This document shows, one piece after another, positions 1 through 64,000 of a stretch of 64,000 nt of DNA (the stretch's first letter is position 1; each line of letters begins with the position of its first letter). The stretch is taken from the NCBI GenBank assembly GCA_030063045.1, contig JAQSEB010000167.1:248001-312000 (forward strand). Reading direction: 5' to 3'. The translations under genes and the position numbers were made by a program. The DNA is from Pratylenchus scribneri. Its lineage: Eukaryota > Nematoda > Chromadorea > Rhabditida > Pratylenchidae. Below the pieces are notes generated by a model. The model had not been told where the DNA came from, searched no databases, and worked only from the letters and a program-made list of their open reading frames with translations.

Positions 1-345
1 AATGATGTATTAATTCTAAGTTTTTATTCTGATTTTTAATTTAATTCTGATTTCTAAGTTTTTATTCTGATTTTTAATTTAATTCTGATTTCTAAGTTTT
101 TATTCTGATTTCTAATTTTTATTCTGATTTCTAAGTTAGTTTTTATTCTAAGTTTTTATTCTGATTTCTAAGTTTTTATTCTGATTTCTAATTTTTATTC
201 TGATTTCTAAGTTAGTTTTTATTCTAAGTTTTTATTCTGATTTCTAAGTTAGTTTTTATTTAAGTTTTTATTCTGATTTTTAATTTTAATTCTGATTTCT
301 AAGTTTTTATTCTGATTTGTAATTCTGATTTAATTCTGTTTTCTA
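1..345. repeat. TTCTGATTT-type degenerate tandem repeat
   Basis: Low-complexity stretch built from variants of TTTTTATTCTGATTTCTAAG. It lies just 3' of the last visible UGT exon and probably fills an intron of that gene. The same motif fills UGT intron 4 and recurs at 8.35, 24.9, 31.8 and 55.9 kb. Confidence 0.85.
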
Positions 346-357
346 ATTCATTTATCC

Positions 358-2881
358 TTATTTATTAATATAAACCTCATTTATTGCATTGGCCAAAGGG
401 GAATGATCCAGAAGGATTTGTTGTCTTTTTATCCTAATTCCCCATCCATTTCTCGCCGCCAATTTTGCATTCCTCAATTGGTCATCAAAAAATGGGATTC
501 CAATCATTGGAACGCCATAAAATGCTGATTCCATCAGGGAATTGAAGCCGGAATGACTGATGAAAAGTCGCAAATTTGGATGTGCTATGGAATAAATTTG
601 AGGTGTGAATTATTTTGCAAAAAGTGGAAGATTAATTATTCACCTAAAAGCTTCGTCTGCGGAATCCATCCAGCAAAGAAAACATTTTCCACTCCGAATG
701 ATTTGGCCAAAATGTTCATATTTTCCTTAAAATGGTAAAAAAAAATATAAAAAATTAGTCAAAAATTCTGTATTATTGACCACTTCCTCTTTGTCAACTT
801 TCATCACAAAATGCAATGTTGGATGTTCGGCCATTGCCCGTAACAAATTTTCCAAAAATTTTTTCGGCATCATCGAAGTCCTAACATGCGTTCCCAATGA
901 GACCAATGCCATCCCATCCATTTGCCTTTCGGAATTAATGAATTGTTTAGGTAGGTCCAACATATTGCTTCCATTTTCATATTCCTCCAAACCGAATGGA
1001 CCCAATGGAATTACATTTGATTGGAATGGCCTTGGAAATTCGAGAAATTCGTCGGCCTCAACAAAACAAAGCGACGCTTCACGGGCAAGTATATCCAAAT
1101 CGGGAAAATTTGCACTAAATTTGTGGAACAATTTATAAATTCTTTAAAAAGATTGAAAATTCTACCCATAATGTTTTCGAAACATTTTCTGATAAATCGC
1201 CGTATTCTTATCAACCAATTTCCTTCCAATTTCGACGCCAATTATATTCCAAAATCTTTGAAAATAGTCCATTTCGTGATCAGAACAATCTGTGGGCATC
1301 ATTGAGGGGACATGGCTCGGTGGAAATGGTAAGCCCATCAGATCGGTTGCATATTCAAAAAGTGCCATACTTGGAAGGAATTATTTTGAAAATATTTTTA
1401 AAAATAATATTATTTTACATTTTTTATTCTGATTCTGATTTTATTCTGATTTTTCATAAATCTATTTCTGATTTGTTTTAATTTGTAAATTATAATTAGG
1501 ATTATATTCTGATTTTTTAAATTCTGATTCTGATTTTATTCTGATTATAAATTTTAATTCTGATTTTTAAAAGCTGATTCTTATTAGATTCTGATTTATA
1601 ATTTTAATTTATAAAACTAATTCTGATTTTATTTTGATTTGTAATTTCTGATTCGGATTTTATTCTAATTTTTAAATCTGATTCTGTTTATATTCCGATT
1701 TATAAATTTTTATTCTAATTTTATTTATATTCTGATTTAATTTATTTTATTTTGTTCTGAACTTATTTTGATTTGTAAATTTAATTATCTATTTAAATCT
1801 GATTTTGTACCTTGTTATTAATATTTGCGTTTTGATGCCCAATAAATGTCCAATCCCGGTAGCACAAAGCAAAAAAGGCTCATAAATGATTGCATCAAAT
1901 TTGTAGGCCTTTAGATTTTCAATGACTTCTGGCGATGAAATTATTTCCTAAAAAATAAAAATTAAATTTTTTTAAAAATTTTTCTAAACTTCACAAATTG
2001 GCAACATTGTGTTTTGCCAAGATTGTGCCATCATATAGGTTGAATAAAATTCATCATCTTCGAACATTTTTGCAATATGAACCCGATAATCTTCACTCAT
2101 TATGGTTTCATTAGGTTTTGTGGAATTATTTTTTGCAGGAAGAAAAATTCGTTTAGCCAATTTTGGACCTTCAAATTTCTTAGGATCAACATGAGCTTCG
2201 GGTTCAAATGAAACCTATTGGTGGGGTAAAGAGGATAAGTAAATTTTCAATATTCCTGATTGAACGATTTTTGCGCATTCAAATAATGGGCATTTATCTC
2301 AAATCACAATTAAACATCTCTATAAATACATTTATATAAGAAATTCTGATGTAAAGTATTTGATATTAAATTGATAAATTTTAAATTGCTAGAAAATTAT
2401 GGCCAAAAATTTAAAATTCATCATTGTAAATTTTGACATTTTTCGTATATAATTTTATGAAATTTTTAATATATCTACTAATTCTTTATCTAATCAATTC
2501 CTACCAATACATTTTGTAAAAATTGAAAGATTAAAATTAATAATTAATTGGCAAATTTATTAAGCATATTGCTTAAAATTTGTTCACTATTGGTTTCAAA
2601 ATCGGAATATGATATGGGCTAATTTTTTTTTAAGAATTTTTAAAGAATTAAATATTAATACTGACCACATTATAGCCAGCTTTGGCAATTGCATCGGCAA
2701 TCCGAGAGTGGAAAATGACATGACTAGAAAATATTATTAAAAAGTTTTTATTACTTTCTTGAATATTGAACCTTCCTCCATAGCCTGGAGCAAATAAAAG
2801 TAAATTTCGATGGGCTAATGAGAGAATTAATATTGTAAAAGAAAGGAAAGATAGAAGAAAATTGCCAAATATTGAATACAT
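358..2881 (-). CDS. UDP-glucuronosyltransferase, 3' end outside window
   Basis: Family-1 glycosyltransferase that conjugates UDP-sugars to small lipophilic molecules, normally an ER-membrane detoxification enzyme. Eight exons join in phase on the minus strand: 2772-2881, 2666-2723, 1990-2214, 1811-1947, 1166-1369, 781-1114, 644-725 and 376-584, about 453 residues. Exon 1 gives a signal peptide (MYSIFGNFLLSFLSFTILIL) running into APGYGGSHV, the usual start of the acceptor-binding half. The donor-binding half shows GWIPQ, then HPNLRLFISHSGFNS and ESAFYGVPMIGIPFFDDQ, the UGT signature. A family member should continue for about 70-90 residues with a C-terminal membrane anchor, which is not visible. 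Either a donor at GAG|GTTTAT (375) leads to an exon beyond position 1, or the gene stops at TAA 358-360 and is truncated. Confidence 0.85.
1385..1808. repeat. TTCTGATTT repeat inside UGT intron 4
   Basis: Intron of about 440 bases, far longer than its neighbours, made of diverged ATTCTGATTTT units. It is the same motif as at 1-345, so the repeat has expanded in two adjacent introns of one gene. Confidence 0.8.
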
Positions 2882-3574
2882 TCTGAAATTTGAAAGTTAA
2901 ATAAATTATGGATTTTTTGATGGTTATAAAATTTTTAAATTAAAAAATCGAAACTAAATTTTAGTCATAATAATAAAAATTTATATAAATTTTATATATT
3001 AATTAATAATTAATAAAATGACAATGTTAAAAAAATTCAAAGGAAAATATATTTAATTCTCATTCAGCATGTATCAATTAATTTATCAGATTATGATTGA
3101 AAATTTTGGAAAAATGAAGAAAACTTTTCATGAGAATTACCAAACAAATATTTGAATGGACATATATTTAAATCGATGGCATGAGTTAATATAAGGCCAG
3201 CATTATCAGTTATCATTTCTCATTTATCAGAATTGGTTTTAAAAAAAGAAAGAGTTCCTTCCAATTAATTTCTTTTATATCATTTTGAAAATATTCTTTT
3301 TTTAGATAAAAACAATAAAAAAATTTTCATTTTTCAGTTATTATTTTCCTTTTTAAAATAATTACAAAGTTTTAAATGAAACTTTTTAATTTAATTAAAT
3401 TATATATTAAAAATAAATTTAAATAAATTTTTAACAAATACGATTGGGATGGGAATATTAAAAAATTACAAGGAAGTGGATATAAAAATTATCACTAAAA
3501 GTCATAAAAAAATTAACAAATTAAATTTAATATTATCCCTCAAAATTCCGATTTTAAAATTTCTCCAAAGCGAA
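2882..3574. other. AT-rich intergenic region, nothing recognised
   Basis: Lies upstream of the UGT start and upstream of the A1 shared block. No convincing coding exon, RNA gene or repeat was seen. From about 3420 on it resembles 49860 onward, marking the left edge of the segmental duplication. Confidence 0.6.
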
Positions 3575-4110
3575 TCATGATCTACGATAAAAGTGTGAAA
3601 TTTTGCCTTATAGTCAAATAGAAGTTTTCTTTTTCTACTGCGGTCGAAAACGCTCAGCAGAGGGGATTGTTCGGGTGATCAATTTTTGCGAGAAATTTGG
3701 AGAGAAAATTTTGTAAATTTTTTATGCACACATGATGAAATATGATTTGAGAACGAGGATTCCAAGGATTTCGAGAAGGTTTTAAAAAAATTCAGCAATT
3801 CAATCATCACGTTTTTCCTTTTCAACATAGAAAATTTAAATTCATTTCATTTATCTTTCACTTAAAAATATGATTTCATTTTATTAAAAAAAAGATGATG
3901 TCATTTTTTAATTTTTTTTTTAATTCCCACGAATTGTACGATTTTATCCATTTTTCATTAAAAAGTGAATTTTTCAATAAATTAATCATCATTTATTTTC
4001 GAGTATTCCCTTCATCCAATCATCATTTGCCATCATACCCAAAAGCAAAAATTACCTTTCCTCTTTCAAAGTCGTTCATTTCATTTATATAATTTTCTCG
4101 TAAAATTGAG
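3575..4110 (+). promoter_or_regulatory. Shared upstream block, copy 1 (before A1)
   Basis: About 500 bp of non-coding sequence conserved before A1, B1, F and B2. Landmarks are GTTCGGGTGATCAATTTT, TTTTATGCACACA, CCCACGAATTGTACGATTTT and ATTCCCTTCATCCAATCATC. Conservation ahead of two different gene types suggests a common promoter or enhancer, or co-duplication; which of these cannot be told from sequence alone. Confidence 0.6.
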
Positions 4111-4167
4111 TGATCGACTAAATCGGCAAACCAAAATTTTCCTCAATTAAATAAATTACAATTATAA

Positions 4168-5192
4168 CGGTGGGGGTCTGTTCAGCGTCGCCAGTTCAGC
4201 GTCGCCGTTCCAGCGTCGCCGTTTCAGCGTCAGCCGTTTCAGCGTCCGCCGTTTCAGCGTCGCCGTTTCAGCGTCAGCCGTTTCAGCGTCAGCCGTTTCA
4301 GCGTCAGCCGTTTCAGCGTCGCCGTTTCAGCGTCCAGCCAAAAAGGGGACGTTTCAGCGTCACCATTAAAAAATTATTTACCAAGCTTTTAAAAGTATTT
4401 TCAAGCATCCTTTACTAAAATAAATGTTAGACTATAAAAATGGAATAAATTTTTAATAATATTTATCCAAAATAAAGAGAAATCAAATAACAAAATTGCG
4501 ACTGGGGGAAATAAAGATGGTGAAAGTAACTTCAAATAATCAAAAATTATAATAATGGAATGGAAGATGGATTAACAAAATGTATATTTTTGGTTGAATG
4601 TGGACTATGGATCCATTTTATAATTGCTAGAAATGCCGGTCAGAAATTCAATAATATAATGGTGGAGCCCAATTTGATAATTATGGTCGGCCATCTGATT
4701 GGCATTGTTGGGTGGATTGAAACGTTGAACGAGCGTAAGAATTGCGCGGTCGGTTTTGATCAAATTTTTTAAAAATCCATTATGATTCAATTTAGCCTTG
4801 TTTCTTTTTGTTTCAATATCCATTTTCTCTAAATATAAAAAATTAGAATAAATAATTTTAAAGCATAAGAATAAAGTGATAAATGGAAAAAATGTGAAAT
4901 TGGGGCGAAAAAATTAATATTAATGTGAATGGGAATACTTCTGCATGATTGAAAAAAGAATAAAAATCAATAATACATAATCTTATATGCTTAATTACGA
5001 TAAAAATATAGGTGACGCTGAAACGTCCCCTTTTTGGCTGGACGCTGAAACGGCGACGCTGAAACGGCGGACGCTGAAACGGCTGACGCTGAACTGGCGA
5101 CGCTGAAACGGCTGACGCTGAAACGGCGGCGCTGAAACGGCGACGCTGAAACGGCGACACTGAACTGGCGACGCTGAAACGTCTTCCCGCGC
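4168..5192. mobile_element. 1,025-bp non-autonomous element with minisatellite inverted ends
   Basis: Both ends are arrays of GTTTCAGCGTCGCC units in inverted orientation (about 4181-4365 and 5012-5184). The interior is AT-rich and has no transposase. The element is flanked by AATTATAA at 4160-4167 and 5193-5200, an 8-bp target duplication. The duplicated locus at 50571-50578 has a single AATGATAA and no element, so it is the empty site. The 8-bp duplication fits hAT-type insertion; the repeat-array ends resemble foldback elements. Confidence 0.85.
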
Positions 5193-5322
5193 AATTATAA
5201 TGGTCAAAATTAAAATTTAAAAATTTCACCTTCTTATTTACTATTTTAATATTTTTCATTATTTAAATTTTGCATCTTTTTCTAGAGAGGAAATTATTAA
5301 ATTTTTCCCTTTTGCCATTTCG

Positions 5323-8321
5323 ATGGCCTCCATGCTTTTTTACATTTTCGTCATTGTGTCCCTTTCCTTTGGCATTGGAAAAGCTGAGAGCAATAGGTTC
5401 GAAACAATCAATATTATTAATTTAATTATTAATTTATTCCCATCATTTTAGCCCTGATTGTCCACCAAAGTTTAGAAAATGGGAAGTGATATGTACGCCA
5501 GATCGGTTAATTTTCTTTTAATTTATTGCACAAAAATTTAGACAAAAATTATCAAATAATTTCTGAAAAAATATAAAATTAAATTTTTTGGTTTTTGCTC
5601 AGTCAGTTTTTTAATAAAATTCTAAAACATCATTTTTTCTTGCTCAAATAATTTTTTCATGACTATTTTTTCCCGGAAAGTAAGCAATGTTATGATGTGA
5701 ATGTGAAGCCAAAAGTGGAGAGTGCATCGAAGCCAACCAAACGATTCTGGGCCAAAGAAGTGGATGATCAATGTGAATTGAAAATGTCGAATGGAGTCGA
5801 CGAAGTATTTTCTGGACAATTTGGAGATGGACCATTCTTGGAGGATATTTCCTTCAAGAATTGGATTATTAAAAATGAATGTTGCAAAAAAGGTAAAAAT
5901 CAAGGGGAAAAAGGGATTCTTCTGATCGAGCTAGATTCTATCCTATCTTTCGAAATTAAAAATTTTAAAGATTATAAATTAATAATGATTAAGGCTAGCA
6001 AAAAAAGTTATATAAAAAATTGGAAAATTCAAAAATTCCAAAAAAAAATATTACAAAAATTTTTTTGAAAATAAAAACCCTTAAAAATGTTGCCCAAAAT
6101 GATCAAAAGTGAAAAATTTTTCTAGAAAAATATTTTATTGAGAAAAATTATATATCAAATTGGTTTAATGGAAGCATTTTTTTCGAAAAATATCCTCAAC
6201 AGGGAAAATTTTGATTTTTTTAGATTTTCAAAAATTACAAAAAATTCTAAAAAAAGTGATATAAAATGTTATATAAATCACAAAAGAAAATGATTAAAAG
6301 TTAAAAAGTGATCAAAAAGTTCATATTTTATGACAAATGTTTTTTCCATTTGGTTTTTAAAAATATTAAAGCTCCGCATGAAAAAGTTATTTAGCTTTAA
6401 TTGCCAGCCCTACTAATGACAATCAATTATCATTGATATTAATAATCATATAAATATAAATATAATTTAATTTCTCTTGAATTGATGTGTAAAATAATTC
6501 AAAAATAAACTATGATTTTTGTCTGTCCGCCATGGTAGATCTTATAGCTTCGGCATAAGAATACGAACAAACAAGACAAGAACAAATCGGGAGCCCTCCT
6601 TGTGGATTCACAAATCTACTTCTCCTACACAAATAAAATGTAAATTTGAAATATATATAATAAAAATTTATTAATTTTTAATATGCAGCTTTGTTCTTCC
6701 ACAAATAAAGGAAAAGCAAGATGTGCCCATGACATATGAATTAATGTTCATTTATAGAAAAACAAAAATTTTGGATCCAGACGGCATAATTCATGATGAT
6801 TATCCAACTTGCCCTAATCCTCATGAAAACAATGCATTTCAAGAAACGGCATGTTTTGGAAATTTTTAGCCGTTCATTATTATTAATTGTGCTAAAATTA
6901 AAATTTAGGCCGGCCTTTGGCTTGCCTTTTTGGACATGCAATCAAATATTGGCTCAATTATGATTTTCTCCGAAGGAAAGGATTGTCATAAATGGAATGC
7001 ATTTTTGAATGACAATTTGCCATTAAAGACTACGGATTGCGTAATAAAATTGAGAAAAATAATAAACTTAAAACAAAAATTTAGATTTCATTACAAGAAA
7101 AAATGGATCAAATAATAAAGCGTGCGGAAGAAGAAAGGAAAAAAGTAGATGAAATGAAATCATGATACAGGTTATGGAATTGAGAAAAAAGTGCAATTTA
7201 ACAGTTGATCCAGAATTTGTAAGTGCTCATTTTAATAATTTATTATGTTTAATTAAATTAATAAAATGAAATATTTATGTTTTTCAAATTGTTTATTGTA
7301 AAAATTATTATTTTAATTTTAAATAATATATTTATTGATAGCCAACGCCTCCACCGGAACTAATTAATCGCACACGTCCATATAATGGCGAAGAACAAGG
7401 ATATGGTGGATACGGTGATATAATTCCATCACTAAAAGAAGCAAATCAATTATTGAAGGAAACTATTGAAGGTTTGTGATTTTGATTTTTTGAATTTTAA
7501 TAGTAATGCAATGAGAAATCATTTGGTGCCGCAGGGCACCTCCACAAATAGTACAAATATAAGTTTTTGACTTCTAATACATCAGCAATAGGTTTTAGAC
7601 AATACAAACCTTATACCATTTTGCAGATCTCATCGAGACGATCGATCGAATGGTATATAAAATGTCAGGTTTTGGTCCGAAATTAAAGAGTTTCAAATCA
7701 AAAACATAAAAATATGGTTTAAATGGTTTAGCTCTTTTATATACCATTCGACGCGTCTCGATGAGATCTACAAAATGGTATAAGGTTTGTATGATCTAAA
7801 ACCTAATACTGATTTATTAGAAGTCAAAAACTTATATTTGTACTATTTGTGGAGGTGCCCATATTTGTACTGCCCTTTGCATATTGTGGAGATGTCCCCA
7901 GACGGTTTCATTTTAATGATTTCCTAGAAGTGCTTTAAATCATGGTTGCCAAAGAGAAATCCACGATTTTTGGCGATACAAAATCCTAAATTTTCATCAT
8001 CCAAACTGAATTGCATATTTAGATATAAAATAGATTCCTTTTTCTATTTTGCTGGCTTTTTTAAAATTTTTAGGCATTTTCTTCTCCAATTAAATTGGTT
8101 TTTTAATATAAATAATTCCAATTTGATTGAAAATTTGATTTGTAAATTTATTTTCCCATCCAATTTCAGAATGTGATGGCCAAAGGCAAATTCGGAAAAG
8201 ACAAATTGGAGGATCCATGTTCGTGGATTTTAAAAACAATAGCAATTTCAAATGGTCCAACAAGCGTTGGGATATCACAAATCCCATCAAAAATACCTAT
8301 GATACCACTAATAAAGGTTGA
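5323..8321 (+). pseudogene. A1: broken copy of protease-less type-A gene F
   Basis: Closest relative is F at 50.7 kb. Exon 1 (5323-5396) encodes a signal peptide behind a free acceptor TTTTTCTAG. Exon 2 (5452-5505) reads PPKFRKWEVICTPDR and exon 3 (5681-5892) carries SASKPTKRFWAKE. Later pieces are at 6689-6848, 6910-7041, 7086-7220, 7351-7475 and 8171-8321, ending RKRQIGGS then NKG-stop. Three lesions are visible. An extra A at the end of exon 3 (about 5890) breaks phase. A deletion at about 6592 removes what corresponds to 51951-54065 in F, so several central exons are gone and an intron is fused to the middle of an exon. A 5-bp insertion near 7165 shifts frame and creates TGA. Not expected to make a full product. 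Confidence 0.85.
7534..7860. mobile_element. Palindromic MITE in A1 intron
   Basis: Ends are inverted copies beginning GGGCACCTCCACAAATAGTA, and the pairing runs for well over 100 bp on each side. The centre has CGACGCGTCTCGATGAGAT. The F copy has the same element at about 55026-55383, so insertion preceded the segmental duplication. Confidence 0.8.
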
Positions 8322-8344
8322 ATTTTCTTTTATTTCTATTAACT

Positions 8345-8483
8345 TTATTCTGATATCTAACTAGGTATTTATTCTGATTTGAAATTTTAATTCTGATATT
8401 CTAAGTCTTTATTCTGATATTCTAAGTATTTATTCTGATATTCTAAGTCTTTATTCTGATATTCTAAGTATTTATTCTGATTA
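8345..8483. repeat. TTCTGATATTCTAAG short tandem repeat
   Basis: About eight diverged units of TATTCTGATATTCTAAGT after the end of A1. Related to the TTCTGATTT repeats elsewhere in the window. Confidence 0.8.
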
Positions 8484-8489
8484 TCGCCA

Positions 8490-8960
8490 ATAAAAATATG
8501 AAATTTTGCCTTCTTGTCAAATAAAGGTTATTCTTATTCTTAGTTGGCTAAAACGGTCAGAGGATTTTGTTCGGGTGATCAATTTTCTTGTAGAAATTTG
8601 GAAGGAATATTTTGTGAATATTTTATGCACACACAAAGAAATGATTTGTGAACGAGCATTCTAATAAGGTATTGACGGACTAAAAATTAAACAATTCCCA
8701 TCATCCTTATCCAATTTAAAAATTTAAATTAATTCATCTCCCTCTCACTTAAAAAATGATTTCATTTTATTTTTTAAAAAAGATGATTTCATTTTTATTC
8801 CCACGAATTGTACGATTTTATTCGTTTTTCATTAAAAAGTGAATTTTTCAATAAATTAATCATCATTTATTTTCGAGTATTCCCTTCATCCAATCATCAT
8901 TTGCCATCATACCCAAAAGCAAAAATTACCTTTCCATTTCAAAATTATTCATTTCATTTT
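8490..8960 (+). promoter_or_regulatory. Shared upstream block, copy 2 (before B1)
   Basis: Matches the block before A1 and F, including GTTCGGGTGATCAATTTT and CCCACGAATTGTACGATTTT. Here it precedes a type-B gene, so the block is shared across both gene types. Confidence 0.6.
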
Positions 8961-9172
8961 AATTTAATTTCCCAAATAAATGTACATTTTATTATTTTTA
9001 ATTACTTCTATTTTTCATTAATAAATTTTTATTCTATTTTTAGTCAAAGAAATTAATTTTTAATTGTCGACAAATATTAAATTTCTTTAAATCATTGCAA
9101 GATTTCAAATTGGGTAATAAAAATTATTATTATAATTCACACTTTTTTTTATTTTATTCTCATCCAGAGGTA

Positions 9173-12100
9173 ATGGCATTGCCTATGGTAATGAACATTT
9201 TCCTTCTTGGCTTTTTGGCCCTATTTGCTGGGCAAATGTCGATTTTGTCTATTCGGGAAATCAACGGTGAAGAATCAAAAATATTTAAAATTCTAAAACT
9301 ATAAATTTTAATAAATTAAATAAAATTAATTTTAATTTAATTTATCCGAAATTAAATTTGAGTTATTTCAGCAGAAATGGATGACATCCAGCAATTGAGC
9401 CAAGAACAGCAGGCGGTATTCCATTATAATAAATTAATTTAATCAAACTCCTTTAAAAGATGTTGCAAGCAATTCATAGAGGCAAAAAATGGGAAGTGAA
9501 TTGTGAAAAGGAAATTCGGAATGGGAAAAGCATATTCACTAAATGCAAAGATGTTTTGTAAGTTGAAAAATTATTTGCTATAAAAGTGGCATACAAAATT
9601 TAATATATAAATTAAAGATTATTCATATTTTTTGGATCAAATAAATTTTTTGCTATTTATTTATAAAATATTTTTATGATTTTCGAAATTTTTCGGAATT
9701 CGATATTCATTTTCATCATCAAAGCATTTCTTCTAAATAAAATATTAATAAGAATGTATTAATTTAATAAAAACTTTTATTGTCAAAAATAATATTTTCT
9801 TTTCCATAACAAAATATTTAGCCGGGATTTACATTATTCATTCAATCATATTTTGTGCAAATCCATGCTTACAATTTTAAGGGCAAATTAAATGGATTCC
9901 AAAATAAATTTATTTTCTGATTTTAATTTAATTTCCCAGCCCTTTTTTAATCCATAATAATATAACAAAAGTCTCAATAAAAAATGCATCATTCTCTTTT
10001 TCAATCAAGTAAAATTTTTCCAAGTAAATATATTTTTGGACATTTTTTAAATTAATTAATGATTTTTTCACAGCCCCATAAATAATGATGAATACAACAA
10101 AAGTGGCAACGAACAAATCGGACCATTCCCCGTGCCTCGTTTTCCACTCCGCAAAAAATGTTCGGCCACAAATCCATCATCGTCCATGCCACCCAGCAAA
10201 TTGACCATCACCATTGGATTCCCATTCAGTGGAAATGTTGCCTGCCATTCTGGGTAATTAATAAAAAATTTGTTGAATTTATTTAAATTCTTTATAAATT
10301 TCAGCTTTGATATTTGCTACGCCAGTGCATTCGAAGGCAGCACAAAAATGGCTTTGTGGGAAATATTAGAGGTGGGTAAAAAATTTGGGTACAAAAACAA
10401 ATTATAAGTGACTTTGAAGATTAAGGAACTTTATTACAAAAATAGTAATTTTAAAATTAAAAAAAAAATAAAAATAATTTAACATTTTTAAATTGACATA
10501 TTCCGTTAAATAATATTTTAAATATCTAAAATTTAATTAAATTAATTTATCTTAAATTAATAAAAAAAATATATTTTACTAAAATTTTAGTTGAAAAATA
10601 TTGCGGGAAATAATGTGGCCGAAAAATGCAATAAAAATGATAATTTTGGAGGCATAAAATGGCATGGATTCCGCATTGTTCGCAAAGTTGAAGAAGAAAA
10701 TGAAAATGGTGTTAAACGTTTAATCATCACCGATTCGATGGAATTCTCCTACAGAAAAACGAAGAAGTAAGTAATTTAAAAAGCTTGAAAATATTTTTAT
10801 AATGAATTTCAACGTAAGTCGGGATTCCCGTTAAAAATGTGATTGTGCTGAAGTCCACGTCATTAAAAAAGACAGATATCTTAGAGTATGAATTTTTGTA
10901 TTAAATTTTGCTAGTAACAATATAAATAAAATAAGGGCATATCCAAAGGAAAAAATTTTCAATGTTTGATTATCGATAAAACATTTTCATGATTAAATCA
11001 TCGAAAACTTATTTTTCAAATGTAATTTTCCCTAATAAGGGATTTTAAATTCTGAAAATCTTAAAAATCAACATAGGAACGGAAGCTTGGGACCCCGTAG
11101 TTCTTTTCCGAAATTACAAAATAATCCTATTCAAGAATAGCTGATTACTTTTTACTTATCGTCTTTCTAACTTAAAGAATTTACTACGGGTAAAATAATT
11201 AATAATAGTCCAAAATATTGATGGAGAATTTGTTCGATTTTATTGCTATTTCCAATTTATTTTTCTTCACCGAATTTCAATTTTTTCCAAAATACATAAA
11301 TAATTTCAAACATTTATTTTAAGGATCCGATTAAACAAAGGCGAATTTTTCCATCAATTAATTTTGACGGAAATTGGGCTGGAAGTGTTGACAAGCAGTC
11401 GAAATATTTATATTTTGGAGGATGGCCGAATTTATGATCCAGAAAAAGATACAAATTTCGGAAAAAGATTCGACCTGGTGAATGTGGATATTTCATCGAC
11501 ACAAAAAATTTTCTATGAATTCAATCATAATGCCTCATTGTGGACCGTTCCCTTTGATATGGTCATCATTGATCCTAGCAAATACAATGTTCCAATTTAT
11601 GGCATTCCACCAGAAGATGCAAAAAATCTGAAAATTTCGGCCATGAAAGCTGTTTACTCGGCAGAAGAATGCAATATTCGGCCAACGGTAATTAAATTAA
11701 ATATTTTTTATTTCAAATTGTCACATATTGAATTGTTAAATTTAAATTTTAATCAATAAAATAATCAATTTGTTTAAAAAAAATACTAAAAATGATTTAT
11801 TAAAAACAATAGAGATTATCGAAATATTTAATCAGGATTCGGTTTCAGAATTACCGAATATACCGATAATGAAAAATTAATCTCAAAAATTGAAAATCTT
11901 CTTTGGGGTCTTGTTTTTTTGGGAATTTCTGAAAAGGGATCTTACCTACCTTCTGAAAAAAATTATAGATATTTTATTTTACGATTGATTTATTAATTAA
12001 AAAATGGAATTGCATATTTTCCTATTTAATTCATTGTTGATAGAATATAAAAAACAAGAGTCAATAGCTTAATTTAATACAGATTTTATTCGAAATTTTT

Positions 12101-14526
12101 CATTTTTTTAAAAGTTTTCTCCTCCTTCCATACCATTAATATATTTTATATATAATAAATCTTTTACAAAAATTTAAGAAATTTTTATATCTCATTTTGC
12201 ACTAAAAAAATTAGTTCGTAAATTATATTTTTTAATCGCAAATTTTTATTTGGAAATGATACTAGGTTTTAATATCCAAATATTTAAATTTTATATTAAT
12301 TTCGCCTCAAATGTGATTTTAAAAATTACTTTTAAAATATACTTGCAGTTTGAAATTGACGATATCATTTTTAAATGGGAAAAAGTTGCGCCGGTTGTCT
12401 TAAATTTTACATTGTTGAATGCAACAGAATCAGCATTTTATTATATCAAATATGGATATTTAAACTTTGAGAAATCCGTGTTTAATGATGGAGAAATATT
12501 GGTTAATTTTATTAAAATGATTAATTCTCAAAATATATTTAAAAAATTACAGAAAAAAATTTCCTATTAAATTTGGAAAAATATGGAACTTAGCAATATT
12601 CTGAAGGAGAAGAAATTTGATTTTAGTTCATTGACTGGATATGAAATGGGTTATCATCAGATTAGCAATGAGGAATATCAAAATGGCGTAATGGTGCTCA
12701 AAGCCAAATCGTTCAACACCGAAATTATTTATGGATGGGCAGAATTTGATTCGGCTTTGGTGAAAGATAAAGACAACCTTACCCCTGCATTCAATTGGAC
12801 AAATGTAAAAATGATATTTGATTTTAGCTTTTTTTCTTTAAAAATATGATATAAAAATTAAAAATTATATCGAATCGATCAAATGTAAATTTTTTTAAAA
12901 TATTTTATCAAATACCTAGGCTCTCCAATTTTAATAGAAATAAAATTTTTTCTTTTGTCATTTAACCATAATCTATAAATTAATTTTATTTCAAATTTTT
13001 ATTCATAATTCAGTAACGAATGGATTAAGTTATATTTTTCTCACAATTTATCACATTAAATATAATCAGCCATTAATTACGATATATTAGTATGGGTCAG
13101 AATCAGAATATTAAAAGCCCAATTCGGATTGAATGTATTGTATTTATTGGATTTTTCAGAATAAATCATGAAAAATTCAGCATTAAAAGCAAAAATTTTA
13201 TCATAGTTCGTCAATTATTAACAAATATTTTAATATATTTTTAATATTTAATTTATTTTATCAACTTCTATTCAGAAATCAAATTCAAAAAATTTTGTAT
13301 TTTTTAAATAAATTTTTTAATTTATTAAATTCGATTTCAATTAATTAATTTGAATATTTCAGAATTTTAATTTGGTGAATGGATGCAAACATAGCACAAT
13401 CAATCTTTTGTCCAATTTGGACAAAACTCGAACACATCGGCCACTTGGAAAGAAAGAACTAGCAGAATATAATGTGGAATTTATTGTTGGCTTAAGCTCA
13501 AATGTTCCTGGTTTCATTTTGACAAAAGAAGATGTCGATATTCTCGAAGTAGGCATTGATAAATTAATTTTTTAATAATTTTAAAATTTCAGTTGTTTCA
13601 CGAATCCATGCAGAATGTAAGTTATTTAATATTAATTAATTTATAAATAAAATATTAAGAAAGAATTTGATGGTCAAAAAATCCTCGATGATAGTCATAT
13701 CTTTAAATTGTTGAAATCATTAAATTTGTATGCGAAATTCCGACAATTAAATGAGGATTTAATGAAGACAATCATTGGCGACAATTCGACTCCCTGGGAA
13801 TTACTTGAGGGCGAATTTGGATTATTCCAAGAGGTGTATTATATACCTAAATTAAATTAAATTTTTAATTATAATTAATTCAATTATAAATCATTTCTTT
13901 ATCGTGGATCCAATAATTTCAATTAAAAAATGAATTTTTTTTATGAAGAATAAGGAAAAATACTATTAAAGAAATAATTAAAAATCCCAAAAATAGAAGA
14001 AAATATTTAAAACTTTTCGGAATTTAGAGTTTGGGATCTTAAAAACAAACCAAAAATGTCCTAATAATTAATTTAATTTCTATTCAATAAAACATATCAT
14101 TAATAAACGCTTAAAACTTAATAATTTTATTATTATTATTTCCAGTGATATTGATATTGCAAAATTGGGATAGGATAATATTTAAGTTAAAAAATAAAAT
14201 TATTAATCACTTTTAAATTTTTAGATCTATGAATGCCCAAATTTTCGAGTTAATTTGCCTCAAGTCAGTGGAAAAATCAAATTCACATTTGAGGATGGCA
14301 GTGGCAAAATTAACACCGATTTCAATGGATTCAGCTCAAAGAATATGGCCATTAATTTTGTATGAAATTTGTTTTTAATATGATTTTCTCTATTTTTTAT
14401 TAATTTAAGATCGATTCCTATACAATTTTAAATTCATTGGGAAAACTGGAATGCATTTTAAATGATGTTTTTAGCAAAAATGCGAAAGAAATCTATTACC
14501 GAGGAAGTGGAAAATGTATTATCTAA
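9173..14526 (+). CDS. B1: secreted type-B protein, one in-frame stop
   Basis: Family and function not recognised. Fourteen exons join with consistent phase: 9173-9266, 9372-9415, 9460-9557, 10074-10253, 10305-10371, 10591-10766, 11324-11687, 12349-12501, 12553-12804, 13363-13548, 13593-13616, 13660-13833, 14225-14359 and 14410-14526 (687 codons). It starts with a signal peptide (NIFLLGFLALFAGQM) behind a free acceptor CATCCAG. It contains GKKWEVNC (compare FRKWEVIC in type A) and FDICYAS..AEKCNKN..IKWHGFRI, which matches VICYES..CQKN..IWHGIAI in type A. The two families therefore share a core. The C-terminal half is unique to B. The only lesion is TAA at 12568-12570, where B2 has an AAA at the matching codon. 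This could be a true nonsense change or a sequence error. Confidence 0.7.
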
Positions 14527-15044
14527 TTTGTTGTCATTTTTATTCTTATTATTATTGGGACGATCTATGAGCTGCTGATCCCATTCGAACTATAATATTT
14601 TTCATCCATCATTTTATACTGGAATAAAATCTTGTTCATTTATATTTTAATAAATAAATGCTATTAGAATTGCTATAAAACATATTTTATTGAGTTTTAT
14701 TTTTTAATCTAATTTTTTGAACAGATTAAAAAGCTGTGCCGATCAATTTTTAAGGTAATTTATAATTGAAAAACATAAATTTTAAAATTTTAATTGTTGC
14801 ATTTATAAAATCAAATTAAAAATTTCAAAAATTTTTTTCGTAAACCAGAATTTAGTGATCAAAAATTTGCAAACCGAAATTTTCGGTGAGTTTCATCAGA
14901 CCGTATTTTCAACAAAAAAAAATAAATTCGAAAAAAAATAAAAAATTAACTTCCATGTTAAACAAAATTTACATTAAACCATTTAATTTTTTATTTTTTT
15001 TCTTAAAGGAAATTGCCGACAACTTTTCCCTTTTTGCCATTCCG
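14527..15044. other. B1-C intergenic spacer
   Basis: About 500 bp of AT-rich sequence with AATAAA signals just after B1. A probable trans-splice acceptor (CTTAAAG, about 15003-15009) precedes the C start. The equivalent spacer 63252-63759 separates B2 and G. The shared upstream block is absent here. Confidence 0.6.
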
Positions 15045-18000
15045 ATGGCCCCAATTCTTTTTCTAATTTTCGCCTTGGTTGTCGGTTCCTTCGGTAATGG
15101 ACAAGCCGAAAGCAGCAAGTTGGAATCATCTAATCTAATATTATTTTATAATTTATTAATTTGTTTCCATCATTTTAGCCTGGATTGTCAACCGAAATTT
15201 CGAAAATGGGAGGTGACATGCACTGAGGATCGGTAATTTTATTTTATCTATTGCAGAAAATTTTGTCAAATTAGTTTTTACGAAAAAATTAACTCAAAAT
15301 TTATTTTCATTTTCTGCTCGTTTTAAATTAAATAAATAAAACAATGGATTTGTTAAAAAAGAATTTATTTCCTTTATAAATAGAAAGCATTGTTACGATG
15401 CAAATGTGCAGCCCAAGATGATGTCTGCATCGAAGCCGACCAAACGCTTCGGAGTCAAAAAGGAGGAGAATGCTACATGTAAATTGAACGTAGAGGAAAA
15501 GGGTCGCAAAAATGCTACTGCACAACTTGAAAATGGAATATTCTTTGAGGATTTTTCTTTTGAATCATGGATAAATTCAACTGCATGCTGCAAAAATGTA
15601 AATTGAAATTATGGGTAGATTAATTAAGTGAATGAAGGAATTTATAAACATTGAACGGACAATTATGTATATGTTACGGGCAATATGGGGAATTGGGCAT
15701 TCCCGGGATTGCCCAGGGTTTTTTGCTGGGCAATTTCGGGAATCTCGGCTTCTAGGCATCGTACAGACTCGAGAGTGGGCTCATTCGATTCGTAATAGTC
15801 GATTTACTATATGAAATTTCAATTACAGACCGAATTAGGGGCTAGGGTTAGGGTTAGGGTTATGGTTCAGGGCGGCATGGGTTTTAGGGGCTAGGGTTAG
15901 GGGCTAAGATTAGGGTTTAGGGGTCTTTAATTGAAATATAATATAGTAAATCGACCATGCCGCGTCGAATGAGCCTACTCTCGAGTCTGTACGATGACTT
16001 GAAGCCGAGATTCCTGAAATTGCCCGGCCGGGCATTCCCGGGAATGCCGAATTCCCAATAATGCCCGCAACATATACAATAAAAGACTAAAAAAATTATG
16101 AAGAAAATAAAAAAATAAATCGATAAGACATTAATCACATAAGAAGTTAAAAATTGAAATAACTAATAAGTGATATATTATTGACATCAACAATCAAACT
16201 TATCACTGATTTTTAAGTTTTCTATAATTTTTTCCGAGAAACTAGCTAGCATGAAATTCCTGGCATGAGAGAGACACCAAGCTAAGCAGGGATATAGATT
16301 AGAAAATTGTCTGATGAAATCCGATCTGCCCTACACTCTTCTATAATAAACACTATAAAAATTTAGTTTGGCTGTCTAACAACACCGGACACCCCAAAAT
16401 CAAATGAACCTATTGACATTTCTGAATTTGATCCGCTGACACTTTTGTGAGTGCAAACAAAATTTTTATATATTTTTGCAGGCTTGGCTAGCGTTCTTCC
16501 TACCGCTTATTTTTAATCGAATCGGATCAAATATGACAACAATCGATAGAGCTCTGCGAGCTGAGTCTAAAAAGTATGTAACCGAATTGTTCTGATTATC
16601 TACAAAAAAGTTATGACCTCATGAAAATCGTGAAAGTGCTAGGTCCCTCATTTGGGTCGAAAGTCGAAAAAATTTTTGAAAAATTTTTCGGTCAAATTAT
16701 ACCTCAATCGACGCGTCTCGATGAGAGAAGCTCAAATCTACCAGTGGTTTCGCATAATACTCAAAATTAAGAAAGTTATGGCCATTTTAGTTTCGCTGGA
16801 ATGTGTTGGAACTGCGGAGGTAATGTAAGAAGGGACTCCGGAGAGCGGTCCGGCGGCGAGCTAAGCGAGCTAAGTGAGCCGTGAGGAGCGAAGGCAGAGC
16901 ACACTTAGGAATCCCTTCTGAAACACCGGAACAGTTCCAATCCGTATTTCCTTTGCGCAGCTTTAACTTTTTTTCGCGCTCGGTTACCACTTTTATACAT
17001 TTTATACATATTCAGTACATTTCGGGACCGAATACGGTATTTCGAACGAAAAATACGAGGTAGGAAGAACGCTAGTCTTACCTATTTGTAGCTGATTTCA
17101 TTTTTATTTGATCAAAAATTATACGATTTCAAAAATAAATTTACATATTTAGCAGAATATATTTAAAATCTGATTAAAGAAAAATTTAATTAGCTGCATT
17201 ATAAAAGAAAATATATAAGAAATTCCTAAAAATTTTTCCTCACATTTTTCAAGGACTTTTCGAGGCGAGTTACCTCACAATGAACCAGATGGCTGGAAAT
17301 TGCAATTGAAGCTAAATCCTGGTTTAATTGCTTGCGACCCAAACGAACAAATAAATGGTGGCATTTTTCCTCGAAAAAGTAAGAAAATCAATGGTAGTTT
17401 TCAAGAAATAGATAAACGGGATCGATTAAAACATTACCATTTTTCATTATTTTTTTTTCGTGAAAATCCAATCCACCCAGGCGTTAGATAGTAGGATTTA
17501 TTTTCTGAAAAAGTGCAAAATTCTCCAAGAGAAGTGCAAAATTGTTTCTGAGAATAAAATTTTACTCTTTTTCCGGGAAAGAATAAATTGCACCTTTTTC
17601 CGGAATGACTTTTTCCGGAAAGAATAATTTGCACCTTTTTCCGGAATGACTTTTTCCGGAAAGAATAATTTGCACCTTTTTCCGGAATGACTTTTTCCGG
17701 AAAGAATAATTTGCACCTTTTTCCGGAATGACTTTTTCCGGAAAGAATAATTTTCACCTTTTTCCGGAATGACTTTTTCCGGAAAGAATAATTTTCACCT
17801 TTTTCCGGAATGACTTTTTCCGGAAAGAATAATTTGCACCTTTTTCCGGAATGACTTTTCCGGAAAGAATAATTTTCACCTTTTTCCGGAATGACTTTTT
17901 CCGGAAAGAATAATTTTCACCTTTTTCCGGAATGACTTTTTCCAGAAAGAATAATTTGCACTTTTCCGGCTATTTTTTTTTCCTAAAAGGCATTTTTTGT

Positions 18001-21000
18001 ACTTCAAAGGAATTTAATTTGCCAACTTTGTGAAAAATATTTACAGTTTCACCGGAAAAATTTTTTCACTTATTCCAAAAAATAATTCCTTCTAACTATG
18101 CGATTGTCTATAATTTCTATTTACATATATTTATTTAGAGCCAAAAAAAGTGTTGGCTTATACCTGTAATGAAGATGGGAGCGATTGTAAGGAAGAATGG
18201 GTAGAGAAATTTGATGAATTCGAAGAAAATGATAAATACAATCCACTTCCGATAGAATGCCAATCTATGACAGATGAGGATCCAAAGTTTATAAATATTT
18301 ATTGAACTATTTAGAATATTTTTTCAGAGTAAAAAGTGGCCTTTATGTGATTTGTTATGAAAGCAAATTGGATCCAAATAATAGTTTTGTCGAACCAAAA
18401 TTTGCGGTAAATTTAAAAAATATTCATTATATTTATAAAAGCTAAAATTAGCTAAATATTATCAAAAATTAAACATGATATCAAAAATTTTTATTTAGAT
18501 ATTATAAAATTATTTACATCGCTGTCCTTCTTAACGATTTTAAAATTTTTTTTCATAATTTTCTATTTTTTTTCCTTATTAATTAATTTTACCTTTTTCA
18601 TTACAGCAGCTGCAAAATTTCAATGGAAGTTCATTAGCCATTTTCTGTCAAAAAAATGCCACAACACCTGAAAAGATTTGGCATGGGATTGCCATCAAAT
18701 TTTGGGTGACCCTCAGCGATTTGGATCTTTTAGTGGATATGCAAATCCATTTTTCCTATATTAATAAAACGTTAATCTGAATTTAAAAAATGTATTCTTT
18801 TTTAAATTAGGTTCATCCTTCCGCAAATTAAAAAAAAGCACGATATCGCTCTCATGATATATGAATTTATTTTCAATGTGAGAACAAAAATTTTGGACCC
18901 TGATGGCAAAATTCATGATGACTATCCTACTGCTGATCTTATTAATTCCAAAGAAAATTCGTTTCATAAAAAGGTAAATTTTTTAAATAGTCAAAATATA
19001 TTTTGCAGCTAATATGGGAAATTGATTAATTCCGGAACTTGATTAATTTTGGAAATCTCGGCTTTATGTTTCATAAAGACTTTAGAGCTGGCTCAATCGA
19101 CTCGGCATAGTCAATTTACTATATGAAATTTCAGTCAGGTCTAGGCTATACCCTTAATCCTAGCATATATCCCTATATCCATAGCCTGTACCCCTAATCC
19201 CACCCCTAGCCCCTAATCCTAATTCTAGCCCTTAAATTGATCTGGAATCGAAATTTCATAGACTAAATAGGTCATGACGAATTGAATGAGTCCACTCTCG
19301 AGTCTGTACGATGCCTACAAGCAGAGATTTCCAAAATTAACCAAGCAAATCGCTTGGTTTGTTCCGGAATTAATTAATTTCCAATATTAACTGTAACATA
19401 TATATCACATAAAAAATTTAGGCCGGTCTTTGGCTTACCTTTCTGGATATGCCATCAAATATTTCTTCAATAATGATGTTCTCCAAAGATGATTGCCACA
19501 AATTTAATGGATTCTTGAACGCCAATTTGGCATTAAAGACAGCGAAATGCGTAATAAATTAAAAAATATTTAATAATTTTGAAAAAATGGAAACTAAAAA
19601 TGACATATAAACAATTTTTTTATTGAACATTGGACCATTCCCGTATCCAAATTTTTTTAGGGTGGGACAAATTTTTGGAATTTTTTGCTGCTACCAAATT
19701 GACCCAGGAAAAATATATTCGCAAAAAATAGAGTGCAGCGGAAAAATTTTCTTTTGAGGAGAGGAGAAGGATTGGAATTTTTTATGGTTGAAATATAAAG
19801 AATTGTGAGGCAGGCATAATTAAGTAAATAAAATAAGATTTGAATTGACAATTGCTGATTTTTGAGCTGTAGCACAAATTCATTGTAAATTTCGTTTAAT
19901 GCAGAATGCAGTAAATTTTTATATGATTACCGATGTTACAAATACAAACCTAAGAGACTCAAATAATTTTTTATGAAAAGTTTATTTATCTCACAATAAT
20001 ATCTATCGATTCAATATTTTATTGACAAATCAAATTAAATAATATCAACTTATATTTAATTATAAAATAATTATTTAATTTAGCATGCAGTAAAAGACAA
20101 AATTGACAAAGAGGACAAGGAGAGGGAAGAAGAACAAAAAAAAGTTGATGCAATCATGGAACAAGTTAGGGAATTGTATAAGAATTGCGAACTCCCAGTT
20201 GATCCAAACATTGTTTGTTCGCAATATTAAATTATATCGAAATATAAAAAAAATATAAAAATATAAAAATAATAAGAATCTTATATCTAATTTATTAATT
20301 TTAATTACATTTTACAGCCAACAGACAGAATTCCACCGCCGGAACTTATTAATAGCACCCGCCCTCCTTACGAAAAACATGAAGGCGACGATATTATTTA
20401 TACAATGGAACAAGCACAAGAATTATTGAAACAAGCTCGCCAAAGTATGTTGACGTGAAATTTTTAAAAATATTTTTAAAAATGCTGAAGTTAATACCTT
20501 TTTAAATATCTATTAGCGTAAACCGATAATTCTTTTTTTTATATTTCCGTTTAAAAAATTCTATTCTAACAAAATTTGATTAAAATTGGTATAAAATTTA
20601 TACTTCCATCCCAAAATCAGAATGTGACAATGGAAATAATGTGAGGCGTATTCGGAAGAGGCAAATTGCAGAACATATGTTCGCGCATTATGATGATACG
20701 GACAAGGACAACACATTCAGTTGGTCTGGTTATCGTTGGGATAGCAAGAATCCCATTCCATATACATTTGAAATGGAAAATTCAGGTTGATTTTTTATAA
20801 TAATTTTTGATTTAATGCGCCATTTAAGTAGATTTTATCAATTTGTTTAAATTAATTTTTAGCTTTTTATAATCCAATTTACTAAATATAAGAAAAGTGA
20901 AGGGAACCCCTTATGGTTTTTTGGGATGGGATTAAGGATATATTAGGTAATAAATTATCCAAATGTGACTCTAATCCTAATTCATAATGTACCCTTCACC

Positions 21001-24000
21001 TTTTCACATTTGACCCTTCCGGCAGAGTTAAAGTCTATATAATACTTATTATTTTAGTAATTTCATGTTACATTCATTATTAAAATTACACTAGAGTCAT
21101 AAAAATAAGAAAATAATACAATTACACTTTATACTTTCAGTTATATATTATATTTATATATTTGCAACTTTTTTTTTTTAAATTTTAAACTTAAAAATTT
21201 TTATAGGCTGGCAAACAAACATAAAAGAAGGCATACGTTTGATCGAGTAAGTTATCAAAAACTAATTAATTAAATCTAAAATTGTTGCCAAACTAAACCA
21301 ATTTTAAGATCAATTTTCTTTTTAACACTTTTCGAAATTTAACTTATTATCGACAAAATTTGAGTTGTTCCAACTTTTACATTTCAATGAAAATATCCGG
21401 GAGCATCCCTACTGGGCGCAGGCCAACTGGGAGCATGGCTCTATCACTTGAAAAAGAACTGAAGCATTTGCACTGAATTTTGTCAGATTAATGAGCTTGA
21501 AAATATCTATGGATTATTATAGAATTCGTATGAAACGATTTTAAATTTCAAGAGTTATGGCCAAAAATGTCGAATAATGGTGTAAGATGGTGTAACAAAT
21601 ATTCTCGAAGGCATATTTTCGGAAAGACTAAGCCAATCTTTAAGTTATATGCCAATCAATAGCCAAGACTTGGTTCTTCAATAAAACATTACAATGGTTA
21701 GAATCGGTTTGATACTTCAAAAATTATGATATCCCAAATTTTCTCGCGTCCAGTTTGCTTGCGCCCAGTAAAGGTGTACCCTGTATTTTCTTTATTCTCG
21801 ATCGGTGTTTTACCTTTTACTCTCGACAATTTCGTTTATTTTCTATTTTTACCGTTTTCGCCTAAGCCCGACCCGACGACCTACACAACTAAAACTGGGA
21901 TCCTGGGACAATGCCTTACACTGACCCGCCCAATTGGCCTGCGCCTAGTAGGCTGTACCCAAAAAATCCTATATAGTAAATGAGCTATGTTCGATAGTTG
22001 GTCAGGGTTAGGCATTATCCTAGTTTTTTAGTGAAAGTCGAGTCGGGCTTAAACGAAGGCGGCAAAAATAGAAAAATAAATGAAATTGTCGAGAGAACAA
22101 ACTAAAAAGTAAAATACCGATCGAGAATAAATAAAAAAATACATGGAATTCTGATAATGAAAATTTTAGTGTGAAATATTTTTAATGAAACTTAAATAAT
22201 TAATTATATAAATGAAAATCCTTCTTATTTTTTGCAGGAGTAGAACATGCCTTCGATTCCAACACGATCCAAATATTCAAGAAAAATCAACCAGCAGCTA
22301 CATATTCTTCGTTGATAGCGTCGGTTGCTTAAGCGGATTAGGGAGAGTTGATGGTAAAAATGTGGTGAAACTTCTAGCAAACGGCTGTCATCAACCGGGG
22401 GTAAATTATAAAGGAAAAATTTAGATTGATAAAATTGTCTAAAATTACTGTACATGTACATCCGTTTCTGAATAGACAGTCGAATTTGAGTTTCCTATTT
22501 TTAAAAATTATCTTAAAATTTTAAAATTTTACTTTGTTAGGATGCAAATTTGGAAATTAATCTAAAAATTAAAATATAACATATACATTTTTGATACACA
22601 AAATACTTCCCTTTTTATAGTATAAAAATAAATTTTAATATCGCGGAGGAAATTATTTATTGAATTCTTTCAATTTTTGGGAAAAAGTTGTTTAAAAAGG
22701 TTGAAATTTGGGTAAATTTAAAACAAAAATTTTGCCCTCAATTCGCTGAGAGGTATCCTCAATGAAAACCGCATCATTTCGACAATTAGGGTAGAGATTA
22801 GCAATTGGGGAGGATGATTGTGGACGCGACAATTGTGGATTTTAAAATTTTATTCAAATTTAAAGAAAAAATGTGAAGAAGACAAAATTTTCTAAAATAT
22901 GACGAGAACCCGGAGTCACAATTTTTGGACCGAATTTTGAAAATCTTCTGAAAATTCACCGAATTTTCTGAGTTAGACCACTTTAGAAATGCACAATATT
23001 TTGAGAATTTTTTTAAAATGGCTTATATTCTGAAAAGATATTAAAAATTTTTTCCATTTTCATTTTAAAAATCTAGTCAAAATCTATTGAATTTAAACAT
23101 TTGTTTGAATTTTTAAAATCTAAATATACTAAATGGAGAGTTCCGGGACAAATTGACATTTGAATATTTTAACTTTGGCGTTTTTGTTTTTTAAATATAT
23201 TTTGGACTTATTATCAAAAATTAAATGATGCAATGAAGAATTAAAGAAAAATAGTTTATAGACAATATTAATAGAGAAAATAAGACAAATGGCTTTGTGA
23301 AATAAATAAAAATAAATGGAAAATATAAAAATCGGCTTAAAGAATATTGATTAAAGAAAAATAATTAAAATAAGCAAAAAATATCAATTATTAATATGTT
23401 AATTATATAAAATAAACTCGGGAGCGGCCGGGAGCCGCGCAGCGGCGACCGGGCGCTCCCTTAAACATTTAATACATTGGAATATCGATAATAATTTTAA
23501 AGGAAAAACCGGGAATGAGTAATTATTTAATATTTTAATGGGAAAAAGGGGTAAATCATGGAATGAGTATTGAGAATTATGGGGAAATGATAGAATTTAT
23601 TGAAAATGAGGGGGAAAATTCAAGGATTTGACGAGAATGAAGTAGTAAATACCAAGAATTGTATGAGAATTTTAGAACATTAATAGAAAATGACGGGAAT
23701 GCTCGAGAATTAAATGTAAAAAGCGGGGAATAGACGAGAATGAAGGTAAAGAGCCGAAAATAGTCAAGAATGAAAGAAAAAAGCCGGGAATAGTCGAGAA
23801 TGAAAAGTACTCGGGAGCGGCCGGGAGCCCGCAGCGGCGACCGGGCGCTCCGTTAAGCATTTAATTCATTGGAAATAAAACTGGAATGGTCGAGAATGAA
23901 GGGTAAAAAGCTGGCAATGGTCGAGAATGAAGGGTAAAAAGCTGGCAATGGTCGAGAATGAAGGGTAAAAAGCTGGCAATGGTCGAGAATGAAGGGTAAA

Positions 24001-27000
24001 AAGCTGGCAATGGTCGAGAATGAAGGGTAAAAAGCTGGCAATGGTCGAGAATGAAGGGTAAAAAGCTGGCAATGGTCGAGATGAAGGGTAAAAAGCTGGC
24101 AATGGTCGAGAATGAAGGGTAAAAAGCTGGGAATAGTCGAGAATGAAATGGTCGAGAATGAAGCAAAGAAAGCCTGGAATAGTCGGGAATGAAGCAAAGA
24201 AAGCCGTGAATAGTCGAGAATGAAGCAAAGAAAGCCGGGAATAGTCGGGAATGAAGCAAAGAAAGCCGGGAATAGTCGAGAATGAAGCAAAGAAAGCCGG
24301 GAATAGTCGAGAATGAAGCAAAGAAAGCCGGGAATAGTCGAGAATGAAACAAAGAAAGTCGGGAATGGTCGAGAATGAAGATTAAAAAGCCGGGAATAGT
24401 CGAGAATGAAGCAAAGAAAGCCGGGAATAGTCGAGAATGAAGCAAAAAAAAGCCGGGAATATTCGAGAATGAAAAGAAAAATCCATGGAATTATTGAGAA
24501 TGATATGGATAATGAAGGGAAAGTTGAAAAATGAATAAATAAAATAGTAATGATGAATTGGAGGCATAATTAAAGTAATGTCAAGAATTAAATAATCTGA
24601 TTTTCCAATAATATTTAACAAATATAAGTTTGAGGAATTTGTACATTTTTCAATTTATAGAGAACTGAAACTGAGATCTAAAGCTTTCCATCATTTTTAT
24701 TTTAAAAAGTTTTAGCGAGCGTTGGGATGCCGCGAAGCGGCATCCCAACGCTCGTAATTTGAAAATTGAAAACATTTTCAAAATCTTTTGAACCATATTT
24801 TCAATATCTATTCAAAATATGGGTGAAAATGAATTTTCAAAATGGGACTCATTTTCAGAATATTTTGAAAATGGGGCAAAAAAGCTGATTTGCATTGTTC
24901 TGATTTCCTGTTCTGATTTTTCCCTTGTTCTGATTTCCTGTTCTGATTTTTTCTTGTTCTGATTTCCTATTCTGATTTTCTCTTGTTCTGATTTTCTGTT
25001 CTGATTTTCCCTTGTTCTGATTTCCTGTTCTGATTTTCTCTTGTTCTGATTTTCTGTTATGATTTTTCCCTTCTTCTGATTTTTCTCGCGCACTGTTCTG
25101 ACTTTTTTCCCTTGTTCTGATTCTGATTTCACTCATTTAATCATCTGCCGCAGCTGGGATTCGAACCCGAGTAGTCAAGGCCTAAAGTCAGCGACATAAC
25201 ATTGAGCTAAAGAGGCTATGTATCCTCTTCCATTAAAACATTTACAAGCGTTCGTGAGCCGCTTCGCGGCTCACGAACGCTTGTAAAAGCATTATTCTAA
25301 ACGGAATCAATAACCATAAATTTGCTCCTAAAAAATTAAAGCATAATCAATAGCTCAAATTAAAGAACTCGATTACTTCTATTTAATTAAAATTAATTGA
25401 TGAGAAAAAATTTATTATTCAAAACAATAATAGAAAATAAATAAAAAAAAAATTTAAAAATATGTATAATTTTAAAAACAATAAAATATAACAAAATGAG
25501 ATAGAAATTGTTAATTTAAGGGCAATTTTCTGGGGCAACATCTTTGTTCTGCTGCTTACTTGAATGCTTGCTATAATTTCATGACCAATGCCAACATTTC
25601 ACGACAATGTTCAACCTCAAAAATAAATAAATAAAAATAAATATTCGCTCATTCCCACATAAATTGACCCATATTTTGTTCACATTCGGCCAATTGATTT
25701 GGCCCAATTTTTGTCAATGTTACGTCCATTCGATGAATCTATAAAAAAATAAAATAATAATTATGAACATGCCAAAAACCTTATTTTCCATTTCCGGCGA
25801 AGTCGGAGGGAAACAATGCCAAAAATGTCGGAAGAATTCGGCCAAACATGCGTGGGCAGTTCGAATTCGTTCCATATCGATTCGGGCGAATCCCTCAAAG
25901 CGAATTGTTGACAATGCTGCCGAATTTGACTGATCTTCTTGTCCATCATTGACATCCAAGGAATTTGTTGTCAAATTGTTGAAAAAATCAAATTGACTTT
26001 GCTGAATTTGTCTTTTAAAAATAATTTTAATTAATTTACCTCTTCCAAAACACTGTCCGATGAGGTCAAAACTCCTTCCAATGCATGTTTTGCCCTCTCA
26101 ATTTGCTCATCAATCGTTGTTTGCATTTTGTTGGTGGATTAGAAATCGAAAATGGAGTGATTTCATCCCTAAAAATGGATAACAAAAATAATTAAAATTA
26201 ATGGCTGACCCTTGTTTATCCATTTCGGCCAATTCTTGACTTTTCAAGTCCAAATCGAATAAAACTTCCTCGTTGCTGGATTTTGAAGCCATTGTTGATT
26301 CGGGAATATTTTTTGATCTTCCAATAGTTCCATTTTTAATTGGCGAATTTCCCTAATTAATATTTTTGGAGAATAATTAAATATTAAATTTCCACAAACA
26401 TTTTCTTTTTCAATTGATCCATTCATTCCATTTTGGGCATTGTTCATTTTGGCCAAAGCTTTCCCACTCCCTCCCTCTTCCATTTCGTCAATTGTTCTCA
26501 AAACTCTTTCTGAATGATAATTGCAAAGGCGAATCAGCAGTCTTTTGGCCTCGGATAATCCTCGGAGGGAAATTTTTGTAGAACGCTAAAAATTAATATA
26601 ATAAATCATTTAATCTCTAAACCATTTCCAAAAGAATGCCCAAATCTTCGTTGATGTACGCCAAATGAAAATGCCTTTTCAGCATTCGTTGACCTATTAC
26701 AATTTCTCGCATATCTAAATTGAAAATATTTAAATTAAATTGAATATTATTTGAACCTTTTCATCCATTTGGACGCAAACCGAAAATGGATTATTTTGTT
26801 GGACGGCGGCGACGGATCAACAAAATAATAAAAATATTAAATGCAAATATTTTTTCAAATCAAGATAATGAAATAAATTTGAATTATTTTGCCATGATTA
26901 GCTAAACATTAAGAATGAAAATTCATTTTTATATTTACAAATTGATTAATATTCTTGAATTTCCATCTTCAATTCTAAAAAATTAAATCATTTATTATAA

Positions 27001-30000
27001 GACCTCTTTCCAAACAATATTTCGAATTCTATTATCTAATCTATCATCGGGCAATCGAATTTTAACACCATCCCATGATTTTGCCCGTGATATACCTGTG
27101 TATGTTTGACCGTGAGCGAACGGTTCATCTCTATAATCAATACCAATTTTCCAGAATGTTTGGCTTTGACTTTTGTTTATTCTGAGGGCATATGCAATTC
27201 GAATTGGGAATTGGTGTCTTTTCAATAGAAAAGGAAATTTTTTATCTTCTATTAATGTTATTCTTGGGATAAAGGCAGTTTCACCGGCTCTATCACCATT
27301 CAATATAATACCACATAAAATATTTTTTCCAATATCAATCAATTGAAGGCGAGTTCCATTACAGAGACCTTCTCTTATATTTAAATTTCTCAAAAGCATT
27401 ATGACAGAATTAATTTTTAAATTCAAATTATGTTCTGGGATCCCAGGTGTTTTCAATGAATGTAGAATTTCTAATGAAACAGGGAAATTCTGATTGTTTT
27501 CTGTTTCATCTATGCTCAATAGAGAATGATACTCTCCTGGGAAAGCTTCCATGATTTCTTTATTATATTCATCAACAACTGAATTTAAAGGAGATAATAT
27601 GGCTCTTTTACTTAATTCCGAATAATTTAAATTCTGAATTATATCCCCATAAATTTCTTCAATCAAATTTCCATTGGAAATGCATTTGTCTGGAACTTGA
27701 ATATATCCATCAATATCATTTTTTCCATCTCCAATTTCCAAAACATCTTTTGCAAACTGTCTCTCATTTGGATCAGCTCTCATATTTTCATTTAAATGCA
27801 TAATATCAAAATACTTCCATAATTTTGATTTTTTAATCAATAAAGCAACTATTTCGGTTCTTGTGGCATGTTCTTTAATTGCCAACATTTTTCGAAAATC
27901 TCCACTTAAAATAAAAGTTTTTCCACCAAATGGCTTATCATTTTTCATTAATTCTTTCAATTTTTTATCAATTATTTCTAACATATGTAGAGAAGCCATA
28001 GGTTCTTCATCCCAAATGAAAATATCACAATTTCTTAATTCATCAGCATCTTTGCCAATATTTTCAATTCCACTATATGAATTTCTATTAACATTTAATG
28101 GCAATTTAAATCTATTGTGCAATGTTCTGCCTTTTTTCAAATTTGTTCTGCTATTCCAGTGAAAGCCATATTACAAACTTTTTTCTTATTCCCTCTCGCA
28201 AGATGATAGATTGCTGTTAAAGTAAATGATTTTCCTGTTCCACCTGGTCCATCAATAAATAAACATTTTTCCTCTCCATTTTCTTCTTCAATCATGTTTT
28301 TTAATTCCTAGATTATGGCTTTCTGTCCTTCATTCATTAAATTAATCATTTTAAATGCCGAACTCAATTCTTCACTTGGATCATATAGATCATCATCATC
28401 CAAAGTTTCTCTAGAATTAGTCAATTGAGGCATTGTTTTAAAATCTTTCAGAGATTTATCCTGATATTTCAAAAGATCATTTATTAAAGATAAAGTTTTT
28501 TGATAAATTGAATCATTCGGTAAATTTTGGAATCTTCTTTTTACATCATATGATAAATCGTCTTTAAATGAATTCCATAATAGTTCAGGATATTTAGGAG
28601 CGCAATGAACCAAAATATTTACAAATAAAGTACGCAAAGCTTTCGGAAATCTATATTTTTTCGCTTCTTCCAAACAATTGTGCCACTCTTCATCATTTTG
28701 ACATAAACCACGTTCTAAACATGCCTGAGCAAAAGTAGGAAAAAGTTTTCCATTTACTGTTTTTAAATCTTTATAACTTCGTCCTGGTACATTTAAAAGT
28801 AAATAATACAAATAATATTTCTCTGTTTCACTTGGATTAACAGGATAAAGTCTTCCAATACTTTTGTTGAAATGAGTTTTTCGGTCGGTCCAAATACCTT
28901 TTGTTGAATTCCATGTACAAAATTCTGGCATATCGCCATAAAGATAATTTTTATCAGGGTTTTTTTGCATGTACTCAAAATAAGCTAAAAGAGTGGATTT
29001 TTTTTCTGCTTTAATTTGTAAATCTTCATCATCTGCTTCGTTGTCCACATAAACAATTTGTTCATTTTCTAAATGTACAGATAAAGGCATTACTGAATGT
29101 GATTTTCCTTGTAAAGGAAATTTAAAAATTCGCCAACAGGCTTCACATGGACTTAAGCATCTGGCGTCAAGATAATTAGCTACTTCATCATATTTTAAAA
29201 TTTGCTTTTGGCCACCGGAACCATCAACTACACATTCTACTGTGGTAGCATCAAAACCTTTAAAGATATATTTATAAAGATATTTAACTGCTTTAATATC
29301 GGCCACTTTTTCTACATTTATATGTGCTCTGAACATTTTAAGAAGATACGCATTATATGGAACAATATATTGATTTGTTAAAGGAAAACCAATTCTTTTA
29401 ATAAAACGTCCGTTATTTGGTCTTTTATAATGAGGATATCCATTTTCATTTACTTCTGTTTCTTCTCTAAATTGGTAGGGAAATTTTTTTCCACATCTTT
29501 TCTTTTTATGATCCCAACAATTTGACTGTGGATTGCATGGTCCATGCATCATATTTTTTGTAACAATTTCATATAATTCGGGTTCTTTATTTTTATCAGG
29601 GATTTCAGCCCATATAAAATCATCGATTTTATTCTTGTTTCTCCATTTATCTTTTTTATCCAATGTAATTAAAATATGTATATGTGGTAAACCTCTTTTT
29701 TGGTATTCAATTGTCCATACATCACCAACCACTTTACCAAAAAGTTTTCTGTCAACAATTTCTCTTAACAATTCATCCTTTTTTAATTTAAATACTCTTG
29801 TCACGATTTCCGGTCTATCACTTGGCGTTTGACCTGGTAAAAGGCATTTCAAAATATCTGGATCGTTTGGATTGCATGTAAATGTGATAAATAAATCAGG
29901 CTTTCCTTTTTTGTTTACTCTAGCCATTGAGTCCATGAAGTGTTCATGCATATTTCTAGCGCTTCCTGGATAGCTGGATGGTAAAATTACCACTTGTTTT

Positions 30001-33000
30001 TGTAAATCTATGCCATAATTTTGCGCTTTCTTCTCCAAATAATGATTGACTTTTGAATAATTTGTTTTTACGATTTGTTTTTGATTTCTTTTAACTTTTA
30101 ATAAACATTAAACGATCCCATTCAATTTTAGTATACTGGTCTACTACCCACTGTTGGAATAATTTCTTACTGTGATGATGCGGTAAAAATTTTGCGTTTT
30201 CATCATTTCTGTAAAAAAGTCGATATTTTGTTAAGTCGCAGAGTGATATTTTCTTTCCGTTAACATCTTTTAGATTAAAATTCCAACCTTTTGTACCTAA
30301 GGGATAAAGTAAAGGATATGTCATAGGTTCAACTAATGAATCCAATGGGTACAAATTTATCAAATCTTTTCTTCCTTTCGCATTAACAACAATTTTAGAT
30401 GGTGGAATTTCATCATTAGCATCACAAACTATTATTGCAAACACTTCATCACAATGTGGTAAATTATATCTTCTCATATCATGTCCTTCTTTTACAGAAA
30501 ATAACAATTTTACATCAGGCATATTTTTTCCAATTTTTTTTGCAATTTCTTCTTGTTCTTCATATACTTTACTCATGTATTTATAAGATTGAGCCAACAC
30601 ATTTAAATCTGATAAAAATCCTTCAATTAAAGCCAACAAAGTTCCATCACATTTATCAGTTAAATTTATACGATGATTAAGAGCATCTACAGGATCAATA
30701 AAATAAAGCTGTCCATTAGATGGCACTTCAGATCGTTCTGGTTTAGCATTGGTGTTAAATTTATGGTAAACTTGACCTTGAATTTTGAAAACTGGGGGTC
30801 CTCTACTGGTAGCAAAATCGAATTTAAAACAACTTAATGATGCAAATGAGAATGCATTATTAATTGATCTAATTTTATCAAGATAAATTTTATGAAATTC
30901 GTTGCTTGGATCATATAAAATTTTAAATTCCCAAGGATATTCGTCAATTGTATTTTCCAAATTAATCATTTTTCCATAACCACAACAATCGTTAAATTCA
31001 TTTATTTCTTTTTTGTTTGATATAATATGTTCTTCGGCGAAGTGTATTGCCGGGCAATGTTTACATTTTAAATTAAAATCACTTAATTGGTAAAATTTTG
31101 CTTTAGTATGATCTGCTCCCCATAAATATTTTTCTTCTTTTTGTCTTTTATTTGCCATTCGTAATCGATCACTTTCATTTTGTGTAATTCTTTCATTTTC
31201 TGTCATGTTCTGTCTTTGATTTGCCATTTGTAATCGATTTCTATCTTTCTGTAAAATTCTTTCGTTTTCAGGCATATTTTGTCTTTTATTTGCCATTTTT
31301 AATCGATTTCTATCATTCTGTAAAATACTTTCGTTTTCAGGCATATTTTGTCTTTTATTTGCCATTCTTAATCGATCTCTTTCATTTTGTTCTAATCTTT
31401 CATTTTCTCTCATGTTTTGCCTTTTATTAGCCATTTGCAATCTATTTCTTTCTTTATATGAGAGAGTATTCGAGGAAACAGAAATTGATGGGCCAGGCAA
31501 ATTTGAAACTTGTATTCTATTTCTTTCTGTATATGTGAGATCATTCGAAGAGCCAGCAATTGATTGGTTAGGTTGGTTTGAAATAACTCCTGGTTGATTA
31601 AAAGAAGTTAAGCTGTTAATTGAAGGTAAAGTTTTGGAACGATGCATGTTAAAATTTTGTTCATTAAGATTTGGCGAATTATCATCACTTCCACAATAAT
31701 TGTGGTCATGAGTAACGTGGCTTCGAATAGTTTCTTGCAAATTAGAACGAATTCGATCACTAAACAAAGGATTTGTTGAAAGTGAATCCCTTGGATCAGA
31801 AGAACGTTTCATTTTTTATTCTGATTTTTTATTTTGATATTATTTTCTTTGTTTCTGATTCTTTTCTGGTTCTTTTGTCTTTTTGTTTTGATTTGTTTTC
31901 AGGTTTTGAGCTTTTCTTGTTCAGTTTTTATTATTTTGTTTGATGTTTTCTTTTCTTGTTCTGATTTGTTTTTTGGTGCTAATCTTTTCTTGTTCTTTTC
32001 TAGTTCTGTTTTATGTTTTGTTTTGATTGTTTTTTTGTTGTGATTTGTGTTTTTGTTCTGATTAGTGATGGCAAATCTAGGCAAAATGGGAGACAGCAAA
32101 CAGGGCCCAAATTCACCTAAAAAATAGGGGGAATTAAAAAAAGACAAACGATGAATATATAGTTCAATAAATTAGGCATTTTTATCTAGGAATATAATAG
32201 GAAATTTACGGAATTTGATTAATTTTGGGAACGCGGAAAAAATTGGTAGGGAATTTGAATTAATTATGGAAAAGGGAAAAATAATAAGGCCAAGAAAGGC
32301 CAAATTAATGAAAGTGAAATAATTTTTGAAAGAAGAAATAATGGGCCAATTAAGGCCAAATTTAATGGAAATGAAAAAAATTTTTGAAAGAGGAAATAAT
32401 AGGCCAATTAAGGCAAAATTTAATGAATTTGCGGTAAATTTTGAAAGAAGAAAGAATGGAACAGGTAAGGCCTAATTTATAATTGGCCAATTTACTGAAT
32501 TTGAGGTAATTTTGCCTGAAAAAATAATAGGTCATTTATTGAATTTAAGTTAATTTTTGAAAGAGGAAATAATAGGCAATTTAATGAATTTGAGGTAATT
32601 TTTGCCTGAAGAAATAATTGGTCATTTAGTGAATATGAAGAAATTTTTGCCTGAATAAATAATAGGTCATATAGTGAATATAAGGTAATTTTTGAAAGTG
32701 GAAATAATTAGCCAAGTAAGAACAAATATAGGTAATTTAGGAAAAGCGAAATAATGGACAAATTCAGGTCTATTTTAGAAAAAGTGAAGTAATATTTGAA
32801 TGGGAAAATAATCGACCTAAAAAAAATTAAATAATTTTCGTTTTAATTTTTGAAATTGGAAATATTAGTCCACGAAAGACCAAAAAAGGAATTTGTGATA
32901 ATTTAGTCCAAATTTAGGGAAATTGAGATAATTTTCAAAAGGGAAAATAATAGACTTAGAATGTTCTAAAATTGTATTTTGAGATAATTTTTGAATTAGG

Positions 33001-36000
33001 AAATAATAGGCCATTTGAAAGAGTATTTAATTGGTTAACAAATACCAAAAATAGGGAAATTCTGGTAAATTATAGAATAGAAAATATAAAGGATTAAGTA
33101 AGGTCAAATTTATAGAATTTGATATAATTAATTCGAAAATAATCGGTTAAATTTAAGGAAACCGAGATAAATTTGAATAAAAAAATTAATTGAGAAATCT
33201 AGAGAATATGAGATAAATTTTAATTGGGGAAATAAATAACTAAGAAAGGCCAATTATAGGGATTTTTAAGGTATTTTTGAAAAAGGGAAATGGGCCAAAA
33301 AAGTTAAAGAAAATCAGCGAAGAATATCTATAAGAGTGCTGGTTTTTAAAGAAAAATTTGACTAAAACATTAACTTACACTTCCAAAATCGGGAGGGTAT
33401 GCAAAGAAAACGTTGAAAGCTTGAAGGTCAAACAGAAATATCGTCTCTTCTAATCACAAAAAGACGACAATGCCGAAAAAGAGAGCAAAATATTGATTTA
33501 CTTGAGTGGATTTAAATATGCTCTGTTAAAAATTGGTATCAATTTATTTTTTTCAAAGGAAATAATTTAAAAAAGTGTTTAAAAATTAAAAATCTGAATA
33601 CATGTCGACAATATGATTTAAGTTGATTTTTAGTTATAGAATCAAAGTTGTATTTAAAATTGGTTGAAAAATTTTTTTCAACATGGCTAAGCTAAAAATA
33701 AAAATGGAAAATAATAAAGGTGCATTTGGTAAAATTTCTAAAAATGCAGGAATTTTATCGACTGGGTCAATAAAGAGCATTTGTCTGGTGCAGTCCTTTA
33801 AGGTCGTCGTCGTAAACAGTAGGCAGTGAATCATGGAAAAAATACATCCATTGCTTGCATATCAATTTCATAAGAATTGAACAAAGGAAAACCTTTTTCT
33901 ATATTTGAAAGTGATGATGAGAACAAAAAAACATATTTTTCAACGTTAATTTCATAATTTTTTAAGAATTGAACAACGAAAACCGTTTTCAATTTTTAAA
34001 TAACATCATTTACAATCCAAAATAGCAATGCTTTTATTAAAAAACAAACAACGAAAATTAAATAATTTAATATTTTCATTGTTTTATATTTTTTAATCTA
34101 TATTTATGATTTAATGTTTTTATTGTTGTAATAATTCTTTTTATTAGAAAAGCTTACTAATCTAATAAGCAATAAAATTGCAAGCTGAGTATTTCTTTTT
34201 ATTTTTTTATTTTCTTTATTCTAACATTTATTCATTTATTTGATTTCTTTTTTTATGTTAGGATATTTTGTCATTTATTTTTAAAATTTTGTTTGGCATT
34301 ATGTTTACACGAACACACACACGAACAAACTCATTTAGTATATTAGGATTTGTTCCTTTCATTGCCTTCGGCCCAAGTCATACAAAGGAAAGGTCAATAA
34401 ACACAATTTGCCAGAATATTCTCAAAATTTAGATGTGTTCCAAAAATATTTTGTAAATGGTACTATTTTGTCAATATTTTAACTCAAATTTTCAAATTGA
34501 TTTTGAAAATGAGTGTGAAAATATATTTTCAAAATTTTTAAATTCTCAAAATGTTCCCAGAATTTTATCTATTTCCAGAATATTTTAGAAGTTGGTATAT
34601 TTTGAAAATGTAAACAATTTTGAGCAGATTTTTTCCTATTATATTCAAAATCTTTTGAATTTTTTTTGACTTCGAATTTTCAGAATTTAACTCATTTTAA
34701 AAATATTTTGACAATTTATATCTTTTCAAAATATTTTGACAATTTTCTCATTTTTACAATATTTTGAGAATTACATCAAATTTTCAACATATTTTTGCAT
34801 CTATTTTTTATGTGACTCCGGGAAAGCGTTTTAAAATTAGTCTTTTAAAAAAAATCGTCCCTAACAATTGATCGGCCATAGATTTAATAATAGAAATAAT
34901 TTGAACATTTAGAAAATATTAACGGCTTTAACATAATCTACAATAGATTTCTAAATAAATAATATATGAAATAGGAAATTATTGGTGGAAAAATTTCAGA
35001 CAGTTGCACATGAAATTATTCATCGTCTTGGTCTCACTCACGAACATAAGCGAAATGATCAAGAAAATTTTGTATGGATTAATCTCCCAGAAATTAAAGT
35101 ATGTGAAATTTTAATGGTAATTTAGATGAATTTTATTTCTATTACACACCTACCTATTAAAGAATTAATAGAGAATTTATTTTATATTTATAAAAAATTT
35201 CCAGAAAGGATGGGCATATGCTTTTTTAAAAAGCGATTCATCCAAAAATCTTAATATGCCATATGATTTTGGTTCAATCATGCATTATGCTCCATATGAC
35301 TTTCAGGCCAGAAATGCGTAAAAATAAAAATTATTTGTTGCAAAAAAATTTTACATTTCTTCAGTTATACAATCATTGCCAAGGAACGTGCATATCAGCA
35401 AACAATGGGCCAAAACGATAAACCTTCATTTAAGGATATCAAAGTTCTAAATCGTATTTATTGTGATGGTAAATTGAATTATTGATAATTCTTTTTTAAT
35501 TTAATACTCTGATAAATGTCATAGATTATATCTATATCCATTTAAGGCATTTGAATAATTTAAAATTATAATTAAAATAAACACCAAACAAAGTATAATA
35601 TAAGAGAAAATGATATCCAGTATTTTAAGGAATTAAAATGATTTAAATTAGAGTTTTATAAACCATAAAAATTGCAGATATATGCAGCAAGAATTTAACT
35701 TGTGCTAATGGAGGCTATATTGATCCCTTGAATTGTTCAAAATGCATATGTCCAGATGGTTTTCAAGGAACCAAATGTGACCGATTTTTTTTTGGAGGTC
35801 ATATTTAATATAATTAAAAATAAATACCATTTAATTTTATGAAATTGAATAATTTTATCTTTATAATTGGTTAATATAAAAAGGTTATTTAAAATAATTT
35901 ACAAAATAAATACTATATATATGTTGCCGCTAAAAATGAAATTAGCAAAAAAAATTTTCGAAAAAACTGAGTATAAAAATCTCATCACGTCCTAATTCTA

Positions 36001-39000
36001 ACGCTAATACTCATTCAGATCCTAACTATAAACCCATATATAGTTTTTTTTTTTCAAATCATAACTTTTTATCTGCTTCGTTTGCTAAAATATTGGGTTA
36101 ATTTCAAAAGAATTCGCATAATTTCAATTCGTATCGACATATATAATTTTATTTTTATAGACCCATTGTGCCATTCTGGGCGCCGAACCGCCTATACAAC
36201 TGAAGATTACATTGAAACAAGTGATAGGATTAATGGTTCTAGAGAATGTTTTTGGTCAATAAAGGTGAGTTATTTATAATAATAATTCAATTTCTCTCTA
36301 TTATTTGAAGACAAATTATGTGAATCAAAGAATTGAAATTCGAGTTCATCAATTGGATAATTTTGAATGCCATGATCCCTGTAAAGAGAGCAATTATTTG
36401 GAAATCCAAATGACAAAGGACAAAACTGCCAGAGGTTGAATATATTATAAATTATTATTTCTGATTAGAAATCTAAAATAAAATAAAAGATTCTAATATA
36501 TAAGAAATAAAATAAAAAATAAAATAGCATTTCATTATTCAGCTTAAATGAAAAAAAAAACAAATATTAGATGTCTGTAAACTAAGTATTTAAATTTTAA
36601 ACCCTAACTAACATATTAATATTAAATAATTTATATAATAAATTCGCAGGTGCACGATTATGTTGTCCATCAACATTACCGTTCCGTTTTACATTGGAAT
36701 ACGGAGTAGATGCATTAATCAAAATGAAAAGAACAGAAGATTATCATCAATTTCAGCTCACCTATGCAACACGTAATTTTTAAATAAGCAAATATATGGA
36801 AGATGATTTTTTGACCTGCTACTTTTGTCCCTATTCGATTTTCATTAATGGAATTGTCCAATTATTTAATAGGGAAAGGGGGTGGGTGCACATTCGGGGT
36901 TAGACACTGCTCATAGGAAAAAAAATTTTTAATTTTTCTTAATTCTAATTTTAGTCTCATTTGCCATTTATTCTCTAAATTTATCAATTGGATGTTTAAA
37001 ATTATTTTGAGTTGATATTTTTCCAAGAGGAATATTAACACCCAATTGTCCGCACCCTATTGACCTAATTAGTGCTGGCGCTGACGCCCAATTGATTAGC
37101 AGGCTCCCTATTATTTCGGCATTCGAAAGAGAGGTGGGGGGGGGGGGGGGCTGAGACTTGAGAGCCTAGGAATATTGGGAATTTCCAATTTTCACCCGCA
37201 AATCGGCAAATTCTCTATTATAAAATATTCAATCCATTTTTGATAACAAACTACAGAGGTCTGAAAACATTATGAAGATTGATAAAGAAAATGTCATGGG
37301 TTGAAAAAATAATAATAATTGTTAGATTTACCTTTAATAAATTTGCTAATTTATCTTACAATAAAAATTATTCAATTTAATCCTATATAGTATAATAATA
37401 TAACATTTTATAACAGAAATTAGGTATTAGCATCGCTGAAAATTAATTTCTTATTTTGTTCAGCGGATGCCGTTGAGCCTGATGAACCACGGAAAACTAC
37501 AGCAGCTTGCGCATGTGACCGAATGTTCAATCCTTGGCACACGCCTGGCGCTAAAGTCATTTATGATTACATTGGGACAAAAATGTACTATTCAGTTGGC
37601 ATTAAAAGTCGCTCTAATCTGATAGTATATATCTACCATAATCAATATTCAATATAATTATAATCAATACTTGTTAGATTAATGGAAAATATCCCTTCAA
37701 AACTCAAAATGGAAACGTATGGTTTGATAGAAAATGTGTTGTGAGTTTTTCTTGTTTATTTTATAAATTTATAAAAATATTCTTAATCTTGTAAATATGA
37801 ATACATATCACATATATAATTTGATATTTTCATTATGATATAATATTTCTAAATTTTTCGGAAAATTTTTGTCTGAAATCGCAAAAAATTAAGCCGATAA
37901 TTTTATTGATATATTCTTAAATTTTAAATTTAATTACATAAATAATATTCTTTTGAATTATCGCGGTAATAATTAAGTTTGTTCCCCATGTATTTACCAA
38001 GAAAACGCTAAAAATATAAATTTATAAATTTTCGATGAAGAGGAATCCGAATTTATCATTAGTTTTTCCATATCTCGAATTGCTAAATGGCTATTCAAAA
38101 CCGGTTTCGAGAAAATTGAACTTTAGTATTTTGGGTTATATCATAATATCATTCGACGCGACTCGTCAAGCGGGGGATGAATTTGTCATTTGTTTGGCAT
38201 AAAACCCAAAATTAAAAAAGGTATGGCCATTTTAATCAGATGGGTAACCTATAAACCTAATGAAATTTTTAATGGCCAAATCTTTTTTTTAATTTTGAGT
38301 TTTATGCGAATCAAATAGCAGATTCTTGGTCAGCTTATCGATACACGACGAATGATGTATAATATGACACCCAAATTAGTCAAGTTCAATTTTTTTAAAA
38401 ATCGATTTGTAAACTTACACTGGTTCAATTAATAAAGATAATGACAAAGAAAAACTGATGCCAAATTCGGATGATTCCCCATCATCAGAAAATCATTAAA
38501 TAAATGTTTTAGCGAAAAATAAAATCTTATTTTTCTGGAAAAAATGTGGAGAACAAACTTAATTATTATCGCTTTATCGCTTAAAATGTTGTTTTTAAAA
38601 AAATTTTATTTAAAAAAAATCTCACTAAAAATTTAGTATAATGACAATGATGCCATAAAAAGAGCATATGGCGAATGGATCGAACCCATAAATAAAACTA
38701 ACATTGCTATTGACAGTATTGTTGCTGAAGAATGCCAGACAGATTATGAGAGAAGTGGTGGGTCAAAACGAATGAGAAATGATAAAATAACAAAATTATT
38801 TACATATACGAATAAATAATTAATTTCTCTAAGACAGAAGTGAAAGCTAGGTTATGCATAGAAATAAGAAAAATTATTATAACAATATGGCAGAACCAAG
38901 CTTTTCAATTTTCATTTCATTCATTTGTGTATTTATATATTGTTGCAGGGTGTGGTGAAATGAATCGAATTTGGCAAGAATTTGTGAAATGCCTTAGAGA

Positions 39001-39139
39001 TGGTAATGAAAATAAGGATATATCGGTGGCAGAGGAAATTGCAAAAAAATGTCTACAAGGGAATGAAAATTTCCGTTTGAGTGTCTGTGGTAATGGTTAT
39101 GATCCCAATGCTCCTAAAGTTGAAAATGGGATTCAATGA
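15045..39139 (+). CDS. C: secreted astacin metalloprotease with giant propeptide, EGF and CUB
   Basis: Zinc endopeptidase of the astacin family, predicted secreted. Twenty-six exons keep phase throughout and give 1058 residues. Exons 1-13 start at 15045, 15179, 15384, 16367, 17254, 18139, 18328, 18607, 18811, 19422, 20084, 20318 and 20621. Exons 14-26 start at 21207, 22238, 35000, 35205, 35365, 35678, 36161, 36311, 36650, 37464, 37678, 38637 and 38949. Signal peptide is residues 1-22; a Cys-rich propeptide runs to about 509. It contains HEGDDIIYTMEQAQELL (Asp477, like the astacin FxGD switch) and RIRKRQ (furin site). The catalytic domain has HEIIHRLGLTHEHKRND (His622, 626, 632) and the Met-turn SIMHY (675-679). 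EGF is about 723-763, CUB about 765-880, then a Cys-containing tail. Nematode astacin propeptides are usually far shorter. Intron 15 is 12.6 kb, yet NGCHQPG and TVAHE join without a gap. Confidence 0.9.
15667..16077. mobile_element. MITE with internal TTAGGG-like repeats (C intron 3)
   Basis: Inverted ends start GTATATGTT(A/G)CGGGCA and continue through CATTCCCGGGA and GACTCGAGAGT. The loop at 15838-15930 is GGGGCTAGGGTTAGGGTTA-type repeat. A diverged relative sits at 19010-19400. Confidence 0.8.
16487..17078. mobile_element. MITE with CTAGCGTTCTTCCTACC ends (C intron 4)
   Basis: Inverted ends CTAGCGTTCTTCCTACC and GGTAGGAAGAACGCTAG enclose about 590 bp. The interior has a GC-rich patch (16828-16900) and CGACGCGTCTCGATGAG, a motif shared with the 7534 element. 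No transposase. Confidence 0.7.
17555..17975. repeat. 41-bp tandem array of TTCCGGAA half-palindromes (C intron 5)
   Basis: About ten copies of a unit containing CTTTTTCCGGAATGACTTTT and TCCGGAAAGAATAATTTGCA. Each unit can pair TTCCGGAA with its neighbour, so the array could fold into serial hairpins. Open frames across it are repeat artefacts. Confidence 0.85.
19010..19400. mobile_element. Diverged relative of the 15667 MITE (C intron 9)
   Basis: Inverted halves share ATCTCGGCTT, TAGTCAATTTACTATATGAA and CTCGAGTCTGTACGATGCCT with the 15667 element. The loop is CCCTAATCC-type repeat, the complement of the TTAGGG-like loop there. Confidence 0.7.
21405..22145. mobile_element. Inverted-repeat element in C intron 14
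   Basis: A long inverted repeat pairs about 21788-21880 (TTTATTCTCGATCGGTGTTT) with about 22020-22135 (its complement). Around it are copies of GGGCGCAGGCCAACTGGG in both orientations (21414, 21936), pointing to an older or composite element. No coding potential. Confidence 0.65.
23120..24490 (-). repeat. 31-bp satellite block with conserved flank, inverted copy
   Basis: From 23876 to 24470 there are about 19 units of 31 bp in two variants, AATGGTCGAGAATGAAGGGT and AATAGTCGAGAATGAAGCAA. The flank 23120-23870 is the reverse complement of about 49040-49620, including a GC-rich hairpin at 23418-23462, with a second copy of the hairpin at 23812-23856. Apparent long open frames come from the repeat. 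Confidence 0.9.
24714..24756. repeat. GC-rich perfect hairpin
   Basis: CGAGCGTTGGGATGCCGC, loop GAA, then the exact complement. Strikingly GC-rich in AT-rich surroundings. Similar hairpins occur at 25247 and 47049. Confidence 0.85.
24890..25135. repeat. TTGTTCTGATTTCC tandem repeat
   Basis: About a dozen TTCTGATTTCCTG / TTCTGATTTTCTC units; the T-rich version also precedes the Helitron at 31.8 kb. The repeat could be related to the Helitron insertion. Confidence 0.8.
25140..25215 (-). other. tRNA-like remnant (Pol III A and B boxes)
   Basis: The minus strand holds TTAGCTCAATG (A-box-like) and, about 30 bases on, GGGTTCGAATCCC (B box and T arm), ending CTGCGGCA. Length is about right for a tRNA, but the acceptor, D and anticodon stems pair poorly. 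Likely a tRNA pseudogene or SINE head. Confidence 0.5.
25247..25285. repeat. GC-rich perfect hairpin
   Basis: CAAGCGTTCGTGAGCCGC, loop TTC, then the exact complement. Same architecture as 24714-24756 and 47049-47087. Confidence 0.85.
25649..26712 (-). CDS. TFIIH p62 (GTF2H1)-like C-terminal piece, nested in C intron 15
   Basis: The strongest match is near the end: a Leu-rich helix into FFRHFWHCFPPTSPEMENK, then IHRMDVTLTKI. This resembles the p62/TFB1 C-terminus (RHFWSCFP..TP..E.K...M). Visible exons are about 26628-26712, 26402-26592, 26208-26355, 26040-26130, 25783-26010 and 25649-25742. The start ATG at 26712 is two bases after a TTTCAATTTAG acceptor, which would suit trans-splicing. The N-terminal PH domain of p62 is absent, the first half (REIVIGQRMLKRHFHLAY) is not recognised, and I could not join the 26208 and 26130 exons in phase. 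It is either a fast-evolving gene or, lying just 3' of the Helitron on the same strand, a captured and decaying fragment. Confidence 0.4.
26995..28307 (-). pseudogene. Helitron PIF1-like helicase part
   Basis: After the TAG at about 28311 the frame continues with CLFIDGPGGTGKSFTLTAIY, the Walker A motif. A one- or two-base shift at about 28150 follows MAFTGIAE, and the chain resumes with LKKGRTLHNRFKLP. Further motifs are FIWDEEPM (Walker B), FILSGDFRKML, LNENMRA, and near the end RIAYALRINKSQSQTF and FAHGQTYTGISRA. These are the helicase motifs in the usual Helitron order, running to the stop at about 26995. Confidence 0.85.
28308..30090 (-). pseudogene. Helitron HUH Rep nuclease part
   Basis: Helitron-like N-terminal replication initiator. 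Visible motifs are LPSSYPGSARNMHEHFMD, LFITFTCNPNDPDI, the HUH metal-binding motif GLPHIHILI, and YLYKYIFKG with the two tyrosines expected for strand nicking. The reading frame is open upstream of 30038 as far as about 30100, so it once continued from the N-terminal part. It ends in NEGQKAII-TAG, where Helitrons normally run straight into the helicase. Confidence 0.85.
30091..31812 (-). pseudogene. Helitron N-terminal part with five 23-residue repeats
   Basis: Starts MKRSSDPRDSL and carries five tandem repeats of the type RLRMANKRQNMPENERI, probably coiled or basic DNA-binding. A zinc-finger-like CKHC..H...CCGYGK follows, then the Helitron N-terminal region (GQLYFIDPVDAL, FHKIYLDKIRSINNAF) up to QQWVVDQYTKIEWDRLMFIK. 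The frame is then lost by a one-base shift in an A-run at about 30105. Confidence 0.85.
31813..32065. repeat. T-rich TTCTGATTTT repeat 5' of Helitron
   Basis: Low-complexity TTGTTCTGATTTGTTTT units immediately upstream of the Helitron coding region, similar to 24890-25135. May be part of the element's 5' end. Confidence 0.6.
32160..33300. repeat. Degenerate ~60-bp tandem repeat
   Basis: Diverged units around GGAAATAATAGGCCAATTAA and AATTTGAGGTAATTTTTG, becoming less regular to the right. No coding potential. Lies in C intron 15. Confidence 0.7.
33301..34999. other. Rest of C intron 15
   Basis: AT-rich. One short minus-strand frame (33634-33834) contains QMLFIDPVDKIP, close to the Helitron QLYFIDPVDAL, so a second, badly decayed Helitron fragment may be present. 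Otherwise nothing recognised. Confidence 0.5.
38038..38495. mobile_element. Palindromic MITE in C intron 24
   Basis: Inverted ends: GGAATCCGAATTTATCATTAG at left and the complement of GGAATCATCCGAATTTGGCA at right, with further inverted pairing inside (TTAATTTTGAGTTTTATGCG against its complement). It contains ATTCGACGCGACTCGTC, related to the central motif of the 7534 element. Confidence 0.65.
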
Positions 39140-39645
39140 TGAATGAGTGATGACGGAGACCGTGAAAATTAATTCGTAAACAAATGAAAAAAAAGCAATA
39201 TAAGTCACAATTTCTGATTTATTTCTGAATAAATTTTGTTCATAATTTACATTTAAAATATTCATAAATTTATTAATACATAATATTTTAATAAAAATGT
39301 TTTTCTATAAATTTTTGTAAATATTAATATTTATTAATCAGATTAAGTCTTAACTCAAAATTTTCAAATTATCATAATTTTCTACCAATTATTTAAAAAA
39401 TGAATCTGTCCATTACCATTGGATTTCCATTATGTTATTATTTAATATAGAAGAAATTACCTGACTTTTTAGGTAATACAATATTATTTTCCAATTCAAT
39501 TACTATAAAGTATAGTCATATTCCTTAATTTAGACCTTTTATCAATGATCTTATTTTCAATTATCAATTATAATTTTTATTAAAATCGAATTATTTCAAG
39601 ATTTTTCTTCTTTTGTTTTGTCCAAATATTCGTCTTGGATTATCG
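39140..39645. other. Convergent C/D intergenic region
   Basis: About 500 bp between the 3' ends of C (plus) and D (minus). AT-rich with AATAAA signals on both strands. No gene seen. Confidence 0.6.
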
Positions 39646-42600
39646 TCAGTTTCCCTCAAGAAGATTTTCACCATTCTCATTATCAGTATCCAATGGACTT
39701 TTCTTAATTCTATCACCATGTACATCAACTATTTTTGCTTTTCCCAAATTTTTGTCGCCTTCATCCTCAATTAAATCAAAATCAGAGTGAAACTTTTGCA
39801 CAATTGTAACAGTATTTTCAGTTGTGGTCATATTTCCAAATCCGCATTCTTTTATATGGGAATGTGAAAGAATAAATTTTTAATTATGTTTTATTATATT
39901 TTGGCCTCATCAAATTTTTCTGATCGTTAACATCTTTTTGCTTATAAATTATTCCCGCGAAATCCTATAGATTTTTGAACAATCCTATAAATAAAAAATA
40001 AATAGCAATTTTTTTATATTCCAAAATCTGGCTCAATCCTATACTTTTTTTTTGGCGAATCCGATAAATTTTAACGAGTAGACAAAAATGATTTTCATTA
40101 GGTTCTAATTTAAATCATTTATCAATGCTTTACCTTCACGAATTTGTTCCAAAATTCTTTGTGTCTCTTCCAAACCAAAAATAATGTCGCCATAATAACC
40201 CCATTGATTTAGCTGCTGTTCGCCATCATAATTGTCGGTGGGATGGATAAGTTCTGGCGGAGGTTTTATGTCCGGCTGTCAAGAAAATAAACAAATTAAT
40301 AATATCCTTTTGATAATTAATATTTTAATAAAAATTAATAACATTTTTAATAATTTTAAATTTCAATTTATTTAAATTTTTTAGTTTTTGTATAGAAATT
40401 TAAATTTTTAACTACGAACCATGTTTGGATCAACCGTGAATAAATAGCAATTTCTTATCAATTCATTAATTTGCTCCAAGATCACCTTCACTTTTTTCTG
40501 TTCTTCTGCCATTTTTCGATAACTTTCTTCCAATTCTTCTTTCCATTGATGCTTAATTTTAATTTTTTATTATTATTTTATTTTCTCATATTTAGTTAAT
40601 ATTTATTTTTTATGCTAGGGCTAGTAAACAAGTCAGCGGAAAAAAATGACAAAAATAGATAAAATTCATCTTTATTAAACTAATATCGGGACTAATTTCA
40701 TTTTATTCTATTTCCCAATTATTTAAATATATATTAAAATAATATTACGCATTTTGCTGTCAGCAATGACCAATTGCCATTCAAAGAAGCCTCAATTTTG
40801 CTGCAAGTCTCACCGAAGAACAATATAGAGGAAATATTTGTTGGCATGTCCAAAAAGGCCAACCAAAAACCGGCCTGAATTTTTTATTTAACAGTTAATT
40901 ATTTATTCATTATTTTGGAGTACAGTTTGTTCCGGATTTTCATTCGGATAGTCATCATGAATTGTGCCGTAAGGATCCAAAATTTTTGTCTTTTTATTAA
41001 ACATAAATTCATATGTCATATTGCCCCATTTGTGCGATTTTTTAATTTGCGGAAGAATGAATCTACAATAAAAATCAATAAATGTTTTATTATTTTAAAT
41101 TTACCTTTTATTAGTGTAAGAAAAATGAATTTGCATATCCACTAAAAGATCAATATTGCTTAGAGTGATCCAAAATTTAATGGCAATTCCATGCCAAATT
41201 ATTGTAGATGTGTTCGCTTTTTCTTTACAAAAAGAGGCCAAGGCATTTCCATTAATATTCGGAAGCTTTTTATGAAAATGAAAGAATAAAATACAAATAC
41301 ATTAATATTTTTAATTTTTTTAATTAATTATGATATAGGATATCTATTAATTTACATAAAATGACTTAATTTACATAAATTTTTTCGTGTCGGAAAATAT
41401 TATTTTTTGAGGCAATATAACTTCCAAATCAGATTTCTTTAAAATTCCCTAACCTCTAACCCCAAGCTACTAGCTATAGCCACTAATCCCATCCTGCCTC
41501 GAACCTAATACTTAGCCCTAACTAATACTTAGCTATGGTCAAGTTATATGGCATCAAAAATATAATATTTTTCAACACGAAAGAATTTGGATAAATTATT
41601 TTTTTGAGTAATTTAAATTTTATCATTAATAAAGTGTAAAAAATTTACCAGAAATTCTGGTCGCTCAATAAAACTATTATTCGGGTCCAATCTGCTTTCA
41701 TAACAAATGACAAAAAAGGCACTTTTCTCTCTGTGAAAAATTAAAATTTTCAAAAAATTTTCTGCACTATTCAAACTTTGGATCAGATTCCCCCATAATT
41801 TGACATTCACTAGGCAATGGATTTTGATCATCAATAATATCATCGTAGTCCTCTTCGTATTCAAGCAAGCCAATTTCCTTGTGCCAATATTCGTTACATT
41901 CGCTACCATCTTCCGTGCATCCAATAGTTATCCACATTTTTCGCGCTAAAATATTTAAAATATTTTAATTTTTTTAATATACTAATGGGAAAAGACATAG
42001 GAGGGAGCTTTCTAAAGGTCAAAAATCCGGGAAAATTTCTTGCAAGAATTTTAAAATTTTGGCCTGGCATGCTTACGAAAAAGTATCAATATTTCATGCC
42101 AAAATTCCGTTCCCACTTATTTTTTATCATAACTTTTTTTTATGAAGAGAATATATAATAGTTATAATAAAATTATTTTAAATGATAAATTAATGAGTAA
42201 TATAGGTATTCTTAAAGTTAGAATAAAAATCAGATTTTTTTTTGAAATTTTTTCTCAGCATTTTTTGTGTTTTTTTTTATTTACACTTTAAAAAATCATA
42301 AAAATTTTACTCATTAAATAAATAAAATTGCTCACTTTTACAGCGCTCACTACCAGTACCATCATTGCAAACAATGTGACTAGGAAAAAGCTGCAATTCC
42401 AATTTCCATCCAGCTTCCAAATCGAATTTATGTTCCTCTCGCAATGTCCTTGATAATAATAAATTTATAGTTAAAATATCATTTAATATTTTAATTGAGT
42501 AAAAGTTGATAGGGCTTTGGTTTTCCTTTATATTAAAAAAATTAAAAAAAAATTTATTATGTACTTTCATTTAACTAATCGAAAAAAACAAATTTTAAAA

Positions 42601-43281
42601 AAAATAATTTCATGTGGCAAAAATTATTATAACCTAATAAAAAATTTTGATAGCACTCACAAATTCTCCATTGAATCAAGCTCGGCTAGGCTGAGCGGAT
42701 CTTCTCGGTGATCAATTGCCGTTGGAGTTGGAGTTTCGAATTTAGGACCAACCTTTTAATTAGAGAGTTCACAGAATTTCTATCAAAATAATTACCTCTC
42801 TACAACACATTTCTGGATTAATCCAATGATTAAAGGGAAAATCTTCAAAGAATGTTCCATTTCCAAGTTGTTCACCAATTTTCCATTGTCGAGCCCAATC
42901 CGAAATGATCAATCCGCATTGTGCATCCTCCCTCTTTTCTGCCGAGAATCGCTTGGTTGGCTTCGATGCATTCTCCAGTTGTGGTTGCATTTTCGCATCA
43001 TAGCAATGCTTACTGTACAAGGAACGATTATTTAAATATTTTCACCAAAAAATTTTCAAATTTATTTTATCAAAATTTTAAAATAAATTACCGATCTTCG
43101 GTACATATCACCCTCCATTTTTTGAAATTTTTCGAACAATCTTCCGGACTAAAATTTGAAAAAGGAATTTTTAAATTTTTATAATTTATTTAAATTTGAA
43201 CCTGCTCATACTGGAAGTTTCAGTTTGTCCATTCCCAAAACAAAAAGCTACGATGATAAAAATGAGAAGACTTATGGTCAT
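39646..43281 (-). CDS. D: protease-less astacin-propeptide paralog with acidic tail
   Basis: Intact secreted protein of 570 residues. The thirteen exons, all in phase, are 43202-43281, 43092-43148, 42796-43012, 42661-42752, 42336-42448, 41777-41945, 41649-41730, 41105-41265, 40924-41062, 40749-40874, 40420-40551, 40134-40275 and 39646-39848. It matches the C propeptide exon for exon: signal peptide (ISLLIFIIVAFCFGNG), FKKWRVICTEDR, ASKPTKRFSAE, EAGWKLELQL, GCTEDGSEC, VICYESRLDPNNSF, IIWHGIAIKFWITL, DMQIHFSYTNK and AGFWLAFLDMP. Near the end YYGDIIFGLEETQRIL keeps the Gly-Asp of the astacin switch. The last exon then replaces the furin site and protease with an acidic tail that starts ECGFGNM, recalling KCDNGNN in C. 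No catalytic motif exists. A role as free propeptide or inhibitor is inference. Confidence 0.85.
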
Positions 43282-43904
43282 CTACAAATTAGAAAAAAAT
43301 TTTAATAAAAAAAAAATTTAATTTTGATATTATCTAAAATTTGAAGGAGTAATGAATAAACTGAATTTGGTCCAATTTTATATGTGATATATTAAATATG
43401 AATCATAAACAATTCCCAAAATTATTAAATATGAATCATAAACAATTCCCAAAATGGATGATGATGTTAATCGATTTTTTAAATTTTCATATAGAATTAT
43501 GGTAAATACTCTTTTGATTTGCCATTCTATAATAATTCCCCACACTTAGGCAATATTGAAAAATTATTTCCCTAGGAATTATAGAAGATAATTTACCGTA
43601 TTTGACAGAATTTATATTATTTATCGAAATTGTGCATGTAATAAGAAATTAAGAAAACTTATCATAGTATTTCGCTTTATTTTAAATTTTGAAAAATTAA
43701 ATTTCTGGTTATTTAAAATATAAAATTTTGATGTTATTACATTTTTTATAAAGCTTTTAGAATTTAAGCCATTCGATTCCCATACTTTCCCTTTTGAATA
43801 ATTAAATTTTATTTTTCAATTCAAATAAATATAGTTTTGTTTTGACCAACATATGTCATTATCATTGATATATATTATTTTATTATCACAATTTATTATT
43901 ACTA
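43282..43904. other. D-E intergenic region
   Basis: Upstream of D on the minus strand. AT-rich; contains a short direct repeat of AATATGAATCATAAACAATT at about 43393-43450. The shared upstream block of A/B genes was not seen here. Confidence 0.55.
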
Positions 43905-45990
43905 TTAAAATCGAATTAATTCATGGTTCATGTTTTCTTCTTTTCCTTCTTGATTCTTCTCCTCATTGTTTCTCTTTTGAATTTTTTCATCCTTGTCCTC
44001 CTTTTCAACATCCGATAGACTTTCTTCATTTCCAACGGCATGTTCGTCAACAATTTTGATGGAATGCCCCAAATTTTTGTTTCCTTCATCCGCAATTGCC
44101 TCGGTATCAGTATCGGCAGAATGAACAATTTCCACAATTGTTGCCATTTCGGTTGAGCTCATATTTCCATATCCACATTCTTATGTAAAAATTGGAAATT
44201 AGTATACTATTAGCATTGAAATTTCTGATATCATCAAATTTTTTATGAAGCAATGGATTGTTCTTATCAATCCCTTCGTATTCGCCATTAAACACCTCTT
44301 TCCAATATTCTTTACAATCGCTTCCATCTTCATTACATCCAATTGTCTTTACTTTTTTTGGCTCTAAATAAATTGATAAATATTTTTTTTAGTTTTAGAA
44401 AAAATTGTAAAAAGTGCTAAAAAGGTGAAAAATATTTAAATATTTCTATCAATTTATTCCCTTCTTACTTAATCGAGTAAGATTATGTTCTTTTGGGTCG
44501 CAGGCAATTAATCTAGGATTAATTTTCAAACTCATTTTCCATCCATTTTCCATACCCAGATCCATCTCAGCTGGCAAGTTCCTTGATAATTGAAATTTAT
44601 TTTTTATATTGATTAAATATTATTATTTTTAATCTAGATTTTATGAATATATTTATATTCTTATTAATAGATATTATTATTACATTAATCTTTAGACTAT
44701 TTAATTTGTTTCTGACAATTTTATTCAATTTTAGTCTGATAATATTTAATTAATCGAATCTGCTGGTTGGAATTTGTTAATCACTAAATCGAGTGAGATT
44801 CACATATATCTTTGCTTCTAGCGGAAATAAAAACGGATTAAAAATCATTTATTTTTGGCCACTAAAATTGAAAATAAATCAATATTATAATATAATGCAC
44901 TTAAAAACATAATATTAAAATTCACTTACAGGCGATCCAGCGATTCCAATTCTTCATATGTTGGGGAATTTTTAGGACTGCATTCATTAGAATTGTCAAT
45001 CTAAATTATAGTTGAATGAGATTAGACCCCATTCTTAATGATACAGTATATTTCATTAATAATTATCCCGGCTTGGCCTCTAGTCTCTTCCTTTTTCGAA
45101 TAGAATTTTTTAGGATTTTTCCTAATCTAATTGATATAAATTAAATTTTATCCCATATTTAAGTATATTGCTAAGATTAAAAATCATTGATTGTCATTTT
45201 CAATTTGTAATTTTTAAAATTGTTTTTTACTTTCGAAATCGGGATAGAATCTTGTGAATCACACTCCATTTTTACAGGTCTCTTCTGTATAAATTAAGCC
45301 CAATTATATCAATCAATAATCATTTACTCTTTTCATTTACAACTTTGATTCTTACCTTTTTGCAAAATTCATTTTGATTAATCCATTTCTCAAAGGAAAT
45401 ATCCTCCAAGAATGCTCCATCTTCAAGCTGGTTGGCGGCAAATTCCTTTCGACCCCCATCTGATACTGCCGATTCACATTGATCATTAGTCTCATTTTTG
45501 GTAGAGAATCGTTTCGTGGGCTTCGATGCAATCTGCCCATTTGACTTCATATTCGCATCGTAACAATGCTTACTATTCGTAGGGTACAAATTTATTAAAA
45601 AAATTTTTTATATTTCATGAAGAATATCATTTTATTGTATGTATTTTATCTATACGAAGCATATTTTCTATTCGAAAAGATGGTAGTATCAAATTTTGAA
45701 AAAAATAGGATTGAATATAATTTGTAAAAAAGAAAGTTAGCATTAATATGAATTTTATATTTTAGTTATTTTTTACAATAAAAGTGATAATGAAATTAAA
45801 ATAACCGGTCATTAGTACATATCAATTTCCATTCTCTGAAATTTGTTGAACAATTCGTCGAACTAAAATATAGTGAAAATGAATTAAATTATTTGGCTCA
45901 ACTACAATAAATTTTCAACCTGCTGATGACAGTTTGACCATTTTCAAAGCATAAAGCTACAATGACAAAAATGCCGAAAATGATGACCAT
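43905..45990 (-). CDS. E: short protease-less propeptide paralog with charged tail
   Basis: Intact secreted protein of 337 residues. The eight exons, all in phase, are 45920-45990, 45806-45862, 45356-45572, 45231-45284, 44930-45000, 44469-44581, 44208-44363 and 43905-44179. It has a signal peptide (MVIIFGIFVIVALCFENG), FREWKLICTNDR, ASKPTKRFSTKNE, MENGWKMSLKINPRLIACD and GCNEDGSDCKEYW, then jumps straight to the tail exon (ECGYGNM). The CYES, WHG, DMQIHFSY and Gly-Asp exons of D are missing, and the join keeps phase. Exon 45231-45284 has no counterpart in the others, and EFCKK replaces the usual CCKK. The tail is strongly acidic, then Glu/Lys/Asn-rich. Function unknown. Confidence 0.8.
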
Positions 45991-47045
45991 TTAATAATCG
46001 AAATTAGAAGGAAAAAAACTGATAAATTTGGTCCGAATTTTAAAATATAATATATTAATTTTTAATTTCACAAATTATTTTTGATGAATCACAATTTTCA
46101 AATAGATGATGAGTAATTCATTTTTCTTTTTATTTATTTAAAATAAAATATATTCATTAATTTGACGAGGGAAAATTTTTTTATCTTCTATTCTCTCTTT
46201 TTTTACTTATTTATGCATAAATTTTGAACTTATTACAAGGTTGCCCACTTGCCAGCAGATATAGATTTTTACTTTATTTGGGCTGCATATCCCTAAAAAT
46301 TAAAATATACTTTCTTAAAAAATTTTTGCTTAATTTTGATTTTATGTATTTTATGTTCTATTTTTTTATTTGTAAATCTTAGCGGTGATTTTTAGTCTAA
46401 CTACATATTCTTAACTAAGCCATTGATATTTTAGTATAAGGCTCGAAATTTAAAGAGATTCCTCTTAAAAAGCATAATTAAATTTTGCCCTATGCTTAAG
46501 GATGATCCCGTCTTTTCCATTATATTTATGATAAAAAAAATGTTTTCAAAAAATTTTAATCATTTTATATTTATATTCATGTAAACAGTAATTTAATATT
46601 TTGACACTAAAATTTTTATTTTTAAGGCCAAACTTTATTTAAAAAAAATTTCAACCTTGAATTATTTGCTCATCTCATTCTCTTCTACTAAATGAGAAAC
46701 GTAAATGTTAGTCACATTTTTTAGTCCAATTTCCAATCCAAACAATTCCATTTCATACAAATTTAATTTAAATAATATTTTCCATTCATTTTTCCCCTTC
46801 CTGGAATATCAATGTGTTTGCCTGACAATTTGACTAAAATCAAACTCAACATTGCACTTTAAATTATTCCGGATAAGTCCGCAGTAAAATTTATTATGTA
46901 TTATGTTATACTTTTGTTTGTGCATATGTTTGGATGGTAAATATTATTTCCATATAAAATTTTACTCGTCAACCCAAATCAAAAATATTCAATTTTTTTT
47001 CTTTCTATTCAAGAGTGCATTTTGAGTTCGGAATAGTAAACATAA
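45991..47045. other. Intergenic region 5' of E
   Basis: AT-rich; no exon, RNA gene or clear repeat recognised. Ends at a GC-rich hairpin next to the satellite. Confidence 0.6.
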
Positions 47046-47048
47046 ACA

Positions 47049-47087
47049 AGCGCTCGGTCGCCGCTACGCGGCTCCCGAGCGCTTGTT
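47049..47087. repeat. GC-rich hairpin next to satellite
   Basis: CAAGCGCTCGGTCGCCGC, loop TAC, then GCGGCTCCCGAGCGCTTG: near-perfect palindrome like 24714 and 25247, with the outer CAAGCG shared with 25247. Confidence 0.8.
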
Positions 47088-47319
47088 AAAGATCATTAAA
47101 TAAAAATATCTAAAAATCCTAAATACTATTATAATATTTTTATTATATTTAATCTATAAGAGAATGCGTTTTCGTTCTTGTAAACAATCTTATGTTTTTG
47201 TTTTCATCCAAACATTTTGAATTTTTGCTTCCTAAACATTTTTGTGTTTGTTTTCATAAAAACATGTTGGGTTATTGTTTGCCAAATAATTTGTGTTTTT
47301 TTCTTTTTATTTCACGACC

Positions 47320-49050
47320 ATTCCCGACTTTTTAGTTTTCATTCTCGACCATTCCCGTCTTTTTAGCCTTCATTCTCGACCATTCCCGTCTTTTTAGCCT
47401 TCATTCTCGACCATTCCCGTCTTTTTAGCCTTCATTCTCGACCATTCCCGTCTTTTTAGCCTTCATTCTCGACTATTCCCCGCTTTTTACATTTCATTCT
47501 CGACTATTCCCCGCTTTTTACATTTCATTCTCGACTATTCCCCGCTTTTTACATTTCATTCTCGACTATTCCCCGCTTTTTACATTTCATTCTCGACTAT
47601 TCCCCGCTTTTTACATTTCATTCTCGACTATTCCCCGCTTTTTACATTTCATTCTCGACCATTCCCAGCTTTTTAACTTTCATTCTCGACCATTCCCGAC
47701 TTTCTTTGTTTCATTCTCGACCATTCCCGGCTTTTTTGCTTCATTCTCGACCATTCCCGACTTTCTTTGTTTCATTCTCGACCATTCCCGGCTTTTTTGC
47801 TTCATTCTCGACCATTCCCGGCTTTTTTGCTTCATTCTCGACCATTCCCGGCTTTTTACTCTTCATTCTCGACCATTCCCGGCTTTTTTGCTTCATTCTC
47901 GACTATTCCCAGCTTTTTTCATTTCATTCTCGCCTATTCCCCGCTTTTTACATTTCATTCTCGAATCATTCTCGACTATTCCCCGCTTTTTACATTTCAT
48001 TCTCGCCTATTCCCAGCTTTTTACATTTCATTCTCGCCTATTCCCCGCTTTTTAGATTTCATTCTCGACTATTCCCCGCTTTTTACATTTCATTCTCGCC
48101 TATTCCCAGCTTTTTACATTTCATTCTCGCCTATTCCCCGCTTTTTACATTTCATTCTCGACTATTCCCCGCTTTTTACATTTCATTCTCGACTATTCCC
48201 CGCTTTTTACATTTCATTCTCGACTATTCCCAGCTTTTTACATTTCATTCTCGACTATTCCCCGCTTTTTACATTTCATTCTCGACTATTCCCCGCTTTT
48301 TACATTTCATTCTCGACTATTCCCCGCTTTTTACATTTCATTCTCGACTATTCCCCGCTTTTTACATTTCATTCTCGCCTATTCCCAGCTTTTTACATTT
48401 CATTCTCGCCTATTCCCCGCTTTTTACATTTCATTCTCGACTATTCCCCGCTTTTTACATTTCATTCTCGACTATTCCCCGCTTTTTACATTTCATTCTC
48501 GACTATTCCCAGCTTTTTACATTTCATTCTCGACTATTCCCCGCTTTTTACATTTCATTCTCGACTATTCCCCGCTTTTTACATTTCATTCTCGACTATT
48601 CCCCGCTTTTTACATTTCATTCTCGACTATTCCCCGCTTTTTACATTTCATTCTCGCCTATTCCCAGCTTTTTACATTTCATTCTCGCCTATTCCCCGCT
48701 TTTTACATTTCATTCTCGACTATTCCCCGCTTTTTACATTTCATTCTCGACTATTCCCCGCTTTTTACATTTCATTCTCGACTATTCCCCGCTTTTTACA
48801 TTTCATTCTCGACTATTCCCCGCTTTTTACATTTCATTCTCGACTATTCCCCGCTTTTTACATTTCATTCTCGACTATTCCCAGCTTTTTACATTTCATT
48901 CTCGACTATTCCCCGCTTTTTACATTTCATTCTCGACTATTCCCCGCTTTTTACATTTCATTCTCGACTATTCCCCGCTTTTTACATTTCATTCTCGACT
49001 ATTCCCCGCTTTTTACATTTCATTCTCGATCATTCCCGTCATTTTCCATT
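47320..49050 (+). repeat. 31-bp satellite array
   Basis: About 55 tandem units of TTCATTCTCGACTATTCCCC plus GCTTTTTACAT. Variants (CGCCTATTCCCAGC) recur about every 279 bp (for example near 48376 and 48656), suggesting a nine-unit higher-order repeat. Two overlapping frames of about 450 codons stay open because the unit lacks stops in them; they are not genes. Confidence 0.95.
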
Positions 49051-49620
49051 AATGTTCTAAAATTCTCATACAATTCTGGGTATTTACTACTTTATTCTCT
49101 TCAAATCATTGAATTTTCCCCCTCATTTTCAATAAATTCTATCATTTCCCCATAATTCTCAATACTAATTCCATGATTTACCCCTCTTTCCCATTAAAAT
49201 ATTAAATAATTACTCATTCCCGGTTTTTCCTTTAAAATTATTATCGATATTCCAATGTATTAAATGTTTAAGGGAGCGCCCGGTCGCCGCTGCGCGGCTC
49301 CCGGCCGCTCCCGAGTTTATTTTATATAATTAACATATTAATAATTGATATTTTTTGCTTATTTTAATTATTTTTCTTTAATCAATATTCTTTAAGCCGA
49401 TTTTTATATTTTCCATTTATTTTTATTTATTTCACAAAGCCATTTGTCTTATTTTCTTTATTAATATTGTCTATAATCTATTTTTCTTTAATTCTTCATT
49501 GCATCATTTAATTTTTGGACAAAAAGTCCAAAATATATTTAAAAAACAAAACGCCAACATTAAAATATTCAAATGTCAATTTGTCCGGGAACTCTCCATT
49601 TAGTATATTTAGATTAATTC
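49051..49620. repeat. Satellite flank, inverted counterpart of 23120-23870
   Basis: Reverse complement of the flank of the left satellite block, down to a GC-rich hairpin at 49271-49316 and GTCAATTTGTCCGGGAACTC at the outer edge. Shows that the two blocks are copies of one repeat unit, not just the same satellite. Confidence 0.9.
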
Positions 49621-50019
49621 AATTACGTGTGGCGAAATTTGCGTCTCCGAAATTTGCCGCTCTACTAAAAAAACTATTATATCTATAAAAGGACAAAATT
49701 TAAGGATAACATTATGCCTTAAAAAGGATCCAAAGGATTTGTCTAAGGATACTAGGCTTCAGAATTCGGAGGATTTATATTGGGCCACAAATTTCGTTTT
49801 TGATAAGGCCTCGAAATTCGCAAATTTCGGTTAGCCATTAAAATTATATAATGAGAGATAAATTTAAATAAATTTATATAAATTGGATTCAGAATATTAT
49901 AAAAATTACAAGGAAGCGAATATTAAAATTATCATTAAAAAGGCATACAATTTACAAATTATTTTTAATTCTATTTCTATTCACTTAAAAGTTCGATATT
50001 AAATATCTCCAAGGCGAAT

Positions 50020-50530
50020 CATGATCTACGATAAAAATATGAATTTTAAAATCTAGTTAAATAAAAGTTGTTCTTTCTTCTATTGCAGTATAAAACAATC
50101 AGAAGAATGTTCGAGTGATCAATTTTTTTACGAGAATTTAGAGAGAAAATTTTATGAATTATTTTATGACACACATGATGAAATATGATTTGAAAAACGA
50201 GGATTCCAATTATTTCGAGGAAGATTTTAAAGTTCAACAATTCAATCATCATGTTTTTCCTTATCAACTTAGAAAATTTAATTTAATTCATCTCTCTCTT
50301 ACTTAAAAATATGATTTCATTTTATTTAATTTTTTAATTCCCACGAATTGTAAGATTTTATCCATTTTTCATTAAAAAGTGAATTTTAAAATAAGTTAAT
50401 CATCATTTATGGAGGCAAATATTCCCTTCATACAATCATCATTTGCCATCATACCCAAAAGCAAAAATTACCTTTCCATTTCAAAGTTGTTCATTTCATT
50501 TATATAATTTCCTCGTAAAATTGAGTGATA
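50020..50530 (+). promoter_or_regulatory. Shared upstream block, copy 3 (before F)
   Basis: Counterpart of 3575-4110, with GTTCGAGTGATCAATTTTTT, CCCACGAATTGTAAGATTTT and ATCATTTGCCATCATACCCA. Lies 160-670 bp before the F start codon. Confidence 0.6.
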
Positions 50531-50692
50531 GACAAAATCGGCAAACCAAAATTTTCCTCAATTAAATTACAATGATAATGGTCAAAATTTCCACAAATAA
50601 ATTTCACTTTCTTATTTACTATTTTTCATTATTTAAATTTTGCATCTTTTTCTAGAGGGGAAATTACAAAATTTTTCCCTTTTGCCATTTCG

Positions 50693-53600
50693 ATGGCCTC
50701 AAAGCTTTTTATTATTTTTTTCTTTGTGTCCCTTTCTTTTGGCATTGGGAAAGTCGAAAGCAACAAGTTTGAAACAATCAATATTATTAATTTAATTATT
50801 AATTTATTTCCATCATTTTAGCTCGAATTGCCAACCAAAATTTAGGAAATGGGAAGTGATATGTACGCCTGATCGGTAATTTTTCTTTTTATTTATTGCA
50901 CAAAAATTTGGACAAAAATTATCAAATATTTTTTGAAAACATAAAAATTAAATTTTTTGGTTTTTGTTCATTTTTTTTAATAAAATTCTAAAAGAACATT
51001 TTTCCTCCATTAAATAAAATTTATTTAATGATTATTTTCTCCCGGAAAGTAAGCATTGTTATGATGCGAATGTGCAACCAAAAGTGGAGACTGCATCAAA
51101 GCCAACCAAACGATTCTGGGCCAAAGAAGTGGATGATCAATGTGAATTGAAAATGTCGAATGGAGTCGATGAAGTATTTTCTGGACAATTTGGAGATGGA
51201 CCATTCTTGGAGGATATTTCCTTCGAGAATTGGATTATTAAAAATGAATGTTGCAAAAAGGTAAAAATCGGGGACTTGGAAAAAGGGACTCATCTGATCA
51301 CACTAGATTCAATCCTATCTTTGGAAATAAAAATTTTAAGGATTATAAATTAATAATGACTAGGGCTAGCAAAAAAGTTATATAAAAATTGGAAAATTAA
51401 AAAAATTCCAAAAAATATTACAAAAATTTTATCACAAATTTTTTGAAAATAAAAACCCTCAAAAATGTTGACCAAAATGAACAAAAGTGAAAAATTTTTC
51501 TAGAAAAATATTTTATGAGAAAAATTTTATACCAAATTGGTTTAATGGAAAAATTTTTTTCGAAAAATATCCTCAACAGGGAAAATTTTAATTTTTTTAT
51601 AGAATTTTCAAAAAATTACAAAAAATACTAAAAAATTGATAAAAATGTTATATAAATCACAAAAAAAAATGATTAAAAGTTAAAAAAGTGATCAAAAAGA
51701 TCATATTTTATGTTTAATTTGGTTTTTAAGCATATTAAAGCTTCGCATGAAAAAGTTATTTAGTTTTAATTGCCAGCCCTACTAAAGACAATCAATTCAT
51801 TGATATTAATAATCATATAAATATAATTTAATTTCTCTTGAATTGATATGTAAAATTCAAAAATAAACTATGATTTTTGTCTGTGCGCCATGGTAGATCT
51901 TATAGCTTCGGCATAAGAATACGAACAAACAAGACAAGAACACGTCGGGATTAATAATATATGAATTTCATCTTTACTTTAAGATTGTCCACAACAATGA
52001 GCCCAATCCCAAAGAAGAACCCCCAACATATGAAGAATTTGAAAAGTTGGAACGCCTGTAAGTGAATTTTAATGATACTGTATTTTCAATTTCACTGATC
52101 AAAAATAATAGAGTATTTGTTAAGTATTTGTGTGCATATTTTTAGTCGAACGGAAGAAAGTGAAAAAAAAAGTGATGGTTACTCTTATGAGTGTTAGGAA
52201 TCGGATTTAGGGATGCATAAGGTGATACTCAACCATAATCCCGATGAGAAGACTGACAGAGGGAACCTTTCACTATCCTTTAACTCACCCCTTTTTGATC
52301 AAAAGGGTGCATACCAGAGATGAATATCGTATCGTATATCCGTATTGGATATCGACATTTTATAGCATATCAGTATCGGATATCGGATTTTTTGGAGCCA
52401 TATCATTTATCGGATATCTGTATCGGATTTTGGGCGATGGATATGCATCGCTCTGGTGCATATTGCATACAAACTTATCAAGAACCAAAAATAGCTATTT
52501 TTAGCATTATTCTGGACATTTTCCCTCTCATAATCAATGAGGCATGTAATTTTTATTCGAATTAGTAAATTACATGCTAATTCCAATCAGATTCGATCAA
52601 ATAATTATAAAATATTTTTTGATCCTATAAATAAATTTACTTAACCCTAACAAATGGATCGGGCCACAGATTAATACAATGATAATATTTCTGTTATAGG
52701 AAATTAGTAATTTAAAATCAAATGGGATTTGATATGAAGTTTTTTATTTGCATGTAAAATATAAAAATTTCAATTATCAAGGAACATGCCAGCCGAGAAG
52801 GATTTGGACATGGAAAATGGTTGGAAAATGAAATTGCAACTCAATCCTAGCTTAATTGCATGCGACCCAAACGAACATCCGAATCGTACTCAATTAAGTA
52901 AGAAGGGGGGATAAATAAACTTCTTAAATAAAAATATTTGAAAATTCTTCAGCTTTTTAGCATTTTGACTCGATTTATTCTTAAACTAAAAAAAATAATA
53001 ATCAATTAATTTAGAGCCAAAAAAAGTAAAGACCTGGGGATGTAATGAAGATGGAACCGACTGTCAATATTATTGGATTGAGGTGTTTGATGGCGAATAC
53101 GAAGGAATTGATAAGAACAATCCACTGTCATTAGATTGCCAGCTTATTCCAGAATGGGATAGAAAGTTTGTTCATCAGTACGATAAATATTGCTCTATTT
53201 TTGAATTTTTAGAATTAAAAGTGGACTCTATTTGATTTGTTATGAAAGCAAATTGGAACCTGAGGTGACTTTTTAGCATTTAAAACAGGGTTACCAGATG
53301 TATTTTTTTAAAAGATTTGTACTTTTTTTGAGGGGTCGAATCTTTGAAAATAAAAATGTTCTTTTTTAAAGATTTGTACTTTTTTTTTTGACTTTGGTGT
53401 TTTTTTATACTTTTTTTTTCACAAAATCATGAAAAAATCGTAAAATTTTTCGCTGCGCGGCTTTTTTTGGCTTAAATTTTTGCTTGCGGCTCGAAAAATT
53501 ATAAAAATTTCTTTTCAAAAACACGTGATCTAAGTTTGGGAAGATCCCCGGTTGTTCATTATGATAAAAAAAACATACTTAAAATTTTTTTATCAATTTA

Positions 53601-55823
53601 TATTAGTTTAAAATGAAAATCTTTTTTTTTGACACCAAAATCTTTTTTTTCAAGGCCAATGTACTTTTTTTTTGAAAAAAAATCTGGCAACCCTGATTTA
53701 TAATATAAACTAAATTTGGGCCATAAATAGTTTTTTGAAAATTTGTTGAAAATTAATTTTTTTATTAATTGCATTTGAAATGCTATTGCGATTGGAAAAT
53801 ATGTGAAAAAATTTCGATATATAATAAGATTTGTTCCAATTTATTTTGACCGATAATCGATAAATCTATATCAAACTTATAAAATTTACCAACAAAAAAT
53901 TTATCTTGAAGCATATATAATATAATAATAAATAAATTTTATTTTCCAAAGTTACAAAATATTGATGGAAATGTGCTGGCCTCTTTTTGTCAAAAAAATG
54001 CTGCCACATCTGGAAAAAATTGGCATGGAATCGCCATCAAATTTTGGGTGACTCTCACTGATACTGCCCTCCTTGTGGATTCACAAATCTACTTTTCCTA
54101 CACAAATAAAATGTAAATTTGAAATATATATAATAAAAATTTATTAATTTTAATATGTAGTTTTGTCCTTCCACAAATAAAGGAAAAGCAAAGTGTGCCC
54201 ATGACATATGAATTAATGTTCATTGATAGAATCTCAAAAATTTTGGATCCAGACGGCATAATTCATGATGATTATCCAACTTGTCCTAATCCTCATGAAA
54301 ATAATGCATTTCAGGAAACGGCATGTTTTGGAAATTTTTAACCATTCATTATTATTAATTGTGCTAAAATTAATATTTAGTCCGGCCTTTGGCTTGCCTT
54401 TTTGGACATGCAATCAAATATTGGCTCAATTATGATTTTCTCCGAAGGAAAGGATTGTCATAAATGGAATGCATTTTTGAATGACAATTTGCCATTAAAG
54501 ACTACGGATTGCGTAATAAAATTGAGAAAAATAATAAACTTAAAACAAAAATTTAGATTTCATTACAAGAAAAAATGGATCAAATAATAAAGCGTGCGGA
54601 AGAAGAAAGGAAAAAAGTAGATGAAATCATGATACAGGTTATGGAATTGAGAAAAAAGTGCAATTTAACAGTTGATCCAGAATTTGTAAGTGCTCATTTT
54701 AATAATTTATTATGTTTAATTAAATTAATAAAATGAAATATTATTATGTTTTTCAAATTGTTTATTGTAAAAATTATTATTTTAATTTTAAATAATATAT
54801 TTATTGATAGCCAACGCCTCCACCGGAATTAGTTAATCGCACACGCCCATATAATGGCGAAGAACAAGGATATGGTGGATACGGTGATCTAATTCCATCA
54901 CTGAAAGAAGCAAATGAATTATTGAATCAAACTATAGAAGGTTTGTGATTTTGATTTTTTGAATTTTAATAATAATGCAATGAGAAAGCATTTGGTGCTT
55001 GGTCGATTCCACAATGGTACAAATATGGGCAGGGCACCTCCACAAATAGTACAAATATAAGTTTTTGACTTCTAATACATCAGCAATGGGTTTTAGACCA
55101 TACAAACCTTATACCATTTTGTAGATCTCGCCAAGACGCATCGAATGATATATATGCCAGATTTGGCTCAAAATTAAAGAGTTTCTAACCAAAAACATAA
55201 AAATATGGTTTAAACGGTTTAACTCTTTAACTTTTAGAACATTTTATATGCCATTCGATACGTCTCGATGAGTTCTACAAAATGGTATAAGGTTTGTATG
55301 GTCTAAAACCTAATACTGATTTATTAGAAGTCAAAAATTTATATTTGTTACTATTTGTGGAGGTGCCAATATTTGTACCGCCCTTTGCATATTGTGGAGA
55401 TGTCCCCGGACGGTTTAATTTTAAAGTTTTCCTAGAAGTGCTTTAAATCATGGTTGCCAAAGAGAAATCCGCGATTTTTGGCGATGCAAAATCCTAAATT
55501 TTGATCAATCCAAACTGAATTGCATATTTAGATATAAAATAGATTCTTTTTTGCTGGCTTTTTTAAAATTTTTAGGCATTTTCTTCTCCAATTAAATTGG
55601 TTTTTTAATATAAATAATTCCAATTTGATTGAAAATTTAATTTGTAAATTTATTTTCCCATCCAATTTCAGAATGTGATGGCCAAAGGCAAATTCGGAAA
55701 AGACAAATTGGAGGATCCATGTTCGTGGATTTTAAAAACAATAGCAATTTCAAATGGTCCAACAAGCGTTGGGATATCACAAATCCCATCAAATATACCT
55801 ATGATACCACTAATAAAGGTTGA
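50693..55823 (+). CDS. F: intact protease-less type-A gene ending just inside the astacin domain
   Basis: Secreted protein of 531 residues. The thirteen exons, all in phase, are 50693-50766, 50822-50875, 51050-51260, 51984-52057, 52782-52897, 53015-53165, 53213-53264, 53952-54112, 54161-54320, 54381-54512, 54557-54685, 54811-54940 and 55672-55823. A free acceptor TTTTTCTAG lies 38 bp before the ATG. The propeptide module is complete: FRKWEVICTPDR, ASKPTKRFWAKE, ENGWKMKLQLNPSLIACD, LICYESKLEPE, NWHGIAIKFWVTLTD, SGLWLAFLDMQ and GYGDLIPSLKEANELL (Gly-Asp kept). The furin site IRKRQ and the first 40 or so mature residues (KRWDITNPIKYTYD) follow. It then ends NKG-TGA, where C has a splice donor. 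The exon 9 intron begins GC, not GT (54321). No catalytic exons follow. Confidence 0.85.
52314..52456. mobile_element. Small MITE in F intron 4
   Basis: Inverted ends CCAGAGATG and CATCGCTCTGG, flanked by TGCATA on both sides (52308-52313, 52457-52462). Interior is ATATCGGAT-type repeat. Absent from A1, whose matching region is deleted. Confidence 0.6.
53286..53695. mobile_element. hAT-type MITE in F intron 7
   Basis: Ends CAGGGTTACCAGAT and ATCTGGCAACCCTG, flanked by ATTTAAAA (53278-53285) and ATTTATAA (53696-53703), an 8-bp duplication with one change. Length, ends and duplication are typical of non-autonomous hAT elements. Interior is T-rich. Confidence 0.85.
55026..55383. mobile_element. 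Palindromic MITE in F intron 12
   Basis: Copy of the element at 7534-7860 with the same GGGCACCTCCACAAATAGTA ends, at the matching intron position. Present before the segmental duplication. Confidence 0.8.
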
Positions 55824-55999
55824 ATTTTCTTTTATTTCTAGAATAAATAAATGAGGACATATTTTTATGTATGATTTTGATTTCTAAATTTTTATTCTGA
55901 TTTATAATTTTGATTTGTAAATTTTAATTTTGATTTGTAATTGTAATTGTAATTCTGATTTCTAAATCTTTATTCTGATATTCTAAGTATTTATTCTGA

Positions 56000-56500
56000 T
56001 GATAGCCAATAAAAATATAAAATTTTGCCTTCTTGTCAATAAATGTTATTCTTTTTCTTAGCTGTCTAAAACGGTCAGAGGATTTTGTTCGGGTGATCAA
56101 TTTTCCTGTAGAAATTTGGAAATATTTTGTGAATATTTTATGCACACACGAAGAAATGATTTGTGAACGAGTATTCTAATAAGGTATTGACTATTGACGG
56201 ACTATTAAAATTCAACAATTCCCATCATCATTTTTCCTTATCCAATTTAAAAATTTAAATAATTCATCTCCCTCTCTCTCACTTAAAAATTTATTTCATT
56301 TTATTTTTTAAAAAAGATGATTTCATTTTTATTCCCACGAATTGTACGATAAAAGTGAATTTTAAAATAAATTAATCATCATTTATTTTGGAGGTACCTA
56401 ATTCTCCAATTTCCATCCAATCATCATTTGCCAGCCATTCCCACAAGCAAAAATTATTCATCCCTCTTTCGAAGCCATTCATTTCATTTTAATTTAATTT
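56000..56500 (+). promoter_or_regulatory. Shared upstream block, copy 4 (before B2)
   Basis: Counterpart of 8490-8960, with GTTCGGGTGATCAATTTTCC and CCCACGAATTGTACGAT. Slightly shortened around 56350 relative to the other copies. Confidence 0.6.
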
Positions 56501-57113
56501 CCCCATAATTGTACATTTTATTATTTTTCATTACTTCCATTTTTCATTAATAAATTTTTTTTTTATTTTTAGTCGGCAAAATTATTTAATTGTCGACAAA
56601 ATATTAAATTTCTTTAAATCATTGCAAGCTTAACAATTCCGTAATAAAATTATTATTATAATTCACACTTTTTTTTTTATTTTATTCTCATCAGAGGTAA
56701 TGGCATCGCCCATGGCGTTGAACATTTTCCTTCTTGGCTTTTTGGCCCTACTTGCTGGGCAAATGTCGATTTTGGCTATTCGGGAAATCAACGGTGAAGA
56801 GTCAAAAATATCTAAACATTTTTAATAATTTTAATTTTTTTAATAAATTATATAAAATTAATTTAATTTATCCGAAATAAAATTTGTAATTATTTCAGCA
56901 GAAATGGACGACATCCAGCAATTGAGCCAAGAACAGCAGGCGGTATTCCATTATAATAAATTAATTTAATCAAACTCCTTTTAAAAGATGTTGCAAGAAA
57001 TTCGTAAAGGCAAAAAATGGGAAGTGAATTGTGAAAGGGAAATTCGGAATGGGAAAAGCATATTCACTATATGCAAAGATGTTTTGTAAGTTGAAAAATT
57101 ATTTGCTATAAAG

Positions 57114-57788
57114 AACCAGCGGGGCAAGCCCGCTGGTTCTGAAAATGGGGATGGAAGGAATACGTGGGACGATTGTAAGAAAGCGCTATCGCGCTTTAAA
57201 AGATTCCTAGGAGGATTATATTTAATATTAGAATCCATTCCCCATATTTTTGATATAAATTCAACTCGCGCAGAACCGGTTTAAAAATTTGAACCGGTTT
57301 AATTTTCAAAATAAACCTCAAATTTGTGATCCCCATCATCGAAAACCTCTAAAAAAATTATTGGCCGTTGGTGGGATTCGAACCCGCGACCTCCATCCCC
57401 ATCCCCCCATCTTCGCCAATCGGCCATGAAGGGAAAAATGCCGAGGTACCAATTTTTGCCGGCTTCCACAGCCCTGGGTTTTGAGTTTAGACCCCACAAA
57501 CCATATATCATTTTGTAGCTAAGACTTCAACTTAAAATCCTAGTATAACAAAGGGTATGAAAAAATCAAAAGGAAAAAAGTTTTACCAGGGCAAACCAAA
57601 AAAGTTCAATTTTTTAAACCGGTTTTTGGCTAATATCTCGAAACCGGGGGATTAATTCGAAAAAAGAGGATATTTCCCATTGGTTTCATACATATGGGAA
57701 ACTTTTAAAAAAAAGATCTCGAAAATCGGTCCAGTAGGAGTCTCCATCTTGAAAAAATTTTACGAAACTCAAGTTTTTTTTAATATTA
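57114..57788 (-). mobile_element. SINE-like insertion in B2 intron 3
   Basis: About 675 bp flanked by TATAAAG (57107-57113 and 57789-57795). B1 has TATAAAAG with no insert at the matching site, so it is the empty site. On minus it carries an A box (TGGCGAAGATGG) and a B box (GGTTCGAATCC), and GGCCGAT pairs with AACGGCC like an acceptor stem. It ends in an 11-bp hairpin (GAACCAGCGGG at 57113). Confidence 0.7.
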
Positions 57789-60244
57789 TATAAAGTGACA
57801 ATAATACAAAATTTAATATATAAATTAAAGATTATTCAAATTTTTTGGATCAAAACTCCCTTTTTTTCTAAATTATTTTTTATTTTTTGAATTCAATATT
57901 TATTATCAGTGCATTCTTCAAAGGAAAATATTAATTAGAATTTTTTTTTTCAAAAAAGTTATAGAATTTAATGAAAGTTTTCTTATCGAAATAATCTTTT
58001 CTGGACATAAAACTTGGACATAACAAAATATTGGGGCTTGGGTTTACATTTTTCGATTTTGGGAAAATTTTAAATTCCAATGATCAATTAAGTCTTAAGT
58101 GACATCAAAAATTTTTTTATAATTTTAATTTTATTTCCCTATCCAAAAAATCCATAATAAATAGTAAAAACAAAAAAATACACACAAAACTGAACAATTA
58201 CAAAACGAGCAAATTTCCCAAATATTTTAATTATTGAACATTTTTTTCAAATCAAAAAATATTAAAAAATAATTTGATTTTTTCACAGCCCCATAAATCA
58301 TGATCGATACAGCGAAAGCGCTAACGAACAAATCGGACCATTCCCTGTGCCTCGATTTCCACTCCATAAAAAATGTTCGGCCACAAATCCATCATCGCCA
58401 TTCCACCCAGCAAATTGACCATCACCATTGGATTCCCATTCAGTGGAAATGTTGCCTGCCATTCTGGGTAATTAATTTAAAAAAATTGTTTGAATTTATT
58501 TAAATTATTTATTAAATTTCAGCTTTGATATTTGCTATGCAAGTGCATTTGAAGGCAGCACTAAAATGGCTTTGTGGGAAATATTAGAGGTTGGTAAAAA
58601 ATTTGGGTACAAATTTTAAGTGAATTTGAAAATTTTTTATTTGAAATTATTTTTTAAAATGTTGTTTTGATGAATGAAAATCAAATTAATTTTTGGATTT
58701 TATTAATGAAATATTTTATTAAATAAAAATTTAATTTAATTTTTAAATTTTTATCGTAAAATTAAAAAATTTTTAGTTGAAGAATGCGGGAAATGATGTG
58801 GCCGAAAAATGCAATAAAAATGATAATTTTGGAGGAATAAAATGGCATGGATTCCGCATTGTTCGTAAAGTTGAAGAAGAAAATGAAAATGGTGTTAAAC
58901 GTTTAATCATCACTGATTCGATGGAATTTTCCTACAGAAAAAAAGAAGTAAGTAATTTAAAATCAAAGATATTTTTTAATGTGTTTCTATCAAAATTTGA
59001 TTCCGTTAAAAATTAGATCAACATCAAATATTTAATTAGTAAAATAATTTGGAAACGGGGATAAATTCAGGGTAGAATTTTGGAAATAAATTTTTTAATT
59101 TATATACCAAAGATGTGAAAATAAACCATTTTTCTGAATTAGATTCCGAGACAACAAACATTTACACGAATAATTTTCTAATAAGAATAAAGAAAATTGA
59201 TTTTGCCTTTGGCTCTTTTCTAAACTTAAATGCTTAATAGTGGAAATGGAAAAATAAATACTCCAATCTTTTCTTGGAATTAAATTAATCCCATTGCTAT
59301 TTAAATGTCTATTTCTAGCAAATTTCAAATTATCTCACTTTTATAAAATTAATTTTAACAAAATTTTCTTTTAAGGAGGATCCAATTAAACAAAGGCGAA
59401 TTTTTCCATCAATTAATTCTGACGGAAATTGGCCTGGAAGTGTTGACAAGCAGCCGAAATATTTACATTTTGGAGGATGGCCGAATTTATGATCCAGAAA
59501 AAGATACAAACTTCGGAAAAAGAGTCGATCTTGCGAATGTGGATATTTCATCGACCCAAAAAATTTTCTATGAATTCAACCATAATGCCTCATTGTGGAC
59601 CATTCCCTTTGATATGGCCATCATTGATCCTAGCAAATACAATGTTCCCATTTATGGCATTCCAACAGAAGATGCCAAAAATCTTAAAATTTCAGCCATG
59701 AAAGCTGTTTACTCGGCAGAAGAATGCAATATTCGACCAATGGTAAATAAGAGAAATAATAAATTTGACAAAAAATATAAAATGGCGAAATGTATATTGA
59801 TTCATTGATTTAAAATAAAGCCTGTATCCTTAATACTTAATGATAATTGGCTTAAGTTTAGCCAATTTTAATATAATTTTTTAATTTATAAACCAAATTT
59901 AAGCCATTTAATTTCCCTTTTGAATAAACCATAAACAATATATACCATCCAATTCATTTTGAAAGCTCTACCATCTATCAAAGATTTATGTTTAAATTTT
60001 TTAACATAAATTCTTAATTAGTAAATATTTATATTCAAATTGAATAAATTATTCCAAAATTTAAATTTTTCAATTCTTTGCAGTTTGAAATTGACGACAT
60101 CATTTTTAAATGGGAAAAAGTTACGCCGGTTGTCTTAAATTTCACAATGTTGAATGGAACCGAATCGGCATTTTATTATCTTAAATATGGCTATTTAAAT
60201 TTTGAGAAATCCGTGTTCAATGATGGGAAAATATTGGTATAAAT

Positions 60245-61509
60245 TAGAGGCCGGCGCGGATTCCGGGTCCGTACGGATTATCCGGACCCGGAGTCCGAAA
60301 TCCGTATATTTTTTGATTTTCCGGATTTTTTCCGGGCCGGATTTTTGTACGGATTATCCGGTCCGGGATTTTTTTAGTCCAAAATCCGGCCCGTAATCCG
60401 GTCCGGAAGGATTTTTTCATCCGGATCCGTAAAATCCGTATGGATCAACTATAAAGAGGGAGAGGAAAGGGAAATATTATTAATTTTTTGATGCATTTTC
60501 ATTTAAATTTTACACAGCGGGGCTTTCTTTTGGTATAAATTTTGTTCTGCGGAGGCTCATTCTTTAAAAATTTTCGTCTTCGCACAAAACATAATTTTTT
60601 TTTCAAAAATTTGTCGAGCCCTCCCCATTTCCAGAGCCCAGACCAAAATATGGAATATAGTCAGAATCAGATTTAGGAAATTTACTAAATTTAACCCCAG
60701 AAAATGCCGAAATGTTGATTTCCCTTAACAAAAGTATTCCTGAAGTCGGCTCATGTTAATTTGAATAAATTTGATTTCATTCATTGTTTTAATTTTACGA
60801 TAAATTTATTTATTTTACATTAGATCTGCGAAAAAAAATTTATTTTTTACTTTATATCTGCGAAAAAAATTTTTTGAAAATCCGGAAATCCGTATCCGGA
60901 TCCGTACAATTTTAAGGTACGGATTATTTACGGACCGGATTTTGTACGGATTATCCGATCCGGTCCGGCCCGGGATTTTTTCGGTTCGAAAATCCGGTCC
61001 GCGGGTCCGGATTTTCCTCCGCGCCGGTCTCTAGTAGGGTTGCGCCCCCGCAGTGCGGGGGCGGGTTGTGCGGGGGGTCGGGGTTTGCGGGGTTGGCACT
61101 TGCGGGTTCGGGTTCGGGGGTGACCCCTTGCGGGGGCCCCCGCGGGGATCCACGCGGGGGCGGGGGTAGCGTAAATTTTTTAAAAAGCCACATTTTTCAA
61201 ATAAAAATTTTTTTTGAAGAAAAATTTCATCCAAAAATGGCCGCGCAGCGAAAAATTTTACCTAAAAATAGCCTCGCAGAGAAAAATTTTAATAAAAAAT
61301 TTTAATATTCTACAAAAATTTGGTCAAAATTTCCCTATCGAATCCCATTTTCCTTGAAAAATCCAATAATATGGGGTGCATGTTCACCCCCGCGGGGGTG
61401 CGGGGGCGCGGGGGTGGCTCTTGCGGGGATGCGGGGGAGCGGGGGTGGCATATGCGGGGGTAGGGTCGGGGGTGAAACCCAAAAAGTGGGGCGCAACCCT
61501 AGCTCTCTA
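60245..61509. mobile_element. CCGG-rich hAT-like element in B2 intron 8
   Basis: Ends TAGAGGCCGGCGCGGA and TCCGCGCCGGTCTCTA. Flanked by GTATAAAT at 60237-60244 and 61510-61517, an 8-bp duplication. The first copy begins with the GT donor of intron 8, so the element sits 8 bp after the exon. B1 intron 8 lacks it. A second element is nested near its right end. Confidence 0.85.
61036..61503. mobile_element. Nested GC-rich hAT-like element
   Basis: Ends AGGGTTGCGCCCC and GGGGCGCAACCCT, flanked by TCTCTAGT (61028-61035 and 61504-61511), an 8-bp duplication. Inserted across the right border of the 60245 element, so it is younger. Contains two runs of GCGGGGG-type sequence. Confidence 0.85.
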
Positions 61510-63251
61510 GTATAAATAATTAACTCTAAAATAAATTTAAAACATTTTATAAGAAAAAATTTCGTACAAAGTTTGGAAAAATTTGGAAATTATCAATGTT
61601 CTGGAGGAGGATTTTGATTTTGGTTCATTGAAGGGATATGAAATGGGTTATCACCAAATTAATAATGACCAATACGAAAATGGGGTGATGATGGTGCTCA
61701 AAGTCAGTTGCTTCAACATTGAGATTATTTATGGATGGGCAAAATTTGATCCGTCACTTGTTTCCAATGCCAACATTGCACCTGAATTTAATTGGACCAA
61801 TGTAATAATTATATTTGATATTTTAATTTTGATCAATTCAGAAAGTCTTTTTTTAAGTATTTGTCTGGGCTAACTTAAAGTTTTTCTTAATGATTGAGCC
61901 TATTAATTTTATTTCATATTCAATATTTTTCACAATATTGATGAATTGAAAATTGTGCTCTCCGATTTCGCTTTCATTATACAAAAATGAGCTTTCAACT
62001 TTTATTTCTATTTTTAATAATATTAATAATACAAACAAAATATATTAAATAAAAAATTAAAATTTTTTTAGTCCTTTTTCATCAATGATCTTCACATCCT
62101 AATCAATTTAATTTCAGGATTTTAATTTGGTGAATGGATGCAAGCACACCACAATCAATCTTTTGTCCAATTTGGACAAAATTCGAACACATCGGCCACT
62201 TGGAAAGAAAGAGTCAGCAGAATACAATGTGGAATTTGTTGTTGGCTTAAGCTCAAATGTTCCTGGTTTCATTTTGACAAAGGAAGATATCGATATTCTC
62301 GAAGTAGGCATTGATAAATTAATTTTTTTAATAATTTTAAAATTTCAGTTATTTCACAATTCAATGCAGAAGGTAAATTAATTTACATTAATAAATTTAT
62401 AAATAAAATATTTAGAAAGAATTTGATGGTCAAAAAATCCTCGATGATAGCCATGTCTTAAAATTATTGAAATCTTTCAATTTGAATGCGAAATTCCGTC
62501 AATTGAATGAGGATTTAATGAAGACAATCATTGGTGATAGTTCGACTCCTTGGGAATTGCTTGAGGGCGAATTTGGATTATTCCAAGAAGTAAATTAATT
62601 TTATATGTGATTATTTGAGTATTTTTATTTATGAAATAAATTAGTTAATTATGAATACACTCTATAATAATATTATATCTTTGACTAAATTCTAATTAGT
62701 CAAAAATTTAATGCTTGAATTATAAAATAATTAAAAAAAATTTAACAAACAATAAAAAATTTTCAAAAAGATGTGACATGTGAAAAAATAAAATTTATTA
62801 ATAAAAAAAAAAGAATTATATAAATAATAGATTCTCAAAAGATCAAATTCAAAATTCGTTTTTTCACATCGAATCATGACAAAAATAAAGACCAATTCGC
62901 AACTTTACCTGTTATAATAATTTATAAAGGTTTTATTTTTTTTACATTTTCAGATTTATCAATGCCCAAATTTTCAAGTTAATTTGCCTCAAGTCAGTGG
63001 AAAAATCAAATTCACATTTGAAGATCGCAATGGCGAAATTAACACCGATTTCATTGGATTCAGCTCAAAGAATATGGCCATTAATTTTGTAAGCATTTTA
63101 TGTTATGTTTATTTTTCAATATACCCCTAATAAGATCGATTCCTATACAATTTTAAATCCATTGGGGAAATTGGAATGCATTATCAATGATGTTTTTGCC
63201 AAATATGGGCGAGAAATTAATTATCGAGGAAGTGGTAAATGCGTTATTTAA

Positions 63252-63759
63252 ATGTAAGTTAATTATTTCATAATATAAATTAATGTCATTTTTATTCTTT
63301 TCATATCCTTCTGGGAATGACCAGTGATCTGCTGAACCCTGAGCCCTGACCATAATTATACTAAATTTCCTTAATATTTTATTCATTTTTATGTCTGATT
63401 AAAATTTTATTTAATTAAATATTTTTATTTTTCAATGCTTTTATATGCTATATATTTATATAATTTTTTTTCAATTACTTATTTTATTTTTTAGCGCAAA
63501 TTGTTAAAATGCAAATGTTGATAAATGAAAGCCGGAATAAATAAAAACAAAAACTACAAAAAAAAACAATTTTTCCACGTTTTTAATAAAATATTCTTGG
63601 ATATTTTTAAAAAAATCAAAAAATAAAAATTTAAAAATTTATTCCCACACTAACTAAATTTACACAATTTATTATATTTTCATCTAAAATTTATAAAAAA
63701 AATTTTTCCCATACACAGAAAGAGGGGAATTGCCAATAATTTACCCTTTTGCCATTTCT
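63252..63759. other. B2-G intergenic spacer
   Basis: AT-rich, with AATAAA signals after B2 and a probable trans-splice acceptor CATACACAG at about 63711-63719 before G. Counterpart of 14527-15044. Confidence 0.6.
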
Positions 63760-63924
63760 ATGGCTCCCATTCTTTTTCTCATTTTCGTCTTTGTGGTCGG
63801 TTCCTTTGGTAATGCACAAGCCGCCAGGTTGGAAATAATATAGATTTTTTAAATTTATTTCCCATTTTAGCCCGGATTGTCAACCAAAGTTTAGAAAATG
63901 GGAGGTGATATGCACAGAGGATCG
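63760..63924 (+). CDS. G: first two exons of a C-like gene, runs off the window
   Basis: Exon 1 (63760-63827) gives a signal peptide MAPILFLIFVFVVGSFGNAQ, nearly identical to that of C. Exon 2 (63871-63924) gives PDCQPKFRKWEVICTEDR. Position after B2 mirrors C after B1. Whether the remainder encodes a second astacin or a protease-less paralog cannot be seen. Confidence 0.75.
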
Positions 63925-64000
63925 GTAATTTTTTATTTTCATTACTAAAAATTGTACAAAAACAAACAAATTTTTCTTATAAATACGAATCCATTATTTC

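Follow-up and report, generated by a model that had tools for sequence, protein, structure and literature searches.

Stand-alone propeptide inhibitors are already known for subtilisins and cathepsins. The cathepsin examples include Crammer, a small protein, and further stand-alone propeptide-like inhibitors beyond it. Protein inhibitors of astacin-family enzymes have also been described—Fetuin-B, Sizzled, and PCPE-2, whose activity is of the kind proposed below for the product of a nematode gene, D—and to our knowledge none of them is propeptide-derived. In Plasmodium, SUB1-ProM is described as a potent inhibitor encoded next to subtilisin genes by a propeptide-like gene of its own; MEROPS I9 members and TgMIC5 are named in the same account as other stand-alone subtilisin propeptide-like inhibitors (PMC6993865). 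Drosophila Crammer is described as a cathepsin propeptide-like inhibitor (PMC3551606), and the recombinant ADAM12 prodomain PA12 as inhibiting ADAM12 in trans (PMC4609913). In astacin zymogens, the Asp of an FXGDI motif takes the place of the catalytic water on the zinc, and the known propeptides are portrayed as acting in cis, essentially unstructured along the cleft (PMC9848320). No stand-alone propeptide gene for astacins was among the matches listed in the literature searched, most subscription journals being outside the reach of that search.

We analyzed a 64,000-nucleotide stretch of Pratylenchus scribneri DNA (the window; Table 1), in which gene D invites comparison with these systems. 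Like SUB1-ProM, as that protein is described, D is a separate propeptide-like gene that has no catalytic domain and lies adjacent to protease genes; SUB1-ProM differs in belonging to a serine-protease family with an unrelated propeptide, and its inhibition was measured, whereas D is known from sequence alone. Crammer is likewise a free-standing propeptide-like protein, one reported to block a protease, but its target is a cysteine protease. The zymogens of proastacin (3lq0) and meprin beta (4gwm) are described with the same Gly-Asp-Ile segment as D (PMC9848320); unlike D, which lacks a catalytic domain, they carry the switch in cis. PA12 offers the precedent of a metzincin prodomain inhibiting in trans, as proposed for D, although it is presented as a designed reagent and D is a natural gene.

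Table 1. Features of the window (positions counted from its first nucleotide)
Feature	Position	Strand	Description
Gene A	5326..8320	plus	Propeptide and furin exons; exons 5-7 not found, exon 8 partial
Gene B	9173..14526 (ends by eye)	plus	Secreted-looking; module in common with D exons 7-9
Gene C, part modelled	15045..36774	plus	N-terminal module; GDDII; furin-type site RIRKRQ; catalytic domain of an astacin, including HEIIHRLGLTHE (exon 35000-35098); exons of EGF-like and CUB-like type (by eye)
Gene D	39646..43281	minus	13 exons, 570 aa, stand-alone propeptide-like; from the spliced frame and tblastn exon homologues
D exon 13	39646..39848	minus	67-residue tail, in place of the furin site and protease start of C
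D exon 12	40134..40275	minus	Encodes the switch-like segment WGYYGDIIFGLEETQRILEQIRE with Gly-Asp; homologues in C, F, E', X, and G (exon 12 in each)
D exon 4	42661..42752	minus	Extra exon; significant match elsewhere in the window absent
D exon 1	43202..43281	minus	Contains the start codon; MTISLLIFIIVAFCFGNGQT resembles a signal peptide (by eye); C and E have matching first exons
Gene E	43905..45990	minus	Tail gene beside D; lacks exons 7-12 and with them the Gly-Asp segment; splice joints not obtained
Gene F	50694..55820	plus	Propeptide and furin exon QIRKRQ; exon 7 runs into a stop
Gene B2	56700..63251 (ends by eye)	plus	Second copy of B, 92% identical over the compared part
Gene G, start	63760..64000	plus	Astacin gene, continuing to about C167:324926; exon 12 without Gly-Asp

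The preliminary description placed an intact gene here, and the spliced reading bears this out. Joined, the exons of D give 1,713 nt with no internal stop and a final TGA, and all 12 introns have GT-AG ends. The chance of 570 open codons in random sequence at 28.8% GC is about 1e-21, a rough figure only, because the exons were chosen through homology. The reading contains no frame or splice lesion; its sole weak spot is the exon 9 donor (exon end ACT, intron start GTACTC), where translation without splicing would reach a TAA 18 nt on. From its signal-peptide-like start, judged by eye, the product is putatively secreted.

That D is related to the propeptide of a genuine astacin, as had been claimed, is upheld by gene C. 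The catalytic domain of C matches Pfam PF01400 (astacin) with 172.8 bits over profile positions 2-188 of 189, and PDB chains of astacins such as 3lq0 and 4gwm match the same domain, the matches stopping short of the propeptide. At E up to 1e-5, two proteins match the catalytic side of C, one from Meloidogyne enterolobii (36%) and one from Heterodera trifolii (31%; species names as in the sources). Exons 1-16 of the C model are verified in frame with GT-AG joints; later exons were placed by tblastn with joints set by eye, and further C coding exons may extend to about 39140. By tblastn, 11 of the 12 D exons before the last match the C propeptide, and the two bodies are 57% identical over 409 codons. 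The alignment between D and C proposed earlier as exon for exon thus stands for exons 1-3 and 5-12 (each E below 0.001) but not for exon 4, for which nothing below E 2 was found elsewhere in the window. D and C point toward each other, as do X, a further gene of the array, and the protease gene G, and the spacers within these two pairs are related. Inspection of C introns by eye also revealed what looks like a Helitron-type element (long ORFs of 391, 599, and 574 aa; window 26995-31815, minus strand), in the intron before the HExxH exon, and a short tandem array around TTTTTCCGGAAAGAATAATT at window 17550-17970.

Exon 12 of D reads Y-Y-G-D-I-I, so the reported retention of GDII is correct and the FXGDI motif of animal astacin propeptides is present with Tyr for Phe. 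Compared with exon 12 of C, F, E', X, and G, it gives shuffle z values of 9.0 to 14.8. GDII starts at residue 485 of 570, and the "propeptide" of D is therefore mostly a long N-terminal module, with more than 450 residues encoded upstream of exon 12. Downstream of exon 12, the picture of furin site and protease replaced by an acidic tail proved accurate as to the replacement, but the acidity of the tail is mild (of its 67 residues, 15 are D/E and 7 K/R, with a pI of 4.43 against 4.87 for the body). D contains no furin-type [RK]x[RK]R site, no convincing relation was found between its exon 13 and the furin exon of C, and tblastn found no catalytic exon 3' of exon 12. A Pfam search with a draft D containing a few wrong joint residues returned no astacin domain (best family E 0.2). 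D is not an astacin peptidase: the zinc site HExxHxxGxxH and the Met-turn are missing.

The tail exon is not confined to D. A search of the whole assembly located it five times, always in this locus or a near copy of it on contig C79 (the window lies on C167): in D, D', E, E', and X. The genes involved number three, namely D, E/E', and X. This rules out D as a lone oddity. The tail exons are mutually homologous (shuffle z 16.7 to 21.7), and GD[I/V] is found in exon 12 of D, E', and X—every tail gene in which exon 12 is present. X combines a C/Y-type body with a D-type tail, so body and tail have recombined; its tail ends about 20 residues short of the end of the D-like reading. A single clade of tail genes is unsupported: a tree built from 380 codons of 8 genes, in which the placement of D is unsettled, joins E' to F (90) and X to C and Y (100).

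The best single reading of these observations, one we hold tentatively and with less than even confidence, is that D inhibits a C-type astacin in trans. D is most likely a propeptide mimic; the inhibition itself is what we infer. In essence, D resembles what furin-type cleavage would free from the N-terminal side of the neighboring astacin zymogen, encoded as a gene of its own. It would be co-secreted with C-type proteases and would dock on the protease through its long N-terminal module; the exon-12 segment would then be laid in the active-site cleft with the GDII Asp on the zinc, restraining the protease in trans. Having no furin site, D would undergo no zymogen-like processing, and its tail may aid folding or binding. 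Consistent with an inhibitor are the intact frame, a body that shows purifying constraint when compared with E', the existence of three tail genes, and the Gly-Asp kept in D, E', and X. D also has the layout of a stand-alone inhibitor, being its own gene with neither protease nor furin-type site and adjoining its presumed target C, as X adjoins G. Because known astacin propeptides act in cis and lie essentially unstructured along the cleft, affinity in trans is not assured.

Gene G bears on the same question. G and a relative read GGFFSP in exon 12, with no Gly-Asp (C167:319915-320040; C129:387827-387952), yet open stretches of G contain HExxH and SIMHY, which makes an externally supplied switch conceivable. 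A bolder extension, which we regard as quite improbable, is that splitting of a zymogen has given rise to an endogenous class of astacin inhibitors. Three or more genes for secreted propeptides, lying tail to tail with astacin genes or beside them, would block proteases in trans through a lent Asp; G, its own Asp lost, would depend on a partner; and array recombination (compare X) would keep the bodies matched to changing proteases. If D does act as an inhibitor, it would give nematodes, which are rich in astacins, a gene-encoded brake and would make the aspartate switch testable in trans.

Comparisons of substitution rates separate the body from the tail. Between D and E', the body has dN 0.30 and dS 0.93 with pN/pS of 0.46 (bootstrap 0.37-0.55; 389 codons, exons 1 and 4 omitted and exon 5 missing for E'), although such pairwise ratios do not separate out D's own branch, the longest tip in the codon tree. 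For the tail, pN/pS is 0.81 (D-E') and 0.71 (D-X), with intervals including 1; E'-X, at 0.53 (0.31-0.98), is the sole tail pair excluding 1, and the tail appears at most weakly constrained. The comparable part of exons 10-13 in D and D' holds 6 nonsynonymous and 0 synonymous differences, and divergence is 6/603 sites in exons against 11/808 in introns (P = 0.63). These figures suggest a D body constrained over the long run, with D-D' exons 10-13 evolving no slower than introns. Retention of the Asp is not significant by itself: across D, E', and X, no variation is seen in 15 of the 44 exon-12 columns that align.

Weak constraint on the tail also fits a different origin, in which D and its sisters would be by-products of rapid change in the tandem array: protease genes stripped of their 3' end and given a new last exon, now drifting or on their way out. 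The array is broken in many ways. By tblastn, no catalytic exons were found for A or F before the next gene; two C79 array copies lack exon 10 through the HExxH exon; exons 3-5 are missing from the protease gene next to D' on C79; and the shortened tail of X, the gap in E, and the truncation of D' add to the list. The same decay counts against a dedicated inhibitor, as do the weakly constrained tail and a body that greatly exceeds the switch segment in length and partly recurs in B and B2. We consider a by-product origin possible but rather unlikely. If D is not an inhibitor, the locus would be a clear example of tandem protease arrays shedding and reusing exons. The exon 9 joint in A and F seemingly uses a GC donor (by eye); a scripted search gave no GT joint.

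The two contig copies complement one another. C79 has no counterpart of the sequence that holds D exons 1-9 (C167:288932-291704), leaving D' as a truncated copy, and C167 has none of the sequence that holds E' exons 7-12 (C79:640232-648022); each contig therefore carries one whole gene of the D/E pair (the joints of E' being partly set). A search for D exons 8-9 returned no further copy above 78%. The gaps in D' and E may be assembly errors, and E is more likely a broken gene than one that is short by nature. The D region is 96% identical between C79:637334-639685 and C167:286583-288932, and adjoining matches are at about 70-92%; it looks as if the D region had recently been exchanged between the contigs. 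Three loci and one fragment for the RNA polymerase large subunit suggest that the assembly is mostly collapsed. Yet the nearest copies of a flanking gene are 93% (C79) and 90% (C129) identical. The evidence for C79 and C167 as plain alleles is thus mixed, and the two may be leftover haplotigs or duplicated segments.

The length of the body raises another alternative, that D works through its long cysteine-rich N-terminal module in a role unrelated to the zinc switch, such as binding to a partner, matrix, or host molecule, and that the Gly-Asp segment is a leftover. D exons 7-9 align with part of B and B2 (hhalign probability 94%, E 1.2e-7, 112 columns, the B side comprising two near-identical sequences), and this module is common to C as well. 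No astacin exon was found in B or B2, including between B and C (tblastn, E up to 0.05), nor any meaningful exon-12 match, and the first 341 residues of B contain no Pfam domain. A module present without a protease supports a function apart from the zinc switch; pointing the same way are the preponderance of D residues before exon 12, exon-3-like pieces on other contigs, and E, which has the tail and N-terminal exons without exon 12. Exon 12 with its Gly-Asp is nevertheless kept in D, E', and X, and E (its joints not obtained) is probably broken, which would make it no natural short form. We judge this alternative unlikely. Searches for homologues of the D body elsewhere gave none (2,879 candidates; 5,201 with a five-sequence alignment), and the body alignment matched PDB entries only at chance level (best E 0.2).

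Resemblance to the whole N-terminal half of C, and not to the switch alone, would also suit D as a folding helper or decoy that binds a protease or zymogen and leaves the zinc unblocked, for example by competing for an activating protease or partner. Propeptides of subtilases are described as capable of acting as chaperones (PMC6993865). Such a protein would have no need to keep the Asp, and we regard this role as very improbable. Inhibition in trans remains our preferred, if tentative, account of D.

Several other features of the window and assembly were recorded. SL1-like RNAs were indicated at 41 places, none above the curated cut-off. Tandem repeats of the FHSRLFPAFYISFS type, open in several frames across hundreds of codons, occupy window 47400-49150 and 23580-24570. 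GC-rich repeats of GACGCTGAAACGG and its complement, in opposite orientation at window 4190-4370 and 5010-5190, flank about 0.7 kb (by eye).
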